The notes beneath the pieces are model-generated. The model was not told where the DNA came from and searched no databases. It saw nothing but the letters and a program-made list of their open reading frames with translations. A DNA stretch of 64,000 bases from assembly GCF_003030345.1 (NCBI RefSeq), contig NZ_CP028158.1, positions 930,001 through 994,000 on the forward strand, read 5' to 3'. The translations under genes and the position numbers were made by a program. How positions within the stretch are numbered: position 1 is the stretch's first letter; the number at the start of each line of letters is the position of its first letter. This stretch comes from Plantactinospora sp. BC1 (GTDB lineage: Bacteria > Actinomycetota > Actinomycetes > Mycobacteriales > Micromonosporaceae). Positions 1 through 64,000 of this stretch are shown piece by piece.

Positions 1-2
1 GT

Positions 3-338
3 GGCGAGTGCCAGCGGATCAAGCTCGCCACCGAGCTGCACAAGGGCGGCACCATCTACGTGATGGACGAGCCGACGACCGGGCTGCACATGTCCGACAT
101 CCAGCACCTGCTCGACATCGTCGAGCGGCTGGTCGGCGGCGGGAACTCGGTCGTCGTGATCGAGCACAACCTCGACGTGATCAAGAACGCCGACTGGATC
201 ATCGACCTCGGTCCGGAGGGCGGCAGCCGGGGCGGCACGGTGCTCTTCGAGGGCACCCCGGTCCAACTGCTCGACGCCACCGGCTCGTACACGGCCGAAC
301 ACCTGCGACGCGACGTCGGGGCGGCCGTACCGGCCTGA
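3..338 (+). CDS. UvrA-like excinuclease ATPase, C-terminal fragment
   Basis: The reading frame enters from the left edge, so only the last 111 residues are visible. They start just after the ABC signature ([12 protein letters not shown]), then show the Walker B/D-loop stretch [10 protein letters not shown] and the switch histidine region [11 protein letters not shown], followed by the IDLGPEGG block typical of UvrA proteins. UvrA is the DNA-damage-recognising ATPase of nucleotide excision repair. Actinomycetes also carry shorter UvrA-like ATPases of uncertain role, and the fragment cannot separate these. The stop is TGA at 336-338. Confidence 0.85.
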
Positions 339-347
339 AGCCGCGAA

Positions 348-404
348 CCGGACCCGCCGCCCGTGGTACGACTGCTTCGACAGCGGGGTGTACGGCGGGT
401 TCGG
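348..404 (+). terminator. Possible terminator after the UvrA-like gene
   Basis: CCGGACCCGCCG (348-359) can pair with CGGCGGGTTCGG (393-404), with one G-U-type mismatch, across a 33-nt loop. It starts 10 nt after the stop codon. The long loop and missing U-tract make it a weak call. Confidence 0.3.
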
Positions 405-462
405 GCAGGTCAGGACGGTAGCCGGTGGCCCGTGTGCGGCGGGTTGGGAGAGCGGGCGGCCG

Positions 463-1638
463 ATGGCGACGGGCAGACACTCCACGCTGATCCGCGACCC
501 GAGCCATCCGCAGCGGGCCACCCCGGTGGAGCTCTTCTACGACCTCGTCTTCGTCTTCATGCTGGCCCGGCTGGCCGAAGCGCTGATCATGAAGCTGAAC
601 CCGCTCGGCGCCTACCAGACGCTTCTGCTGCTGCTCGCGATCTGGTGGGTGTGGTCCTACACCAACCTGACCACCGACACCCTGGACTCGCGCCGGCCCG
701 CCGTCCAACTGGTGGTCATCACGATCATGCTCGGCAGCCTGCTGATCTCGACCGCGCTGCCCGAGGCGTTCGACGGCCGGGCCCTGCTCTTCGTCTCCTG
801 CTACGTCGGTATCCACCTGTTCCGCAGTACGGTCCTCGCGGTGATCCTGCGGGACCACCGGCTGCGGAACCGCCCGCTGCGCGGGATCTTCTGGTTCAGC
901 CTCTCCGGGGTGCTCTGGTTCACCGGGGTCTTCGTGGACGGCACCGCACGGCTGCTGCTCTGGACGGCCGCCCTGGCCATGGACTACCTGGGGCCGGTGC
1001 TGCGCTGGCCCACCCCGAGGATCGGACGTTCGCCGGCCTGGGAGTGGAACACCGCCGGCGAGCACCTGGCCGAGCGGTACCGCCAGTTCATCATCATCGC
1101 GCTCGGCGAGAGCGTGGTGATCACCGCCCGGACGGTACGGAGCACCAACTACGCGCCGGAGCAGGCCGCCGCCGTACTGGTCGCGTTCGGCAGCACGGTG
1201 CTGCTCTGGTGGATCTACTTCTACCGGGCGCGGGAGAAGCTCGGCAGCGCCATCATCGGCTCGGCCGACCCGGGCCGGGAGACCAAGTGGGCCGGGTACG
1301 CCCACCTGATCATGGTGGCCGGCGTCGTGCTGACCACGGTCGGCGACGAGCTGATCATCCGACACCCGATGGAGGACACCCCCGGCGGCTGGGTGGCGGT
1401 GATCGTCGGCGGTCCCACGCTCTTCCTCGCCGGCCGGATCCTGCTGGGACACGAGGTCTTCGTCCGGGTGGCCCGACCCTGGCTGGTCGGGATCGGGGTG
1501 CTGGTCGTGATGGCACCGGCGATGGTCCTGCTGCCGCCGCTGGCGGTCGCCGTCGCCGTCCTGCTCGTCCTGCTCGGAGTCGTCATCGCCGACGTGCTCA
1601 CGGTCGGCGAACCAGGCGGCACGCCCGGCATCACCTAG
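463..1638 (+). CDS. Low-temperature requirement A (LtrA) family membrane protein
   Basis: A protein of 391 residues, rich in hydrophobic helices (about ten by eye). It opens with the family-typical stretch ATPVELFYDLVFVFMLARLAEAL. The conserved histidine/glutamate-containing segment ERYRQFIIIALGESVVI lies mid-protein. LtrA was named from a Listeria cold-growth mutant; its molecular activity is not established. The ATG at 463 is preferred over an upstream in-frame GTG/ATG near 388 because homology starts after it and a purine-rich GGGAG lies 12 nt upstream. It stands alone between a UvrA-like gene and the convergent selB. Confidence 0.8.
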   Translation: MATGRHSTLIRDPSHPQRATPVELFYDLVFVFMLARLAEALIMKLNPLGAYQTLLLLLAIWWVWSYTNLTTDTLDSRRPAVQLVVITIMLGSLLISTALPEAFDGRALLFVSCYVGIHLFRSTVLAVILRDHRLRNRPLRGIFWFSLSGVLWFTGVFVDGTARLLLWTAALAMDYLGPVLRWPTPRIGRSPAWEWNTAGEHLAERYRQFIIIALGESVVITARTVRSTNYAPEQAAAVLVAFGSTVLLWWIYFYRAREKLGSAIIGSADPGRETKWAGYAHLIMVAGVVLTTVGDELIIRHPMEDTPGGWVAVIVGGPTLFLAGRILLGHEVFVRVARPWLVGIGVLVVMAPAMVLLPPLAVAVAVLLVLLGVVIADVLTVGEPGGTPGIT

Positions 1639-1678
1639 CGGCGGCGGCACGCCCGGTGGGGTGCTGGCGGCGCGGCAG

Positions 1679-3472
1679 CTACGAGCGGGCCGGGTCGAGA
1701 CCAGAACCGGCCGGGTCGCCGAGCACGATCCGGGCGTCGTCCGGCAGCCGACGGGTGCTTCCGCGCCGGTCCAGCAGTTCGAGCAGCGGCACCGCGACCC
1801 GCCGGGTCGTACCGAGGGCCTGCCGGGCGGTGCTGAGGGTGAACGGTTGCGGCAGCTCGGCGAGTACCCGGATCGCCCGATCGGGGGCGTCCGGCAGCAG
1901 GACGACGTTCTCGGCGAGCCTGAGCAGCGCACCGGCGCGTACCGCCGCGCCGATCTCCCGGTGCCCGAGCCCGACCTCGGCCAGCCGGGCCGCCTCCGGG
2001 GCCACGAACGGCCGCTCGGCCAGCTCCGCGCCGACCCGGCGTACCGCCCGGGCGACCTGCTCGGGCAGCGCGCCGGCCGCCCCGCCCGAGCCGATCCGGC
2101 CGTCCCGGGCCACCAGCGGCGCCGTGACCAGGGCCTCGACCAGGGCCCGGTCCGGCAGGTCCAGCAGCCGTCGGGCGGTCTCGACCGGCACCCCGGGCCC
2201 CAGCGGATGTGCCCGCGCCCACCGGGTCACCTCGTCGACCAGCCGCCGCCCGAGTTCCCGCCAGCGCACCGGGTCGGCGTGCCACTCCCCGGCCACCGGC
2301 GCGGTCGTCACCGTCACGCCCATCCGCTCCAGCTCGGACCGGCGGGCCAGGCCACGCCGGGCCAGCTCTGCCGCCTCGTCGGGGCGGCCGTCCAACCCGG
2401 CCAGCACCGCCGCCCGGCGGGCCGCCGCACCACGCCGGCTCAACCTCGGCGGTACGACGTCGAGCACCCGCACCCCGCCGGCCACGTGCCGCCGGCCGGG
2501 ATCCCGCAGCAACGCCCGGTCACCGATGCGCAGCGGCAGCGGCCGGTCCAGCCGGAGCCGGGCGGTGTCGACGCCGAGCGGGCGTACCCGGGCGGTCACC
2601 GCGGCGGAACCGACGTGCAGGGTGACCTCCGCCGGCAGCTCGGCCACCGGGTCCCCGGCGAGCCGGACGTCGACCAGGTCGGTCTGCTGGAACCGCCCCG
2701 GGGTGAGCAGCGCGTCGCCCCGGCCGACCTGCTCCCGGGCCACCCCGCGCAGGTTGACCGCGACCCGGGCCACCCCGGCCACCTCGGCGACCTGGGTACC
2801 CAGGGTCTGTAGCCCCCGGATCCGGACCCGCCGCCCGGTGCCGGTCAGCTCCAGCTCGTCACCGGTGCGCAGCACTCCCCCGCCGAGGGTGCCGGTCAGC
2901 ACCGTGCCGCTGCCCCGGATGGTGAACGCCCGGTCCACCCAGAGCCGCACCGGGCCGCTCGGCTCCGGCACCGGCAGCCGGGCGGCGAGCCGGTCCAGGG
3001 CGGCACGCAGCTGTGGCAGCCCCGCCCCGGTGGCCGCGCTGACCGCGACCGCCTCGACCTGGCCGAGCGAGGTGGCCGCGATCTCCGCGAGCGCCAGTTC
3101 GGTGGCGACGGCCGGGTCGGCCAGGTCGGTCCGGGTCACCACCAGCAGCCCGTGCCGGACGCCGAGCGCGTCCAGCGCGGCCAGGTGCTCGGCGGACTGC
3201 GGCATCCAGCCCTCGTCGGCGGCGACCACGAAGAGCGCGGCCGGGGCCGGGCCGACCCCGGCGAGCATGTTGGGGACGAACCGCTCGTGTCCGGGTACGT
3301 CCACGAAGGCCAGTACCGTCCCGGACGGCAGTGCGGTCCAGGCGAAGCCGAGGTCGATGGTCATGCCCCGGCGCCGCTCCTCCGCCCAGCGGTCCGGCTC
3401 CATCCCGGTCAGCGCCCGGACCAGGGTGGACTTGCCGTGGTCGACGTGTCCGGCGGTGGCGACGACCTGCAC
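1679..3472 (-). CDS. selB: Selenocysteine-specific translation elongation factor SelB
   Basis: A GTPase of 597 residues that delivers Sec-tRNA(Sec) to UGA codons marked by a SECIS hairpin. The N-terminus is QVVATAGHVDHGKSTL with the P-loop, followed by the switch region GMTIDLGFAW and the G3 motif DVPGHERFVPNM. The G4 position reads TRTD. Beta-barrel domains follow, then an Arg-rich C-terminal part with winged-helix character ending LDRRGSTRRLPDDARIVLG, the part that reads SECIS in known SelB. The GTG at 3472 is chosen because it directly precedes the conserved start and lies one base after the selA stop (TGA-C-GTG), so the pair is probably translationally coupled. A longer in-frame reading into selA is not conserved-looking. 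Confidence 0.93.
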   Translation of the reverse strand: MQVVATAGHVDHGKSTLVRALTGMEPDRWAEERRRGMTIDLGFAWTALPSGTVLAFVDVPGHERFVPNMLAGVGPAPAALFVVAADEGWMPQSAEHLAALDALGVRHGLLVVTRTDLADPAVATELALAEIAATSLGQVEAVAVSAATGAGLPQLRAALDRLAARLPVPEPSGPVRLWVDRAFTIRGSGTVLTGTLGGGVLRTGDELELTGTGRRVRIRGLQTLGTQVAEVAGVARVAVNLRGVAREQVGRGDALLTPGRFQQTDLVDVRLAGDPVAELPAEVTLHVGSAAVTARVRPLGVDTARLRLDRPLPLRIGDRALLRDPGRRHVAGGVRVLDVVPPRLSRRGAAARRAAVLAGLDGRPDEAAELARRGLARRSELERMGVTVTTAPVAGEWHADPVRWRELGRRLVDEVTRWARAHPLGPGVPVETARRLLDLPDRALVEALVTAPLVARDGRIGSGGAAGALPEQVARAVRRVGAELAERPFVAPEAARLAEVGLGHREIGAAVRAGALLRLAENVVLLPDAPDRAIRVLAELPQPFTLSTARQALGTTRRVAVPLLELLDRRGSTRRLPDDARIVLGDPAGSGLDPARS

Positions 3473-3473
3473 G

Positions 3474-4823
<1,350 letters not shown>

Positions 4824-4982
4824 CTCGCCGTAGAAACCCGTTCACCCGGCACTTAACCACACCTGATCTCCAGCCGCCCGGGGAAGTCCACGGCCCGGCC
4901 GTCGATCGACGCTGGAAGCAGCCGGCGACGTAGACCCGGCGACCCGGATGCGGGACGGTGCGTGGGCCGGTCCGGGCGCCGC

Positions 4983-5032
4983 CGTTCCACGCCCGGCCAG
5001 GCTGGACCGTTCCACGCCCGGCCAGGCTGGAC
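4983..5032. repeat. Two tandem 25-bp direct repeats
   Basis: Two identical 25-bp units (4983-5007 and 5008-5032), each starting CGTTCCACGCCCGGCC, lie in the gap upstream of selA and just beyond the 3' end of the hxlR-type gene. No function is evident. Confidence 0.8.
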
Positions 5033-5059
5033 GGTGGCGGTCGGAGCGCGCCGGGTGGG

Positions 5060-5524
5060 TCAGCTGGCCGGGGTGACCGCGCCGGGGCCGGGCAGCAGGT
5101 CGACGTCGGCGGCCCGGATCGGCTCGCCGCAGGCGGAACAGGTCAGCTCGACGTGCGCGACCTGCCCGCAGGCCCGGTGCCGGTGCAGCACGGGTGGGCC
5201 CGCCTCGCCGGCGGTCCACCGGTCACCCCAGCGGGCCATGACGAGGAGCAGGTCGCAGAGTTCCTGGCCCTTGTCGGTCAGCAGGTACTCGTGTCGCGGC
5301 GGGCGGTTCGAGTACTCCCGCCGCTGGAGGACACCGTTGTCGACCAGCCAGCGGAGCCGCTCGGCGAGCACCTTGGTGGAGATGCCGAGGTCCCGCTGGA
5401 GCTGGTCGAACCGGGTGATCCCGGCGTAGACGTCGCGCAGGATCAGCGGGGACCAGGGCTCTCCGACGACGTCCAGGGTGCGGGCGATCGAGCAGGCCAT
5501 CTCGGCGAACCGGGTCCGTTGCAT
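5060..5524 (-). CDS. HxlR family winged-helix transcriptional regulator
   Basis: A protein of 154 residues. The HxlR domain covers residues 5-110: CSIARTLDVVGEPWSPLILRD, then FDQLQRDLGISTKVLAERLRWLVDNGVLQRREYSNRPPRHEYLLTDKG. A C-terminal tail carries CGQ and a CSACGEP pair that may be a small metal or redox site. HxlR regulators often respond to aldehydes or redox stress. It is divergent from the DUF899 gene at 5626, and a symmetrical operator-like sequence lies between them (5542-5612), so it probably controls that gene and itself. TAGGGT, readable as a -10 on the minus strand, sits 6 bp before the ATG, so its transcript may be leaderless. Confidence 0.9.
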   Translation of the reverse strand: MQRTRFAEMACSIARTLDVVGEPWSPLILRDVYAGITRFDQLQRDLGISTKVLAERLRWLVDNGVLQRREYSNRPPRHEYLLTDKGQELCDLLLVMARWGDRWTAGEAGPPVLHRHRACGQVAHVELTCSACGEPIRAADVDLLPGPGAVTPAS

Positions 5525-5541
5525 GCCAGCACCCTAGTCGA

Positions 5542-5612
5542 GGTGACTTCCTTCAGGAAAGAGACTTCGGCTAGAGTGTGCCGGACCACAGCCTTTCTTC
5601 AGGGAAGTCACC
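5542..5612. promoter_or_regulatory. Inverted-repeat operator between hxlR-type gene and DUF899 gene
   Basis: GGTGACTTCC (5542-5551) and its exact inverse GGAAGTCACC (5603-5612) flank the divergent promoter region. Each arm continues into a smaller palindrome-like core (TTCCTTCAGGAA on the left, TTCTTCAGGGAA on the right). A TAGAGT -10-like element (5572-5577) for the DUF899 gene lies between the two sites. Paired sites around a divergent promoter fit binding by the adjacent HxlR protein; this is inferred. Confidence 0.65.
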
Positions 5613-5625
5613 GTAGGAGGAGATC

Positions 5626-6333
5626 ATGGACCGACCTCAGGTGGTACCGGCCGAGGAGTGGCGGGCCGCCCTGGCCGCGCTGCGCGACAAGGAGAAACAA
5701 CTCACCCGGGCGCTGGACGGCCTGGCCGCCGAGCGGCGCCGGATGCCGATGGTCCGCGTCGACCGGAACTACCGGTTCGTCGGCCCGGACGGGCCGGTGG
5801 GGCTGCCGGACCTGTTCGAGGGACGCCGGCAGCTCATCGTCTACTGCTTCATGTGGCACGGCGCCGACCACGTCTGCTCGGGCTGCGCGATGTTCACCGA
5901 CAACATCGGACACCTCGCCCACCTGCACGCCCGGGACACCTCGCTGGCGCTGGTCTCCCGGGGGCCGCTCGCCGAGATCCAGCCGGTGCGGGAGCGGATG
6001 GGCTGGTCGATCCCCTGGTACTCCTGCCCCGACGGCGACTTCAGCGGCGACATGGACGCGGGCGACGGATTCGGGCTCAACGTCTTCCTCCGGGACGGCG
6101 CCGACGTCTACCGCAGCTACTTCACCACCGACCGAGGGGTGGAACGGCTCGGCAGCGGTTGGACCTTCCTCGACCTGACGCCGTACGGGCGGCAGGAGAC
6201 CTGGGAGGACTCGCCGGACGGGTGGCCGCAGGGGCAGCCGTACGCATGGTGGCGGCTGCACGACGAGTATCCGGCGGAGCCCTCGTCGCCGAGCCGCACG
6301 GCCGACACCGACCCGGTGCGGGGGCGGAAGTGA
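5626..6333 (+). CDS. DUF899 family thioredoxin-like protein
   Basis: A protein of 235 residues with the DUF899 pattern: YRFVGPDGPVGLPDLFEGRRQLIVYCFMW, then the CSGC dithiol motif (HVCSGCAMFTDNIGHL), and the C-terminal segment GSGWTFLDLTPYGRQETWED. The family has a thioredoxin-like fold and is predicted to do dithiol/disulfide chemistry; no substrate is established. AGGAGGAGATC provides a strong ribosome site before ATG 5626. Its stop overlaps the GTG start of the next gene by 4 nt (GTGA), so the two are coupled. Confidence 0.85.
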   Translation: MDRPQVVPAEEWRAALAALRDKEKQLTRALDGLAAERRRMPMVRVDRNYRFVGPDGPVGLPDLFEGRRQLIVYCFMWHGADHVCSGCAMFTDNIGHLAHLHARDTSLALVSRGPLAEIQPVRERMGWSIPWYSCPDGDFSGDMDAGDGFGLNVFLRDGADVYRSYFTTDRGVERLGSGWTFLDLTPYGRQETWEDSPDGWPQGQPYAWWRLHDEYPAEPSSPSRTADTDPVRGRK

Positions 6334-6866
6334 GCGGCCGTACCCCCGTCGCCGAACTGCTCTTCCGGGCCGAGGACGCGGCACCGATGAGCCTGGACGA
6401 GGCGACGGTACGACCGTGGAGCCAGGCCCGGACGGCGTTGGAGTCGACGGCGAAGGGCTGGCTGTCGACCGTACGGCCGGACGGCCGCCCGCACGTCGCG
6501 CCGGTGATGCCGGTCTGGGCCGACGACGCGCCCTGCTTCACCACCCGCCCCGGCTCGCGCAAGGGCCGGAACCTGGCCGGCACACCGGCCTGCGCGCTCA
6601 GCGTCGCCGCCGCCGACCTCGACCTGGACCTCGTGCTGGAGGGTGATGCCGTCCGGCTGCGGGACCCGGCGCTGCTCCGGCGGGTGGCCGACGCCCTCGC
6701 GGAGAAGTACCGGTGGGAGCTGACGATCCGCGACGGTACCGTCCGCGATCCCGGACTGCCGGGTGAACCCGAGTACGCCTTCTACCGGATCACCGTGCTG
6801 CGCGGCTTCGGCTACGGCGCCGACGGGTCCACCGCGACCCGCTGGCGCTTCGACCGAACCGGCTGA
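6330..6866 (+). CDS. Pyridoxamine 5'-phosphate oxidase-like flavin-fold protein
   Basis: A protein of 178 residues with the split-barrel pattern KGWLSTVRPDGRPHVAPVMPVWADDAPCFTT, followed by a short-chain GDAVRLRDPALLRRVADAL region. Such proteins bind FMN, F420 or heme; the cofactor here is not clear. The GTG at 6330 is chosen because it forms a GTGA overlap with the DUF899 stop; ATG 6387 is a shorter alternative. It is likely coexpressed with the DUF899 protein, suggesting a shared redox role. Confidence 0.8.
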   Translation: MSGRTPVAELLFRAEDAAPMSLDEATVRPWSQARTALESTAKGWLSTVRPDGRPHVAPVMPVWADDAPCFTTRPGSRKGRNLAGTPACALSVAAADLDLDLVLEGDAVRLRDPALLRRVADALAEKYRWELTIRDGTVRDPGLPGEPEYAFYRITVLRGFGYGADGSTATRWRFDRTG

Positions 6867-6891
6867 CCCACGGGGGTGCGACCATGGTCCG

Positions 6892-7905
6892 ATGAGCACC
6901 GGGGAGCGCCATCGACTCACTCAGTACGCGCACGGCGGCGGCTGCGCCTGCAAGATCCCGCCGGGCGAGCTGGAGGAGGTGGTGGCCGGTCTGGTCGGCA
7001 CCTCCGCTCCGGCCGGGCCGGGTGACCTGCTGGTCGGGCTCGACGACGGCGACGACGCGGCGGTGGTCCGGTTGGAGTCGGGTACCGCCGTGGTGGCGAC
7101 CGCCGACTTCTTCACCCCGGTGGTCGACGACCCGTACGACTGGGGCCGGATCGCCGCCGCGAACGCCCTCTCCGACGTCTACGCGATGGGCGGTACCCCG
7201 GTGGTGGCGGTGAACCTGCTCGCCTGGCCCCGGGAGCTGCTGCCGCTGACCCTCGCCGCCGAGGTGCTGCGCGGCGGGCTCGACGTGGCCCGGGAGGCGG
7301 GCTGTCACGTCGCCGGTGGGCACAGCGTGGACGACCCCGAACCGAAGTACGGGATGGCGGTCACCGGGATCGCCGACCCGGAGCGGCTGATGCGGAACGA
7401 CGCCGGCCGGGCGGGGCTGCCGCTGACCCTGACCAAGCCGCTCGGGGTCGGGGTGCTCAACAGCCGGCACAAGCAGACCGGCGAGGTGTTCGGGCAGGCG
7501 GTGGCGGCGATGACCGAACTGAACCGGGACGCCTCGGTGGCGGCGGTGGCGGCCGGGATCCGGTGTGCCACCGACGTGACCGGGTTCGGGCTGCTCGGCC
7601 ACCTGCACAAGCTGGCCCGGGCGTCCGGGTTGACGGCCCGGGTGGAGGCGTCCGCCGTACCGTATCTGGACGGCGCCCGGGCGGCGCTGGCCGAGGGTTT
7701 CGTCAGCGGCGGCACCCGGCGGAACCTGGCCTGGGTGCGCCCGCACCTCGACGCGGCCGGGGTCGCCGAGGAGGAGTTGCTGCTGCTGGCCGACGCGCAG
7801 ACCTCCGGCGGGCTGCTGCTCGCCGGTGAGCTGCCCGGCCATCCGGTGGTCGGCGAGCTGCTGCCGGCCCGGGGCGACGGGCGGACCCTGGTCGTCACCG
7901 GCTGA
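6892..7905 (+). CDS. selD: Selenide, water dikinase (selenophosphate synthetase) SelD
   Basis: A protein of 337 residues that makes selenophosphate from selenide and ATP. The N-terminal catalytic motif reads HGGGCACK: the first cysteine occupies the position that is Cys or Sec in the family, and the lysine matches the catalytic lysine after it. DDGDDAAVV, ATADFFTPVVDDPYDWGRIAAANALSDVYAMGG, GGHSVDDPEPKYG and TDVTGFGLLGHL are family blocks. ATG 6892 starts just before these. Unlike selA and selB, it is on the plus strand, about 2 kb away. Confidence 0.93.
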   Translation: MSTGERHRLTQYAHGGGCACKIPPGELEEVVAGLVGTSAPAGPGDLLVGLDDGDDAAVVRLESGTAVVATADFFTPVVDDPYDWGRIAAANALSDVYAMGGTPVVAVNLLAWPRELLPLTLAAEVLRGGLDVAREAGCHVAGGHSVDDPEPKYGMAVTGIADPERLMRNDAGRAGLPLTLTKPLGVGVLNSRHKQTGEVFGQAVAAMTELNRDASVAAVAAGIRCATDVTGFGLLGHLHKLARASGLTARVEASAVPYLDGARAALAEGFVSGGTRRNLAWVRPHLDAAGVAEEELLLLADAQTSGGLLLAGELPGHPVVGELLPARGDGRTLVVTG

Positions 7906-7935
7906 GCAGCCCGGTCACGGCCGCGGAACGCGGAA

Positions 7936-7968
7936 CGGGTCCCCGGGATCGACGATCCCGGGGACCCG
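7936..7968. terminator. Bidirectional terminator between selD and the chvE-type gene
   Basis: A perfect 15-bp stem, CGGGTCCCCGGGATC (7936-7950) with its inverse (7954-7968) and a 3-nt loop, lies between two convergent genes that end at 7905 and 7995. Confidence 0.8.
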
Positions 7969-7994
7969 GAGGTGCAACCCGCTGCTACTGCTGC

Positions 7995-9101
7995 TTACTT
8001 GGCGCCAGCGGTGAGCGGGGCCAGCTTCGGGTCGTTGGCGTACGCCTCGACCACGTTCTTCTTGGTGACGATCAGCGGCTCCAGCAGGTTGGCCGGGACG
8101 ACCTTGGCACCGTTGTCGTAGGACTCGGTGTCGTTGGTCTTCGCCTCGTTGCCGGCCTGGAGGGCCTTGACCATCTCGATGGTCTCCTTGACCAGGTTCC
8201 GGGTGTCCTTGTTGATCGTGGAGTACTGCTCGCCCGCCACGATCGACTTGACCGACTCCACCTCGGAGTCCTGCCCGGTGACCACCGGCAGCGGCTTGCC
8301 GGTGCCCTTGACCGAGGTCAGGATCGCCCGGGCCAGGGTGTCGTTCGGGGAGAGCACACCGTCCAGCGTCTTGCTGCTGTAGGTGGAGGTGAGCAGCGAG
8401 TCCATCCGCCGCTGGGCGTTCTCGGCCTTCCAGCCGTCGGTGGCGGTCTGCTTGATGTCGGTCTGACCCGAGCCGACCACCACGTTGCCGGCGTCGATCT
8501 CCTTCTTCAGCACGTCCATCGCGCCGTCGAAGAAGACACCCGAGTTGTTGTCGTCCGGCGAGCCGGAGAAGAGCTCGATGGTGTACGGGCCGTTCGGCTT
8601 CTTGGCCTTCATGCCCTCCAGCAGGGCCTGGCCCTGGAGCTGGCCGACCTTGAAGTTGTCGTACGCGACGTAGTAGTCGACGTCCTTGGTGTTCTTGATC
8701 AGCCGGTCGTACGCGATCACGTACGCGCCGGCCTGCTTGGCCTGCTCGACCTGGGTGGTGAGCTGCGCGGCGTCGGTCGCACCGATGACGATCACCTTCG
8801 CACCCTTGGTGACCATCGCCGAGATCTGCGCCTGCTGGTCGGCGACCGTGCTGGTGGCGCCGGCGTACTGGACGTCGGACTGGAAGCCGGCCTCCTTGAG
8901 CCCGTTGGTGAACAGGTCACCGGCGAGCACCCAGTTCTCGGAGGTCTTGGCCGGCAGCGCCACACCGATCAGCGAGTTGGCGGCGAAGCCCTTCTCGGAA
9001 CCGGCCTCTCCGCCGCCGTCACCGGACCGTTCGGAGCAGGCCGTGAGGGCCAGCAGGGCGATGGCGCCGGCGGCGACACCCCTGGCTAGGAATCTACGCA
9101 T
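7995..9101 (-). CDS. chvE: Sugar ABC transporter substrate-binding lipoprotein (ChvE type)
   Basis: A protein of 368 residues with a lipoprotein signal (MRRFLARGVAAGAIALLALTAC, lipidated Cys22), so it is anchored outside the membrane. The body is a periplasmic-binding-protein type 1 fold: LIGVALPAKTSENWVLAGD, VIVIGATDAAQL and AYVIAYDRLI. It resembles the ChvE multiple-monosaccharide binding family. It is the last gene of a minus-strand operon, after ATPase (10467-12014) and permease (9172-10470), separated from the permease by 70 nt that hold a stem-loop. The sugar specificity cannot be read from sequence by eye. Confidence 0.88.
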   Translation of the reverse strand: MRRFLARGVAAGAIALLALTACSERSGDGGGEAGSEKGFAANSLIGVALPAKTSENWVLAGDLFTNGLKEAGFQSDVQYAGATSTVADQQAQISAMVTKGAKVIVIGATDAAQLTTQVEQAKQAGAYVIAYDRLIKNTKDVDYYVAYDNFKVGQLQGQALLEGMKAKKPNGPYTIELFSGSPDDNNSGVFFDGAMDVLKKEIDAGNVVVGSGQTDIKQTATDGWKAENAQRRMDSLLTSTYSSKTLDGVLSPNDTLARAILTSVKGTGKPLPVVTGQDSEVESVKSIVAGEQYSTINKDTRNLVKETIEMVKALQAGNEAKTNDTESYDNGAKVVPANLLEPLIVTKKNVVEAYANDPKLAPLTAGAK

Positions 9102-9133
9102 TGCAGGTTGCCCTTCTTTACAGGGTGGTGGGG

Positions 9134-9160
9134 GGTGGGGCGGAGGTTTTCCGCCCCACC
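9134..9160 (-). promoter_or_regulatory. Intercistronic stem-loop before the chvE-type gene
   Basis: GGTGGGGCGG (9134-9143) pairs with CCGCCCCACC (9151-9160) around a 7-nt loop, between the permease stop and the binding-protein start. It may protect or terminate part of the transcript and so set the high binding-protein to permease ratio usual for such systems. Confidence 0.5.
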
Positions 9161-9171
9161 AGCGGTGACCG

Positions 9172-10466
9172 TCAACGGGCCACCGGAGTCTTGGCGGGCT
9201 CCTGGCCCGTCTCGACGCTGGGCGCCGGCGGGGCGGGTGCCTCCCGGCGGAAGGGTCGGGTCACCGATCCGATGACCGAGAAACGTCCGCGGTTCTTGTT
9301 GTAGACGTCGAACGCGACGGCCAGCAGCAGGACCAGGCCCTTGATGATCTGGACCCGGTCCGAGCCGACACCCATCAGCTGGAGACCGTTGTTGAGCACG
9401 GCCATCACCAGACCACCGACGATCGAGCCGCTGATCGTGCCGAGGCCGCCGGAGACCGCCGCGCCGCCGATGAAGACCGCGGCGATGGCGTCCAGCTCCC
9501 AGCCGATGCCGTCCTGCGGGCCGGAGGCGGCCGACCGGGCGACGAAGATCATGCCGGCCAGCGCGGCCAGGATCGACATGTTCATCATGACCAGGAAGTT
9601 GACCCGCTTGAGCTTGACGCCGGAGAGCTCCGCGGCCCGCGCGTTGCCGCCGACCGCGTAGATGTGCCGGCCGCCGGCGGTGTTCCGGGTGATGAAGGAG
9701 TAGATCACCACCAGTACGCCGAGGATGATGCCGGAGATCGGGAAGCTGGTACCGACCCGGCCGCCGGCGAACCGGAAGGCCGCGTAGAGGATCACCGCGA
9801 CCGGCACGGCGACCCGGATGACCGAGATCCACAGCGGCGCGACGTCGGCGTCCATCTCCCGCCGGGTACGCCGGACCTTCCACTCCCGGACCACCACGGC
9901 GATCGCGACGAGCAGGCCGAGCAGCAGGGTGAGGTTGTTGTAGCCGGTGTCCGGACCGACCTCCGGCAGGAAGCCGGCGCCGATCACCTTGAAGCCCTCC
10001 GGCACCGGGATGGTGTCGGCGCTGCCGATGAACTGGTTGCCGCCCCGGAACAGCATCATGCCGGCCAGGGTGACGATGAACGCCGGTACCCCGATGTAGG
10101 CCACCCAGAAGCCCTGCCAGGCGCCGATCGCGGCGCCGACGAGCAGGCCGAAGAGGATCGCCACCGGCCAGGGCAGCGACCAGTCCTGCATGGACTGGGC
10201 CACCACGATCCCGACGAAGGCGGCGATCGAGCCGACCGACAGGTCGATGTGACCGGCGACGATCACCATCAGCATCCCGATGGCCAGGATCAGGATGTAC
10301 GAGTACTGGCTGACCAGCGAGATCATGTTGCTCGAGTTCAGCGTCAGCCCGTCGGTCAGGATCTGGAACAGCAGGACGATCGCCACCAGCGTGAAGATCA
10401 TCCCGAACTGCCGGGCGTTGGATGTCGTCCCCGCGAACAGGGACTTCTGGAGTTCCTTTATGCGAC

Positions 10467-10470
<4 letters not shown>
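9172..10470 (-). CDS. mmsB: Sugar ABC transporter permease (MmsB/GguB type)
   Basis: A protein of 432 residues with many membrane helices and the branched-chain/ribose-type permease signature. Marker segments are [44 protein letters not shown] and [25 protein letters not shown]. The long loop with [19 protein letters not shown] is typical of multiple-monosaccharide permeases. The start is GTG 10470, overlapping the stop of the ATPase gene by 4 nt (GTGA). Confidence 0.88.
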
Positions 10471-12014
<1,544 letters not shown>

Positions 12015-12713
12015 CGCCGACGCTCCCCGGTCCGGGCCGGTACGGCGGACCGGCGGGGGGCAGCCGCCGTGGGCCGCCCGTCCTCGGGGCGCCAGAGGGA
12101 ACCGCGCGCGTCCAGCGGCTGGTCGCCGCGCCGCGTCATCAACATCATTGTTGCCTCCGGGCAGGTAGTCAGACCGGCTGACATACTTTTGTTGCCTGGA
12201 GGAACTTATTGGAAGGCGAGGAAGTTTCGCAAGATTTCGTGACCTGGTCTTGACAAATTCACAGGGTCCCGGCTCACCGGCCGGCGCCGGGCGTCACCGT
12301 GGGCATCGAGCGTCCGCGACCGGACACGATCACGAGTTTTCGACCGAAGCGTCCGGAGGAGCCCCGGAACCGCCCCCGGGCACCTGCCGTCGGTTCCCCC
12401 GCCCTGGACCGGGTCGGCCGGCCCGGCGGTCGCGAGATCCGGTCACGGTCCGGCCGTCGAGCCCGCTCACCATACGTGCGGCACCCTCCGTCCCCGCCAC
12501 CCCGGGCCGCCGGAACGTGCGGCCCGTCACGCCTCGGGCAGGCCGGAACGACGCCGCCGCAGCCCGAAACGACGCCGCCGCAGGCCGGAACGACGTCGCC
12601 GCAGCCCGGAACGCCCGGCCCATCGGGCCAGCGGCTCAGGGGGCCGGCGGCTCAGGGGGCCCGCGGCCCCGGTCGCCGGCCGGCGCCGCGGTTCGCCCGC
12701 CGGCCGTTTCCGG
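12015..12713. other. 699-bp gap with promoter region and repeats; no convincing gene
   Basis: The right-hand end of the transporter operon holds its promoter region. An inverted repeat GTCAG-N5-CTGAC occupies 12168-12182. On the minus strand TTGCGA followed 18 nt later by TAAGTT (about 12198-12227) could be a promoter. Two TTGTTGCCT repeats flank the inverted repeat. From about 12250 the sequence is low-complexity and arginine/proline-rich in every frame, with a 21-bp tandem repeat (12540-12613). Open frames on both strands there look like by-products of high GC. Confidence 0.55.
12540..12613. repeat. 21-bp tandem repeat, about 3.5 units
   Basis: The units at 12540-12560, 12561-12581 and 12582-12602, plus a partial unit to 12613, follow the pattern AGSCCGRAACGACGYCGCCGC. 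The period is a multiple of three, so any open frame through it gives a 7-residue repeat, but no credible protein is seen. Confidence 0.75.
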
Positions 12714-14006
12714 TCACGGGCCGGTGACCTCGTCGTCCGGGCGGGAGGTGCCGGGTCGGGAGGGGAGCCGGGTGATCGGCGGCAGGACCAGGGCGACCAC
12801 CGCGATCACCGCGAGCACCGTGAACGGCAGCGTGTAGGAGTTGCCGCTCGCCTCGAAGAGCGTCGCCGTCAGCAGCGGCCCGGCCACCCCGCCGATGCTC
12901 CAGGCCACGATCATCGCCCCGTAGACCGCACCGGCGTGCGGCGTGCCGAAGTAGTCCGCCGCCGTCGCCGGCATGGTGCCGAAGCCGCCGCCGTAGGCCA
13001 GATAGATCAACGCGGCGAGTACCGCGAAGAAGGCGAAACCGGCCGCGTGCGGGAGGATGAAGAAACACAACGCCTGGAGCGCCAGCATCCCACCGAAGGC
13101 CACCATCCGGCCGGTCTGGTCCGACAGCCACGCCCAGCCGAGCCGCCCGGCACCGTTGAAGAGCCCGAGCACCGCGACCAGGCTGGCGGCGGTCGCCGAA
13201 CCCACCCCGGTGATCGTCTGCGCCGCGTCGGCGGCCTGGGAGATGAAGGCGATGCCGCAGGTCACGTTGAGTGCCAGGATCGCGGTGAGCAGATACCACT
13301 GCCGGGTCCGCAGCGCCTCGGCGAGGGTGTAGACCCGGGTACCGGCCGGCACCCGGCCGGTGGTCACCGGACGGTACCCGGGCACCCGGTAGCCGGGCGG
13401 CGGGTTCCGGAAGAACGAGGCGCCGAGCAGCACCGCGACCAGGTACGCGATGCCCAGCGGCAGGAAGACGCTGGGCTTGTCGGTGGTGTTGTTGAGCAGC
13501 GCCTTCGCCACCGGAGCGGTGATCACGGCACCGAAGCCGAAACCGGCGACCGCGATCCCGGTGATCAGACCCCGATGGTCCGGAAACCACTTGGTGAGCA
13601 TCGCGATCGGGGTGATGTACGCGGCACCGAGCCCGATCCCACCGAGCACGCCGTAGGTCAGCACCAGCAGCCAGAGCTGGTCGGCGTCGGAGACCAGCGA
13701 GGCGAGGATGTTGCCGACGGCGTACAGCACGCCGCCGCCGAGCGCGACCGGTCGGGGCCCGCGCCGGTCCTGCACCCGGCCGCCGACCAGGCTGCCGATG
13801 AAGATCGTGCCGATCGCGACCTCGAACGGCAGTACCGCCTCGGCCTTGCTCCAGCCGAACGCCTGCTGCAACGGCTGGTTGAAGACGCTCCAGGCGTACA
13901 CGGCACCGAGGGCCAGCTGCACCAGCACGGCGGCCACCACCAGGCCCCACCGGCCGGCCGTCGGACTCTGCTCCCCCCGTACCCCGATCTCGACCTTCCC
14001 TGCCAT
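12714..14006 (-). CDS. OFA family major facilitator transporter (oxalate/formate antiporter-like)
   Basis: A protein of 430 residues with about 12 membrane helices. The segments ALGAVYAWSVFNQPLQQAFGWS, GGRVQDRRGPRPVALGGG and MLTKWFPDHRGLITGIAVAGFGFGA match the oxalate/formate antiporter (OFA) branch of the MFS. It lies 44 bp downstream of nrfD in the formate dehydrogenase operon, which suggests it moves formate, oxalate or a related monocarboxylate. Substrate assignment rests on this context. Confidence 0.85.
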   Translation of the reverse strand: MAGKVEIGVRGEQSPTAGRWGLVVAAVLVQLALGAVYAWSVFNQPLQQAFGWSKAEAVLPFEVAIGTIFIGSLVGGRVQDRRGPRPVALGGGVLYAVGNILASLVSDADQLWLLVLTYGVLGGIGLGAAYITPIAMLTKWFPDHRGLITGIAVAGFGFGAVITAPVAKALLNNTTDKPSVFLPLGIAYLVAVLLGASFFRNPPPGYRVPGYRPVTTGRVPAGTRVYTLAEALRTRQWYLLTAILALNVTCGIAFISQAADAAQTITGVGSATAASLVAVLGLFNGAGRLGWAWLSDQTGRMVAFGGMLALQALCFFILPHAAGFAFFAVLAALIYLAYGGGFGTMPATAADYFGTPHAGAVYGAMIVAWSIGGVAGPLLTATLFEASGNSYTLPFTVLAVIAVVALVLPPITRLPSRPGTSRPDDEVTGP

Positions 14007-14050
14007 GAGCGTGACCCCCGTCTCGGCTCATGGACGGCACCCGCTCGTGG

Positions 14051-15145
14051 CTACGGGCCGGCGCCGGCCCCCCGTCTCGCCCGCCGCTCCCGCTGCGGCA
14101 GCACCGTGTACTTCGGATCCCGGGCGGAGACGACCCCGGCCTCGAAGACCCCGAACCGGGTCAGCGCCGAGGAGGCCAGCAGGGCCGCACCGGAGAGCAC
14201 CGAGAGCGTGCGGCTGCGCCGGGCCAGCAGCGCACCGGCGGTACCGGCGGCCAGCAGCAGCCGGGCGCCCTGGATCAGCCGGGCCGGCCGGCCGGTCCGG
14301 TACGGCTCGCCGGTCAGCCCCATCCGGGCGATCCGGCGCTCGGCGACCGTCTCGACCACCGCGCCGGCCACCGCCAGCCGGACCGCCGGGCCGCTCTGTG
14401 CGGTCGGCGTGCTGGCCAGCGCGGCGCCCGCGCCGGCGACCAGCGCGCTGCCGGCGAAGAGGAAGGGCAGGTCCGGGTAGGCGTCGTGCCAGGCCGGCAT
14501 CGCGGTGTCGGCGAGCAGCACCCCGGTGTACGTGGCCAGCGCCGGCGCCGCCACGGCCGCAGCCAGCCCGGAGACCCGGCCGACGGGTGGCAGCAGCCGG
14601 CGGGCCAGACCGGGTACGCCACGCCGGGGCAGGATCGCGGCGACCTCGCTCAGCGCGGCCAGCCCCGCCGCCGGGCCGAACGCGGCCAGGATCCAGGTGC
14701 CCATCGACATCGGCGAGGTCGGCTTGGCGACCCGCAGCATGTGGTGGAACCGGGCCGGCCGACCCAGGTCGTTGACCAGGAAGTAGGTGCTCGCGCCGAG
14801 GGCGCCCAGCGAGACGAGCCGGCCGGACCGGCGCAGTCCCGGCCGCCCGGTCAGGTCCGCACCGGCGGCCAGCAGCGCCGATCCGGCGGCCAGCCCGCCG
14901 GTGAACAGGTACGCCGGGATGTCCCGCCGCCACACCGGTGCCTTGACCACCGGCCGGCCGTAGTACGAGCTGAACTCGGCCGGCGGGACGACCACCGGTT
15001 GTCCGGCGACGACCCCCGGCCCGGCCCCGCCCCGCCGCCCGGACCGGCGTCGCAGCTCCCCGCCGTTGTGCTGACCGAGGCCGTCCGCGACCTCCCGGAG
15101 CCGCTCTCCGAGCGGCCCGCCGCCGTCCGGTGCCGGCCCGGTCAT
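14051..15145 (-). CDS. NrfD-like membrane subunit of formate dehydrogenase
   Basis: A protein of 364 residues with a hydrophilic N-terminal part (about 60 residues), then several membrane helices. The segments YYGRPVVKAPVWRRDIPAYLFTGGLAAGSALL and LVNDLGRPARFHHMLRVAKPTSPMSMGTW are hallmarks of NrfD/PsrC quinone-interacting subunits. It follows fdhB by 70 bp and would anchor the FdhAB module to the membrane and pass electrons to menaquinone. It replaces the cytochrome b subunit (FdnI type) of the E. coli enzyme. Confidence 0.88.
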   Translation of the reverse strand: MTGPAPDGGGPLGERLREVADGLGQHNGGELRRRSGRRGGAGPGVVAGQPVVVPPAEFSSYYGRPVVKAPVWRRDIPAYLFTGGLAAGSALLAAGADLTGRPGLRRSGRLVSLGALGASTYFLVNDLGRPARFHHMLRVAKPTSPMSMGTWILAAFGPAAGLAALSEVAAILPRRGVPGLARRLLPPVGRVSGLAAAVAAPALATYTGVLLADTAMPAWHDAYPDLPFLFAGSALVAGAGAALASTPTAQSGPAVRLAVAGAVVETVAERRIARMGLTGEPYRTGRPARLIQGARLLLAAGTAGALLARRSRTLSVLSGAALLASSALTRFGVFEAGVVSARDPKYTVLPQRERRARRGAGAGP

Positions 15146-15215
15146 GACGCCTCCTCGATTCGCTCGTCGTGCCGAACCTGCGCCGCCGGACGGCCGGCGG
15201 GCCCGGTCCGGCCGG

Positions 15216-16271
15216 TCACCGGGGCCGCCCGACGAAGGCGGCCACCGCGGCGGCCGTCATGGTGAGCGCGGCCAGCCCGGCCCGACGCCACATCCGGGGC
15301 AGGTCACGGGTGGTCACCACCGGGTCCGGTGGCAGCCCGTACACCTCGGGCTCGTCGAGCAGCAGGAAGAACGCGCCGTCCCCGCCCACCCCGTCGTCCG
15401 GGTCGTGCCCGTAGAGCCGGGCCTCGGTGACGCCGTCGGCGTGCAGCCGCTCCACCCGGGCCCGGGCCCGGTCGCGCAGCTCGTCGAGTTCGCCGTACTG
15501 GATCGACTCGGTGGGGCAGGCCTGGGCGCAGGCCGGGGTACGCCCGGCACCGATCCGGTCGTAGCAGAGCGTGCACTTCCACGCCCGGCCGTCGCCCTTG
15601 CGCTGGTCGATGACGCCGTACGGGCAGGCGGGGATGCAGTAGCCGCAGCCGTTGCAGATGTCCTCCTGCACCACCACCGTGCCGAACTCGGTACGGAACA
15701 GCGAGCCGGTCGGGCAGACGTCCAGGCAGGCGGCGTGGGTGCAGTGCTTGCAGACGTCCGACATCATCAGCCAGCGCAGGTCGGCCCGCCCGTCCCGGCC
15801 CTCCTCCCGGCCGGGCAGCTCGGTGCCGGGCATGCCGAGGAACTGGGTCCCCTCCGCCATCCGGCCCGCCGGGGCGGGATCCGGGCCCGGCGGCAGGCCG
15901 GGGCTGGTCCCCTGGTCCGTACCGACCCGGGCGGCCGCCTCGGCGGTCGCCGGGCTGATCGGCGGCCCGCTCGGGGTGCCGGCCATCGGCGGCGACGACT
16001 GCCAGCCCACCCGCCGGGGCTGCTCGACGAAGGCGACGTGCCGCCACGAGTTCGCGGTCAGCGCCCCCGTGTTGTCGTACGACATGCCGAGCAGGTCGAG
16101 CCCGCTCTCCGGCACCAGGTTCCACTCCTTGCAGGCCACCTCGCAGGCCTTGCAGCCGATGCAGACGCTGGTGTCGGTGAAGAACCCCATCCGGGGTGGC
16201 GGATCGAGGTGACCGGACTCCTCGGCGGGGTTGACCGGCGCATCCGAGCGCCGCGTCTCGACCATGCTCAT
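15216..16271 (-). CDS. fdhB: Formate dehydrogenase iron-sulfur subunit FdhB
   Basis: A protein of 351 residues carrying four [4Fe-4S] cysteine clusters: CIGCKACEVACKEW, CKHCTHAACLDVCPTGS, CNGCGYCIPACPYG and CTLCYDRIGAGRTPACAQACP. A glycine/proline-rich insert of about 50 residues (residues ~100-155) separates the first two. The C-terminus DLPRMWRRAGLAALTMTAAAVAAFVG is a likely single membrane anchor, as in FdnH/FdoH. The ATG at 16271 overlaps the fdhA stop by 4 nt (ATGA), so translation is coupled. No export signal is present. Confidence 0.92.
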   Translation of the reverse strand: MSMVETRRSDAPVNPAEESGHLDPPPRMGFFTDTSVCIGCKACEVACKEWNLVPESGLDLLGMSYDNTGALTANSWRHVAFVEQPRRVGWQSSPPMAGTPSGPPISPATAEAAARVGTDQGTSPGLPPGPDPAPAGRMAEGTQFLGMPGTELPGREEGRDGRADLRWLMMSDVCKHCTHAACLDVCPTGSLFRTEFGTVVVQEDICNGCGYCIPACPYGVIDQRKGDGRAWKCTLCYDRIGAGRTPACAQACPTESIQYGELDELRDRARARVERLHADGVTEARLYGHDPDDGVGGDGAFFLLLDEPEVYGLPPDPVVTTRDLPRMWRRAGLAALTMTAAAVAAFVGRPR

Positions 16272-19200
16272 GCCTCCCGTTCCGTGTCGCCGCCGTCCGG
16301 CGGCTGCCCCGGTGCTTCACCGGCACCGTCCGCGCCGGTGCCGCCCCGGCCGGCGGTGACGATCGGCGGATAGTGCCCGTCGAGGCCGGCCCGCCGCCGG
16401 TAGTCGGCGAGGTAGTCGAGCAGCTCCGGCCCCCTCGGCCGGTGGCCGGCCCGGATGTCGCAGGTGCCGACCTTGCTCTCCTGGATCAGCACGTTCGGGT
16501 CGAGGGTGGCCCCGAAGAGGTCGTTGGCCGGCTCGCCCTGGACCAGCCCGTTGCCGCCGAAGTGGTACGGCAGCCACACCTGGTGGATCAGGCGCCCCTC
16601 GATCCGCAGCGGGGTCAGCCGGTCGGTCACCATCACCCGCGCCTCGACCACGCCCCGGCTGGTGACCAGGTGTGCCCAGCCCAGGTGGGTGAGTCCACGT
16701 TCGACGGCCAGCTCCGGCCCCACCTCGACGAACATCTCCGGTTGCAGTTCGGCCAGGTACCGGACGTTGCGGCTCATCGCGCCCGCCGTGTGGTGCTCGG
16801 TGAGCCGGCTGACCGTGAAGACGTACGGGAAGACGTCCGCGTGCGGGTCCGGCGGGCTCGGGTTGGTCGGGTTGTCCGGCCGGTCGTACGTCTTGCGGAC
16901 CGGATTGGCCTGCTGCCCGTAGAGCGGGTTGCGGATCGGGGACTCGACCGGCTCGTAGTGGGTCGGCAGCGGCCCGTCGAGAATTCCGGACGGTGCGTAC
17001 AGCCAGCCCTTCCCGTCGCCCTGCATGATGAACGGGTCGTCGCCGGCCAGCGCCGCCACCCCGGTCGCGTCCGGGTCCGGCCGGTACGAGGGCGGCTTGG
17101 TCTTCTCGAAGTCGGGTACGTCGTGCCCGGTCCACTCACCGCGCTCCTCGTCCCACCAGACGTAGCGCTTCCGCTCGCTCCACGGCCGTCCCTCCGGATC
17201 GGCCGAGGCGCGGTTGTAGAGGATCCGCCGGTTGAGCGGCCAGGCCCAGCCCCACTCGGCGGCGACCCAGTTCTGCTCGCCGCCAGGCTTGCGCCGGGCC
17301 GCCTGGTTGACCCCGTCGGCGAAGACGCCGGTGTAGATCCAGCAGCCGCCGAGGGTCGAACCGTCGTCCTTCATCTCCACGAAGGAGTTCAGCGGGCGGC
17401 GGGTCGCCACCTCGTACCCGTTGATCTCCCGCAGCACCGCCTCGGCCTCCGGCTCGGCGTGCGGGCCCTCGGTGGGATAGTCCCAGGCCAGGTCGAGCAG
17501 GGCCCGGTCGCGGGGCCGGGTGGAGCCGGCGAGCTTGCCCCGGATGATCCGGCCGAGGTGGTAGAAGAACCAGAGTTCGGAGCGGCAGTCGCCGGGCGCC
17601 TCGACCGCCTTCTCCCGCCACTGCAACATCCGCTGGGTCTGGGTGAAGGTGCCGGGCTTCTCCACGTGCGAGGCGGCCGGCAGGAAGAAGACCTCGGTCC
17701 TGCACCGCTCCGGGGCGATCTCGCCGGTCTCCACCTCCCGGCTGTCCTTCCAGAACGTCGCACTTTCGATCATGAAGAGGTCGCGGACCACCAGCCAGTC
17801 CAGGTTGGCCATGCCGAGCCGCTGGGCCCGGCCGTGCGCCGAGCCGACCGCCGGGTTCTGGCCGAGCAGGAAGTACCCCTTGACCTTGCCGTCGATCATG
17901 TTGAAGACGGTCTGGTACGTGCCGTGGTCGCCGCTCATCCGGGGCACGTAGTCGTAGCAGAAGTCGTTCTCCGGGGTCGCCGCCGCACCCCAGTACGCCT
18001 TCAGCAGGTTCACCGCGTACGCCCGGGCGTTGCCCCAGAAGCCCTTCTGGCCCGGGTGCTGGATGCTCTCGATCCACTTGTCGAAGGTCGGATGCTCCAT
18101 GTGGTTCGGCATCGGCAGATAGCCGGGCAGCAGGTTGAACAGCGTCGGGATGTCGGTCGAGCCCTGGATGCTGGCGTGCCCGCGCAGCGCCAGGATCCCG
18201 CCGCCGGGCCGGCCGATGTTGCCGAGCAGGAGCTGGATGATCGCCCCGGTCCGGATGTACTGCACCCCGACGCTGTGCTGCGTCCAGCCGACCGAGTAGA
18301 CCAGCATGGTGGTGCGGTCCCGCTTGGAGTTCTCCGCCCAGGCCCGGGCGACCTCCTCGAACTTCTCCCGGGGCACCCCGCAGACCCGTTCGACGAGTTC
18401 CGGGGTGTAGCGGGCGTAGTGCCGCCGGAGGATCTGGTAGACGCAGCGCGGGTGCTGGAGCGTCTCGTCGCGTTCCGCCTGCCGGGAGACCGGCGGGCCG
18501 TGCGACTCGTGCCGCAGTCCGGCCGCGCTGTCCCGCTCGGTCGCGGTGTCGTTCCCGCCGTCATCCTCCTGCCCGGCGTACTGCCAACTGGACTGCGCGT
18601 AGCTGGTCCGGTCGGGGTTGTAGCCGGAGAAGAGGCCGTCGAGGTCCTCGGTGTCCTGGAAGTCCTCGCTGACGATGGTGGCCGCGTTGGTGTAGGCGAC
18701 GACGTACTCCCGGAAGTCCAGCTCGTTCTCCAGGATGTACCGCACGATCCCGCCGAGGAACGCGATGTCGGTGCCGGCCCGGATCGGCACGTACGTGTCG
18801 GCGAGCGCGCTGGTCCGGGTGAAGCGGGGATCGACGTGGATGATCTTGGCGCCCCGCTCCTTCGCCTCCATCACCCACTGGAAGCCGACCGGATGCGCCT
18901 CGGCCATGTTCGAGCCCTGGATGATGACGCAGTCACTGTTCAGCAGATCCTGCTGGAAGTCCGTCGCGCCGCCGCGACCGAAGCTGATCCCCAGACCGGG
19001 GACGGTGGCGGAGTGTCAAATCCGGGCCTGGTTCTCGATCTGGATCGCCCCCATCGCGGTGAACAGCTTCTTGATGAGGTAGTTCTCCTCGTTGTCCAGG
19101 GTGGCCCCACCGAGGCTGGCGATGCCGAGGGTGCGGTGCAGCGGCCGGCCCTCGTCGTCGACGTCCTCCCAGGTGGCGTCCCGGGCCGCGAGCACCCGGT

Positions 19201-19627
19201 CGGCGATCATGTCCATCGCGGTCGGCAGGTCCAGCTCCTCCCACTCCGTCCCGTACGGACGGCGGTAGAGCACCCGCTGCTGCCGCAGCTCGCTGGTGAC
19301 CAGGTTCTTGCTGGCGGCGCCCTTGGGGCAGAGCCGGCCCCGGGAGATCGGGCTGTCCGGATCTCCCTCGATCTGGGTGACCCGACCGTCGGAGACGTAG
19401 ACCCGCTGGCCGCAGCCGACGGCGCAGTACGGGCAGATGGACCGGGCGACGGAGTCGGCGCTGTCGGTGCGCGGAGTCAGCTCTGCCGACCGGGCGGACT
19501 TCGCGGCCGCTCCCCGGCCGAGCGGGTCGGTGCCGGTGAGCTGCCGGTAGACCGGCCAGCCCTCGATCCAGGTGCGTACCCCCACCGTCAGCACCTCCTC
19601 CAGCGACGAGGCCGGTTGCCCGACCAT
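16268..19627 (-). CDS. fdhA: Selenocysteine-containing formate dehydrogenase alpha subunit (TGA read as Sec204)
   Basis: One continuous frame of 1119 residues if the TGA at 19016-19018 is read as selenocysteine. The N-terminal [4Fe-4S] motif has Cys65, Cys68, Cys72 and Cys100 (CPYCAVGCGQ...RGRLCPKG). The text around the TGA is ENQARI-Sec-HSATVPGLGISFGRGGATDFQQ, which matches the FdnG/FdoG active site where Sec ligates Mo-bisMGD. A molybdopterin oxidoreductase domain follows (VIIQGSNMAEAHPVGFQW, YFLLGQNPAVGSAHG), then a C-terminal dinucleotide-binding domain. Length and order fit FDH-N/O alpha subunits. There is no twin-arginine signal, so a cytoplasmic site is likely. The ATG at 19627 follows TACCCT closely and may be leaderless. 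Operon: fdhA-fdhB-nrfD-OFA transporter. Confidence 0.93.
18969..19018 (-). promoter_or_regulatory. Bacterial SECIS element directing Sec insertion in fdhA
   Basis: In the mRNA, counting the U of UGA as 1, CCCC (18-21) pairs with GGGG (27-30) and closes the pentaloop GGUCU (22-26; genome 18993-18997). Below it ACCG (13-16) can pair with CGGU (39-42) and CCGCC (8-12) with GGCGG (46-50). The loop sequence and its distance from UGA are the same as in E. coli fdhF, where SelB contacts the loop. The hairpin lies within coding sequence, as usual in bacteria. Confidence 0.88.
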
Positions 19628-19829
19628 CCGAGGGTAGGTCAGCCAGACGGTGCCCCGAGGGAAAGCGCCGAAACCCGGCGGGACCGGAAACGGCCGGAAA
19701 ACTTTTCGACCCGTCCCGGCTGGGCGAGCCCGGCACGGCCTGCGGAGACGGGACGAAGGGCAGCAAAACAGCGGCCACCAATGCGAATGATCATGACATC
19801 CGAGGCGATTGGGGCAGTACTCTGACGCG

Positions 19830-21098
19830 ATGTCTGTCGATCAATCCACCGAGACCGGATCGGATCCCTTCCCCCGGATCGACTTCGACCACCACTCCCC
19901 CGAGTACCGCGCCAACTGGCGGGCCATCTCCGACGAGCACCTGGCCCGATGCCCGGTCGCCCGGACCGACGCCTACGGCGGCTTCTGGGTCGTCTCCGAC
20001 CACGCCGGCGTCAGCCAGGTGATGCGGGACGACGCCACCTTCAGCTCCGGCCGCAACAGCGAGGACCCGTCGGATCCCCGGCAGGGCATCGTCATCCCGC
20101 CGAACCCGATCACGCAGATACCGTTGGAGCTGGACCCGCCGGAGTACAACCCGTACCGGCGGATCATGAGTCCGTACTTCTCGCCCAGCGCGGCCCGCGA
20201 CTCGCTGCCCTTCGTCGAGCAGGCCACCGACGCGCTGCTGGACCGGGTCTGCGCGAGCGGCCGGATCGACCTCGTACTGGACTACGGCAACCCGCTGCCG
20301 GCACTGGCCACCATGAAGCTGATCGGGCTGCCGCTGGACGACTGGCAGACCTACGCCGAGCCGATGCACCGGGTCGCGGCGTCGCCACCGAGCGACCCCG
20401 ACTTCCCGCGCAACGTGCAGATCATGGGTCAGCTCGGCGGTGCCATCGCCGCCCAGGTGCCGAAGCTGCGCGAGGAGCCCGGCGAGGGGCTGCTGAGCGG
20501 ACTGGCCACGGCCACCATCGACGGCAAACCGCTGCCCGTCGAGGAGGTGGTCAGCGCCGCGCTGCTGGTCATCCAGGGCGGCGTGCACACCACCACCGCG
20601 CTCTTCGCGCACACCATGGTCTGGCTGGCCGACCACCCCGACCACCGGGCGGCGCTGCTGGCCGACCCGTCGCTGTGGGAGCACGCCACCGAGGAGTTCC
20701 TCCGGGTCTTCCCACCGGCGATGGGCTTCGCCCGGACCGCCACCCGGGACGTGGTGCTCGGCGGGCAGCAGATCCGGGCCGGCGACCGGGTGATGATGTC
20801 CTTCGCCGCCGCCAACCGGGACCCCGCGGTCTTCCCCGACCCGGACGAGGTACGGCTGGACCGCTCCCCCAACCGGCACACCAGCTTCGGACTCGGCATC
20901 CACCGCTGCATCGGGCTGAACCACGCCCGGGTCTGGTTCCCACACCTGGTGCGGCGGGTGCTCGACCGGATGCCGGACATCGCCATCGACCGGGACGCCA
21001 CCAGGCAGAACGAGAGCGTCGGCGTGATCAACGGCTTCGTCAGCATGCCGGCCACGTTCACCCCGCACGAACCGCTCGGCGTGACCATGCCGAACTGA
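19830..21098 (+). CDS. Cytochrome P450
   Basis: A protein of 422 residues, soluble bacterial class. The heme-thiolate loop is FGLGIHRCIG, near the C-terminus. The K-helix ExxR is in TEEFLRVFPP, and the I-helix reads LLVIQGGVHTTTALFAH, where the usual acid/alcohol pair is replaced by His-Thr. This could alter oxygen activation or mark an unusual substrate. ATG 19830 is preferred over an upstream ATG at 19809 that lacks a ribosome site. No ferredoxin gene is adjacent. It runs divergently from fdhA and is probably unrelated to it. Confidence 0.9.
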   Translation: MSVDQSTETGSDPFPRIDFDHHSPEYRANWRAISDEHLARCPVARTDAYGGFWVVSDHAGVSQVMRDDATFSSGRNSEDPSDPRQGIVIPPNPITQIPLELDPPEYNPYRRIMSPYFSPSAARDSLPFVEQATDALLDRVCASGRIDLVLDYGNPLPALATMKLIGLPLDDWQTYAEPMHRVAASPPSDPDFPRNVQIMGQLGGAIAAQVPKLREEPGEGLLSGLATATIDGKPLPVEEVVSAALLVIQGGVHTTTALFAHTMVWLADHPDHRAALLADPSLWEHATEEFLRVFPPAMGFARTATRDVVLGGQQIRAGDRVMMSFAAANRDPAVFPDPDEVRLDRSPNRHTSFGLGIHRCIGLNHARVWFPHLVRRVLDRMPDIAIDRDATRQNESVGVINGFVSMPATFTPHEPLGVTMPN

Positions 21099-21212
21099 CC
21101 CGCGCACGTCCTGCGGCCGGCGGTCGGGGCGGTCCCGCGACGGGCGGGCGCCCGGCCGTCGGCCGGAGCGGGTACGGTCTCCGGCGACCGATTCAGAAGT
21201 ACGGGGGTGGCG

Positions 21213-21815
21213 ATGACGGTCAGCGCGGACGACCTGGAGCTGGCGGTGGCCAGTGTCGCCGGCACGCTCCGCCCCGGCACCGATCGGGACTGGGCTGTGC
21301 CGGCGGGCGGGCTGGACTGGGACTGCTGGCACACCGGGGAGCACCTCGGCGACTGCCTGCTGTCGTACGCGATGCAGCTCGGCGCCCGCCCCGCGGACCG
21401 GTACGTGCGGTTCCTGGCCACCGTCGACCCGGCGGCGACCCCGGCCCAGGTGCTGGAGTTCGTCGAGGGCAGCGGGCAGCTTCTCGCCGCGATGGTCCGG
21501 ACCGCCCCCGCGTCGGTGCGGGCGTGGCACCCGTACGGCATGGGCGACCCGGCCGGCTTCGCCGGCATGGGCTGCGTCGAGACGCTGCTGCACGGCGACG
21601 ACATCGCCCGCGGACTCGGGCTGACCCTCACACCGCCGGCCGAGGTCTGCGCCCGGGTGCTGGCTCGAATGTTTCCGCAGGTCGCCGCCGAACTCACCGG
21701 GGTCGTCGAGCCGTGGCTGGCGCTGCGCTGGGCCACCGGCCGGGTCGAGCTGCCGGACCGGCCCCGGGTGCGGCGGTGGCGCTGGCACGCGGAGCCGCTG
21801 GACGAACGCGGCTGA
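21213..21815 (+). CDS. DinB-like/maleylpyruvate isomerase-type metal-binding domain protein
   Basis: A protein of 200 residues. TDRDWAVPAGGLDWDCWHTGEHLGDCLLSYAMQLG gives the first helix with a metal-type histidine. Further on, MGCVETLLHGDDIARGLGL supplies the second conserved histidine with Asp, as in the mycothiol-dependent maleylpyruvate isomerase N-terminal family. These proteins form a four-helix DinB-like bundle and often act in mycothiol transfer; the substrate here is unknown. ATG 21213 follows a GGGGGTGG purine tract; GTG 21207 is an alternative. Confidence 0.7.
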   Translation: MTVSADDLELAVASVAGTLRPGTDRDWAVPAGGLDWDCWHTGEHLGDCLLSYAMQLGARPADRYVRFLATVDPAATPAQVLEFVEGSGQLLAAMVRTAPASVRAWHPYGMGDPAGFAGMGCVETLLHGDDIARGLGLTLTPPAEVCARVLARMFPQVAAELTGVVEPWLALRWATGRVELPDRPRVRRWRWHAEPLDERG

Positions 21816-21911
21816 GCGACTCCCCGCCGCCGGACGGGGTTCGACGAACCACCCCGCCGACCGTCACCGTCGGCCTACCGTCAGGAGCGTGGCGGAAGCG
21901 GCGGCGGGCGG

Positions 21912-23120
21912 ATGAGCAACACCCGCATGTACCGGGACGGTGCTCTCGTCGACCAGGGCTTCCCCGCCTCGGAGGTCGGTGAGCGGCTGGCCGCCGACGA
22001 CCGGGTGGTGATCTGGCTCGACATCTGCGGGCCGACCGAGGACGACCTCAGGCTGCTCGCCGAGGAACTCGGGATGCACGAACTGGCGCTCGAGGACGTC
22101 GTCCAGCAGGCCCAGCGGGCAAAACTCGACCGGTACGACACACACCTGTTCCTGAACACCTACATGGTGCGGCTGGGCGCGGCCGGCGGGCTGACCGACG
22201 ACGAGGTGTCGGCGTTCGTCAAGCCCCGGGCGCTGGTGACGGTCCGCTACAGCGACCGGTTCGATCTCCGGCAGGTGCTGGCCCGCTGGGACGAGAGCGT
22301 CGAACTCGCCACGCACGGGGTCGCGTTCCTGCTCTACGGCCTGCTCGACACCCTGATCGACGGCCACTTCTCCGCGGTGCAGCAGCTCGACGCGACCCTG
22401 GAGCGAGTGCAGGCCGCGATGTTCAAGGACGGCCCCGGTGGTCAGGCGGCCGTTGACGGCCGGGCCGGCGGCCGAGCCGGCGACCCGGGTGACGGCCGGG
22501 CCGGCGAAAGTCGCGGCGGCGAGAGGCGGGGCGGTGACGGCCGGGGCGGTGACGGCCGGGGCGGTGACGGCCGGGGCGGTGACGGCCGGGGCGGTGACGG
22601 CCGGGGCGGTGACGGCCGGGGCGGTGACGGCCGGGGCGGTGACGGCCGGGGCGGTGATGCCATCGGTGTGATGGACCGCAACGAGGTGCAGCAGCGGATC
22701 TTCCTCGCCCGGCGGGACCTGGTGCGGCTGCGCCAGGTCACCCTGCCGATGCGGGAGGTGGTGAACGCGCTGATGCGTCCCACCATGCACACCGTCGACC
22801 AGGAGATGCTCCCGTACTACCAGGACCTGTACGACCACGTGCTGCGGGTGATCGAGTGGAGTGACTCGCTGCGCGACCTGAACACGACGATGCTGGAAAC
22901 GAACCTGATGTTGCAGAACAACCAGCTCAACCTGATCGTGAAGCAGGTCACCGCGTGGGCGGCGGTGATCGCCGTACCGACGGCGGTGACCGGGTTCTTC
23001 GGGCAGAACCTCGCCTTCCCCTGGCGGCACACCCCGGCGGAATTCGTCATCTCGCTCATCGTGACGCTCGGGCTGGCGGTCGCCCTGTACGTGGTGTTCC
23101 GCCGCAAGAGCTGGATCTGA
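21912..23120 (+). CDS. CorA family divalent-cation transporter with a repeat-expanded insert
   Basis: A protein of 402 residues. The cytoplasmic domain begins [29 protein letters not shown], and the two C-terminal membrane helices flank GFFGQN (the CorA selectivity signature is usually GMN; here GQN). Between the cytoplasmic helices, residues ~180-250 form a Gly/Arg/Asp-rich insert containing eight perfect GGDGR units encoded by a 15-bp tandem repeat. Helix-forming sequence resumes at [21 protein letters not shown], so the frame is intact. It would transport Mg2+ or a similar ion across the inner membrane. Confidence 0.88.
22530..22649 (+). repeat. 15-bp tandem repeat (8 units) inside corA
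   Basis: There are eight identical copies of GGCGGTGACGGCCGG in frame, encoding (GGDGR)8, followed by a partial unit GGCGGTGAT. The perfect identity implies recent expansion by slippage or recombination. Confidence 0.95.
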
Positions 23121-23168
23121 CCGAGGGCCGGCGCGCACCTTCGGGCGCCCGCTTCGCCGCAGACGCGC

Positions 23169-23204
23169 TTCGGGGAGGCCGGCTGCGGGCCGGGCCTCCC
23201 CGAA
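23169..23204. terminator. Bidirectional terminator between corA and the lysozyme-like gene
   Basis: TTCGGGGAGGCC (23169-23180) pairs perfectly with GGCCTCCCCGAA (23193-23204) with a 12-nt loop, between convergent stops at 23120 and 23222. Confidence 0.75.
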
Positions 23205-23221
23205 ACGTTCCGTCGACCGGG

Positions 23222-23992
23222 TTACCGGGAGCGGGACCAGAGGTCCTGCACGATGTCGGCGGCCTGGTCCTCCCACTGGGCGTACGCGAACGGGTACGCC
23301 GACACCTGCACCGCCTGGGCGGCGTCGGTCAGCGGCCGGTCCCACCAGCGGTCGACCCGCTTGAGACCCTCGAAGAACGCGGCGGCCGAGTAGTCACGAT
23401 CCCGGATCTGGTCCGGCGAGCCCCAGCCCGACGACGGCCGCTGCTGGAACAGCCCCAGCGAGTCGTGGTCGTTCCACGCGCCCAGGTGGTCGAGGTTGCG
23501 CAGCTTCGACTCCTGGAGGGCGGTGGCGACGCCGATCACGGCGCCACGCTGACCCATGTCCATCTTGCGGGCCACCCGGACGATCTCCCGGGCGTTGTCC
23601 CGCTGCTCGTCGTCGAGGTCGATCCGCGACTGGTAGCCCTGCACCCCGTTCGGGATCAACTTGTCCCGGGATGCCCTGGCGTCCGAGTTCCCCCGGTCGG
23701 CGGGGCGGTAGCCGTCGCGGTGCGAGTCGTCGTCCCGCATCGACTGGCTGTACGCCGCCGACTGCGCGCCCGGGTCACCGGCTGCGGCGACCACGCCGAC
23801 CGGGCCGGCCACCGCCGAGCAGGCGGCCGCGCAGGTGAGGCCCGCGACCGCCAGTGCGGACCGGCGGGCGATCGGAGTTTCCGCGACGGCTGGCAGCCGC
23901 CGGGTCACCGGATGTGCCGCGATGGCGGGGAGCCAGCGCGTACGAGCGGTCTCCGCGATGGCGGGGAGCCATCGTCCGAAGATCGGATTCAT
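23222..23992 (-). CDS. Secreted lysozyme/transglycosylase-like protein, paralogue A
   Basis: A protein of 256 residues. The N-terminus holds a motif repeated three times (RWLPAIAET, RWLPAIAAH, RRLPAVAET), then a hydrophobic stretch ARRSALAVAGLTCAAACSAVAGPVGVVAAAG that looks like a signal peptide with an unusually long basic leader. After a charged linker comes the conserved domain: AVIGVATALQESKL, DHDSLGLFQQRPSSGWGSPDQI, GLKRVDRWWDRPLTDAAQAVQVSAYPFAYAQWED. ALQES...GLFQ resembles the catalytic Glu and following motif of soluble lytic transglycosylases, so cell-wall cleavage is inferred. It is the most diverged of four paralogues here (also at 25384, 30701 and 34126). It has its own structured leader (24045-24115). 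Confidence 0.75.
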   Translation of the reverse strand: MNPIFGRWLPAIAETARTRWLPAIAAHPVTRRLPAVAETPIARRSALAVAGLTCAAACSAVAGPVGVVAAAGDPGAQSAAYSQSMRDDDSHRDGYRPADRGNSDARASRDKLIPNGVQGYQSRIDLDDEQRDNAREIVRVARKMDMGQRGAVIGVATALQESKLRNLDHLGAWNDHDSLGLFQQRPSSGWGSPDQIRDRDYSAAAFFEGLKRVDRWWDRPLTDAAQAVQVSAYPFAYAQWEDQAADIVQDLWSRSR

Positions 23993-24044
23993 GGTTACCC
24001 CTTTCGATCTGGGATTCCGGGAGATTCCGGGAGGGACTGCTGCC

Positions 24045-24115
24045 GTCCTGGGCCGCTCGGCCCGCGGACAAGGAGGTACGCCCGCGATCCAGGGGGCTGA
24101 CCTCGCGGGCGTACC
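24045..24115 (-). promoter_or_regulatory. Structured 5' leader of paralogue A
   Basis: In mRNA order, hairpin H1 is GGTACGCCCGCGA (plus strand 24075-24087) paired over 13 bp with 24103-24115. It is followed by a short pyrimidine-rich linker and hairpin H2: GTCC (24045-24048)/GGAC (24066-24069), enclosing GGGCCG/CGGCCC. The same order of H1, pyrimidine linker and H2 occurs before paralogues B-D although the sequence differs. Confidence 0.55.
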
Positions 24116-24294
24116 GACATGAACAACGAGTCGGGCCAGTCCGGCATTCCGGATTCGCCCGCCCGGTGCCCGCCGCCGGTCCGCCCCGGGTTCCGTCCGG
24201 CTCCGGCCCGCGGAGGGCCGGCGGCAGGCCGGACAGACCAGCAAAATCGGGTACGGACGATCCGGACCCGCCTCCTTCCGGCTACCCTGAGCGC

Positions 24295-24651
24295 ATGCAG
24301 TACGCCGCTGCGGCCGGAACCGGCGTCGCCTATCTGGCCCGCCCGGGCCGGCCTGCCGTAGTGAGCCCGACCGTGGCCGAGCTGACCGGCCCGACCCGGG
24401 GCACCGTCGTGCTGCCACTGCGGCTGATGTGGGGGCCGGAGCGCAGCTTCGACCTGGACGATCCCGACCAGCTGCTCTGGATGTACGAGAACGTCCTGCG
24501 CGAGACCACCCGCTCCGACGACCTGCGCCGCTATCTCAACGGCCGGGTGCTCCGCCGGGTCTGGTCCGCGCTGAACCTGCCCCGCGGGGTACGGGCGGCC
24601 TGGGAGCGACGGCACCCGTCGCTGGCCGCCGGTGATCGCCGGGCGGCATGA
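24295..24651 (+). CDS. Unrecognised small protein, possible antitoxin partner of the AbiEii-like gene
   Basis: A protein of 118 residues. It starts MQYAAAAGTGVAYLARPGRPAVVSPTVAELTGPTRG and continues with acidic and basic helices (DLDDPDQLLWMYENVLRETTRSDDLRRYLNGRVLRRVWSAL). No family is recognised. The last bases ATGA overlap the start of the AbiEii-like nucleotidyltransferase, so the two are translated together. A TACCCT element 7 nt before the ATG suggests a leaderless transcript. Its position as the first small gene of the pair fits an antitoxin, but no DNA-binding motif is evident. Confidence 0.6.
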   Translation: MQYAAAAGTGVAYLARPGRPAVVSPTVAELTGPTRGTVVLPLRLMWGPERSFDLDDPDQLLWMYENVLRETTRSDDLRRYLNGRVLRRVWSALNLPRGVRAAWERRHPSLAAGDRRAA

Positions 24652-25307
24652 CCACCACCCATCTCGACGACTTCTACCGCCAGGTCGCCCGGGTCGCCCT
24701 CTCCGTGGCCGACAAGCACGGGTTCGTGCTCGGCGGTGGGGTGGCCTGGGCGGCACACGGGCTGGTGTCCCGGCCCACCGAGGACGTCGACCTCTTCGCC
24801 GACGTCGACGGCGCGGCGGCCAGCGCCGAGGCGGAGGTCCGGACCGCGCTGGAGGCGGCCGGCTTCACCGTCGCCGACGAGGACCCGTCGAGCGACCTGG
24901 CCGGCCTGTTCAGCGGGTTCGAGCTGGACATGAAGGACTTCCTGGTCAGCCGGGGCGGCCGGCGGCTACGGCTCAGCCTCGGCCGGCTGGATCGGCACCG
25001 CAGCCCGGTGGTGATGGACCTCGGGCCGGTCATGCACGTCCAGGACCTGGTGGCCAGCAAGACCGCCGCCCTGGTCACCCGCCGCGAGGTTCGGGACTAC
25101 ATCGACGTCGCGGCAGCGCTCGACCGGTACGCCGTCGCCGACCTGATCCGGCTCGCCGCCGAGTACGACCCGGCGATCGAGCCGGAGGACATCGCCGCCG
25201 CCGGCCGCTACCTGGACCGACTGCCCGACCAGCGCTTCGCCCGGTACGGCCGGGACGCCGCACAGGTACGGTCGATCCGCGCGAAGCTCGCCGGCTGGCC
25301 ACGCTGA
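24648..25307 (+). CDS. AbiEii-like nucleotidyltransferase (possible toxin)
   Basis: A protein of 219 residues. The nucleotidyltransferase signature is GGGVAWAAHGLVSRPTEDVDLFAD (GG, spacer, E-D-x-D), followed by FELDMKDFLVSR and PVMHVQDLVASKTAALVTRREVRDYIDVAAAL, which matches the AbiEii/DUF1814 family. Members serve as toxins in type IV-like systems and, as MenA enzymes, modify tRNA. It shares a 4-nt overlap with the upstream small gene. A function in defence or growth control is inferred from the family. Confidence 0.8.
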   Translation: MTTTHLDDFYRQVARVALSVADKHGFVLGGGVAWAAHGLVSRPTEDVDLFADVDGAAASAEAEVRTALEAAGFTVADEDPSSDLAGLFSGFELDMKDFLVSRGGRRLRLSLGRLDRHRSPVVMDLGPVMHVQDLVASKTAALVTRREVRDYIDVAAALDRYAVADLIRLAAEYDPAIEPEDIAAAGRYLDRLPDQRFARYGRDAAQVRSIRAKLAGWPR

Positions 25308-25342
25308 CCCGGGCCTCTCCCCCGACCCGGCACGGGACATGC

Positions 25343-25375
25343 CGAAGGCCGGACCCGAGTCGGATCCGGCCTTCG
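25343..25375. terminator. Terminator between the AbiEii-like gene and paralogue B
   Basis: CGAAGGCCGGA (25343-25353) pairs with TCCGGCCTTCG (25365-25375). The hairpin is followed by TTCCT on the plus strand. It lies between convergent genes ending at 25307 and 25384. Confidence 0.7.
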
Positions 25376-25383
25376 TTCCTGCC

Positions 25384-26109
25384 TTAGCTGTTGTTCCAGG
25401 TGTTGGCGACCAGGTCGGCGGCCAGGTCCTCCCACTGCGCGTACGCGTCGGGGTAGGCCGAGACCTGTACCTTCTGCGCGGCCACGGTCAGCGGCAGGTC
25501 CTGCCAACCGTCAACCTGCTTCAGCCCCTTGAGGAACGCGATGGTCGAGTACTCCGGATCGGTGATCTGCTCCGGCGAACCCCAACCCGACGACGGTCGC
25601 TGCTGGAACAGGCCCAGCGAGTCGTGGTCGTTGCGGTCACCCAGGTGACCCAGGTTCTCCAACTTCGACTCCTGCAACGAGGTACCCACGGCGATCACCG
25701 CGGCACGCTCGTCCAGACCCGCCTTCTTCGTCGCCTTCACGATCGCCTTCACGTTGTCGGACTGCTCACCCGACAGCGCAATCCGCGACTGCTCACCCTG
25801 CGCACCGTGCGGGACCAGCTTGTCCCGCGACGGCTTACGATCCTTGCCCTCGCGCTTGTCACGCTTGTCGCTCTTACGGTCCTTCTCGTTCTTGTGGTCC
25901 TTGTCGCTCTTGTGGTCGTTGCCCTTGTCGGCCATGACCGACTGCGACACCGGCGAAGCGACATGCTCGGGCGCGGCGTGAGCGGCCACGGCGGGGCCGG
26001 CGACAGCGCCACCGACGAACGCCAGACCAGCAACACCCAGAGCGGTCCTACGAACCAGAGAGGTCTGCTCGATGGCCGGGAGCCATCGGCTGAACAGAGT
26101 CGTGTTCAT
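25384..26109 (-). CDS. Secreted lysozyme/transglycosylase-like protein, paralogue B
   Basis: A protein of 241 residues starting MNTTLFSRWLPAIEQTSLVRRTALGVAG, with one RWLPAI motif, a hydrophobic export segment ending around AVAAHAAPEH, and a very charged Lys/Asp linker (HKSDKDHKNEKDRKSDKRDKR). The conserved domain (LQESKL, DSLGLFQQRPSSGWGSPEQI, VQVSAYPDAYAQWEDLAADLV) then runs to the C-terminus. It is nearly identical to paralogues C and D outside the linker. The likely role is cell-wall cleavage outside the membrane, inferred from the Glu-Ser and GLFQ motifs. The ribosome site GGAAGG lies 3' of a helix in the leader that can cover part of it. Confidence 0.75.
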   Translation of the reverse strand: MNTTLFSRWLPAIEQTSLVRRTALGVAGLAFVGGAVAGPAVAAHAAPEHVASPVSQSVMADKGNDHKSDKDHKNEKDRKSDKRDKREGKDRKPSRDKLVPHGAQGEQSRIALSGEQSDNVKAIVKATKKAGLDERAAVIAVGTSLQESKLENLGHLGDRNDHDSLGLFQQRPSSGWGSPEQITDPEYSTIAFLKGLKQVDGWQDLPLTVAAQKVQVSAYPDAYAQWEDLAADLVANTWNNS

Positions 26110-26363
26110 GATGGTCTACCTTCCAATCGGGGGAACAACACCCCACAGGGGGAAAACCGGGGTGTCATTGGAAATCACACGTCCCGAGACTGTCGAAGCC
26201 TCCAGGGACGAAAGAAGGTTCGCCTGGCACACGCGCACGGGGGGTGCTGGTACTCAGGCGAACACCATATGTAACGACCGGCGGCCCCGGATCATTCCCC
26301 GAGGCCCGACCACCCGCCCAGCTCACAGGCGGTGCTACTCGGCCGTACGCATGGTGTAACGAC
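26110..26363 (-). promoter_or_regulatory. Structured, conserved 5' leader of paralogue B
   Basis: In mRNA order: a GTCGTTACA box (plus strand 26354-26363 reversed), a hairpin-rich segment, a second GTCGTTACAT box (26269-26278), then H1 (arms 26218-26226 and 26255-26263, GTTCGCCTG/CAGGCGAAC), and H2 (26181-26185 with 26205-26209, inner 26186-26191 with 26197-26202). Last is H3 (26122-26127 with 26167-26172, inner 26138-26144 with 26159-26165). The final arm of H3, ATTGGA, runs into the ribosome site GGAAGG. Changes in the other copies keep the pairing. I could not assign it to a riboswitch class that I know. Confidence 0.65.
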
Positions 26364-26460
26364 CGAGCCCCCGCCAACATTCCACCGCCGACAGTTGATC
26401 ACCAATCGGAACCGGACATCGGTGACGGACGCACCTCCGATGTCCCACTAGCATGGCGAG

Positions 26461-26802
26461 ATGGCGCTCGACCTGTTTGCCGGTATACCGGTCAACGACT
26501 ACCCGGCGGCACTGGCCTGGTACGAAAAGCTGCTTGGATCCCCGCCGACGTTCATCGCCAGCGACAGCGAGGCGGTGTGGGAACTCGCCGAGCATCGGTC
26601 GCTCGTCATCGAACATCGACCGGAGCATGCCGGTCACGCCCTGCACACCGTCTTCGTTGACGACTTCGACGCCCTGTTGGCCAAGACGGCTGAGCGGGGA
26701 CTCCAACCGGCGCGACGGGAGACGTACTCCAACGGGGTGCGGAAGGCCACGTACGTCGACCCCGACGGAAACGAGATCGGATTCGGCGGAGCCCCGCTCT
26801 GA
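26461..26802 (+). CDS. VOC (glyoxalase/bleomycin-resistance fold) family protein
   Basis: A protein of 113 residues: LFAGIPVNDYPAALAWYEKLLG at the start, HTVFVDDFDALLAKTAERGLQ in the middle and GVRKATYVDPDGNEIGFGG at the end, a complete single-unit VOC domain. The final DPDGNEIGF motif carries the usual metal-ligand glutamate. The substrate is unknown; such small proteins act as lyases, dioxygenases or drug-binding proteins. It is a single gene, located just upstream of the leader of paralogue B and divergent from it. Confidence 0.85.
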   Translation: MALDLFAGIPVNDYPAALAWYEKLLGSPPTFIASDSEAVWELAEHRSLVIEHRPEHAGHALHTVFVDDFDALLAKTAERGLQPARRETYSNGVRKATYVDPDGNEIGFGGAPL

Positions 26803-26960
26803 CCGGGAACCACGTACGCTCAGGCGCGTACGGGTGAAATCGCATCCGTAGGGTTTGACTGTGCGCCGGAGGACGCCTCGTACATGGATCGGGCATTGGT
26901 CACCATCTAGTACGGCGACCGCCGTTCGCGATTTTCGGTCGATCTGGTGTCTGGTGGTCT

Positions 26961-27392
26961 TTACGGGTGCGCTGCTTGGAGGATGGCGGCGAGAGCGTCG
27001 ATCGTTTCCTGCGCCTCGGTTTGGTCGGTCTCGGTCGTCCATCCTTGATGCCATGGCCCGCCGGGAGCGGCCACGAAGTGCAGCGCTTCGAGCGCGGACG
27101 CGGCAAGGTCCGGCACTGGCTCGGGCAGAATCACTGCGCCCGGTTCGTCGGACACTTGCGTAAGGCGGTGCTGTAGGTGCTCGCCGCCGGGAAGGGTAGC
27201 GGCAACCAGGGCTGCCGCCGCGACTACTTCGTCGGGGAAATACTCCCGCCAGAGCAGGTCGCGGTTGGCAAGGACGTAGCCGAACATGTGTCGTAGTGCT
27301 TCGGCGCGCTGTTGTGGCGGTCGCTCCGCGAGTTCGTCAAGGAAGTCCAGTGCGCCGTCACTGCTGAACGGTCCGGTTCCAAACGTGCCCAC
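26961..27392 (-). CDS. DUF4259 domain protein
   Basis: A protein of 143 residues beginning with the DUF4259 start pattern GTFGTGPFSSDGALDFLDELAE. Acidic helices with several Glu and Gln residues follow. The GTG at 27392 is chosen because homology starts there and GAGGCGAGGGTG precedes it; an upstream start at 27419 is possible. No biochemical role is established for this family. Members are often found in accessory regions. Confidence 0.7.
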   Translation of the reverse strand: MGTFGTGPFSSDGALDFLDELAERPPQQRAEALRHMFGYVLANRDLLWREYFPDEVVAAAALVAATLPGGEHLQHRLTQVSDEPGAVILPEPVPDLAASALEALHFVAAPGGPWHQGWTTETDQTEAQETIDALAAILQAAHP

Positions 27393-27488
27393 ATCACCCT
27401 CGCCTCGATAGACGGCCACCGCCGATCATCAACGGTTGTGGACCTAACTGGAGATCGCGCGGCGGCCGCGCGCCACAGCGTAAACCCT

Positions 27489-28273
27489 GAGCCGTGGCAG
27501 CGGATTCCGGCCGGGATACTCGACTCGCTCGCAGGCCGGTTCGGGCGGGTGGAGACTCGTCGCACGCCGGCGGTATTCGTGACGGGTCCGCTGTCCGATC
27601 TTGAGGTGAAGACGTGCTGGCAGTTGGCGGAGCAGCCTGGACAGGCCCGACCGGACGCCGTGCAGCGGCTGCTATTCCGGGCGGTGTGGATTACCCGCTG
27701 TCCGTGACGACCTGCGGCAGTTGATCGCCGACCGGTTCGGTGACCCGGCCGCGGTCCTGATCCTGAAGGTGTTCCTCGACTACGCCAGCAAGCACGGCCA
27801 CACTTTGATCGACCGGCGGGTCTGCCTGCCGGTGTTGTGGACCGACGACCGCGATCGGTGTCGGGTGCGCCGGATCAAGAGTCCACCCTGCTAATGACCT
27901 GGCCTGACTCGATGACGTGTGCACCGAGGTAGACCCCGACGACAGCGGCCAGCCCAGCCTCCTGGTCTGCCGCAACAGCACCACCGGCGAGTTAGGACTC
28001 CTGCTACCGCTGCACCAACCTCGCACTTACAGCCCTCGCCATTCTAGCGATCTGCGCGCCGACGCCATGCCCCACGAGACCGACGCCCCCACCGACACTG
28101 CTTGATCAGGCTGATCGCCAACGAGTACTAGCCCTCTGATCATCACTTGCATCATTCGCTCGATCAGCGACCACACCCGCCGTCTCCCCTGGTCACAGTG
28201 GCGACGACGTCACCGAGCCCGAGCGCGACAATCCCACTACACACGCCGGCTCAACCTGGAACTACAACAGTGA
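27489..28273 (+). pseudogene. Remnant of an IS701-type transposase
   Basis: Pieces of one transposase occur in order but in different frames, with material missing. The N-terminal piece is PAGILDSLAGRFGRVETRR and continues to CWQLAEQPGQARPDAVQRLLFRAVW (27500-27690). A frame change is followed by VRDDLRQLIADRFGDPAAVL (about 27700-27760), then VFLDYASKHGHTLIDRRVCLPVLWTDDRDRCR (to about 27870). A C-terminal end SQWRRRHRARARQSHYTRRL stops at 28273. The catalytic core is largely gone. This matches my memory of actinobacterial IS701-family proteins. No terminal inverted repeats were identified. Confidence 0.7.
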
Positions 28274-28292
28274 TCACGAAGCGGCTGCCGTA

Positions 28293-29723
28293 CTAGGCGA
28301 CGTCGGGCCGGGTCATCAGTGGCGACCGTAGGTGCAACGCCAGATCAGGACCGGTCAGGGGCACGGTGCTCCACGTCGCGACCGCTGTCCCCGTCTCGGC
28401 GTCGACCACCAGCCGCACCCGGTGCGGGGTGGTGATGACGTAAAGGTCGGCGACGAACGTGTTGCCCTGCCAGGCGCCGGTTGCGACGACAGGGCGGCCG
28501 AGCGGTGAGCTTTCTCGCCATGCGCCGTGGCCGACCTCGACCGTGAGGAGCGACCCGAGTCGCAGGAGCCACCCACGGTCTACCGGATCGAGGATCACCG
28601 TGGTGCCGGCGGGTAGCGCCGAATTCTCGACGGAGGCGTCGAGTTCCGCCTTGATGGAACGCTCAGGGGCGGCCGAGCCCGGCACGGGTGTGAGTGAGAG
28701 CCGCCGCAACCGCTCGGCGAGGATCTCGTCCTCCCGGGCACTTACCGGGTCGTCCAGGCCGGGCAGCAGGCAATCCCACAGGACGGCCGGCATTGCCTCA
28801 CCCTGCGTTATCGCACCGGTCACGACGACCACGAGGTCGTGCGACGGGACGACCACGCATTGCTGACCGAAGGCTCCTTCGGCACGGTAACCGTGACGCG
28901 ATATCCAGAACTGGTAGCCGTACCCGCAAAGCAGGTCGGGGTTCTCCGACCAGTCCTCGATCTGCTGCGTCTCGATGTGCCGTCTGGTCGCGAGCCGCAC
29001 CCATTCGCGCGGGACGAGCTGCCGGCCGCCCCAGAGGCCCTCGCGCAGCAGCAGTTCGCCGAAGGCGGCGACGGCCTCGGTCGTGAGATGCAGTCCGTGG
29101 AAGCCGAAGGTGGCCCCGCTCGCCACCCGGTCCCATTCGGCGTGGTCGACGCCCATCGGCTTGAAGAGGCGGTCGTCGAGCAGTTCCGGGAGGCTGCGGC
29201 CCGTGACCCGCTCCACCATCCGGGCCAGGATGAAGGTAGTCGGATTGTCGTAGGCGTGCCGTGTTCCCTCGACCTCGAGGAACGGTACGCGTAGGAAGCC
29301 CTTCACCAGGTCGCCCGGTTCCAGTTGCCAGGCCTCGGCGAGGCTGTCCGTGCGGTGTCCGGTTGTCATGGACAGCAGGTGGTGAACGGTCAGGCGACGT
29401 CCCTGCTCCGAGACTTCGGCCGGGACGTGGTCGGGCAACACGTCCACCACCCGATCAGCCAGCGAGAGCAGTCCGTCGGCGATCGCAAGCCCCACGGCGA
29501 CCGAGGTGAACGACTTGGTCAGCGAGTAGAGGAGGTGCGGTCGTTCGGCGGAGTACGGCGCCCACCAGCCTTCGGCGACAACGTGACCGTGGCGTACGAC
29601 CATTATGGAGTGACACTCGACGGATTGCGCTTCGAGCCGGTCCAGTAGCGCGGCAACTGCGCGGGCCGACACCCCCATGGCAGCCGGTGTCGAGCGCGGC
29701 AGCAGGGTGCGCTGAGAAGGCAT
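28293..29723 (-). CDS. Beta-lactamase-fold serine hydrolase
   Basis: A protein of 476 residues. The catalytic SxxK is in YSLTKSFTSVAVG and the YxN motif in YDNPTTFILARMVERVTGRSL, with LTVHHLLSMTTGHRTD between, as in class C beta-lactamase-related esterases and peptidases. The C-terminal ~120 residues form an added domain of beta-sheet character (TTVILDPVDRGWLLRLGSLLTVEVGH). No signal peptide is seen. It stands next to the transposase remnant and ends 20 bp from it. Confidence 0.85.
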   Translation of the reverse strand: MPSQRTLLPRSTPAAMGVSARAVAALLDRLEAQSVECHSIMVVRHGHVVAEGWWAPYSAERPHLLYSLTKSFTSVAVGLAIADGLLSLADRVVDVLPDHVPAEVSEQGRRLTVHHLLSMTTGHRTDSLAEAWQLEPGDLVKGFLRVPFLEVEGTRHAYDNPTTFILARMVERVTGRSLPELLDDRLFKPMGVDHAEWDRVASGATFGFHGLHLTTEAVAAFGELLLREGLWGGRQLVPREWVRLATRRHIETQQIEDWSENPDLLCGYGYQFWISRHGYRAEGAFGQQCVVVPSHDLVVVVTGAITQGEAMPAVLWDCLLPGLDDPVSAREDEILAERLRRLSLTPVPGSAAPERSIKAELDASVENSALPAGTTVILDPVDRGWLLRLGSLLTVEVGHGAWRESSPLGRPVVATGAWQGNTFVADLYVITTPHRVRLVVDAETGTAVATWSTVPLTGPDLALHLRSPLMTRPDVA

Positions 29724-29916
29724 TCAAGCACCCTAACAAGATCACTCAGTCGAGCTTGTGGAATATCGCCCGGAGCCAATCCTGCCGATCTTGGGCAGTG
29801 GACAATCAGCGTCGACGTGCGATCACGCCGGTACTCCAGCACCCTGGAGCCGTAAAGAAGGGGGCCGTCCAGCGACTACGGCGATTCCGGTACCCCCACG
29901 GCCGGCATCCTGGCGC

Positions 29917-30450
29917 TCAAGCAGTGACAGGACCTGGTCGCTCGCTACGCCAGAATTGGCGTGGCGCGAACCCTTCACGTCGCAGCCAGTGCTCGGTATA
30001 AACGACACGTTCCGCCTCGACGACCACGAGTGTGTCCTGAGGCGGCTCGGACAACGGTCGTCCCCGCTCGGCGTGCTCGTTCTCCCACCGGAACGCCGTC
30101 CAGTAGTGCGCGCGGTCCGGATGCTCCGGGTCAAGCACCCTTGCAGTTCCGAACAGTTGAGCGCCACGGCTGCTGGCCAGCCCGACCAGCGGCGCGAAGA
30201 TTCCGATGGACACCCGCGGATCCGCAGCGAGGTTGCGCATCTTCGGTGAACGCGGTGCAGCGGTGAAGAGCACGGCGAAGCCAAGCGAGTAGTACCGCAC
30301 CGGGGTGGCCAGCGGCCCGTCCGGACCCGTGGTCGCGAGCACGCACATGTTCTGCGACGACAGGAGGTTGAGGATGCGCTCCTCAAGCCGCTGACGATCG
30401 AGTCGCTTGGTCGGCGTGGGCCCGGACAGCCAGGGGTTCGTCAACGGCAT
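29917..30450 (-). CDS. Pyridoxamine 5'-phosphate oxidase-like protein
   Basis: A protein of 177 residues with the flavin split-barrel pattern SSQNMCVLATTGPDGPLATPVRYYSLGFAVLFTAAPRSPKMRNLAADPRVSIGIF. The C-terminal part holds LVVVEAERVVYTEHWLRREGFAPRQFWR. The cofactor and substrate are not evident. It differs clearly from the PNPOx-like protein at 6330 and is not a recent duplicate. The ATG at 30450 begins MPLTNPWLSG. Confidence 0.75.
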   Translation of the reverse strand: MPLTNPWLSGPTPTKRLDRQRLEERILNLLSSQNMCVLATTGPDGPLATPVRYYSLGFAVLFTAAPRSPKMRNLAADPRVSIGIFAPLVGLASSRGAQLFGTARVLDPEHPDRAHYWTAFRWENEHAERGRPLSEPPQDTLVVVEAERVVYTEHWLRREGFAPRQFWRSERPGPVTA

Positions 30451-30525
30451 GTAGCGACCTCGATCATGACGAGCACCCTACCCACCTGACTGTCCGTCCG
30501 GCCGCCATGATCGGCAGGACTCGGC

Positions 30526-30606
30526 CTAACCCGTCATTGCCAGTCGGTCCGCCAGTTCGCCGAGGTGACTCTCCACCCGCGCCCGGTCGTAACCGCGCAG
30601 GCTCAC
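30526..30606 (-). pseudogene. 26-codon fragment resembling a DivIVA-type helix
   Basis: From GTG 30606 the minus strand reads VSLRGYDRARVESHLGELAD and stops at 30526. RGYDRAxVxxHL is a pattern seen at the start of DivIVA-like coiled coils. It sits immediately beside the left boundary of the duplicated block (30635) and may be the end of a gene cut by that event. It is too short to be sure. Confidence 0.25.
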
Positions 30607-30634
30607 GGTGGAGTCGGAACATGTCCGGAGACGC

Positions 30635-30672
30635 CGCTGGCCGGGTCCCCTGTGGTGGGGACCCGGCCAGCG
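30635..30672 (-). terminator. Terminator of paralogue C
   Basis: A perfect 16-bp stem, CGCTGGCCGGGTCCCC (30635-30650) and its inverse (30657-30672), with a TGTGGT loop. The same hairpin follows paralogue D at 34058-34095. Confidence 0.85.
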
Positions 30673-30700
30673 GGTGGTGCGGTCGTGTTGTTTGGTTGTC

Positions 30701-31414
30701 TTAGCTGTTGTTCCAGGTGTTGGCGACCAGGTCGGCGGCCAGGTCCTCCCACTGCGCGTACGCGTCGGGGTAGGCCGAGACCTGTACCTTCTGCGCGGCC
30801 ACGGTCAGCGGCAGGTCCTGCCAACCGTCAACCTGCTTCAGCCCCTTGAGGAACGCGATGGTCGAGTACTCCGGATCGGTGATCTGCTCCGGCGAACCCC
30901 AACCCGACGACGGTCGCTGCTGGAACAGGCCCAGCGAGTCGTGGTCGTTGCGGTCACCCAGGTGACCCAGGTTCTCCAACTTCGACTCCTGCAACGAGGT
31001 ACCCACGGCGATCACCGCGGCACGCTCGTCCAGACCCGCCTTCTTGGTGGCCTTCACGATCGCCTTCACGTTGTCGGACTGCTCACCCGACAGCGCAATC
31101 CGCGACTGACCACCCTGCACACCATGCGGCACCAAACGATCCCGCGACGGCTTGCCCTTACGGTCCTTGTCACGCTTCTCGCTCTTACGGTCCTTCTCGT
31201 TCTTGTGGTCCTTGTCGCTCTTGTGGTCCTTGTCGGCCATGACCGACTGCGACACCGGCGAAGCGACATGCTCGGGCGCGGCGTGAGCGGCCACGGCGGG
31301 GCCGGCGACAGCGCCACCGACGAACGCCAGACCAGCAACACCCAGAGCGGTCTTACGAACCAGAGAAGTCTGCTCGATGGCCGGGAGCCATCGGCTGAAC
31401 AGAGTCGTGTTCAT
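30701..31414 (-). CDS. Secreted lysozyme/transglycosylase-like protein, paralogue C
   Basis: A protein of 237 residues, the shortest of the three near-identical copies because its Lys/Asp linker has fewer units (DKDHKSDKDHKNEKDRKSEK). The export segment and conserved domain (SLQESKLENLGHLGDRNDHD, GLFQQRPSSGWG) match paralogues B and D almost residue for residue. It ends at TAA 30701, 28 bp before a strong terminator, and starts at ATG 31414 after the ribosome site GGAAGG. The function is inferred as in paralogue B. Confidence 0.75.
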   Translation of the reverse strand: MNTTLFSRWLPAIEQTSLVRKTALGVAGLAFVGGAVAGPAVAAHAAPEHVASPVSQSVMADKDHKSDKDHKNEKDRKSEKRDKDRKGKPSRDRLVPHGVQGGQSRIALSGEQSDNVKAIVKATKKAGLDERAAVIAVGTSLQESKLENLGHLGDRNDHDSLGLFQQRPSSGWGSPEQITDPEYSTIAFLKGLKQVDGWQDLPLTVAAQKVQVSAYPDAYAQWEDLAADLVANTWNNS

Positions 31415-31663
31415 GATGGTCTACCTTCCAATCGGGGGTGAACACCCCATGGGGGACGGGGTGTCATCGGAGATATCCCGAGACCGTCACGGTCTCCAGG
31501 GACGAAAGAAAGTTCGCCCGGCACTACAGGCACCGGGGGGGGTGCTGGTACTCAGGCGAACACCATATGTAACGACCGGCGGCCCCGGATCATTCCCCGA
31601 GGCCCGACCACCAGCCCAGCTCACAGGCGGTGGTACTCGGCCGTACCCGAGATGTAACGACCG
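31415..31663 (-). promoter_or_regulatory. Structured, conserved 5' leader of paralogue C
   Basis: It has the same hairpin order as copy B. H3 arms are TCCAAT (31427-31432) and ATCGGA (31466-31471), giving an A-U to G-U change in the mRNA pair; the inner ACACCCC/GGGGTGT helix is kept. H2 reads GAGACCG/CGGTCTC where copies B and D have a G-U pair. H1 closes with GTTCGCCTG/CGGGCGAAC, again one U-A to U-G change. Both GTCGTTACAT boxes are present. Confidence 0.65.
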
Positions 31664-31771
31664 CGAGCCCGCCAACATTCCACCGTCAGCAGTTGATCAA
31701 AAGGCCAAACCCGGACATCCGAGCGGACACCTCAGAATGCGGGGCACATCCGGCGCCTGCGCGGCCCAGCT

Positions 31772-32374
31772 CTACGTGACGGTTAGCCAGGCACGCCAAC
31801 GAGGTGTGATGAGGGCTGTGATCTCGTCATAGCCGGCCGAACCCGGGTGCGCGCCATCACCGGTACGAACCTCGCGGGTCCACACGGCGCTCTTACGCAA
31901 CGAGGACTGCACCGCGACGTACGGTACGCCCGCTTCGCGACAGGTCCGCGCAAACGCGTCGTCGAGCGAGGCCAACCGTACATTCTGAGCGTCATCGTCG
32001 ACCGGTGGCGGACCGACGACAAGGACGCGCCAGCCCTGGCCGGCAGCCTGGTCGAGCATCCGGGTCAGGGTGGCCGCCGACCGTTCGGGCGTCACCCGGG
32101 GCCGGCCGTTCTCCTCGGTGGTGTCGTTGACCCCGAACGACATCACGACACGGAGGTCGTTGCCGTCCCGTAGCCGCAGCAAACACTCTGCACGCCAACG
32201 GGCGAGGATGTCGTCGGACGTCTGCCGGCGTACGCCGAGGTTGTAGGTCGTGAGCGGTTGCCCGTCGGCGCAGGTTCGTGCCGCGAGCCGGCCCACCCAG
32301 CCCAGGCAGCGCGGATCGCCGACGCCCAGCACGAAGGAGTCGCCGACGAAGCAGACGCGCAGGTCACGGATCAC
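31772..32374 (-). CDS. SGNH/GDSL hydrolase
   Basis: A protein of 200 residues with all four SGNH blocks: FVGDSFVLGVGD (nucleophile Ser), a glycine in LGVRRQTSDDI, SFGVNDTTEENG (Asn), and DGAHPGSAGYDEI (Asp-x-x-His). There is no signal peptide, so it is likely a cytoplasmic esterase or acyl hydrolase. The start is GTG 32374. It stands alone between the leader of paralogue C and the SnoaL-like gene. Confidence 0.85.
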   Translation of the reverse strand: MIRDLRVCFVGDSFVLGVGDPRCLGWVGRLAARTCADGQPLTTYNLGVRRQTSDDILARWRAECLLRLRDGNDLRVVMSFGVNDTTEENGRPRVTPERSAATLTRMLDQAAGQGWRVLVVGPPPVDDDAQNVRLASLDDAFARTCREAGVPYVAVQSSLRKSAVWTREVRTGDGAHPGSAGYDEITALITPRWRAWLTVT

Positions 32375-32613
32375 GCGTGCAGTGTCTCAGGCGCTGCCGG
32401 CAGAACGGCCAGCTGGCCACTCCGGTGTTCCCGAGCGCGACCAGGCACGACCAGGCTGCCTGCGCGTTACGCACCATCCGAGTCGACTTTCGCCGTTCGG
32501 AGGAAACTCCCACAGCTGTCCCACTCGCACGCAGTCCGCCCGGCGAAACAGGTTTCCCGGTGCAGTGAGGTCACGGACCTCGCGGGACTCGCCCACCGGC
32601 TATGGGCGCACCC

Positions 32614-32982
32614 TCAGCCGGACGTGGGCCGAGTGAACTCGGGCTGATCGAGTACGCGCAGCCAGGATCCGTCAGGCTGGCGGCGTACCACCTGTGCCCG
32701 GGCGCCGGCACCGTCCTTGGCTACGGTCGAAGTGAGTGCGAGATCGCCGCTGACGAGCGTCGGAAGCGGCTCCTCCGGTTCGAAGTGTGGGCGGTTCGCG
32801 AGTACCTTCGTCCAGAGCGCCTGGATCGCGGCCCGGCCGACAGTCTGGCCGCCGGGCGGGTACGCCAGCACCGCATCCTCGGCGTAGAGCGCCGCGACGC
32901 CCTCGGCGTCTCCCGCGTTGGAACGCTCGACGAACAGCCGGGTGATCTCCTCCGGTCGCATTGCCTTCTCGTAATCCGCCAT
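32614..32982 (-). CDS. SnoaL-like (NTF2-fold) protein
   Basis: A protein of 122 residues. The segments ITRLFVERSNAGDAEGVAALYAEDAVLAYPPGGQTVGRAAIQALW, then LPTLVSGDLALTSTV and RRQPDGSWLRVLDQPEF, give the full cone-shaped NTF2 fold pattern. Members are enzymes or binding proteins for small ligands; this one is not assigned. The ATG at 32982 is chosen because GAGAGG lies just upstream; a longer frame starts at 33027. It is divergent from a LysR regulator that probably controls it. Confidence 0.8.
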   Translation of the reverse strand: MADYEKAMRPEEITRLFVERSNAGDAEGVAALYAEDAVLAYPPGGQTVGRAAIQALWTKVLANRPHFEPEEPLPTLVSGDLALTSTVAKDGAGARAQVVRRQPDGSWLRVLDQPEFTRPTSG

Positions 32983-33061
32983 GTGGATCCTCTCGATTCC
33001 TGCTGTATCCCCTGACGGATCGAGCATGCACGGAGCAAAATCAGAAGTACAACAGCTAATT

Positions 33062-33081
33062 CTGATGACATCTAGAATCAG
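33062..33081. promoter_or_regulatory. LysR-type operator and promoter
   Basis: CTGAT (33062-33066) and ATCAG (33077-33081) form an inverted repeat in the divergent region. TAGAAT (33073-33078) within it is a good -10 whose transcript would start close to ATG 33087, so the LysR mRNA may be leaderless and self-regulated. Confidence 0.5.
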
Positions 33082-33086
33082 CAGTT

Positions 33087-33986
33087 ATGGAGCTGAGGCA
33101 GCTGGAGTACCTCGTGGCGGTTGCCGAGGAGGCAAGCTTCACCCGGGCCGCAGAGCGCGTTCGGATCAGCCAGTCCGGGGTGAGCGCGCAGATCCGGCAA
33201 CTCGAACGCGAACTCGGGGCGACCCTCATCGACCGCTCGGCCAGGACGGCGACCCTGACGGCTGCGGGCAGGGTCGCTCTGGAGTACGCGCGCGCCACGC
33301 TTGCCTCCGCAGCCGCACTACGGCAAACCGTCGGCGAAGTGACCGGCCTGATCCGTGGCCAACTCACCGTCGGCATGATCGTCGGGTGCACGGTGACCCC
33401 GCTCTTCGAGGCGCTCGAGGCGTTCCACCGGGCCCATCCGCAGGTCGAGCTGACCCTGTTGGAGGACAACTCCGACCGACTCGTCGAGGGCGTCCGGTCC
33501 GCCGCGATCGACCTCGCCCTGATCGGTACGGCCGAAGCCACGCCGGTCGGGCTGAACGCGCTGACGATCGTCAGCGAACGACTGGTGGCGCTGGTACCGC
33601 CGGAACATCCACTCGCGGCGCGGGAGAAAATCGGCTTGGCCGACATCGCGGAGCATCCGGTCATCTGCATGCCGGAGGGCACCGGGATCCGAACCGTGTT
33701 CGACCGGGCCTGCGTCAACCGCCGCGTCCAGCCGACCATCGCCTTGCAGGCTAGTGCTGCCACCACCATCGTCGAGCTGGCGATCCGAGGGCTCGGAGTC
33801 GCGATTCTCAGCGAGTCCATGACTGACGAGTACGAGGACCGGCTGACCGCGCTCCGGGTGCGCGACGTTGACATCCCGGCGCTACTGGCACTGGTTTGGA
33901 AACCCACGCAGAGCCCTGCCCTTGCCCGACTGGTCCGGTACAGCCGAGACGCCTTCGCCCCCGTCCAGGCAGAGAGCACGACGTAA
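33087..33986 (+). CDS. LysR family transcriptional regulator
   Basis: A protein of 299 residues, the usual family length. The N-terminal helix-turn-helix reads MELRQLEYLVAVAEEASFTRAAERVRISQSGVSAQIRQLERELG. The effector-binding domain starts near residue 90 (LTVGMIVGCTVTPLFEALEAFHRAHPQVELTL). It is divergent from the SnoaL-like gene, with a symmetrical element between them. The inducer is unknown. Confidence 0.92.
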   Translation: MELRQLEYLVAVAEEASFTRAAERVRISQSGVSAQIRQLERELGATLIDRSARTATLTAAGRVALEYARATLASAAALRQTVGEVTGLIRGQLTVGMIVGCTVTPLFEALEAFHRAHPQVELTLLEDNSDRLVEGVRSAAIDLALIGTAEATPVGLNALTIVSERLVALVPPEHPLAAREKIGLADIAEHPVICMPEGTGIRTVFDRACVNRRVQPTIALQASAATTIVELAIRGLGVAILSESMTDEYEDRLTALRVRDVDIPALLALVWKPTQSPALARLVRYSRDAFAPVQAESTT

Positions 33987-34057
33987 CCCTTCCTCGATCG
34001 CACTCTTCCTCGGGTATCGGCGCGCCTGCTCGGCAGGCGCTCGGGATTCGGAAATGC

Positions 34058-34095
34058 CGCTGGCCGGGTCCCCTGTGGTGGGGACCCGGCCAGCG
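34058..34095 (-). terminator. Terminator of paralogue D
   Basis: It is the same 16-bp perfect stem and TGTGGT loop as after paralogue C (34058-34073 with 34080-34095). Confidence 0.85.
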
Positions 34096-34125
34096 GGTGG
34101 TGCGGTCGTGTTTGTTTGGTTGTCT

Positions 34126-34884
34126 TTAGCTGTTGTTCCAGGTGTTGGCGACCAGGTCGGCGGCCAGGTCTTCCCACTGCGCGTACGCGTCGGGGTAGGC
34201 CGAGACCTGTACCTTCTGCGCGGCCACGGTCAGCGGCAGGTCCTGCCAACCGTCGACCTGCTTCAGCCCCTTGAGGAACGCGATGGTCGAGTACTCCGGA
34301 TCGGTGATCTGCTCCGGCGAACCCCAACCCGAACTGGGTCGCTGCTGGAACAGGCCCAGCGAGTCGTGGTCGTTGCGGTCACCCAGGTGACCCAGGTTCT
34401 CCAACTTCGACTCCTGAAGACTCGTACCCACGGCGATCACCGCGGCACGCTCGTCCAGACCCGCCTTCTTCGTCGCCTTCACGATCGCCTTCACGTTGTC
34501 GGACTGCTCACCCGACAGCGCAATCCGCGACTGCTTACCCTGCGCACCATGCGGGACCAGCTTGTCCCGCGACGGCTTACGATCCTTCTCGCGCTTGTCA
34601 CGCTTCTCGCTCGTACGGTCCTTCTCGTTCTTGTGGTCCTTGTCGCTCTTGTGGTCCTTGTCGCTCTTGTGGTCCTTGTCGCTCTTGTGGTCGTTGCCCT
34701 TGTCGGCCATGACCGACTGCGACACCGGCGAAGCGACATGCTCGGGGGCGGCGTGAGCGGCCACGGCGGGGCCGGCGACAGCGCCACCGACGAACGCCAG
34801 GCCAGCAACACCCAGAGCGGTCTTACGAACCAGGGAAGTCTGCTCGATGGCCGGGAGCCATCGGCTGAACAGAGTCGTGTTCAT
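34126..34884 (-). CDS. Secreted lysozyme/transglycosylase-like protein, paralogue D
   Basis: A protein of 252 residues, the longest copy. The Lys/Asp linker contains repeated HKSDKD units (three HKSDKD and one HKNEKD), encoded by an 18-bp tandem repeat around 34632-34692. The conserved C-terminal domain is the same as in B and C, with the invariant LQESKL and DSLGLFQQRPSSGWGSPEQI. It is exported by the same N-terminal segment. The basic and acidic linker may bind wall polymers; that is inference. Confidence 0.75.
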   Translation of the reverse strand: MNTTLFSRWLPAIEQTSLVRKTALGVAGLAFVGGAVAGPAVAAHAAPEHVASPVSQSVMADKGNDHKSDKDHKSDKDHKSDKDHKNEKDRTSEKRDKREKDRKPSRDKLVPHGAQGKQSRIALSGEQSDNVKAIVKATKKAGLDERAAVIAVGTSLQESKLENLGHLGDRNDHDSLGLFQQRPSSGWGSPEQITDPEYSTIAFLKGLKQVDGWQDLPLTVAAQKVQVSAYPDAYAQWEDLAADLVANTWNNS

Positions 34885-35140
34885 GATGGTCTACCTTCCA
34901 ATCGGGGGAACAACACCCCATGGGGGAAAACCGGGGTGTCATTGGAAATCACACGTCCCGAGACCGTCACGGCCTCCAGGGACGAAAGAAGGTTCGCCCG
35001 GCACACGCGCACGGGGGGGTGCTGGTACTCAGGCGAACACCATATGTAACGACCGGCGACCCCGGATCATTCCCCGAGGCCCGGCCACCAGCCCAGCTCA
35101 CAGGCGGTGGTACTCGGCCGTACCCGAGATGTAACGACCG
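34885..35140 (-). promoter_or_regulatory. Structured, conserved 5' leader of paralogue D
   Basis: H3 arms are at 34897-34902 and 34941-34946 and the inner ACACCCC/GGGGTGT helix is kept. H2 reads GAGGCCG/CGGTCTC with a G-U pair, and H1 is GTTCGCCTG/CGGGCGAAC. Both GTCGTTACAT boxes are present (the distal one near 35129-35138). The block AGTTGATCAA at 35168-35177 marks the outer end of the homology, probably close to the promoter. Confidence 0.65.
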
Positions 35141-35472
35141 ACTGCCCAACCGCATTCCACCGCACCAAGTTGATCAAGCGAAGGTGGAGAGTTCGGGTCG
35201 GACAACAAAGCCGTCGCGTCGAAACGTCACCCGGACCCGACACACGTGCCGGACAACCATCGAGCCCGCCTGGGCGCCACGTCCTGGCCGCGCGGATCGT
35301 CCCTCGGAAGCAGTGAGGGCGACGAGCGGCTGCCCGACGACGGTGAGATCGACGATCACGCCGGAGTCGAGCAGCCGCAACGGTCGCTCGGTGCGACCGC
35401 ACCGGACCGGGACGATGGGGACACCCCGGTCAAGGGCGATGGGGGCACCTGCCGGTCAAGGACCCTCTCCGG
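35141..35472. other. Gap without a convincing gene
   Basis: It lies between the leader of paralogue D and the ggt stop. A minus-strand open frame of 68 codons (35174-35380) has ordinary composition but no recognisable family and no clear ribosome site. It may be the decayed end of a gene. No strong hairpin is seen. Confidence 0.4.
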
Positions 35473-37305
35473 TCAACGCCCAGGGCGGACGACACCCGCC
35501 GCCCCGCCGCCGCGCCGTACCGGTTCCGCCGACGCCACCAGGCCGTGCCGACCGGTGAACTCGATCGCGGTGGCCGCACCGAGTTCGGCGGTACTCGTGA
35601 ACCGCGGATGGCCGAGCGCGTCGAGTGCACTGCCGTACGCGCTGACGAACGCCGGTTCTGCCTGAGGCGCGGCACTGTTGCGCTGTGAGGCCCGGGGTGC
35701 CGCCATCGCCTCCGGCAGAGACATCCCGAGGTCGATCCGGTTGACCAGTACCTGCAGCACGGTGGTGATGATGGTGGCACCACCGGGGGTGCCGAGCGCC
35801 AGGAACGGGCGGCCGTCGTCGAGCACGATCGTCGGCGACATCGAACTGCGGGGGCGCTTGCCCGGCGCCGGCAGATTCGGATCGGGAGCGGCTCCCGGGG
35901 TCTGTGCGAACGTGAAGTCGGTCAACTCGTTGTTGAGCAGGAATCCGCGTCCGGGTACCACCATCGCGTTCCCGCCGGTCTGTTCGATCGTCAGGGTGTA
36001 CTCGACGACGTTGCCCCACCGGTCGGCCACCGTCAGGTTCGTGGTGCTCTGCCCGGGGTTGGGCTCGGCACCCGCCGCGCCGGTCGCGCAGTCGCCGTAT
36101 CTTCCGTCGGGTTCGCCGGGCGGTACCGGCTTCGGCGCGGCCCGGCCAGGGTCGAGCTGGCAGGCCCGCTCGGCCGCGTACCGGTCGCTGAGCAGTTCGT
36201 CGAGGATCCGCCGGGAGGTGCCGTCGGCGACGTACCGGTTCCGGTCGGCGTAGGCCAGGGCGCTCGCCTCCAGGTAGTGGTGCAGCGCCTCCGTCACCGT
36301 CATCTTGGCCAGGTCGAACCGTTCCAGGATGTTCAGCGCCTCGCCGACGGCGACACCGCCGCTCGACGGCGTCGACATGCCGTACACCTGGTAGCCCCGG
36401 TAGTCGGACCGGGTCGGCGCGGGGAACCGCAGCTCGTAGCGGGCGAGGTCGGCCGGGGTCATCCCGCCGGGTTGGATCGGGTACTGCCAGGGCACGGTCG
36501 GGTCGGCGGCGACCGGCGGGCGGCGCACCGCCTCGACGAGGTCCGCGCCGATCGGGCCGGTGTAGAAGACGTCGATGCCGCGCCGGGCGATCTGCCGGTA
36601 GGTGTCGGCCAGGTCCCGGTTGCGCTGGATGGAACCGACCGCCGGTGGTTGGCCGCCCGGCAGGTAGAGCTTCCGGGTCGCGTCGAACTGGGCGAACGCC
36701 GCCTCGTTCTCCGCCACCTGCTGCCGGAACGTCGCGTCGACCACGAACCCCCGCCCGGCCACCTCGGCGGCCGGGGCGAGCGCCGCCGACAGCGGCCGGC
36801 TGCCCCACCTGCGCAACGCCTCGTGCCAGGTCAACAGCGTCCCGGGTACGCCGACCGACAGGCCGCTGACCCGAGCCTGCTGAAAGGGGTACGGAGTGCC
36901 GCTGGCCGGGTCGACGAAGGAGTCCGCTCGGATGGAGGCGGGTGCCGACTCCCGGCCGTCGATGGTGTGCACCCGGCGGGTACGCGCGTCGTAGTAGACG
37001 AAGAAGCCGCCACCGCCGATACCGGCCGAGAACGGCTCGGTCACGCCGAGCGTGGCGGCCGCCGCCACCGCCGCGTCGACCGCGTTGCCACCGCGACGGA
37101 GTACGTCCAGGCCGACGGCGGTAGCAGTGGGGTCGACAGTGGACACGGCACCGCCGTACCCGTGCGCGGTCGGCGTCTTGGGTGGTTCGCCGGAGTGGCC
37201 GGCGGCGGCCGGTGCGGCGCTGGCCGGCGCCGACGTGACGACCAGGGTGACGGCCACGACGCCGGCCACCGCCATCCGGGCTGTTGCCCTCTTGGTGAGC
37301 CTCAT
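35473..37305 (-). CDS. ggt: Gamma-glutamyltransferase
   Basis: A protein of 610 residues with a signal peptide (MRLTKRATARMAVAGVVAVTLVVTSAPASA). The precursor block runs VLRRGGNAVDAAVAAAATLGVTEPFSAGIGGGGFFVYYD to IDGRESAPAS. The autocleavage site is in PGQSTTNLTVADRWGN, where the second Thr would be the N-terminal nucleophile. The small subunit holds NNELTDF and GTPGGATIITTVLQVL. It cleaves or transfers gamma-glutamyl groups outside the cell. The ATG at 37305 follows GGAGGGG. An upstream M20 amidohydrolase gene is on the same strand. Confidence 0.93.
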   Translation of the reverse strand: MRLTKRATARMAVAGVVAVTLVVTSAPASAAPAAAGHSGEPPKTPTAHGYGGAVSTVDPTATAVGLDVLRRGGNAVDAAVAAAATLGVTEPFSAGIGGGGFFVYYDARTRRVHTIDGRESAPASIRADSFVDPASGTPYPFQQARVSGLSVGVPGTLLTWHEALRRWGSRPLSAALAPAAEVAGRGFVVDATFRQQVAENEAAFAQFDATRKLYLPGGQPPAVGSIQRNRDLADTYRQIARRGIDVFYTGPIGADLVEAVRRPPVAADPTVPWQYPIQPGGMTPADLARYELRFPAPTRSDYRGYQVYGMSTPSSGGVAVGEALNILERFDLAKMTVTEALHHYLEASALAYADRNRYVADGTSRRILDELLSDRYAAERACQLDPGRAAPKPVPPGEPDGRYGDCATGAAGAEPNPGQSTTNLTVADRWGNVVEYTLTIEQTGGNAMVVPGRGFLLNNELTDFTFAQTPGAAPDPNLPAPGKRPRSSMSPTIVLDDGRPFLALGTPGGATIITTVLQVLVNRIDLGMSLPEAMAAPRASQRNSAAPQAEPAFVSAYGSALDALGHPRFTSTAELGAATAIEFTGRHGLVASAEPVRRGGGAAGVVRPGR

Positions 37306-37562
37306 TGCCCCTCCACGGTCAGGTTGCGTCCTTGATATGCCCTCGGCGGCGGTGCGGCAACTGGAGGCGGCGTCGAGGGGCAACCCCGGCCGACGATCTG
37401 CGTCTGCCCGCCCCCGGCGGCGGCTTTCGCCGGCGCACTCCCCTGGCGGTGTGACGGCGGACCCCACCCGTAAGGCATCCTAGGAAGATAGGTCGTATGA
37501 TCGAGGGGCGGTGCGGGCGGATACGGCACGCGAGGACCGTATCCGCGTCGTCCTGAGCTGGG

Positions 37563-38780
37563 TCAGGCCGGGCTGGCGAGTGGGCGGTCGGCCGGCTGAC
37601 CGAGGCGCCGGTAGGCCAGCTCGGCGAGCAGTGCGGCGCCGTCGGCCAGCACGCTGTCGTCGTAGACGGCCCGGGGCGAGTGGTTGCCGGGCGCCGTCAC
37701 CGGGTCACCGGTGGCGCAGGCACCGAGGAAGACGAAGGCGCCGGGTACCCGCCCGAGCACCCGGGAGAAGTCCTCGGAGCCGGTCATCGGGTGGCGCATG
37801 TCGACGAACCGCTCCGCACCGAACAGCTCCCGCACGGTCGCGGCGGCGAACTCGTGCTGGTCCGGGTCGTTGATGGTGACCGGATACTCCGGCTCGTACC
37901 GCACCTCGGCGCGCAGGCCGTGCGCCGCCGCGATCTGCTCGCAGAGTTGTACGGCGTGCCGGCCCAGCTCGGCGTGCACGGCGGGGTCGAAGGCCCGTAC
38001 CGTCGCCTCGAAGCTCGCCTCGTCCGGGATGACGTTGCGCCGGGTGCCGGCGTGGAAGGTGCCGACGGTGAGCACCACCGGCTCGAACGCGTCGAAGCGG
38101 CGGGTGATCATCGTCTGCAACGCGGTGACCATCTCGCAGGCCGCCGGTACCGGGTCCAGTGTCACGTGCGGCCGGGAGCCGTGCCCGCCCGCCCCGACGA
38201 CGGTGACGAAGAGACCCGCCGAACCGGCCATCAGCGGGCCGGGGCGGGAGGAGAAGACTCCGCGGTCCAGGATGGACGAGAGCACGTGCAGGCCGTACGC
38301 AGCTTCGACCGGGCGGCCGGCGGCGGTCAGCACCCCCTCGTCGATCATGTGTCCGGCGCCGTTGTAGCCCTCCTCGCCCGGCTGGAACATGAAGACCACG
38401 TCGCCGGCGAGCTCGTCGCGGCGGGCGGCGAGCAACCGGGCGGCGCCGACCAGGCCGGCGGTGTGCAGGTCGTGCCCGCAGGCGTGCATCACCCCGTCAT
38501 GCCGGGAGCTGTAGTCGACTCCGCTGCTCTCGGTGATCGGCAGGGCGTCCATGTCACCCCGGAGCAGCACCACCGGACCGGGCCTGCCACCGCGCAGCAC
38601 GGCGGTGACCGAGGAGAGTCCGGCGCCGGTGCTGATCTCCAACGGCAGCGGTTCGAGGGCGGCCAGCACCCGCTGCTGGGTACGCGGCAGGTGCAGGCCC
38701 TCCTCCGGAACCTGGTGCAGTTCCCGGCGCAGCCCGGCCAGTTCGTCCTGGATCTCCGCCGCATCCTCACGCAGGCTCAT
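37563..38780 (-). CDS. M20 family amidohydrolase (aminoacylase/hippurate hydrolase type)
   Basis: A protein of 405 residues. The motifs are LRGDMDALPITES, HACGHDLHTAGLVGAARLL (metal ligands), FMFQPGEEGYNGAGHMIDEGVL (catalytic Glu pair) and MTGSEDFSRVLGRVPGAFVFLGA. The dimerisation insert starts GGHGSRPH. It would hydrolyse N-acyl amino acids or similar amides in the cytoplasm with two metal ions. ATG 38780 follows GGGGGAG. The downstream ggt suggests amino-acid conjugate breakdown; this is inferred. Confidence 0.88.
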   Translation of the reverse strand: MSLREDAAEIQDELAGLRRELHQVPEEGLHLPRTQQRVLAALEPLPLEISTGAGLSSVTAVLRGGRPGPVVLLRGDMDALPITESSGVDYSSRHDGVMHACGHDLHTAGLVGAARLLAARRDELAGDVVFMFQPGEEGYNGAGHMIDEGVLTAAGRPVEAAYGLHVLSSILDRGVFSSRPGPLMAGSAGLFVTVVGAGGHGSRPHVTLDPVPAACEMVTALQTMITRRFDAFEPVVLTVGTFHAGTRRNVIPDEASFEATVRAFDPAVHAELGRHAVQLCEQIAAAHGLRAEVRYEPEYPVTINDPDQHEFAAATVRELFGAERFVDMRHPMTGSEDFSRVLGRVPGAFVFLGACATGDPVTAPGNHSPRAVYDDSVLADGAALLAELAYRRLGQPADRPLASPA

Positions 38781-39345
38781 GCGTCTCCCCCGCCCTGGTC
38801 GTACCGCCGTGGCCGCTGCCGCCGAGGTGTCTGCCGGACGCCTCGTCGTGGCTGGTCCGCGCCCCGCCTCGGGGATATCCGAGATCCTACGGAGCCGGCC
38901 AGGATGATCAAGTGTCATGATCATGGTCCTTCGCCGGACGTGACGAACGGCACGCCGGGACGCCGACGACCGCGCCGGCCGGGCCACGCACGGATCGGGA
39001 CGGCCGGAGAGGGGCTGCCGGAGAGGGGCGGTCGGCGAGCGGGATGGCCGGGAGCGGGCGGGCGGTCGGCGGAGCGGGATGACCGGAAGGGGGCGGTCGG
39101 ATGTCCGGCAGCCGTCGGCCGGTAGGTGCCTGGATGACGGGTGGTTGTCGGGGGCCGTCGGGTGGTGGCTCGGCTGGCGTGACCCGCGACCGGTCGTTAT
39201 GGTGCCGTCGGCGCGCCTACCCGGCGCACCCCGGTGGACCTTGCTCGACCTCCCCCGGCGGTCCGTCACGGCCCCGGGTGGCAGTCAGCGCGCATACGCC
39301 GGCCGCTCAGGTCGCACAAGGTCCAATGTCTAGGAAAGGCGCGGC
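38781..39345. other. 565-bp divergent intergenic region
   Basis: It separates the M20 gene from the nucleotidase gene and contains a palindrome at 38904-38924. From about 38995 to 39110 there is G-rich low-complexity sequence made of imperfect GGCCGGRR/GCGGTCGG words. No open frame in it looks like a real protein. Confidence 0.5.
38904..38924. promoter_or_regulatory. Palindromic operator candidate
   Basis: ATGATCA (38904-38910) and TGATCAT (38918-38924) are exact inverses around a 7-bp spacer. The element is AT-rich against its surroundings and lies 124 bp upstream of the M20 start. No adjacent regulator gene exists. Confidence 0.45.
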
Positions 39346-41136
39346 ATGACCCCTCTTCCCGGCCCTTCTCGACGCCAGGTGCTCGCCGTCGCCGCGGCGG
39401 CCGCGGCGGCACCGCTCGTCGGGGCCGTACCGGCACAGGCACACCCGCCGAGCAGGCCGAAGACCTACGACCTGACCGTGCTGGGCACCTCGGACACCCA
39501 CGGCAACGTCTACAACTGGGACTACTACCGGGACGCCGAATACGACGACAGCGCGCACAACGACGTCGGCGTGGCGAAGCTGGCGAGCCTGGTCAAGCAG
39601 ATCCGGGCCGAGCGGCGGGGCAGGGCGACCCTGGTGCTCGATGCCGGTGACACCATCCAGGGCACGTCGCTGGCGACGTACTACGCCAAGCAGGAGCCGA
39701 TCACCGAAACCGGTGAGACGCACCCGATGGCCCGGGCGATGAACATTCTCGACTACGACGCGGTGACGCTCGGCAACCACGAGTTCAACTACGGGCTGCC
39801 GCTGCTGGACAGGTGGATCAGGCAGCTCGGCTTCCCGGCCCTGGCCGCGAACGCCGTCAACGAACGCACCGGAAAGCCGGCCTTCACGCCGTACCTGATC
39901 AAGAAGGTGTCGCTCGGGCGCGGCGCACCGACGCTGCGGGTCGGCATCCTCGGCCTGACCAACCCCGGTACCGCGATCTGGGACCGGGGGCACGTCGAGG
40001 GCAGGCTCCGCTTCGAGGACATGGTCGCGACCGCCGCGAAGTGGGTACCGGTGATGCGCCAGCGCGGCGCCGACATCGTGCTGATCTCCGCGCACGGCGG
40101 CGACAGCGGTACGTCGAGCTACGGGCCCGAACTGCCGAACGAGAACCCGTGCGCGATGATCGCCGAGCAGGTACCCGGGATCGACGCCATCCTGTTCGGG
40201 CACGCCCACGCCGAGGTGGTGGAGCGGTTCGTCACCAACATCCGCACCGGTGAGCGGGTGCTGATGTCGGAGCCGTCCAAGTGGGGCCAGCGGCTGACCC
40301 GGATGGACTTCACCCTGGAGCGGGACCGTAACCGCTGGCGGATCACCGGCAAGCGGGCCACGATGCTGAACAGCAACACGGTGCCGGAGGACCCGAAGGT
40401 GCTGGCGGCGGTACGCCGGCAGCACGCCAAGACGGTCGCCTACGTCAACCAGGTGGTCGCCACCTCGGCGGTCGAACTGTCGGCGGCGGAGTCGCGCTAC
40501 CGGGACACGCCGATCCTCGACTACATCAACAGGGTGCAGACCGACACGGTCGCCGCCGCGCTGGCCGGCGGCCCGTACGCCAGCCTTCCGGTGCTGTCGA
40601 TCGCCGCGCCGTTCAGCCGTACCGCGATCTTCCCGGCCGGGGACGTACGGATCAAGGACGTGGCCGGGCTCTACATCTACGACAACACCCTGGAGGCGGT
40701 ACTCGTCAACGGAGCCGAACTGCGCGCCTACCTCGAGTACTCGGCGAAGTACTTCCGTACCCTCGGGCCGGGTGCGCCGGTCGACCCCGCGCAGCTCAAC
40801 GACCCGACCGTGCCGGACTACAACTACGACACCGTCTCCGGGGTCGACTACGACATCGACATCAGCAGGCCGGTGGGCCAGCGGATCACCAGGCTGACCC
40901 ACCCGGGCGGCGGAGCGGCGGTCGTCGACACCGACCAGTTCGTGATCGCGGTGAACAACTACCGGCGCAGCGGCGGCGGCAACTTCCCCGGCATCGTCAA
41001 GCCGCAGATCTACAACGAGCAGCAGGAGATCCGGCAACTGCTGATCGACTGGGCGCAGGCCAAGGGCAGCATCGATCCGGCCGACTTCTTCGAGCCGAAC
41101 TGGCGACTGGTCCGGGAGGGCGTACCGGTCTTCTGA
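39346..41136 (+). CDS. Secreted 5'-nucleotidase / cyclic-nucleotide phosphodiesterase family enzyme
   Basis: A protein of 596 residues with a twin-arginine signal: SRRQVLAVAAAAAAAPLVGAVPAQA. The metallophosphatase domain has TSDTHGNVYNW, LVLDAGDTIQGT, LGNHEFNYG, SAHGGDSG and LFGHAHAEV, covering the two-metal site. The C-terminal nucleotidase domain includes FSRTAIFPAGDVRIKDVAGLYIYDNTLEAV and VNNYRRSGGGNFPG. It would hydrolyse 2',3'-cyclic or 5'-nucleotides outside the cell to recover phosphate and nucleosides. TAGGAAAGG before the ATG is the ribosome site. Confidence 0.9.
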   Translation: MTPLPGPSRRQVLAVAAAAAAAPLVGAVPAQAHPPSRPKTYDLTVLGTSDTHGNVYNWDYYRDAEYDDSAHNDVGVAKLASLVKQIRAERRGRATLVLDAGDTIQGTSLATYYAKQEPITETGETHPMARAMNILDYDAVTLGNHEFNYGLPLLDRWIRQLGFPALAANAVNERTGKPAFTPYLIKKVSLGRGAPTLRVGILGLTNPGTAIWDRGHVEGRLRFEDMVATAAKWVPVMRQRGADIVLISAHGGDSGTSSYGPELPNENPCAMIAEQVPGIDAILFGHAHAEVVERFVTNIRTGERVLMSEPSKWGQRLTRMDFTLERDRNRWRITGKRATMLNSNTVPEDPKVLAAVRRQHAKTVAYVNQVVATSAVELSAAESRYRDTPILDYINRVQTDTVAAALAGGPYASLPVLSIAAPFSRTAIFPAGDVRIKDVAGLYIYDNTLEAVLVNGAELRAYLEYSAKYFRTLGPGAPVDPAQLNDPTVPDYNYDTVSGVDYDIDISRPVGQRITRLTHPGGGAAVVDTDQFVIAVNNYRRSGGGNFPGIVKPQIYNEQQEIRQLLIDWAQAKGSIDPADFFEPNWRLVREGVPVF

Positions 41137-41218
41137 GCGGGGCCGGCCCGGGGTCCGGTGCGGTTCGCGGGGCGTCGCCGGTGCGACGGATCGACCCGCG
41201 ACGGCGGCGGGTGTCCGA

Positions 41219-41256
41219 CGAGGCGCTCGGCCGGGATCTCCCGGCCGAGCGCCTCG
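41219..41256 (+). terminator. Terminator after the nucleotidase gene
   Basis: CGAGGCGCTCGGCCGGGA and its exact inverse form an almost loopless 18-bp hairpin 83 bp after the stop codon. Confidence 0.75.
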
Positions 41257-41519
41257 CGTCGTGACAGCACCGACGCCATCGGCGGCGAACACGTTTAGCG
41301 GACCGCGCCGAGGGGAGACAGCGCTCCGGACGGGAAACGGCCCGCCGGACGATCCGCCGTTGCGGCGCGACCGCTCCGCCGGGTGTTACCCGGGCGGTCG
41401 TCGGTCGGCCCGCCGGGCGATGTCGGGGCCGACGTCGGGGCGTTGCCGAGCACGGGTTGTGCACGGGCGTCGTCCCGGTCCCGGCGTCGAGCAGAGCAGC
41501 CGGACGAGGAGGAGCCGAG

Positions 41520-42056
41520 GTGGCCAACTCACGACGAGCAGGCCCGACCCGATCCACCGTCGCCGAACCGAGACGGCCGGCACACGGTCGCGGGGGCAAC
41601 AAGCGCACCCCCACGAGACCCGCCGCCGCCCGCAAGGCCACCGGCGCGAAGAAGGCCCCGGGCAAGAGCACCGCGCGGGCGAAGAAGGTGGCCACCGCCA
41701 CCCGACGGGCCACCGGGGCGACCGCGGCGAAAACCCCGAAGAAGCGGCCGCCGCGCACCGCGCGGGCGGCTGGCGAGGCCACCCCTGCCACCAAGCGGAC
41801 CGCGCCGTCGAAGCGGGTACCGGCGAAGAAGACCACCGCGAAGAAGACGACCGCGCGGAAGACCACCGCGCGAAGGGAAATCGCGAAGAAGGCCGTCGCG
41901 AAGAAGACGCCCCCGAGGAAGAGCACCACGCAGCGAACAACGCCCGCGAAGAAGAGCACCACAGCGCGGAGTACGGCGGCGAAGCGTGCCCGCACGGGTA
42001 CGGCGACGAAGCCTCCGGCCCGGAAGGCCGCCCGGAACGCGACCCGGTCGCGGTAG
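41520..42056 (+). CDS. Lys/Ala/Thr-rich histone H1-like nucleoid protein
   Basis: A protein of 178 residues composed mainly of Lys, Arg, Ala and Thr. Repeating units such as KKTTAKKTTARKTTARR, AKKAVAKKT and AAKRARTGTATK resemble the C-terminal tails of HupB-like proteins or eukaryotic H1, with no globular domain. It is likely a DNA-compacting, sequence-independent binder. GTG 41520 is used because GAGGAGGAG precedes it. The 263 bp upstream to the nucleotidase terminator hold no other gene. Confidence 0.7.
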   Translation: MANSRRAGPTRSTVAEPRRPAHGRGGNKRTPTRPAAARKATGAKKAPGKSTARAKKVATATRRATGATAAKTPKKRPPRTARAAGEATPATKRTAPSKRVPAKKTTAKKTTARKTTARREIAKKAVAKKTPPRKSTTQRTTPAKKSTTARSTAAKRARTGTATKPPARKAARNATRSR

Positions 42057-42157
42057 CCGCCAGCGGGTAGTCCCGACGATCGGGGAAGGTACCGGACAGC
42101 CGGCTCCATCGATGTAGCTTCTTGCCAGGAAACGCCCTCTTGGTGGAAGATATCGCC

Positions 42158-43213
42158 GTGACCCGACTGTCGCGCCGCCTCCCCCTGGCCGCCCCGCTGG
42201 TGCTCGGCGCACTGCTCCTGCTGGTGCTCGGCGCACCGCTGGCAGCAGCACCGGCCGCCCGCGCCGCGAGCCCGACCGAACCCGTCGAGCCGCGCACCGC
42301 CTACGTCGACGTCTCGGTGGCCACCCTCTGGGTGGAGCCCGGTCGGCAACGTCCCGTCGACCTGCCGTCCATGACGAACCCGGCCGACCCTCGGGCCTGG
42401 ACGGCGGGGATGACCCTCGCCGAGCGGCGCTGGCTGATCGGCGACCTGGAGACCCAGGCCACGTACGGTCAGCGGGTGCTGATACTGGCGGAGTCGGGCG
42501 ACTGGGCGCAGGTGGTCGTACCCGGTCAGCCAACGCCTCGGCACGAGTGGGGCTACCCCGGCTGGCTGCCGAAGGTGCAGCTGACCGACGGCAGGAGTTT
42601 CGGGCACCTCGCCGGCCGTCCGTTCGCACTGGTGGCGACGCCCACCGCCTGGCTCTACGACGATCCGCGCCGGACCCGCCGGGCGATGGAGTTGAGCTAC
42701 AACACCCGGCTGCCGGTGCTGGCCCGACTCGACCGGGCGGTACTGGTGGCCACCCCCAGCGACGGTCCGAAGTGGCTGGCCGCCTCGGACGTCTCGGTGT
42801 ACGCCTCCGCCGCCGACATCCCCCGGCCGACCGGCCCGGAACTGGTCGCGGCGAGCCGGATGTTCCTCGGTCTGCCGTACCTGTGGGCGGGTACCGCCGG
42901 CTTCGGCTTCGACTGTTCCGGCCTCACCCACTCCGTCTACGCCGCGCACGGCATCACCATCCCCCGGGACGCGCAGGACCAGGCCAACGCCGGCACCCCG
43001 GTCACCAGGGAGCAGCTCGCCCCCGGGGACCTCGTCTTCTTCGCCCGGAACAACGGCACCGGACGCGTGCACCACGTCGGCATGTACGCCGGCGACGGCT
43101 ACATCGTCGACGCCCCGACCAACACCGACACCGAGGAGAGCGGCGTCGAGTACGTGCGGCTCGACGAGCACCGGTACGCCCACGAGTACGCCGGAGCGCG
43201 CCGGTACCTGTAA
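42158..43213 (+). CDS. Secreted NlpC/P60 peptidoglycan hydrolase with SH3-like domains
   Basis: A protein of 351 residues. A signal peptide (MTRLSRRLPLAAPLVLGALLLLVLGAPLAAAPAARA) is followed by SH3-type segments (YVDVSVATLWVEPG; FALVATPTAWLYDD). The C-terminal NlpC/P60 domain has LGLPYLWAGTAGFGFDCSGL (catalytic Cys253), GDLVFFARNNGTGRVHHVGMYAGDG (His306) and a following polar residue. It would cleave peptide stems of the wall, like dipeptidyl-peptidase VI. GTG 42158 follows GGTGGAAG and directly precedes the signal peptide. Confidence 0.9.
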   Translation: MTRLSRRLPLAAPLVLGALLLLVLGAPLAAAPAARAASPTEPVEPRTAYVDVSVATLWVEPGRQRPVDLPSMTNPADPRAWTAGMTLAERRWLIGDLETQATYGQRVLILAESGDWAQVVVPGQPTPRHEWGYPGWLPKVQLTDGRSFGHLAGRPFALVATPTAWLYDDPRRTRRAMELSYNTRLPVLARLDRAVLVATPSDGPKWLAASDVSVYASAADIPRPTGPELVAASRMFLGLPYLWAGTAGFGFDCSGLTHSVYAAHGITIPRDAQDQANAGTPVTREQLAPGDLVFFARNNGTGRVHHVGMYAGDGYIVDAPTNTDTEESGVEYVRLDEHRYAHEYAGARRYL

Positions 43214-43275
43214 CGACGCTGGCGCCTACGACGAGGCCGGTACCTGTGACGACGCTGGCGCCTACGACGACGCCG
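43204..43275. repeat. Two tandem 36-bp repeats after the NlpC/P60 gene
   Basis: The units 43204-43239 and 43240-43275 differ at two positions. The first includes the end of the NlpC/P60 coding region and its TAA stop, so the duplication took place at the gene end. Confidence 0.85.
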
Positions 43276-43299
43276 GCACCGGTGGCCGGCGAGGCGGCG

Positions 43300-44241
43300 T
43301 CAGATCTTGGGTATGACCGCCGCGATCGTGGTGGCGACGAGCGGGCCGACGATCACCAGGCCGGACTGCAACTCGCTCACGGTGGTGCGGTTGACGCCGA
43401 GGATCTCCTCCAGCTTGATCCGGTCCTCGGCCGCGGTGATCAGGTCCGCCTTCGGCACGTGCGCGATGTCGGAGAACTCGTCGATGTAGACCTGGCAGCG
43501 TCGCCGCAGCAGGGTGGCGGCCGGCACGTGCATCAGCGCGATCAGGATCGAGCCGGCCGCACCGATGACGAACGCGGTCGACTGGGGAATCTTCTCCGAG
43601 CTTCCCCACCCGACCGCCGCCGCGCAGACCAGCACCATCAACAGCAGCAACGAGCCCATCATCTGCAACAGCCGGGCCAGCATCCGGCGCAGTCGCATCA
43701 GTGCGGCCAACTGCTCGCCCGGGGTACCGGTGAGACCGCGCATCGAGACGACCCGGACGCCGGCCAGCGTCGCGCCGGCCGGCAGCGCGCCGAGCACCAC
43801 GATGGAGACGAAGGCCACCGCCCGCCAGGTGAGTCCGCTGCCGATGACGGCGTGCGCGGTGACGACGCTGCCGGCCACCAGCACCAGGAAGGCCAGCACC
43901 GACGGTACGACCCGGCGCACCGGTACCGGCTGGATCCGTTGCAGGTCGTGCCAGCGGGCCACCCCGGAGCCGATCGTCGACCCGCTCAGCGCGCCGAGCA
44001 GTCCGGCGACCGACGCCCAGAGCAGCCACTGGTTGCGGAACTCCGGCAGCTGCCGGTCCGGATTGGAGAAGGCGATCCCGACCGCTGTCGCCGCCCCGGC
44101 CATCATCATCAGGGTACGGACCACGCGCGGCCAGCCGACCAGGCCCAGCGGACGCGGGGTGTTCCGGTACGGCTCCGCCGGGGGTACCGCCCCGTTGGCG
44201 GTCGGCGTCGGGGCGGCCAGGGATGCCTCCAGGGCGGTCAT
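43300..44241 (-). CDS. Multi-pass membrane protein of unknown function
   Basis: A protein of 313 residues with about six hydrophobic helices (TLMMMAGAATAVGIAF, LLWASVAGLLGALSG, VLAFLVLVAGSVVTAHAVIG, VAFVSIVVLGALPAGA, LLLLMVLVCAAAVGW, FVIGAAGSILIALM). The Arg/Lys-rich loops point to the cytoplasm, and a C-terminal soluble stretch EFSDIAHVPKADLITAAEDRIKLEEIL ends in another hydrophobic segment. No family is recognised. ATG 44241 begins MTALEASLAAP. It follows the SARP-type gene's reading direction but is separated from it by 52 bp. Confidence 0.65.
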   Translation of the reverse strand: MTALEASLAAPTPTANGAVPPAEPYRNTPRPLGLVGWPRVVRTLMMMAGAATAVGIAFSNPDRQLPEFRNQWLLWASVAGLLGALSGSTIGSGVARWHDLQRIQPVPVRRVVPSVLAFLVLVAGSVVTAHAVIGSGLTWRAVAFVSIVVLGALPAGATLAGVRVVSMRGLTGTPGEQLAALMRLRRMLARLLQMMGSLLLLMVLVCAAAVGWGSSEKIPQSTAFVIGAAGSILIALMHVPAATLLRRRCQVYIDEFSDIAHVPKADLITAAEDRIKLEEILGVNRTTVSELQSGLVIVGPLVATTIAAVIPKI

Positions 44242-44293
44242 GGCAGACGACTCTAGAGGAGGCGTGAGTACCGGGTGTTCCCCCGCCGGACGG

Positions 44294-46267
44294 TTATGCG
44301 GCGGTGCGGTCGAGGGCGGTGCCGAGGCGGTAGAGGTGCTCGGCGACGGGGCCGGCGGTGAGCATGCCGCTGCCGGCACCGGCCAGCTCGGCTGCCGCCG
44401 GTGCGAGTACGGCGTGGGCGCGTTCCAGCACCGCCCGGTCGCCGAGCGCGATCGCGGCTTGGCCGGTGAGGCACCAGAGAGCCTCGAAGAGCAGGTCGTG
44501 CGGCGGCTCGGGGGTCCGGCGCAGCGCCACGGCGGCGTCGGCCGGGCGGTCCCGCGCCAGCAGGACCAGTGGCCGGGCCCAGGGCGCGTACGGGCCCCAG
44601 TCGGTGCGCTCGTCGGTGTCCGCCGGTCGGCCGTGCCAGACCCGCAGGCAGAGCAGGGCGAGCGGCAGGAGCCCCCGCTCGACGCCGGGCATGCCGGTGC
44701 CGGCGAGCTGTGCCGCGGCCGCCCGGTAGGCGGCCTCCGCCGTCGCCTGCGACGCCCCGGTCGCGGCCAGCCGCAGCGCGCGGTACCACCGGGTGAAGAC
44801 GGCGACCAGTGGTCGTTCGTCCCGCTCGGCGACCCGGTCCGCGGCGGCGGCGTGCCGGTCCGCGACCGCGAAGTCGCCGAGCGCGCTGCGGGCCTGGAGT
44901 CGGATCAGGTGGCCGAGCACCTCGAACGTCGGCAGGCCGTGCCGGACGGCGAGTGTTACGAGTTCGGCGCCGACCTCGTCGCGCTCCGGGGCCAGCCCCG
45001 CGCGCCGGAAGCTCTGCATGAAGACGCCGTTGAGGGCGAAGGCGAGCAGCGCCGGGTCACCCAGCCGGCGGGCGATCAGCTCCGCCTCCCGGGCCGCCTC
45101 GGACCCGCGTGCCGCCCGGGTGCCGCGCGACTCCACGGCGATCGTGGCCAGCAGCCGGGCCCGGGTGGCGGCGGGCGCGTCGGGGTGCAGGGCGGCCAGG
45201 GTACGTTCGGCGGCCGCCACGATCCGGGCCGCCTGTTCCGGGTCGTCGGACCGGGTCCAGATCGCCGGTACGTCGTACCCGCCGATCACCCGCGCGGTCA
45301 GTTCCGGGTCGCCGAGCTGCTCGGCGGCGGCGATGGCCGCGAACCGCTGTTCCCGGGCGGCTTCGAGTCCGCCTCCGCCAGCCACCGCGAGACTGCGTAG
45401 CAGGCCGACCGTGGACTCGAGCCGGGCCCGGGCGCCGGAGGCGACCGTCCGGTCGTAGGCCGCGGCGGCCTCCGCCCAGACCCGGTCGGCCGTCGAGGGA
45501 GCCTGGCCGGGCTCCGCCGGTTCGACCTGCCGGAGGATGTCGGTCTCCAGCCGGCGCAGCCGTGGCCCCGGGTCGACGCCGAGCTGGTCGAGCAGGAGCG
45601 CGCGGGCCCGGCGCAGCACGGCCAGCGCGTCCCCCTGCCGGTCGGTGCGGTATAGGGCCAGGGCCAGCAGCCGCCACGCCTCCTCCCGCCAGGGATGCTC
45701 GGCGACGTGGCCGTCGAGTTCCGGTACGGCCTCGGCGGCCCGCCCGAGCGCCAGTAGCGCCTCGGCCCGCGACTCGACCGCGTGCAGCCGGAGCTGTTCG
45801 AGCCGGCTGCGCTCCGGGCGGGCCCACGGCTCGTCGTCGAAGCCGGCGTACGCGGGGCCGCGCCACCAGCCCAGCGCCCGGTCGAGGCGGTCGAGGGCCG
45901 GTCCCGGCGGTCCGGCGGGGGTGGCGGTGACGGCCTCCTCGAACCGCCAGGCGTCGACCGCGTCCGGCGCCGCCCGCAGGGCGTAGCCGGGTCCCTCGGT
46001 GACCAGCAGCCGGGCCGGCTCACGCGGTGGCCGGTGCGGCTCCAGCGCGCGCCGCAGCGCCGCCACGAAGGTCCGGACCGCGCTCACCGCGCCCGGCGGC
46101 GGCGCTGCCCACAGGTCGTCGACGAGCCGGCCGACCGGGACGACCCGGCCGCGCGCGACGACGAGCCGGGCCAGCACGGCGCGGTGTTTCGGCCCCTTCA
46201 CGTCGATCGGCGCGCCGGAGTCGTCCCAGGCCACCACCGGTCCGAGCACCCCGAACGTGACCTGCAC
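44294..46267 (-). CDS. SARP/AfsR-type transcriptional regulator (BTAD domain)
   Basis: A protein of 657 residues. The N-terminal OmpR-like winged helix is FGVLGPVVAWDDSGAPIDVKGPKHRAVLARLVVARGRVV, continuing to GAVSAVRTFVAALRRALEPH. The bacterial transcriptional activation domain follows (DAWRFEEAV, AYAGFDDEPWARPERSRLEQLRLHAVESRAEALLALG). The remaining 400 residues are alanine-rich TPR-like helices with no ATPase motif. GTG 46267 follows GGAAGGGTGGATC. SARPs activate by binding direct repeats; such a repeat lies at 46311-46343, so the divergent hydrolase gene is the likely target. Confidence 0.88.
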   Translation of the reverse strand: MQVTFGVLGPVVAWDDSGAPIDVKGPKHRAVLARLVVARGRVVPVGRLVDDLWAAPPPGAVSAVRTFVAALRRALEPHRPPREPARLLVTEGPGYALRAAPDAVDAWRFEEAVTATPAGPPGPALDRLDRALGWWRGPAYAGFDDEPWARPERSRLEQLRLHAVESRAEALLALGRAAEAVPELDGHVAEHPWREEAWRLLALALYRTDRQGDALAVLRRARALLLDQLGVDPGPRLRRLETDILRQVEPAEPGQAPSTADRVWAEAAAAYDRTVASGARARLESTVGLLRSLAVAGGGGLEAAREQRFAAIAAAEQLGDPELTARVIGGYDVPAIWTRSDDPEQAARIVAAAERTLAALHPDAPAATRARLLATIAVESRGTRAARGSEAAREAELIARRLGDPALLAFALNGVFMQSFRRAGLAPERDEVGAELVTLAVRHGLPTFEVLGHLIRLQARSALGDFAVADRHAAAADRVAERDERPLVAVFTRWYRALRLAATGASQATAEAAYRAAAAQLAGTGMPGVERGLLPLALLCLRVWHGRPADTDERTDWGPYAPWARPLVLLARDRPADAAVALRRTPEPPHDLLFEALWCLTGQAAIALGDRAVLERAHAVLAPAAAELAGAGSGMLTAGPVAEHLYRLGTALDRTAA

Positions 46268-46310
46268 CGATCCACCCTTCCACGCCGCGGCGACCAACGT
46301 ATCGTGCTTG

Positions 46311-46343
46311 TCGGTCGCTCATCGGTTGCTCATCGGCGATCGG
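46311..46343. promoter_or_regulatory. SARP-type direct repeat with 11-bp period
   Basis: TCGGTCGCTCA (46311-46321), TCGGTTGCTCA (46322-46332) and TCGGCGATCGG (46333-46343) repeat TCGG every 11 bp. SARP regulators are known to bind heptamer direct repeats placed on one face of the helix upstream of a -10 region. The site lies between the SARP gene and the alpha/beta hydrolase gene. Confidence 0.65.
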
Positions 46344-46395
46344 CAGGCTGGACGGGCTGCCCACCCCGGGCAGGACCGATCAGGAGGATCCAACC

Positions 46396-47274
46396 ATGGC
46401 TGTGACCATTCCCGGCTTCGACTACCGGCGTGTCAGGGTCGACGACGACGTCACGCTCTCCGTGGCGGTGGGCGGCTCGGGCAGCCCGGTCGTGCTGCTG
46501 CACGGCTTTCCGCAGACGCACCTGATGTGGCGGCACGTCGCCACCGACCTCGCCGCCGAGCACACCGTGATCTGCCCCGACCTGCGCGGGTACGGTGCGA
46601 GCGACAAGCCCGCCGAGCGCGACGCCGAGACGTACGCGAAGCGGACCATGGCCGCCGACATCGTCACCCTGGCCCGGCAGCTCGGCCACCCGCGTTTCGC
46701 GCTCGCCGGTCACGACCGGGGCGCCCTGGTCGCCGTCCGCGCCGGTCTCGACCATCCGGAGGCGATCTCGCACCTCGCCGCGCTCGACGTGCTGCCGACC
46801 CTCGACATGTGGGACGTCCTGCACGGGGCCCGCGCGGCGGTCGCCTTCCACCTCTATCTGATGGCCCAGCCGCCGGGCCTGCCGGAGCAGATGATCTCGG
46901 CCAGCCCGGACGCCTTCTTCGGCTACTTCCTGGACGGTTGGGCCGGGAACCCGCAGGCGATTCCGGCCGAGGTGCGGGCCGAGTACCTGAGGGCGTCCCG
47001 GGAGGCGGTGCCGTCCATCGTCGCCGACTACCGCGCCTCGGCGGGGATCGACGTCGCACACGACGAGGCGGACCGGGCGGCCGGGCGCCGGCTCGGCATG
47101 CCGGTCACGGTCGTCCAGCAGGACTGGGGTGCGGCGCTCGGCTACGACGCCGCCGCGCTGTGGCGGGCCTGGGCCCCGGACCTGGTGCACCAGACCACCT
47201 CGGCGGGGCACTTCATGGCGGAGGAGGCACCCGGGGAGATCGCCACGGTGCTCCGGGCGCTCGTCGCGCGCTGA
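46396..47274 (+). CDS. Alpha/beta hydrolase (haloacetate dehalogenase/epoxide hydrolase type)
   Basis: A protein of 292 residues. The oxyanion motif HGFPQTHLMWRHVA and PDLRGYGASDKP are followed by the nucleophile elbow AGHDRGALVAVR, where Asp replaces Ser as in epoxide hydrolases and haloalkanoate dehalogenases. The cap helices include GYFLDGWAGNPQAIP, and the final His is in TSAGHFMAEEAP. It resembles fluoroacetate dehalogenase-like proteins; the substrate is uncertain. AGGAGG precedes the ATG. It is probably activated by the divergent SARP protein. Confidence 0.88.
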   Translation: MAVTIPGFDYRRVRVDDDVTLSVAVGGSGSPVVLLHGFPQTHLMWRHVATDLAAEHTVICPDLRGYGASDKPAERDAETYAKRTMAADIVTLARQLGHPRFALAGHDRGALVAVRAGLDHPEAISHLAALDVLPTLDMWDVLHGARAAVAFHLYLMAQPPGLPEQMISASPDAFFGYFLDGWAGNPQAIPAEVRAEYLRASREAVPSIVADYRASAGIDVAHDEADRAAGRRLGMPVTVVQQDWGAALGYDAAALWRAWAPDLVHQTTSAGHFMAEEAPGEIATVLRALVAR

Positions 47275-47367
47275 CGCATCGGGCCGCCCGTCCCGGGGCG
47301 ACACCCCGGGCGGTCGTCGGGGGCTGCCGCCGCCGGCTGTCGGCGGGCGTGCGCTGGCGCGTACCGG

Positions 47368-47967
47368 TCAGGCGCCCGGCGCGGGTAGCGTGCCGGCGAT
47401 GACCGTGCTCACCATCTTGCGCACGGCTGCGGTCTCCGGCGGGGCACCGGTCCGGTCGGCGAAGAGCAGGTGTCCGGCACCGATCAGCGTGTAGGCGAGG
47501 ATCTCGACGTCGGCGTCGGCCGCCAGCCGCCCCAGGTCACGTTCCGCGCCGAGGTACTCGGCGAGCAGGACGGCCGCCTCGGTCAGCACGGGTACGCCGG
47601 CCGGCCAGGTCTGGCGTAGCCGCAGGCGCAACTCGTCCCGGAAGGTGACGAGGGCGACGATGGCGACCGCGACCGACCCGAACAGGCCCTCCAGCGCGGC
47701 GGTGAGGTTGTCGGCGACAGTGCCGGTGCCGGCCGACTCGCGCAGGGCGGCGGCCTCGGGGGCCAGCCTGCCGACGCGGTCGAGCACGAACTCGGCGAGG
47801 AAGGCGTCGAAGTCGTCGAAGTGCCGGTGCAGTACTCCCTTGGCGCAGCCCGCCTCCGTGGTGACGGCCCGGCTGGTCAGCCCGCTCGGCCCGTCCCGCA
47901 ACAGGATGCGGTCGGCGGCTTCGAACAGCTGCGTGCGTACGTCGCGGATGGCCACCCCGGTCGGCAC
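47368..47967 (-). CDS. TetR family transcriptional repressor
   Basis: A protein of 199 residues. The helix-turn-helix is TQLFEAADRILLRDGPSGLTSRAVTTEAGCAKGVLHRHFDDFDAFL, followed by a typical TetR C-terminal ligand domain. GTG 47967 is chosen because GAGGAGGGGAG lies about 10 nt upstream and homology begins soon after; a longer frame from GTG 48027 would start inside the operator. Divergent from a methyltransferase gene; three palindromes with the half-site GTGGGC lie between them. Confidence 0.88.
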   Translation of the reverse strand: MPTGVAIRDVRTQLFEAADRILLRDGPSGLTSRAVTTEAGCAKGVLHRHFDDFDAFLAEFVLDRVGRLAPEAAALRESAGTGTVADNLTAALEGLFGSVAVAIVALVTFRDELRLRLRQTWPAGVPVLTEAAVLLAEYLGAERDLGRLAADADVEILAYTLIGAGHLLFADRTGAPPETAAVRKMVSTVIAGTLPAPGA

Positions 47968-47990
47968 CGGCGTCCGCTCCCCTCCTCGAT

Positions 47991-48047
47991 GTGGGCCCAC
48001 CCGATTGACGAGTGGGCGTCTGCCCACTAGCGTGGGCGCATGCCCAC
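47991..48047. promoter_or_regulatory. TetR operators and leaderless promoter of the methyltransferase gene
   Basis: On the plus strand, -35 TTGACG (48005-48010), a 17-bp spacer, and -10 TAGCGT (48028-48033) lead to a start at or near the ATG at 48040. The spacer is almost exactly the palindrome AGTGGGCGTCTGCCCACT (48011-48028). A second palindrome GTGGGC-GCAT-GCCCAC (48032-48047) covers the start codon, and GTGGGCCCAC (47991-48000) lies nearer the TetR gene. Confidence 0.75.
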
Positions 48048-48861
48048 TCTAGCCGAGAAGCATCCGGAGCCGGTCGAGCCGCACCGGCACCGCCAGGTGG
48101 CGGAGTCCTTCGGCACCGACCCGGAACGCTACGACCGGACCCGGCCCCGCTACCCCGACGCGCTGGTGGAGCGGATCGTCGCCGCCAGCCCCGGTCCCGA
48201 GGTGCTCGACGTCGGCTGCGGCACCGGCACGGCGAGCCGGCAACTCCAGGCCGCCGGCTGCACGGTGCTCGGAGTCGAGCCCGACGCCCGGATGGCCGAG
48301 TTCGCCCGGCGTACCGGGGTCGAGGTCGAGGTGGCCACCTTCGAGACCTGGGAGCCCGCCGGGCGGCGGTTCGACGCGGTCGTCGCCGGCACGGCCTGGC
48401 ACTGGGTGGACCCGGTCGCGGGCGCGACCCGGGCGCGACAGGTGCTGCGTCCCGGCGGCCTGCTGGCGCCGTTCTGGCACACCTTCCAGCTCCCACCCGA
48501 GATGGCGACCGCCTTCGCCGAGATCTACCGCCGGGTGGTGCCCGACACACCGTCCCGGGTCCCGGCGCCGGAGTCGACCCTGGACGCCTATCAGCCGCTG
48601 TTCGCCACCGCCGCCGACAGGATCCGCCAGGTGGGCGGCTTCGGCGAACCCGAGCAGTGGCGATTCGACTGGACCAGGACCTACACCCGCGACGAGTGGC
48701 TGGACCAGTTGCCCACCTCCGGCCTCGCGACCCGGCTGGCGCCGGACAAGCTCGCGGCGCTGCTCGACGGCGCCGGAGCCACGGTCGACGCGCTGGGCGG
48801 CAGCTTCACGATGCAGTACCGCACGGTGGTCGTGGCCGCCCGCACCGACGCCCCCGAGTGA
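48040..48861 (+). CDS. Class I SAM-dependent methyltransferase
   Basis: A protein of 273 residues. AESFGTDPERYDRTRPRYPDALVERI precedes the SAM motif VLDVGCGTGTASRQL, then VLGVEPDARMAEFAR and FDAVVAGTAWHWVDP. It resembles methyltransferase domains of small-molecule enzymes; the acceptor is unknown. The ATG at 48040 follows a -10 by 6 nt, so translation probably begins at the mRNA 5' end. It is repressed by the divergent TetR protein, by inference. Confidence 0.88.
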   Translation: MPTLAEKHPEPVEPHRHRQVAESFGTDPERYDRTRPRYPDALVERIVAASPGPEVLDVGCGTGTASRQLQAAGCTVLGVEPDARMAEFARRTGVEVEVATFETWEPAGRRFDAVVAGTAWHWVDPVAGATRARQVLRPGGLLAPFWHTFQLPPEMATAFAEIYRRVVPDTPSRVPAPESTLDAYQPLFATAADRIRQVGGFGEPEQWRFDWTRTYTRDEWLDQLPTSGLATRLAPDKLAALLDGAGATVDALGGSFTMQYRTVVVAARTDAPE

Positions 48862-48955
48862 CGGTACGGGCCGGAAGCAGCGCCCGCGCAATCCTCGGTC
48901 GAGGTCGGAAATCACCGCGTCGGGCGGTCGTAGCCGCCGGACCCGCCGGGACGGT

Positions 48956-48992
48956 GCCGGGGGCGCCCCTGGTCAGCAGGGACGCCCCCGGC
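48956..48992. terminator. Bidirectional terminator
   Basis: GCCGGGGGCGCCCCTG (48956-48971) pairs with CAGGGACGCCCCCGGC (48977-48992) with one mismatch, between convergent genes ending at 48861 and 49015. Confidence 0.75.
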
Positions 48993-49014
48993 GGCTTGCC
49001 GTCGACGGGTCAGG

Positions 49015-51387
49015 TCACGCGTCGTCGTCCTGGACGGTCAGCATGCCGTAGGCGTCGCCCACGGAGACCCCCTGGACCGCCTTCACCGCGACCACGTAAC
49101 GCCGGCCGTCCCCGGGCTGGGTGTTGCCGGTCACCGCGATCGGGATGGAGATGGTGGTACTGCCGGGCGTCACCGTCACGACGCTGGCCGTGGCGAGCCC
49201 GGTCACCGGGTTCACCACGAAGACCCGCACCTGTCCGGTACCGCTGCCGGAGACCTGCGCCGGCACCTGGTAGGTGACCGTCCCCGAGTTGCCCTCCTGG
49301 ACCGTCCGCTCCCCCAGGTCGACCCGGGGCAGCGAGACCGGCTGCGGTGCGGGGGTGCCGGGTCGCCAGCCCCAGGCGTCGATGAACCAGATCCTGGCCC
49401 AGGTCTCACCGGCGCGCGGCACCAGCACCAGGGTGGTGATCTGGCCGAGGTTCAGCCCGGCCGTCCTGGCGTTGGTCAGCGGCATCCGCACCTCCTGCGC
49501 CCAGTCGTCGGCGGTCTGGGTGGGCGCCGGCAGCGGGTCCAGCGTGGTGGTGCCGAGGGTGGCCTGCCGGCCCGCCGAGTCGGTGATGGCGACGTCGAAC
49601 TGGGTACCCGGGGAGCCCGACGGAACCGCCACCCGCAACGCCACCTGCTCGGCGGTGGAGAGCGAGACCGCCGCCGGAGGCCGGAGGCTGACCGGGGTAC
49701 CCGGCGCCCGCCAGTCCACCTCGATCGCGTACCGGCCCGCCTCGGGGACGATCGGGTCGAAGGTCGCGAAGTGCGGGGAGTTGGAGTTGCCGCACCCGTT
49801 GGACGTACCCGCCGGGGTGATCTGCTCGCAGAGCCGGGCGGCGGCACCGCTGACCACGGTGGCCGCCTCGGGCACCAGCAGACGGGTCCGGTTGCCGCCC
49901 ACGGCGTGACTCAGCACGGTCGCCGGGTCCGTCGAGGGTGCCCGGAAGCCGGAGCCGTCCAGCAGCGGGCGTACCTGGTCGTTACCGGCCACGAAGGTGG
50001 CCGCGGCGGCGGCGACGTAGGTGGCGCCGACGTTCTGCTGCTGTTGCGGCGTCAGTCGCATCGGCGAGGCGGTGCGACAGACCGGGTCGTGCGGGCTGGG
50101 GTAGTCGTCCCAGGACTTCGCGACGGAGAGTCCGGGCGTCCACTCGGTGTTGAAGTAGTTGTGGTTGGCACCGAGGGCCAGGACGACGCTGTGCAGGGCG
50201 AAGCCGCGGCCCACCCCACGGGTGGCGTCCGCGTAGAGCTGTCCCTCCAGGTCGGTCAGGTCACCGTCGCAGCTCGGCAGGATCGTCATCGACGGTACGT
50301 CCGGAGCCGGGTTGTGGCTGTAGATCGACGGGCCGATCAGCGCCAGCCCGCGGATCTGCCAGCGGACCGTCCCGGTGTAGCCGTCCTGGCCGGCGGGGGG
50401 CCGGGTGAGGCTGTCGACGGCGGCCCGACTGACCCCCTCGCCACCTCGGGAGTGGCCGACCAGCAGCACGTTGGACATGTTCGGCACCGGGGCCGACCGC
50501 ACCACCTCCGGTGCGGTGGGGCGACCCGTGCCGGCCCAGTCCGCCCAGCGGCCCAGGTGCAGCCGGACCAGCGAGGAGCGGGCCTGCGCACCCGCGTCCT
50601 GCGGCGGCAGGCCGGCACCGTCCTGCGCGTTGATGGAGTTCGCCGAGATGGAGACGGTGACGTACCCCTGCGAGGCCAGCACCTGCTGGATCCGCTCGTA
50701 CCCCCGGTGGCTGGGCAGCGGGTTCCACCCGGTCGGGCAGGGCCAGACCGTGGTCGGCTCGGCGGTGCCCTGGTAGCAGGTGGGGTGCCGGCCGTGCAGG
50801 ATCAGCACCAGCGGGCGCTGGCCGGACGTGCCCTGCGGGGCCACGACGTAGCCGCGCATCTCCACCGGTACGGCGAAGCCCGGCAACTGCACGTCCGGCA
50901 GCGCGTACTCGCCGCTGATCGTGGAGTAGGGGCCGGGTACGCCGGGGTCGACCGGGTTCGGCGGCAGTTGGGCTGCCGCGAGCTCCGGTACCGCGCCGCT
51001 GCCGCGCGCGTCACCCGGGTCGACCGCCACGTCGAGGCGCCGCCCGCCGGCCCGTACCTGTAGATCCGTGAGGTTGCGGGCGGTGACGTCGTCGATGGAG
51101 AGGTGGAAACCGCGCTGGTCGGTGGCGGCCGCCGGGCGGCCGAGCAGCCGGTCACCGGCGTAGAACCCGACCGCCGCGTCGCCGGTCCGGACCGGCTGGG
51201 CCGGATACCAGCTGAGTTCGAATCCGGACGCGGTCGGTCTCAACTTCCAGGCGTCCGGCAGTGGCGTCCGGGCGACGACCGCCGCCCGGCCGGACGGGTC
51301 TGCCGGACCCGCCCATGCGGCGCTGCCGCCGCCGAGAGTCACCGTAAGCGATATGGCGACAGCCGCCACCGCTCTGCCGACGTGCAT
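49015..51387 (-). CDS. Large secreted alpha/beta hydrolase with C-terminal Calx-beta-like domain
   Basis: A protein of 790 residues. The signal peptide (MHVGRAVAAVAISLTVTLGGGSAAWAG) is followed by a beta-rich N-terminal domain. The hydrolase core has LVLILHGRHPTCYQG, GYVTVSISANSINAQDG and the nucleophile elbow LLVGHSRGGEGVSRAAVD. A beta-sandwich region follows, and the C-terminus VDLGERTVQEGNSGTVTYQV...LTVQDDDA looks like a Calx-beta repeat with acidic Ca2+ ligands. The substrate is unknown; a polymer or ester is likely. ATG 51387 follows GGGGGAGGA. A CebR-like palindrome lies 52 bp upstream, so it may belong to a cello-oligosaccharide regulon. Confidence 0.8.
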   Translation of the reverse strand: MHVGRAVAAVAISLTVTLGGGSAAWAGPADPSGRAAVVARTPLPDAWKLRPTASGFELSWYPAQPVRTGDAAVGFYAGDRLLGRPAAATDQRGFHLSIDDVTARNLTDLQVRAGGRRLDVAVDPGDARGSGAVPELAAAQLPPNPVDPGVPGPYSTISGEYALPDVQLPGFAVPVEMRGYVVAPQGTSGQRPLVLILHGRHPTCYQGTAEPTTVWPCPTGWNPLPSHRGYERIQQVLASQGYVTVSISANSINAQDGAGLPPQDAGAQARSSLVRLHLGRWADWAGTGRPTAPEVVRSAPVPNMSNVLLVGHSRGGEGVSRAAVDSLTRPPAGQDGYTGTVRWQIRGLALIGPSIYSHNPAPDVPSMTILPSCDGDLTDLEGQLYADATRGVGRGFALHSVVLALGANHNYFNTEWTPGLSVAKSWDDYPSPHDPVCRTASPMRLTPQQQQNVGATYVAAAAATFVAGNDQVRPLLDGSGFRAPSTDPATVLSHAVGGNRTRLLVPEAATVVSGAAARLCEQITPAGTSNGCGNSNSPHFATFDPIVPEAGRYAIEVDWRAPGTPVSLRPPAAVSLSTAEQVALRVAVPSGSPGTQFDVAITDSAGRQATLGTTTLDPLPAPTQTADDWAQEVRMPLTNARTAGLNLGQITTLVLVPRAGETWARIWFIDAWGWRPGTPAPQPVSLPRVDLGERTVQEGNSGTVTYQVPAQVSGSGTGQVRVFVVNPVTGLATASVVTVTPGSTTISIPIAVTGNTQPGDGRRYVVAVKAVQGVSVGDAYGMLTVQDDDA

Positions 51388-51438
51388 AGACGTCCTCCCC
51401 CGTGTGTATTCCGTTGTGGACGTGGGCGCAGCGCCACT

Positions 51439-51452
51439 CGGGAGCGCTCCCA
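51439..51452. promoter_or_regulatory. CebR/LacI-type operator
   Basis: CGGGAGCGCTCCCA contains the perfect 12-bp palindrome GGGAGCGCTCCC and differs at one position from the known CebR box TGGGAGCGCTCCCA of actinomycetes. It lies 52 bp before the start of the secreted hydrolase gene. Confidence 0.75.
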
Positions 51453-51625
51453 CGTCGGTGCGCAGCCCATCCTAGAGCGCCCGAGCCATCGCGATCAATG
51501 CGTCCCGTACGTCTGACTACTGTGGACGACACAACGGGGCGGGATACCGACAAAGTGCGGTATGAGCTGGTGCGATCTACATAGGACGGATTGCCCCGGG
51601 CGCCTGGCGAGCGGTTGTCGCGGGG

Positions 51626-52771
51626 TCAGTCCGGCCGGCGGGTGGCGATGGCCAGGAACCGGTGCGCCGCGTCGTCGTAGCCGTCGAGGTGCCACCCCGC
51701 ACGGAGCGCCGACCGCTGGAGCGGGACTTCGGCCAGCGGCTCCTCGGGGCCGAGAACGCGGCCGTGCCGGGCGGCCAGCGCGGCACGGCCGGACGGGTGG
51801 AAGATCACGAGGCGTCCGCCGGGGCGGGTGACCCGGGCCAGTTCGCGGAGCCCGGCCACCGGGTCGGGCAGGTGGGTCAGCAGGCCGGCGGCGAAGACGA
51901 CGTCGGCGGTCGCGTCCCGGAGCGGGAGGTGTCGGGCGTCGCCGATGAGTAGGGCGGCGGCCGAGTCCCGGCCGTGCGCGACGGCGGCGGCCAACATCTG
52001 CGGGGTCAGGTCGAGGCCGATGACGATGCCGCCGGGCCCGACCGCCTGCCGCAGCGCCGGCAACGCACGGCCGGTACCGCAGCCGACGTCCACGGCCACT
52101 CCCCCGGCCGGCAGTCGCGCCTCCCGGACGGCGGCGGCGTAGGCGGGCAGGTCGTCGCCGAACCTGGCGTCCCAACTGGCGGCACGGACCCCGAAGAAGG
52201 CACGGGACTCGCCGACGTACCAGCGCTCCCTCGGCGCGAGCCGCTCGGCGAGCTGCCGGATCACCGGCCAGTCCGGATCGCGCAGGTCGACGACGATGTC
52301 TGCGGCCTGCGCCGCGTTGGCGCTGTCGGCGCCGTCCGCGGTGTTGGCGCTGTCGGCGGCATGGGCGGCATGGGCGCCGTCGGCGGCGTGGGCGGGTTCG
52401 TTTTGCCTGGTTGATCCGCCGGGTCGGGTGCGCAGTCGGATGACCACGTCCCAGCCGCCGTTGGGCGGGTGGGCCCGCCAGCCGGGCCCGTCGGCCAGCG
52501 CGACCGCCGGCCGGCCTCGGCCCGCCCGCCAGGTTTCCGCGTCGGCCGGCGGTGTGCTGTCGGTGAGCCGGAGGCAGGGGCGGCCGGCGGCGGCGAGGTG
52601 GTCGGAAAGGCGGTCGGCGACCACGCCCGCGAGCGGACCGCCGTCGACCAGCACGGTGACCGCACCGGCGGGGAGGGCGGCGGCGAGGTGGTCGAGGACC
52701 TCCGTCCACCGCCGGACCTGCTCGCCGGTCAGCCCTCGCGATCCCGGTACGTGCAGCACGTCGCCAGCCAT
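51626..52771 (-). CDS. Degenerate uridine-kinase-like domain fused to a SAM methyltransferase
   Basis: A protein of 381 residues. Residues 1-190 resemble the uridine-kinase-like domain of actinomycetes, but the P-loop region reads TVLVDGGPLAGVVADRLSDHL, lacking the GK[ST] core. Here it is interrupted by an Ala/Asp-rich stretch (AADGAHAAHAADSANTADG) of repetitive DNA. Residues 200 onward give a methyltransferase: WDARFGDDLPAYAAAV, VAVDVGCGTGRALPALRQ, GLDLTPQML, ADVVFAAGLLTHLPDP. Both activities are uncertain; the first is probably lost. ATG 52771 begins MAGDVLHVPGS. It is divergent from the mod operon. Confidence 0.75.
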   Translation of the reverse strand: MAGDVLHVPGSRGLTGEQVRRWTEVLDHLAAALPAGAVTVLVDGGPLAGVVADRLSDHLAAAGRPCLRLTDSTPPADAETWRAGRGRPAVALADGPGWRAHPPNGGWDVVIRLRTRPGGSTRQNEPAHAADGAHAAHAADSANTADGADSANAAQAADIVVDLRDPDWPVIRQLAERLAPRERWYVGESRAFFGVRAASWDARFGDDLPAYAAAVREARLPAGGVAVDVGCGTGRALPALRQAVGPGGIVIGLDLTPQMLAAAVAHGRDSAAALLIGDARHLPLRDATADVVFAAGLLTHLPDPVAGLRELARVTRPGGRLVIFHPSGRAALAARHGRVLGPEEPLAEVPLQRSALRAGWHLDGYDDAAHRFLAIATRRPD

Positions 52772-52874
52772 CCCCACATCATGCGGATGCCGGACACATT
52801 CGGCTAGTCGCTGTGGCAGATGCGGCACGTTCGGACAGTTTTACCCGGCAGATGCCGGACAGTAGCCTGACCGG

Positions 52875-53303
52875 GTGACGAGGTTCCGGATCGGCGAGAC
52901 GGCAGAACTGCTCGGAGTCAGCGTCGACACGGTGCGGCGCTGGATCGACGCCGGACGCCTGCCCGCGCTCCGCGACGAGTACGGGCACCGGCTGATCGAC
53001 GGGGAGACGCTGGCCGGGTTCGTGCGGGCACAGGCGGCCGAACCGGAGGAGCGCACCGAGGAGTCGTCCGCGCGCAACCGGCTGCGCGGCATCGTCACCG
53101 CCGTGGTCAAGGACACGGTGATGGCCCAGGTGGACATCCAGGCGGGGCCGTTCCGGCTGGTGTCGCTGATGAGCCGCGAAGCCGTCGACGACCTCGGCCT
53201 GGAGGTCGGGTCGGTCGCGGTGGCGGTGATCAAGTCGACCACGGTGGTGGTGGAGAAGACGACGGCGACCGTCGGCGGACGCGGAAGGAGCGGTCAGCAG
53301 TGA
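52875..53303 (+). CDS. MerR-like helix-turn-helix protein with a molybdate-binding TOBE (Mop) domain
   Basis: A protein of 142 residues. The N-terminal excisionase/MerR-type helix-turn-helix is FRIGETAELLGVSVDTVRRWIDAGRLPALRDEYGHRLI. The C-terminal Mop/TOBE domain is SARNRLRGIVTAVVKDTVMAQVDIQAGPFRLVSLMSREAVDDLGLEVGS. Its place as the first gene before modABC and the 4-nt GTGA overlap with modA point to a molybdate-responsive regulator of the operon. The protein is small and may act as a dimer. GTG 52875 is the start. Confidence 0.88.
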   Translation: MTRFRIGETAELLGVSVDTVRRWIDAGRLPALRDEYGHRLIDGETLAGFVRAQAAEPEERTEESSARNRLRGIVTAVVKDTVMAQVDIQAGPFRLVSLMSREAVDDLGLEVGSVAVAVIKSTTVVVEKTTATVGGRGRSGQQ

Positions 53304-54100
53304 GAGCAGCACGATCGCGTACCGGCCTGGCCACGCTCACCGCGCTGGCGGTGCTGGGACTCTCCGGCTGCGGCGACGGCGACGGCACCGCGGAAGCGCC
53401 GCCGTCGGGCAGCGGCACCCGGCTCAGCGGAACCCTCACCGTCTTCGCGGCGGCGTCGTTGACCGAGTCGTTCACCCGACTGGGCCGGGACTTCGAGGCG
53501 GCCCACCCGGGTCTGCGGGTGAGCTTCAGCTTCGCCGGCAGCTCCGCGCTCGCCAACCAGATCAACCAGGGGGCACCGGCGGACGTGTTCGCCTCCGCCG
53601 CACCGGCAAACATGAAGACCGTGACCGACGCCGGTAACGGTGCCGGCACCCCGACCACCTTCGCCCGGAACCAGCTCGTGATCGCCGTACCGAAGGGCAA
53701 CCCCGGCGGGGTGACCGGGCTGGCCGACCTGACCCGGCCGGGTGTCAAGGTGGCGCTCTGCGCCGAGCAGGTGCCGTGCGGAGCGGCGGCGAAGAAGGCG
53801 CTGACCTCGGCCGGGGTGGGAGTCACGCCGGTGACCCTGGAGCAGGACGTGAAGGCGGCGCTGTCGAAGCTGCGGCTCGGCGAGGTCGACGCGGCGCTGG
53901 TCTACCGGACCGACGCCAGGGCCGCCGCCGAGCAGGTCGACGGGATCGAGTTCCCCGAGTCGGCCGAGGCGGTCAACGACTACCCGATCGTGGTGTGCAG
54001 GGAGGCACCGAACAAGGCGGCCGGGCAGGCGTTCGTCGACCACGTGCTCTCCGACGCCGGCCGGGGCGTACTCACCGCCGCCGGATTCCAGGCGCCGTAG
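53300..54100 (+). CDS. modA: Molybdate ABC transporter substrate-binding lipoprotein ModA
   Basis: A protein of 266 residues with lipobox LGLSGC (Cys24). LTVFAAASLTESFTRLGRDFEAAHPGLRVSFSFAGSSALANQI is the ModA signature; the two SS/AS serines bind the oxyanion. PADVFASAAPANM and NDYPIVV follow. It binds molybdate or tungstate outside the membrane and delivers it to ModBC. It overlaps the regulator gene by 4 nt. Molybdenum taken up here would serve the FdhA cofactor among others. Confidence 0.92.
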   Translation: MRAARSRTGLATLTALAVLGLSGCGDGDGTAEAPPSGSGTRLSGTLTVFAAASLTESFTRLGRDFEAAHPGLRVSFSFAGSSALANQINQGAPADVFASAAPANMKTVTDAGNGAGTPTTFARNQLVIAVPKGNPGGVTGLADLTRPGVKVALCAEQVPCGAAAKKALTSAGVGVTPVTLEQDVKAALSKLRLGEVDAALVYRTDARAAAEQVDGIEFPESAEAVNDYPIVVCREAPNKAAGQAFVDHVLSDAGRGVLTAAGFQAP

Positions 54101-54103
54101 CCG

Positions 54104-54952
54104 GTGTCCCTCCTCGGTGACGCTCCCTCGACGACCCCGGTGGGCGGGGGCGGGGTGGCACGGCGGCGGCGTACCGGTCGGGTACCGGCGGCACTCCTGC
54201 TCCCGGCCGCGCTCGGCCTGCTCTTCCTGGTACTGCCCCTGATCGGCCTGCTGGTACGCGCACCGTGGAGTACCCTCCCGCACCGGCTCACCGAGCCGGG
54301 GGTGGTCACCGCGCTCCGGCTGTCCTTGCAGACCGCCACCCTCGCCACCCTGCTCTGCCTGCTCCTCGGCGTACCGCTGGCCTGGCTGCTCGCCCGGGTC
54401 GAGTTCCCCGGCCGCCGGGTCGTACGCGCGCTGGTCACCGTCCCGCTGGTGCTGCCGCCGGTGGTCGGCGGCGTCGCCCTGCTGCTGGTCTTCGGTCGCC
54501 GGGGACTGCTCGGCGGCTGGCTCGACAGCAGCTTCGGGATCACCCTGCCGTTCAGCACCGCCGGAGTGGTCCTCGCCGAGGCGTTCGTCGCGATGCCGTT
54601 CCTGATCATCGCCGTCGAGGGGGCGCTGCGCGGTGCCGACACCCGCTACGAGGAGGCGGCGGCCACCCTCGGCGCCGGCCGGTGGACCACCTTCACCCAC
54701 GTCACGCTGCCGCTGGTGGCCCCGGGCATCGCCGCCGGGGCGGTACTGTGCTGGGCGCGGGCGCTCGGCGAGTTCGGCGCCACCATCACCTTCGCCGGCA
54801 ACTTCCCCGGCCGGACCCAGACCATGCCGCTCGCCGTCTACCTGGCGCTGGAGACCGATCTGGAGGCGGCGATCGTGTTGAGCCTGCTGCTGCTCGCCGT
54901 CTCGGTGGCCATCCTGGCCAGCCTCCGGGACCGCTGGATCACCAGCCCATGA
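54104..54952 (+). CDS. modB: Molybdate ABC transporter permease ModB
   Basis: A protein of 282 residues with about six membrane helices. The permease EAA loop reads YEEAAATLGAGRWTTFTHVTLPLVAPGIAAG, and RALGEFGATITFAGNFPGRTQTMPLAVY is a ModB hallmark. GTG 54104 follows the modA stop by 3 nt. The stop overlaps the modC ATG (ATGA). Confidence 0.92.
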   Translation: MSLLGDAPSTTPVGGGGVARRRRTGRVPAALLLPAALGLLFLVLPLIGLLVRAPWSTLPHRLTEPGVVTALRLSLQTATLATLLCLLLGVPLAWLLARVEFPGRRVVRALVTVPLVLPPVVGGVALLLVFGRRGLLGGWLDSSFGITLPFSTAGVVLAEAFVAMPFLIIAVEGALRGADTRYEEAAATLGAGRWTTFTHVTLPLVAPGIAAGAVLCWARALGEFGATITFAGNFPGRTQTMPLAVYLALETDLEAAIVLSLLLLAVSVAILASLRDRWITSP

Positions 54953-56073
54953 CCGCCGTCTCGGTCGCCCGGGCCGGTGTCGAGGCCGGCACGCCACTGC
55001 TCGACGCGCACCTGGTCGTCGACCGGGGCGCCTTCCGGCTCGACGTCGCGCTGCGGATCAGCCCCGGCGAGGTCGTCGCACTCCTGGGTCCGAACGGCGC
55101 CGGCAAGACCACCGCGCTGCGGGCGCTCGCCGGGCTGCTGCCGCTGACCGACGGGCACATCACCCTCGGCGGCCGGGACCTCGACCGGCCCAACCGGGAC
55201 GGCTGGACGCCGCCCGAGCGGCGACCGATCGGCGTGGTCTTCCAGGACTACCTGCTCTTTCCGCACCTCACCGCCCTCGACAACGTCGCCTTCGGGCCGC
55301 GCCGGCACGGGGTCGACCGCCGGCAGGCCCGACGACGCGCCGCCGAGTGGCTGGACCGGATGGGCCTGGCCGGGCAGGCCCGGCGCAAACCACGGCAGCT
55401 CTCCGGCGGCCAGGCCCAGCGGGTCGCCCTGGCCCGTGCCCTCGCCGTCGACCCGGCACTCCTGCTCCTGGACGAGCCACTCGCCGCGCTCGACGCCCGG
55501 ACCCGACTCGACACCCGTACCGAACTGCAACGCCACCTCGGCGAGCACCCCGGCGCCACGCTGCTGGTCACGCACGACCCGCTCGACGCCCTCGTCCTCG
55601 CCGACCGGCTGGTGATCGTGGAGGAGGGCCGGGTCGTCCAGGAGGGCGACGCCGCCACCATCACCGGACAGCCCCGCACCGACTACGTCGCCCGACTGGT
55701 CGGGCTCAACCTCTATCGCGGCGTCGCCGACGGGGAGGCCGTACGGATCAGCGACGGCTTCGCCCTGACCACCACCGACCACCCGCGCGGGGAGGTCTTC
55801 GTCGCGTTCCCGCCCTCCGCCGTCGCCCTCTATCCCGGCCGTCCCGAGGGCAGCCCCCGCAACATCTGGCCGGCCACCATCTCGGCGATCCAACGCCACG
55901 GCGACAACCTGCGGATCCAACTGGCCGGGCCGATCCAGGTCGCCGCCGACATCACCCCGGCGGCCGCCACGCAACTGCGGCTCACCCCGGGGCAGCCGCT
56001 CTGGGCCGCGGTCAAGGCCACCGAGACCCGGGTCTACCCGGCGGCGGGCGGGCGGCAGCAGCCGTACCGGTAG
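54949..56073 (+). CDS. modC: Molybdate ABC transporter ATP-binding protein ModC
   Basis: A protein of 374 residues. Walker A is LLGPNGAGKTTALRALAG, the Q-loop GVVFQDYLLFPHLTALDNVAFG, the signature QLSGGQAQRVALARALA and Walker B LLLLDEPLAALD. The C-terminal ~110 residues form a TOBE-type molybdate-sensing domain (NIWPATISAIQRHGDNLRIQLAGPIQVAADITPAAA). It powers uptake and may be inhibited by bound molybdate. It is last in the operon, ahead of a terminator. Confidence 0.93.
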   Translation: MTAVSVARAGVEAGTPLLDAHLVVDRGAFRLDVALRISPGEVVALLGPNGAGKTTALRALAGLLPLTDGHITLGGRDLDRPNRDGWTPPERRPIGVVFQDYLLFPHLTALDNVAFGPRRHGVDRRQARRRAAEWLDRMGLAGQARRKPRQLSGGQAQRVALARALAVDPALLLLDEPLAALDARTRLDTRTELQRHLGEHPGATLLVTHDPLDALVLADRLVIVEEGRVVQEGDAATITGQPRTDYVARLVGLNLYRGVADGEAVRISDGFALTTTDHPRGEVFVAFPPSAVALYPGRPEGSPRNIWPATISAIQRHGDNLRIQLAGPIQVAADITPAAATQLRLTPGQPLWAAVKATETRVYPAAGGRQQPYR

Positions 56074-56112
56074 CCGGGGCGGCGGCGGGACGTTCGCGGC
56101 TTCCGACCTACG

Positions 56113-56153
56113 GGCCGGTACGGCGGGGCCGGGAGAGCCTCGCCGTACCGGCC
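56113..56153. terminator. Bidirectional terminator
   Basis: GGCCGGTACGGCG (56113-56125) pairs exactly with CGCCGTACCGGCC (56141-56153) around a 15-nt loop, between modC and the convergent GH5 gene. Confidence 0.75.
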
Positions 56154-56160
56154 GGGGGGT

Positions 56161-57519
56161 TCAGTTCGCGGCGCAGGACAGCGTGGGTGCGCTGTTGGTG
56201 CCGGTCCACGAGCCGAGGAAGCCGAAGGTGGTGCTCGCCCCGGCGGCGAGGTTGCCGTTGTAGCTCACGTTCCGGGCGGTCACGCTCGACCCGCTGCTGG
56301 TCACGGTCGCGTTCCACGCCTGCGAGACGCGCTGGCCGTTGCCGAAGGTCCAGGTCACCGTCCAGCCGGTGACCGCCCGGGAACCCGCGGTCACCCGTAC
56401 CTCGGCCTGGAAGCCGCCGGACCACTGACCGGTCACGGCGTACGTGGCGGTGCAGGCGCCGCTCCCACCCGGTGGGGTGGTCGTGGGGGTCACCGGCGGA
56501 GTGGTGGTGGGCGTGACCGGCGGAGTGGTCGGACCCGGTGTCACGCTGTCGTAGACGGCGGCCTGCCGGGCGGTCGCCCGGATGCCGTTGGCGCCGTTGA
56601 AGATCCGCTGGCCCCAGGTGGTGAGCTGGGTCGGGTCGAAGTTGGTGGCCATGTCGAGGATCGGGTCGGTGTTGCCGCTCCACGACCAGCCGAGATAGCC
56701 CAGGCCGCGGGCGTTCGCCTCGGCGAGGATCGTCTCGTGGTCCACCTCGCCGGAGTTGAACCGCCAGCCGAACTCGCCGATCACCAGCGGCCAGCCGTTG
56801 GCCTGGAAGCGGTTGAGATAGTCGGTGATGCTCGCGGCGGTGTTGAACACCGCGTACATGTGGATCGAGAGTACGGTGTTGCGCTGGGTGTCGGCGTCCA
56901 GGATCGTCTGGGCGTTGTCCCGCATGACGTACTGCCAGTCCTGGCCCCAGTTCGGCCCGTCGACCATCAGCAGGTGCTGGAAGCCGTTGCTGCGCATCCT
57001 GGCGATGGCCGAGGCGGTGGCGGCGGTCCACTGCCCGGCGTTGGTGTTGCCGATCGGTTCGTTGCCGATGTTGATGACGACGTAGTTCTCCTGGCCGACC
57101 AGTGCGCTCTTCTGGCTGATCCAGTAGTCGACCGCCTCGTCGAGCGAGGCGGCCGCCGCCTCCTCGCCGTAGCCGGTGGTGTCGTGCACCTCCAGTACGC
57201 AGATCAGCCGGTTCTGCTTGCAGAGCGAGATCACCTCGGCGACGTCGGTGGACGGACCCCACCGCTTGCCACTGCCGAGTACGACGCGCACGGTGTTGGC
57301 ACCGAGCGCCTTGATGTCGGCGAACGATCGGGTCTGGCCGGTGAACCAGACGTGCGGGTGGTTGACGCCGCGCATGACGAACGTCTGGCCGTTCGCCTCG
57401 ACGATGTTCCGGCCGCTGACGTGCAGGCCGACGGCGGCATCCGCCGGCCCGACGGAGAGCAGGACTGATCCGGCTACCGCGAGCAGGACGGCGCCGAAGG
57501 CAGCGAGTCGTCTTCTCAT
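56161..57519 (-). CDS. Secreted GH5 endo-beta-mannanase-like enzyme with CBM2
   Basis: A protein of 452 residues. A signal peptide (RRLAAFGAVLLAVAGSVLLSVGPADA) precedes a GH5 domain: GRNIVEANGQTFVMRGVNHPHVWF, NTVRVVLGSGKRW, acid/base Glu154 in VINIGNEPIG, and nucleophile Glu249 in LVIGEFGW. A Thr/Pro linker (TPPVTPTTTPPVTPTTTPP) leads to a family 2 carbohydrate-binding module (CTATYAVTGQWSGGFQAEVRVTAG...SWTGTNSAPTLSC). The MRGVNHPH start is typical of GH5 subfamily 8 mannanases, so mannan is the likely substrate. It acts outside the cell. Confidence 0.9.
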   Translation of the reverse strand: MRRRLAAFGAVLLAVAGSVLLSVGPADAAVGLHVSGRNIVEANGQTFVMRGVNHPHVWFTGQTRSFADIKALGANTVRVVLGSGKRWGPSTDVAEVISLCKQNRLICVLEVHDTTGYGEEAAAASLDEAVDYWISQKSALVGQENYVVINIGNEPIGNTNAGQWTAATASAIARMRSNGFQHLLMVDGPNWGQDWQYVMRDNAQTILDADTQRNTVLSIHMYAVFNTAASITDYLNRFQANGWPLVIGEFGWRFNSGEVDHETILAEANARGLGYLGWSWSGNTDPILDMATNFDPTQLTTWGQRIFNGANGIRATARQAAVYDSVTPGPTTPPVTPTTTPPVTPTTTPPGGSGACTATYAVTGQWSGGFQAEVRVTAGSRAVTGWTVTWTFGNGQRVSQAWNATVTSSGSSVTARNVSYNGNLAAGASTTFGFLGSWTGTNSAPTLSCAAN

Positions 57520-57537
57520 GACCTACCTCGAACTGAG

Positions 57538-57554
57538 GCCCCGGGTACCGGGGC
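57538..57554 (-). promoter_or_regulatory. Hairpin in the GH5 leader
   Basis: GCCCCGG-GTA-CCGGGGC forms a 7-bp stem 18 nt upstream of the start codon, next to the GAGGTAG ribosome site, and could influence translation or transcript stability. Confidence 0.4.
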
Positions 57555-57739
57555 AGGGCGGGGTGGCCACGGGCCTGAGCCCCCGACGATCGCTGCCCTG
57601 CTCTCGGGGGTGGGTGGGCACAGTCCGCTGGCTCGTTACTGGATGATCCGGCTCGTGGACGCACGGTACGCCGCGCCGCCCCCCGGCGCAATCCATGGCT
57701 CTCGATGCAGGTCCGGTGCCGGCGCGCCCCGGCGCCCGG

Positions 57740-58312
57740 TCAGCGTCGACGCGTGGTGACCAGCCTGACGGCCCGGTAGCCGACGTATCCGACGACGAGC
57801 CACGGTGCGACGTTGATGATCACGTCGATCGGTTGGTGCGAGAGGTCCGCCCGCTTGCGGCCGAAGCGCGAGGCCACCCCGTGCCGCTTGAACTCGCTGA
57901 GCACCCCGCTCTCGGTGATCGGATTGTCCGGCCGTCCCCGCAGCAGCGCCTGCACCCTGTTCTCCGCCACGTCGACCCGGTCGGCGGCGAGCAGCAGCAG
58001 CCAGTGCGCCGCCCGCCCCTCGCTGTACCGCCGGTAGGCGTGCCGGCGGATCACCCCGGAGATCCCCTTCGGCGGGCAGGAGGTGCCGAAGACGGGCGTC
58101 AGGAACCGGTGCTCCACCGACCGCTCCCGGGGCCACCTCTCCGGCTGCCGCTCCGGGAACGTCCAGTGCGCGCCGCTGAGGTTCGGGTCGAACTTCTCCT
58201 TCGGTACCGAGGGCCGGTCGCGCGGATCGAGGTCGACGCCCCAGCCCGGGATCCGGCTACGGAGTTCGTCGCTGGACTCGGTCAGCTTCGGCTTCTCCGG
58301 CGTGTACGCCAT
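57740..58312 (-). CDS. Conserved hypothetical protein with C-terminal membrane helix
   Basis: A protein of 190 residues. It is Pro/Arg-rich at the start (GWGVDLDPRDRPSVPKEKFDPN), with a Cys/Pro segment FLTPVFGTSCPPKGISGVIRRHAYRRYSEGRAAHWLLLLAADRVDVAEN. It ends in a hydrophobic helix (VIINVAPWLVVGYVGYRAV). No function is known to me. It begins 18 bp after the zinc dehydrogenase gene on the same strand, so it may tether that enzyme or a partner to the membrane; this is inference. Confidence 0.65.
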   Translation of the reverse strand: MAYTPEKPKLTESSDELRSRIPGWGVDLDPRDRPSVPKEKFDPNLSGAHWTFPERQPERWPRERSVEHRFLTPVFGTSCPPKGISGVIRRHAYRRYSEGRAAHWLLLLAADRVDVAENRVQALLRGRPDNPITESGVLSEFKRHGVASRFGRKRADLSHQPIDVIINVAPWLVVGYVGYRAVRLVTTRRR

Positions 58313-58330
58313 TGCTCGTCTCCGGTCTGT

Positions 58331-59479
58331 CTAGGCGCCGTCGGGCACGATGATGGGCTTGATGCAGCCGTCGAGCTTCGCCGAGAACATGTGGTAGCCC
58401 TCGGCGATGTGCTCCAGCGGGACCCGGTGCGTCACGATGTCGCTCGGTTTCAGATAGCCGTTGCGCACGTGTTCGAACAGGCGGGGCCACTGCCGCTTGA
58501 CGTGGCACTGGTTCATCCGCAGGGTCAGCCCCTTGTTCAGGGCGTCGCCGAACTTGACGGCGCTGAACATCGGGCCGTACGCGCCGAGCACCGAGACCGT
58601 GCCGCCCTTGCGTACCGAGTCGATCGCCCAGTTGAGCGCCACCGGTGATCCGCCCTGCAACTTCAGCTTGGTGGCGGTCACCTGCTGGACGAAGCTGCCG
58701 TCGGCCTCGGCACCGACCGCGTCGATCGCCACGTCGGCACCGAGGAACTCGGTGATCTTCTTGAGGTGCACGACGATGTCGCCGTACTCGGTGAAGTTGT
58801 AGGTCTCGGCGTGGGCGAACTCGGCCGCCTTGGCCAGCCGGTAGTCGAGGTGGTCGATCACGATCACCCTGCCGGCGCCCATCAGCCAGGCGGACTTCGC
58901 GGCGAACAGCCCCACCGGGCCGGCCCCGAACACCACCACCACGTCGCCCTCGGCGATCTCGCCGAGCTGGGCACCGAAGTAACCGGTCGCGAGCGCGTCG
59001 GTGAACATCACCGCGTCCTCGTCGTCCAGCCAGTCCGGGATGAGGCTCGGGCCGACGTCGGCGAAGGGCACCCGGACGTACTCCGCCTGCCCGCCGTCGT
59101 AGCCGCCGCAGGTGTGCGAGTAGCCGTAGATGCCGCCGACCGCGGTCGCGTTCGGGTTGACGTTGTGGCAGTTGGCGTAGAGGCCCCGGGCGCAGTAGAA
59201 GCAGGAGCCGCAGTAGATGTTGAAGGGGACCATGACCCGGTCGCCCGGCTTGAGGTTCCGCACCGACGGCCCGACCTCGTCGACGACGCCGATGAACTCG
59301 TGCCCGAACGTCATCCCGACCCGGGTGTCGGGCATCATCCCGTGGTAGAGGTGCAGGTCGGATCCGCAGATCGCCGCCCGGGTGACCCGGACGATCGCGT
59401 CGTTGGGGTGTTCGATCGAGGGCTGTTCCTTCTCTTCGACCCGGATCCGGTACGGGCCCCGATAGACCATCGCCTTCAT
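58331..59479 (-). CDS. Zinc-dependent alcohol dehydrogenase (formaldehyde dehydrogenase-like)
   Basis: A protein of 382 residues. The catalytic-zinc site is in AAICGSDLHLYHG with GHEFIGVVDEVG, the structural-zinc cysteines are in YCGSCFYCARGLYANC, and the NAD-binding Rossmann motif is VVVFGAGPVGLFAAKSAWLMGAGRVIVID. The pattern fits the long, glutathione-independent formaldehyde dehydrogenase-like branch of MDR enzymes; the substrate is not certain. ATG 59479 follows AGGAG. It is cotranscribed with the hypothetical membrane protein downstream. Confidence 0.9.
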   Translation of the reverse strand: MKAMVYRGPYRIRVEEKEQPSIEHPNDAIVRVTRAAICGSDLHLYHGMMPDTRVGMTFGHEFIGVVDEVGPSVRNLKPGDRVMVPFNIYCGSCFYCARGLYANCHNVNPNATAVGGIYGYSHTCGGYDGGQAEYVRVPFADVGPSLIPDWLDDEDAVMFTDALATGYFGAQLGEIAEGDVVVVFGAGPVGLFAAKSAWLMGAGRVIVIDHLDYRLAKAAEFAHAETYNFTEYGDIVVHLKKITEFLGADVAIDAVGAEADGSFVQQVTATKLKLQGGSPVALNWAIDSVRKGGTVSVLGAYGPMFSAVKFGDALNKGLTLRMNQCHVKRQWPRLFEHVRNGYLKPSDIVTHRVPLEHIAEGYHMFSAKLDGCIKPIIVPDGA

Positions 59480-59649
59480 ACCACTCTCCTGGATCTCACC
59501 GCTGCCCAACGCCGTCGACGGCCGCGTCCACCCGAGGCCGTACGCCCGAACTACCCCCCGGCCCCCGCGACAAACTCGACAACCACACCCGGCACGCTGG
59601 TAACGCGAGCCGGGTCCGGGCTCGGCGGTACGGAGGTGGGGTCGTCCGG

Positions 59650-60414
59650 TCAGGCCGCGCCGAGCGGTCCGGTCGGCATCGTGCCGCCCACCAGGCGGTG
59701 CTCCGGCGCGGCAGGGTCGGGTTCGCCGACCTCCGCCGCCCACTCCTCGGCGTCGTCGCGCGGGACGTAGCCGATCGCCCGGCCCCCGGCGCTCGACCAC
59801 CAGCGGCGGGTGTTCGCCGAGACGCCCCACACGAGCCGCCAGCCGGTGGCGGTGAGCGACGCCTCCACCAGCCGCGCCACGTCGTCCGGGGAGAGCCACA
59901 CCGACAGGTCACGCGGGTCGGCGGGCCGCTCGGCGCAGGAGCCGATGCGCAGGCAGACGACGTGCAGGCCGTGCCGGTCGTGGTACAGCCTGCCCAGCGC
60001 CTCCATCGCCGCCTTGCTCCAGCCGTAGTAGGAGTCGGGGCGGGGCGGTACGTCGTCGGGCAGGCCGTCCGGGCCGGCGTCGGAACGCTCGTACAGCCCG
60101 ACCGCGTGGTTGCTCGACGCCAGCACCACCCGGGGTACCCCGTTGTGGTGCGCGGCTTGCAGGATCCGCTCGGTTCCGCGCACGTTGACGGCGAGCACCT
60201 CCTCGAACGGGCCCTCCCCGGAGATCCCGCCGAGGTGTACGACCGCGTCGACGCCCCGGCATGCCCGGTCGACCGCGGCGGCGTCGGTGACGTCGAGCGC
60301 CTCGACACCCTCCCCGGCGCGTACGTCGGTGAGCCGCAGCTCGTGCTGGCCCAGCCGCTGCCGCAGCATCCGCCCGATCGATCCCGAGGCGCCGGTCATC
60401 AGTATCACCGCCAT
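59650..60414 (-). CDS. NAD-dependent epimerase/dehydratase-like protein (uronate dehydrogenase type)
   Basis: A protein of 254 residues. The Rossmann motif TGASGSIGRML is at the N-terminus. DVTDAAAVDRACRGVDAVVHLGGI, VLASSNHAVGLYE (active-site Ser) and SYYGWSKAAMEAL (YxxxK) complete the extended SDR set. The ASSNH element resembles bacterial uronate dehydrogenases, which oxidise glucuronate or galacturonate to aldarolactones. The substrate is a guess. ATG 60414 begins MAVILMTGASG. The 170 bp to the dehydrogenase gene hold nothing clear. Confidence 0.85.
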   Translation of the reverse strand: MAVILMTGASGSIGRMLRQRLGQHELRLTDVRAGEGVEALDVTDAAAVDRACRGVDAVVHLGGISGEGPFEEVLAVNVRGTERILQAAHHNGVPRVVLASSNHAVGLYERSDAGPDGLPDDVPPRPDSYYGWSKAAMEALGRLYHDRHGLHVVCLRIGSCAERPADPRDLSVWLSPDDVARLVEASLTATGWRLVWGVSANTRRWWSSAGGRAIGYVPRDDAEEWAAEVGEPDPAAPEHRLVGGTMPTGPLGAA

Positions 60415-60800
60415 GCCGTCATGTGCCCGTCCGGCGGCCGCGCATGCCTGTGAACCGGGGACGATCCACAGCGGATGCTCCGGGTGGGCGGCCGAGGGAC
60501 GCCGGTGGGCCGATGAACGTGCTGTGAACCCGATGTAATCTCTTGGGCGAAGATGCGGCATCCGACGGTGGCGGAGTGTGGCTCACCTGCTGCGCCTCGG
60601 GCGTACTGCCCGGCTCGACGGCCGGGGAGTCGCCCGCCGTGGCGTACCCCGGGCCAGCTGCCGGTCGGCCGGCGCGACCGCCGGAGGCGCATCTGCGGTG
60701 CCCAGCAGCTTGGATCGTGCCCCGACCCGGACCACCTGAATACACGCCCCGACAGTCCTGGCGGTCCCCCGGCCGCGCAGGTGTGGAGAGGATTTAGGCG
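60415..60800. other. 386-bp divergent intergenic region
   Basis: It lies between the epimerase start and the sulfotransferase start. TGTAATCT near 60532-60539 could be a -10 element facing right. No open frame has protein-like composition and no strong hairpin is seen. The last 20 bp hold the ribosome site GGAGAGGA of the sulfotransferase gene. Confidence 0.4.
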
Positions 60801-61694
60801 ATGATGAGTCGTGCCGTTACGTTCACCAAGCGTCACACACCCAATTCCGTACGCGTGGTGGCGCGACGGGTCATGTGTGACGCGCACAACGCCAGACTGC
60901 GAGTCGCGGTCCCGGTGGAGTCCCGCAGTGAGTACGAAAACCTGTACCACTGCACCATTCGCAAATCAGCCAGCCAGTGGGTCAAGGCGGTGTTCAACGA
61001 CCCCGCCGTGTATCGATATTCTGGCCTGCTCCCCTACGATCCGCGCCCCTACAAGTGGCGCTATCCGCAGGCGTTCCCACCCGGCCGCGTGATCTCCTCC
61101 CTGTTCGTGTCCCACAAGGGCTTCATGAACATTCCGAAGCCGGATCGATACCGCGCCTTCTTCGTGATGCGGGATCCGCGCGACATCGTCGTCTCCAGCT
61201 ACTTCTCCTACCGGAACTCGCACACCGCCATGGGCGACATCCTCCAGGTCAGGCGGGTTCTGCAGGAGAAGTCTCCGAAGGAGGGGCTGCTGCACATGAT
61301 CGGCCACCTCGCCGAGAAGGGCACCTTCAGATCGCTCCGTGCCTGGGCGACCGCCCCGGACGCGGAGACCATCCAGTTGTTCCGGTACGAGGACCTGACC
61401 GGAGAGCGGCAGATGGACGAGATGGGCCGGCTGATGCGGCACTGCGGGATCGCCATTCCACCGCCCGAACTGGAGGCGCTGCTGTCCCGTTACAGCTTCT
61501 CCAAGATGCGCAGTGCCCCGGAGGGCGCGGGAACGATCTCGCACTACCGGAAGGGACGCTCCGGCGACTGGCGCAATCACTTCGACGACGACGTCCAGGA
61601 GGCTTTTGTCGCGGCGACGGGTGACCTCGTCGAGCTTCTCGGATATTCCGCGCACGTTCCGGCTCCCCGCACCTCACGGGAGCAGGATTCCTGA
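60801..61694 (+). CDS. Sulfotransferase domain protein
   Basis: A protein of 297 residues. The 5'-phosphosulfate loop reads CTIRKSASQWVKAVF, the 3'-phosphate site RAFFVMRDPRDIVVSSYFSYRNS, and the C-terminal motif HYRKGRSGDWRNHF matches the PAPS-binding GxxGDWK element. It would transfer sulfate from PAPS to a sugar, lipid or other metabolite. Two in-frame ATGs (60801, 60804) follow GGAGAGGA. Its codon use is visibly less GC-biased than that of its neighbours, so it may have been acquired from another lineage. Confidence 0.88.
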   Translation: MMSRAVTFTKRHTPNSVRVVARRVMCDAHNARLRVAVPVESRSEYENLYHCTIRKSASQWVKAVFNDPAVYRYSGLLPYDPRPYKWRYPQAFPPGRVISSLFVSHKGFMNIPKPDRYRAFFVMRDPRDIVVSSYFSYRNSHTAMGDILQVRRVLQEKSPKEGLLHMIGHLAEKGTFRSLRAWATAPDAETIQLFRYEDLTGERQMDEMGRLMRHCGIAIPPPELEALLSRYSFSKMRSAPEGAGTISHYRKGRSGDWRNHFDDDVQEAFVAATGDLVELLGYSAHVPAPRTSREQDS

Positions 61695-61766
61695 TCGTCC
61701 GCCGCCGGGCCGGTAATGCGGACCCGAATCCGGCGGGCCCGCCCAGGTACTCCTGAACCAGATTTC

Positions 61767-62063
61767 CTACCCGAGTGCCTGGGCGGCGGCCGGTCTCCAG
61801 GACGCCTGGCGGACCGGCATGTCGGCCAGCCAGACGTCGGCCAGGTCGCCGAGCGGGACGTCGAGGGCCTGACTGAGGCAGACCACGGTGCCGAAGGCCG
61901 GTGCGGGAAGGCGACCGGACTCGATCTTGCGCAGCGTCTCCGGAGAGATGCCGGCCGCCAGGGCCACCTCGACGAGGCTGCGGTCGGCCCGCGCGGCCCG
62001 GAGCGCGGCTCCGAGGCGCTGGCCGGCGGCGATCTGTTCGGCGGTGAGCGGCTGGCGAACCAT
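61767..62063 (-). CDS. XRE family helix-turn-helix regulator
   Basis: A protein of 98 residues. LGAALRAARADRSLVEVALAAGISPETLRKIESGRLPAPAFGTVVCLSQALDV is a complete Cro/CI-type helix-turn-helix with the usual five helices. A C-terminal tail MPVRQASWRPAAAQALG follows. It is divergent from the methionine aminopeptidase gene, with a small palindrome at 62102-62115 between them, so it likely controls that gene and itself. ATG 62063 begins MVRQPLTAEQI. Confidence 0.88.
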   Translation of the reverse strand: MVRQPLTAEQIAAGQRLGAALRAARADRSLVEVALAAGISPETLRKIESGRLPAPAFGTVVCLSQALDVPLGDLADVWLADMPVRQASWRPAAAQALG

Positions 62064-62101
62064 GCCCGCAGGATACCCCCGGAGCAACCCCGACCCGGCG
62101 T

Positions 62102-62115
62102 GGTATAAAAATACC
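62102..62115. promoter_or_regulatory. Palindrome in the XRE/MetAP promoter
   Basis: GGTAT-AAAA-ATACC is a perfect inverted repeat that also forms the only AT-rich -10-like stretch (TATAAAAAT) in this divergent gap. A protein bound there would block the promoter. Confidence 0.55.
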
Positions 62116-62138
62116 GGCACGTGGAGAGGGAGGCTGTG

Positions 62139-62957
62139 GTGATCGAGTTCAAGTCCGCCGAGGAGATCGGCCGGATGGCGGTGGCCGGCCAGTTCGTCGG
62201 CGAGTTGCTCGCCGAACTGAGCGATGTCGCCGCGGTCGGCGTCAACCTGCTGGACCTCGAACACCACGCCCGGCGCCGGATCTCCGAACGCGGCGCCGAG
62301 TCCTGCTACTGGGACTACGCCCCGTCGTTCGGTCGCGGTCCGTTCCGCAACGTGCTGTGCCTGTCGGTCAACGACGCGGTGCTGCACGGCCTGCCGCACG
62401 ACTACGTTCTGCGCGACGGTGACCTGCTCAGCATCGACATGGCGGCCGGCATCGACGGCTGGGTCGCCGACTCCGCGCTCTCCGTCATCGTCGGCACCCC
62501 CGACCCGGCCGACCTGAAGCTGATCGAGGCCACCGAGGTCGCGCTGGAGGCCGGCATCACCGCCGCCCAGCCCGGCGGCCGGCTCGGCGACATCTCCGCC
62601 GCGATCGGCGAGGTCGCCGACTCGTACGGGTACAGCGTCAACGGCGAGTTCGGCGGCCACGGCATCGGCCGCACCATGCACGAGGCCCCGCACGTCTCGA
62701 ACAGGGGCCGGCCCCGGCGCGGCCTGAAACTCGAACCCGGCCTCACCATCGCCATCGAGCCCTGGTTCTGCCGCTCCACCGACAAGATCAGGTTCGACGA
62801 GGACGGCTGGACGATCCGCTCCGCCGACGGCTCCCGCACCGCGCACTCCGAACACACGGTCGCCATCACGGCTGCCGGCCCCCGGGTCCTGACCCGCCGC
62901 CCCACGCCGAGCGCCGCCTCGACCGAGCTGGCCGAAAAGCCCGGCACAGCCTCCTGA
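62139..62957 (+). CDS. map: Type I methionine aminopeptidase
   Basis: A protein of 272 residues. The five metal ligands can be placed: Asp in LLSIDMAAGIDGW and VADSALSV, His in EFGGHGIGRTMHEAP, and Glu in LTIAIEPWFC and AHSEHTVAI. The family segment KSAEEIGRMAVAGQFVGELL begins it. It removes initiator Met from nascent proteins. Its regulation by an adjacent XRE protein suggests an accessory rather than a housekeeping copy. GTG 62139 follows AGGGAGG; GTG 62136 and 62121 are alternatives. The C-terminal tail beyond residue 250 is low-complexity. Confidence 0.88.
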   Translation: MIEFKSAEEIGRMAVAGQFVGELLAELSDVAAVGVNLLDLEHHARRRISERGAESCYWDYAPSFGRGPFRNVLCLSVNDAVLHGLPHDYVLRDGDLLSIDMAAGIDGWVADSALSVIVGTPDPADLKLIEATEVALEAGITAAQPGGRLGDISAAIGEVADSYGYSVNGEFGGHGIGRTMHEAPHVSNRGRPRRGLKLEPGLTIAIEPWFCRSTDKIRFDEDGWTIRSADGSRTAHSEHTVAITAAGPRVLTRRPTPSAASTELAEKPGTAS

Positions 62958-63032
62958 CCCCCGGGCACTCCGGTGACCGGGGCGTGGCGGTCGGCCACAG
63001 TGGACTTTCGCCGGGGTACTAGGCTGGTCGGC

Positions 63033-63584
63033 ATGTCCCGCCCGACGCCCGAGGGGCGCTCGACCGGCAAGCTGGTGCGGGCCTCCGACGAGGTCATCGC
63101 CCGCATCGAGCAACAGGTCCTGCCGAAGGTCAGCCCGACCCGACGGGTGACGCTGGCGGGGACGTACGCCTTCATCCTCACCTGGCCGCCGGTCTTCGTC
63201 GCGCTCGCGGTCACGACCATCGTCGCGCCGTCGCTGACCGACGGAGCCGGTGTCGGGCGGACCGCCCTCTGGGCGCTACAGTTCGCCGTCCTGATCGCGA
63301 TCTCGGCGATGCTCGGCACACTGCGGCGGGGTGCCGCCGAGCGTGATGCGGCCGACCCGGACGACTCGACCCGGAGGATCGCGCTGCGCCTCGCGCTGCA
63401 CGCGCTGCTCACCGCCGCCTGCGCCGGCCTGGTGCTGGCCCCGCAGGGACTCTCAGTCGGCCAGATCGCCTGGCTGACGGCCGTGCTCGTCGTCGTGCTG
63501 CACCTACTGCCCCTGGTCGGGGCCAGGCTGCTGCGCCGATCCGGTCGGGGTCGCCAAGCCGGCCTGTCCGAGCCGACGCCCTGA
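63033..63584 (+). CDS. Small multi-pass membrane protein of unknown function
   Basis: A protein of 183 residues with a charged N-terminus (RPTPEGRSTGKLVRASDEVIARIEQQVLPKVSPTRR), then about four membrane helices (TLAGTYAFILTWPPVFVALAVTTIVA, ALWALQFAVLIAISAMLG, ALRLALHALLTAACAGLVLA, IAWLTAVLVVVLHLLPLVGA). No family is recognised. ATG 63033 is preferred to a start at 62973. Its 3' end overlaps the convergent carbamoyltransferase gene by 81 bp. Confidence 0.65.
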   Translation: MSRPTPEGRSTGKLVRASDEVIARIEQQVLPKVSPTRRVTLAGTYAFILTWPPVFVALAVTTIVAPSLTDGAGVGRTALWALQFAVLIAISAMLGTLRRGAAERDAADPDDSTRRIALRLALHALLTAACAGLVLAPQGLSVGQIAWLTAVLVVVLHLLPLVGARLLRRSGRGRQAGLSEPTP

Positions 63585-64000
63585 CCCTCCGTCGCTCGCG
63601 GCACGATCCTCGACGGCTCCCAACAGGGACTCCAGCACCGCCATCGCGCTGTAGAGCTTCATCCGCGCCTGGGACCAGGCGATCGACCGGGGGCCGTCCA
63701 GGACCGCCCCGGCCACCTCGTCGCCGCGATGCGCCGGCAGGTCGTGCAGGAACAGCGCTCCGGGCGACCGCTCCAGAAACGCCTGGTCGACGTAGAACGG
63801 GCGGAACGTCTCCCGCCACGCCGGATCCGCCTTGCTGGTGCCGGTCGTCTGCCACCGGGTCGTGTAGACGAAGTCCACGCCGCGCCGCGCCTCGGCCGGG
63901 TCGTGGCACTCCGTGAGCCGCCCACCGCCCGCCGCGGCGCACTCGGCGGCCCGGTCGAGTACGGCGGCCGGCAGGGCGTACCCGGGCGGGGTCAGGAACG
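63504..64000 (-). CDS. Ornithine carbamoyltransferase-like protein, C-terminal part
   Basis: The gene continues beyond the right edge; 164 residues are visible. FLTPPGYALPAAVLDRAAE, TECHDPAEARRGVDFVYTTRW, FLERSPGALFLHDLPAHRGDEVAGAVLDGPRSIAWSQARMKLYSAMAVLESLL matches the end of ornithine/knotted carbamoyltransferases, including the HDLPAHRG ornithine-loop variant of HCLP. It makes citrulline from carbamoyl phosphate and ornithine, or a variant reaction. About 40 residues after the usual end form a low-complexity tail that overlaps the opposite gene. Confidence 0.82.
   Translation of the reverse strand, partial: FLTPPGYALPAAVLDRAAECAAAGGGRLTECHDPAEARRGVDFVYTTRWQTTGTSKADPAWRETFRPFYVDQAFLERSPGALFLHDLPAHRGDEVAGAVLDGPRSIAWSQARMKLYSAMAVLESLLGAVEDRAASDGGSGRRLGQAGLATPTGSAQQPGPDQGQ

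Follow-up and report, generated by a model that had tools for sequence, protein, structure and literature searches.

What stands in front of the wall-hydrolase genes that recur in the genome of Plantactinospora sp. BC1, and does it control them in cis? The window analysed here, 64,000 nucleotides long (NZ_CP028158.1, positions 930,001 to 994,000), holds four such genes, and all features below, given in window positions, lie on its minus strand.

Muramidase genes and promoter-like elements

Genes B (25384..26109), C (30701..31414) and D (34126..34884) are near-identical open reading frames that have in common the LQESKL and DSLGLFQQRPSSGWG motifs and a signal segment containing RWLPAI. Gene B matches 8b2e and 8b2h in the PDB, and C and D are assigned to GH184 because they are near-identical to B; by homology, all three are secreted GH184-type muramidases with predicted enzymatic activity. 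Catalytic-domain homology was also found for gene A (23222..23992), with E-values of 5e-12 to 8e-12 for A and B against 8b2e_A and 8b2h_A. Furthermore, Glu147 of B, located in LQESKL, aligns with chain residue 41 of 8b2e (counted along the alignment). Judged from its residue numbering, 8b2e is probably KsGH184, in whose numbering the consulted part of the published description gives Glu41 as the catalytic Glu (PMC10394673). The initial annotation had ascribed the common motifs to four paralogues; they hold for B-D. Gene A is a diverged GH184-type paralogue, and its likeness to B-D places its start codon probably at 23992 (MNPIFGRWLPAI).

Two further near-identical gene copies are found in the same genome at positions 5602633 and 6597109, giving five with B-D. 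Common to these five is a cassette of about 1 kb, in which a tandem pair of promoter-like elements (GGAAT-N17-CGTT) is followed by a leader some 150-160 nt long and then by the gene; pairwise identity among B-D is 90-93% over 1.0-1.1 kb. GH184-type relatives occur in 149 of the 150 sampled genomes of the family and reach at least 18 matches in one genome (G016, with 18 candidates scored), both counts including distant relatives and fragments. A conserved in-frame stop in A-like relatives was considered and rejected: 9 of the 11 regions fetched had been flagged with '1 stop inside', but none has an internal stop before the gene end, and the flag was therefore taken for the terminal stop.

The conserved sequence 5' of the genes had at first been read entirely as leader RNA. 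In B-D, the repeated block looks in part like promoter rather than RNA, since it includes the two tandem elements, which a pattern search places at 26270..26298 (P2) and 26355..26383 (P1) for B, and at 31568..31596 (P2) and 31653..31681 (P1) for C. Those of D, at 35045..35073 (P2, GGAAT-N17-CGTTACA) and 35130..35158 (P1), were also found in a count of upstream regions, which in addition gave a single element for A (24122..24150, GGAAT-N17-CGTTGTT). In that count, the one place where L080 (284 nt) dropped out of the leader set, GGAAT-N16/18-CGTT occurs in 80 of 80 regions, and the copy nearest the gene has 17 nucleotides before CGTT in 78. SigR-type promoters of Streptomyces have the form GGAAT-N18-19-GTT in the portion of the source used here (PMC9205884). 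GGAAT and GTT are likewise spaced by 18-19 nt in the present elements, which by sequence pattern are of the ECF-sigma (SigR-like) type, their sigma dependence being putative.

The CGTTACA form was searched for in the own genome and in four others chosen for carrying leader or gene matches, and GH184 or C39-peptidase genes lie downstream of 36 of its 37 matches in these five genomes. The pattern gave 1 match in G016 against the 18 GH184-type matches listed there, which indicates that it misses promoter variants. A looser pattern gave 17 matches in the own genome and 1 in the control; ten of the 17 precede GH184 genes, one precedes a C39 gene and six lie elsewhere, among which L100 was read.

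Structure and distribution of the leader

Between P2 and the gene, the leaders of B (26110..26267), C (31415..31565) and D (34885..35042), whose probable 5' ends follow in D from the promoter position, contain a 5' hairpin H1, a pyrimidine linker, H2 and H3, an order that sequence and folding bear out as originally described. H1 spans 26218..26263 in B and 31512..31561 in C (folding and sequence), and 34992..35038 in D (sequence, the close copies B and C having been folded). H2 lies at 26186..26202, 31480..31496 and 34960..34976 in B, C and D, respectively, on the basis of covariation count and sequence, and reads GAGGCC-GTGAC-GGTCTC in D. H3 was located from sequence and pairing probabilities in B (26122..26172) and C (31427..31471), and from covariation count, C-tract count and pairing probabilities in D (34897..34946), where it carries a C-tract loop. 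The upstream region of A has the promoter spacing of B-D and the same layout of hairpin, pyrimidine stretch and hairpin, including a hairpin with CCCCC in its loop at 24076..24114 (read from sequence). The suggestion that A keeps the layout thus holds for spacing and order, but its leader is unmatched by either leader model described below (R1, R2) at E up to 10. Among 11 A-type relatives read, A's hairpin is present in L190, of the same genus, and the other ten have another leader.

Pairing-keeping changes had been reported among B-D. TCCAAT to TCCGAT and GAGGCCG to GAGACCG are both present, but each is one-sided (A-U/G-U swaps); a two-sided change in H2 distinguishes B (GAGGCT..AGTCTC) from D (GAGGCC..GGTCTC). 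Because B-D are 90-93% identical, they offer little covariation evidence by themselves, and it is the relatives that supply it. Three leaders (L023, L034, L054) had been dropped from the set by the start pattern and later scored 64-65 bits with R1, and L024 and L042 have 49 nt upstream each. A structure-blind alignment (A1) comprised 58 leaders, namely 57 of 63 de-duplicated ones and D, leaving out L016, L019, L030, L035, L045 and L082. In its H2 and H3, 85.6% of cells are paired, compared with 78.8% in shuffles and 38.5-49.7% when the helices are slid; double-change cells number 98 versus 47, and both sides have changed in 15 of 19 pairs, the H3 pairs having been drawn by hand and then counted against controls. 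RNAalifold recovered H2 alone from A1, with 6 pairs. An alignment without Plantactinospora (A3) retained 46 of the 58, all Micromonospora except one further Micromonosporaceae row (L018), and left out the three window rows and L013, L014, L064, L066, L067, L070, L073, L074 and L080; here 89.4% of cells are paired (shuffles 83.4%, slid 36-49%), for two of the five measures the margin over shuffles is only modest (56 and 26 of 500 shuffles score as high), and no outer H3 stem can be made out by eye. By these alignment counts, H2 and H3 covary across relatives. A column alignment of H1 (A2) was rejected as too ragged.

Folding energies point in the same direction as the presence of structure, with a mean MFE z-score of -2.14 and values below -1 in 45 of 56 leaders. 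Helix lengths and spacing vary across leaders, and the constant parts are short C-tracts. Hairpins would also be conserved for a role in stability, a point against a regulatory leader.

The distribution of the leader was followed with two models, R1, with B, C and D among its rows, and R2, built without Plantactinospora. In the window, R2 ranks the leaders of C (31419-31515), B (26114-26181) and D (34889-34955) as the top three of six matches, weak individually (E 0.073, 0.58 and 0.63) and with chance-looking matches of similar E occurring elsewhere; its alignments match the outer H3 helix and the C-tracts and leave H2 and the inner H3 stem unmatched. R1 matches its own rows at 26114-26214 (B), 31419-31508 (C) and 34889-34988 (D), and recovered four of the five own-genome copies. 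When 61 genomes were searched and 72 candidates in each were scored, R1 detected the leader in only 6; 5 further genomes gave chance-looking matches. Among the 16 matches listed, 11 precede GH184-type genes, and the others are L118, L121, L123 and L125 (without promoter) and L124 (within a GH184 coding region). An R1 match at E up to 0.05 is missing in 8 of the 29 best family loci, some of which are apparently species already in R1 and hence not independent. Beyond the model rows, matches extend to other genera, on the same gene family. In M. endolithica, a leader also outside the model rows stands before a C39-type gene (36.2 bits with R1, E 4.6e-6 with R2); the own-genome C39 gene scores 14.6 bits (E 0.087) with R1 and is not among the R2 matches listed, and for the C39 leaders of G164 the comparison was made by eye.

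No Rfam 15 family matched the window at gathering score, and seven related loci gave no match with E of 0.5 or less. Two sub-gathering matches (E 2.1 and 4.4), Burkholderiales-2 and mir-3138, were rejected; they fall outside the leaders, on hairpins that follow genes C and D. The suggested link to c-di-AMP is not supported, as RF00379 has no match at gathering score in the window and, between 23000 and 35600, none with E of 5 or less, and its five copies in the genome are all at other places. In the literature searched, no report of this leader was found among the matches listed.

Candidate modes of action

The earlier proposal of a cis-acting RNA on a wall-hydrolase family divides into two parts. 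A structured leader on this family is supported by the H2 and H3 covariation, by matches in other genera and before a C39 gene, and by the lack of an Rfam match; its action in cis is something we infer. Taken together, the sequences suggest a new control element for wall-cutting enzymes.

What stays constant across the leaders is their C-tracts. Of 58 leaders, 57 have at least four C at the apex of H3 (L013 counted from the stem) and all 58 have them just before the ribosome site; the linker has them in 63 of 75. A set of 56 leaders contains 200 runs of at least five C, where dinucleotide shuffles give 102.8 (sd 7.6); G5 runs number 1 versus 7.8, and the bases of C5 runs are unpaired at 0.78 versus 0.58. 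The reading we prefer, to which we give a chance only just short of even, is that of a family-specific cis-acting leader RNA whose C-tracts are read by a candidate trans-acting factor. Transcripts would start at one to three tandem ECF-sigma (SigR-like) type promoters and carry a leader of mostly about 120-200 nt, in which H1, a C/U-rich linker, a small H2 and a longer H3 would follow one another and hold C runs in the linker, at the H3 apex and just before the ribosome site. The factor might be a G-rich small RNA or a C-tract-binding protein, for example Rho or one with a KH domain, and by binding these tracts it might set translation or transcript completion. The predicted fold of the window copies places the base of H3 over the ribosome site, which binding at the adjacent C-tracts could open or close. 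Presumably this would serve to regulate together the many copies of a wall hydrolase that could damage its own cell. Directly readable from sequence in this account are the promoter-like elements, H2, H3, the conserved C-tracts and the almost exclusive association of the CGTTACA form with GH184 and C39-peptidase genes in five genomes.

The same C-run excess, G-run depletion and unpaired C-tracts, together with the linker C-run, would also suit a Rho-dependent attenuator, in which C-rich, G-poor unpaired segments serve as a rut site and the downstream translation start blocks Rho. The open segments are short, however, and are split by hairpins, and rut sites are not known to require an exact C-tract in a hairpin loop; we consider this mechanism unlikely. 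A leader whose hairpins stabilise or insulate the mRNA, with no regulator, would account for the hairpin that the MFE folds of 42 de-duplicated leaders show close to the presumed 5' end (folded without control). It would also fit the pairing between linker and ribosome site, which is weaker than for shuffled linkers (-6.13 versus -7.66 kcal/mol). On the other hand, the C-tracts are constant while the helices vary, and the ribosome site is not kept open. The idea that it is open in most folds was rejected, with GGA fully open in 2 of 80 MFE folds and unpaired at a mean probability of 0.19, compared with 0.24 when the 5' part is shuffled (80 leaders, Wilcoxon p 0.002). As the GGA is rarely open and slightly more paired than in controls, a purely passive role was lowered in our estimate, to quite unlikely, and sequestration was raised.

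Sequestration, in which a helix would hold the Shine-Dalgarno sequence until a signal releases it, nevertheless appears improbable. In B-D and the two distant copies, the ribosome-site GGA pairs within H2-H3 with a probability of 0.74-0.98, the partners being TCCAAT (TCCGAT in C) and ATTGGA, and the predicted base of D's H3 (TCCAAT/ATTGGA) includes part of the ribosome site; moreover, the linker ACCUUC (ACUUUC in C) is complementary to GGAAGGU. Against this, there is no constant partner, mean GGA pairing being spread over five regions (linker 0.26, near upstream 0.18, H2-H3 0.17, 5' part 0.13, downstream 0.07), and the outer H3 stem is lost to the eye without Plantactinospora. A family-wide anti-Shine-Dalgarno role of the linker is likewise unsupported, as swapped partners pair at least as well (-6.13 for the own versus -6.20 kcal/mol for swapped partners; 75 of 80 leaders, without L014, L015, L016, L021 and L026, where H2 was not parsed). 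Finally, a new class of metabolite riboswitch would be in keeping with a conserved leader of several helices before genes of a single functional family and has a precedent in the c-di-AMP riboswitch of Corynebacterium glutamicum, which, in the excerpt consulted, controls a wall-related peptidase (PMC9960051), but the variable helix lengths and spacing, the short C-tracts as the conserved parts and the lack of an Rfam match in the window (at gathering score) and at related loci leave it only a slim chance.

Returning to the leader read through its C-tracts, a broader proposal, possible but on balance doubtful, is that it represents a new cis-regulatory RNA class, so far in Micromonosporaceae only, that would serve as a scaffold on which several C-tracts are presented to a regulator that binds them. 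With the near-exclusive promoter form, it would coordinate paralogous secreted GH184 muramidases and C39 peptidases by a CsrA-like multi-site logic with another motif. Wall hydrolases can damage their own cell, and a promoter form and leader that mark almost only such genes offer a defined handle, which would bear on the sigma factor, the C-tract-binding factor and the condition that govern the wall-cutting arsenal. An RNA that presents C-tracts in this way would also prompt the question whether bacteria possess regulators that read them.

Comparison with known systems

The leaders of CsrA/RsmE targets carry a short GGA motif repeatedly, once in the loop of a hairpin and once next to the ribosome site. 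This layout of motif in loop and motif by ribosome site resembles the present leader, which has a C-tract instead of GGA. The promoter-like element (GGAAT-N17-C-GTT) has the same -35 and spacing as SigR-type promoters of Streptomyces (PMC9205884); unlike these, its CGTTACA form marks almost only GH184/C39 genes in five genomes and is often tandem. The genes have the catalytic domain and the position of the catalytic Glu in common with the GH184 muramidases of PMC10394673, but differ in being bacterial, with a charged linker and many copies; the sections consulted state that bacterial GH184 members lack a wall-binding domain, and bacterial members are not studied in them. With regard to RNA control, the c-di-AMP (ydaO-yuaA) riboswitch RF00379 is likewise a structured leader on actinobacterial secreted wall-lytic enzymes, according to an extract of PMC9960051, whereas the present leader does not match it and lies apart from the genome's five copies. 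Similarly, a leader RNA has been proposed to control a wall lytic enzyme in the RNA switch at an Rpf gene of Mycobacterium tuberculosis, which, from its description in part of PMC6009663, belongs to another family and concerns another enzyme.

The muramidase genes and their duplicated unit

In the proteins encoded by the minus-strand paralogues B, C and D (241, 237 and 252 aa, respectively), an apparent signal peptide and a charged linker precede a C-terminal domain that bears LQESKL and DHDSLGLFQQRPSSGWG. Nothing in Pfam or NCBIfam comes close to a curated cut-off for the muramidase proteins. Both B, at about 5e-12, and the diverged paralogue A have matches to the GH184 structures 8b2e and 8b2h. 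These structures are tabulated in the GH184 paper, which showed Glu41 to be essential in the Kionochaeta enzyme (PMC10394673). Glu147 of B aligns with residue 41 of 8b2e, as counted along the printed alignment, and we infer that 8b2e is the Kionochaeta enzyme.

Elsewhere in the 8.33 Mb genome (window at 930001-994000) there are two further near-identical GH184 copies and several distant relatives. Among the best 80 of 339 loci, the closest named relatives belong to Plantactinospora and then to Micromonospora, and 149 of 150 genomes of the Micromonosporaceae contain GH184-type matches with E at most 1e-20. Among the five near-identical copies (B, C and D with both distant ones), seven of the ten pairwise comparisons give 90-97% identity over about 1.0-1.1 kb; for one of these seven, D against the copy at 6597109, the similarity is split into two pieces. 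The repeated stretch begins 255-292 nt before the start codon and ends near the stop codon or at most about 100 nt past it; on this sequence comparison, the duplicated unit is promoters, leader and gene. In addition, TGATCAACT recurs shortly 5' of the -35 of P1, the gene-distal promoter-like element, in B, C, D and the genome 5602633 copy. The GC-rich hairpins directly 3' of C and D (30620-30667 and 34058-34095), on which two Rfam matches below gathering score fall, are probably terminators. The ORF at 21912-23120, which by eye resembles a CorA-type transporter, holds a tandem GGDGR-type repeat at 22442-22792.

Conservation of the leader fold

With the 5' end assumed 5 nt past CGTT, leader length ranges from 123 to 268 nt and falls within 120-200 nt for 77 of 81 leaders. 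The first hairpin, H1, rests on folding of 42 leaders without a control, its columns not being alignable. For H2 and H3, 19 pairs were drawn by hand on A1, a MAFFT alignment of 58 leaders made without structure. H2 and H3 covary across the 58 leaders, with 98 cells carrying two-sided changes versus 47.0 in shuffles. Standard pairs are formed by 85.6% of cells (78.8% in shuffles, 38.5-49.7% when slid), and 15 of the 19 pairs changed on both sides, versus 10.5 in shuffles; RNAalifold on A1 by itself recovered only H2. In A3, an alignment of 46 rows without Plantactinospora, 89.4% of cells are paired (83.4% in shuffles, 36-49% slid) and the covariation score lies above 500 of 500 shuffles; among weaker measures, 56 of 500 shuffles equal the two-sided pair count and 26 of 500 the pair-type count.

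Matches of covariance model R1 in the window prove nothing, because R1 holds window rows. With R2, built without Plantactinospora, the top three of six window matches fall on the C, B and D leaders (E 0.073, 0.58 and 0.63, individually weak), on the correct strand and ending 4 nt 5' of the start codon; these alignments omit H2 and the inner H3 stem and are supported by the outer H3 helix and C-tracts. Chance does not easily explain why all three best matches land on these leaders, yet the match is not a strong one. The leader of A was matched by neither model at E up to 10, and model search gives no support for its sharing the B-D leader. Ten A-type relatives (among L180-L190) have a leader whose short hairpin encloses an ACCCC stretch (GCGCTC-ACCCCG-GAGCGC variants); unlike these, L190, from the same genus as the window, carries the hairpin of window A.

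R2 matched leaders in other genera (L116 at 1e-6; L126, L119, L128, L122 and L127 at 0.0017-0.025) and also one that precedes a C39-type M. endolithica gene (L026, minus strand, 4.6e-6). The C39 leader of the Plantactinospora genome (L012) is absent from the R2 matches listed and gave 14.6 bits with R1 (E 0.087). When 61 genomes were scanned with R1 (72 candidates scored per genome), 6 yielded true leaders and another 5 gave chance-like matches. R1 matched 21 of the 29 best loci with E no higher than 0.05, some being species already in R1; the promoter of GGAAT/CGTT type is present at 29 of 29 with GGAAC and GGTT allowed, a looser form without control. At loci whose N-termini are of the MTTI type, the promoter is present and R1 gives no match.

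Against Rfam families nothing in the window, leaders included, reached the gathering score, nor did seven related loci give anything at E up to 0.5. The c-di-AMP riboswitch was rejected as the window leader: it has no window match at gathering score and none at E up to 5 across 23000-35600, and its five genomic copies are located elsewhere. One match above cut-off (6600165-6600308, plus strand) lies near the GH184 copy at 6597109-6597822, at a distance of ~2 kb. Literature search listings contained no report of the leader described here.

C-tracts and the ribosome site

Of the 58 A1 leaders, 57 have a run of at least four C at the H3 apex (that of L013 sits in the stem), all 58 have one directly before the ribosome site, and 45 have GAC in the loop region of H2; in the C/U-rich linker between H1 and H2 such a C run occurs in 63 of 75 leaders. 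Runs of at least five C number 200 in 56 leaders versus 102.8 (sd 7.6) in shuffled ones, and G runs of this length 1 versus 7.8. Cytosines in the longer runs have an unpaired probability of 0.78, compared to 0.58 in shuffled leaders. The helices vary while the C-tracts stay constant, which suggests that the C-tracts are read. By eye only, C39-type leaders of genome G164 have the layout of GH184 leaders, with a AAAGACTT linker, a C7-loop hairpin and ACCCCC before GGAAGG.

Post-transcriptional control would act through the C-tracts, with Rho, a KH-domain protein or a G-rich small RNA as candidate readers. A Shine-Dalgarno stem switch is also possible. The ribosome-site GGA is fully open in just 2 of 80 MFE folds, and its mean unpaired probability is 0.19 versus 0.24 with the 5' part shuffled, its partners being spread over several regions. 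For all five near-identical copies it is predicted to pair inside H2-H3 (probability 0.74-0.98), through the TCCAAT (TCCGAT)/ATTGGA stem already singled out in the initial annotation; this genome may thus use the stem as a switch, if not necessarily the family in general. A passive leader is likewise possible. The linker as a family-wide anti-Shine-Dalgarno strand was rejected (native -6.13, swapped -6.20, shuffled -7.66 kcal/mol). In L119, L126 and L128 (all G026), CCTTCCT at the H2 region is complementary to the GGAAGG ribosome site.

Promoter-like elements and their likely sigma factor class

Each of the 80 upstream regions considered (74 of 80 fetched loci plus A-D and both distant copies, many being close paralogues) contains GGAAT-N16/18-CGTT, with one copy in 10, two in 45 and three in 25; the gene-proximal copy has spacing 17 in 78 of 80. 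GGAATN17CGTTACA occurs 11 times in the Plantactinospora genome versus 0 for the reversed-pattern control. Ten occurrences form pairs 5' of the five near-identical muramidase genes, and the remaining one precedes a gene resembling, by eye, an oxidoreductase. Four genomes of other genera, picked because they carry hits, contain 26 occurrences (control 0), of which 19 precede GH184 and 7 precede C39-type genes (the genes being recognised by motif 315-816 nt downstream), so that 36 of 37 sites in the five pooled genomes precede one or the other. The pattern misses promoter variants, as G016 has one site despite at least 18 GH184-type matches. The C39-type gene of the Plantactinospora genome (Peptidase_C39_2, E 7.7e-23) has a promoter-like GGAAT-N17-GGTTACA; this gene (L012, genome 8286731 region) comes, by eye, after an apparent sigma factor gene end.

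A second conserved stretch, about GTACGGCCGAGTACC, lies between P1 and the gene-proximal P2 (window 35100-35129, 31625-31652 and 26326-26354; G026 version GTACGACCGCAGGACC). It comes after P1 and not after P2, and may be a regulator site or a piece of a P1 transcript.

At the level of sequence comparison, the promoter-like elements, H2, H3, the C-tracts and the near-restriction to two secreted hydrolase families are established. Transcription of the leader genes would depend on a sigma factor of ECF type. One source (PMC9205884) describes SigR promoters as GGAAT-N18-19-GTT, and their spacing is identical to that of the GGAAT-N17-CGTT elements described here.
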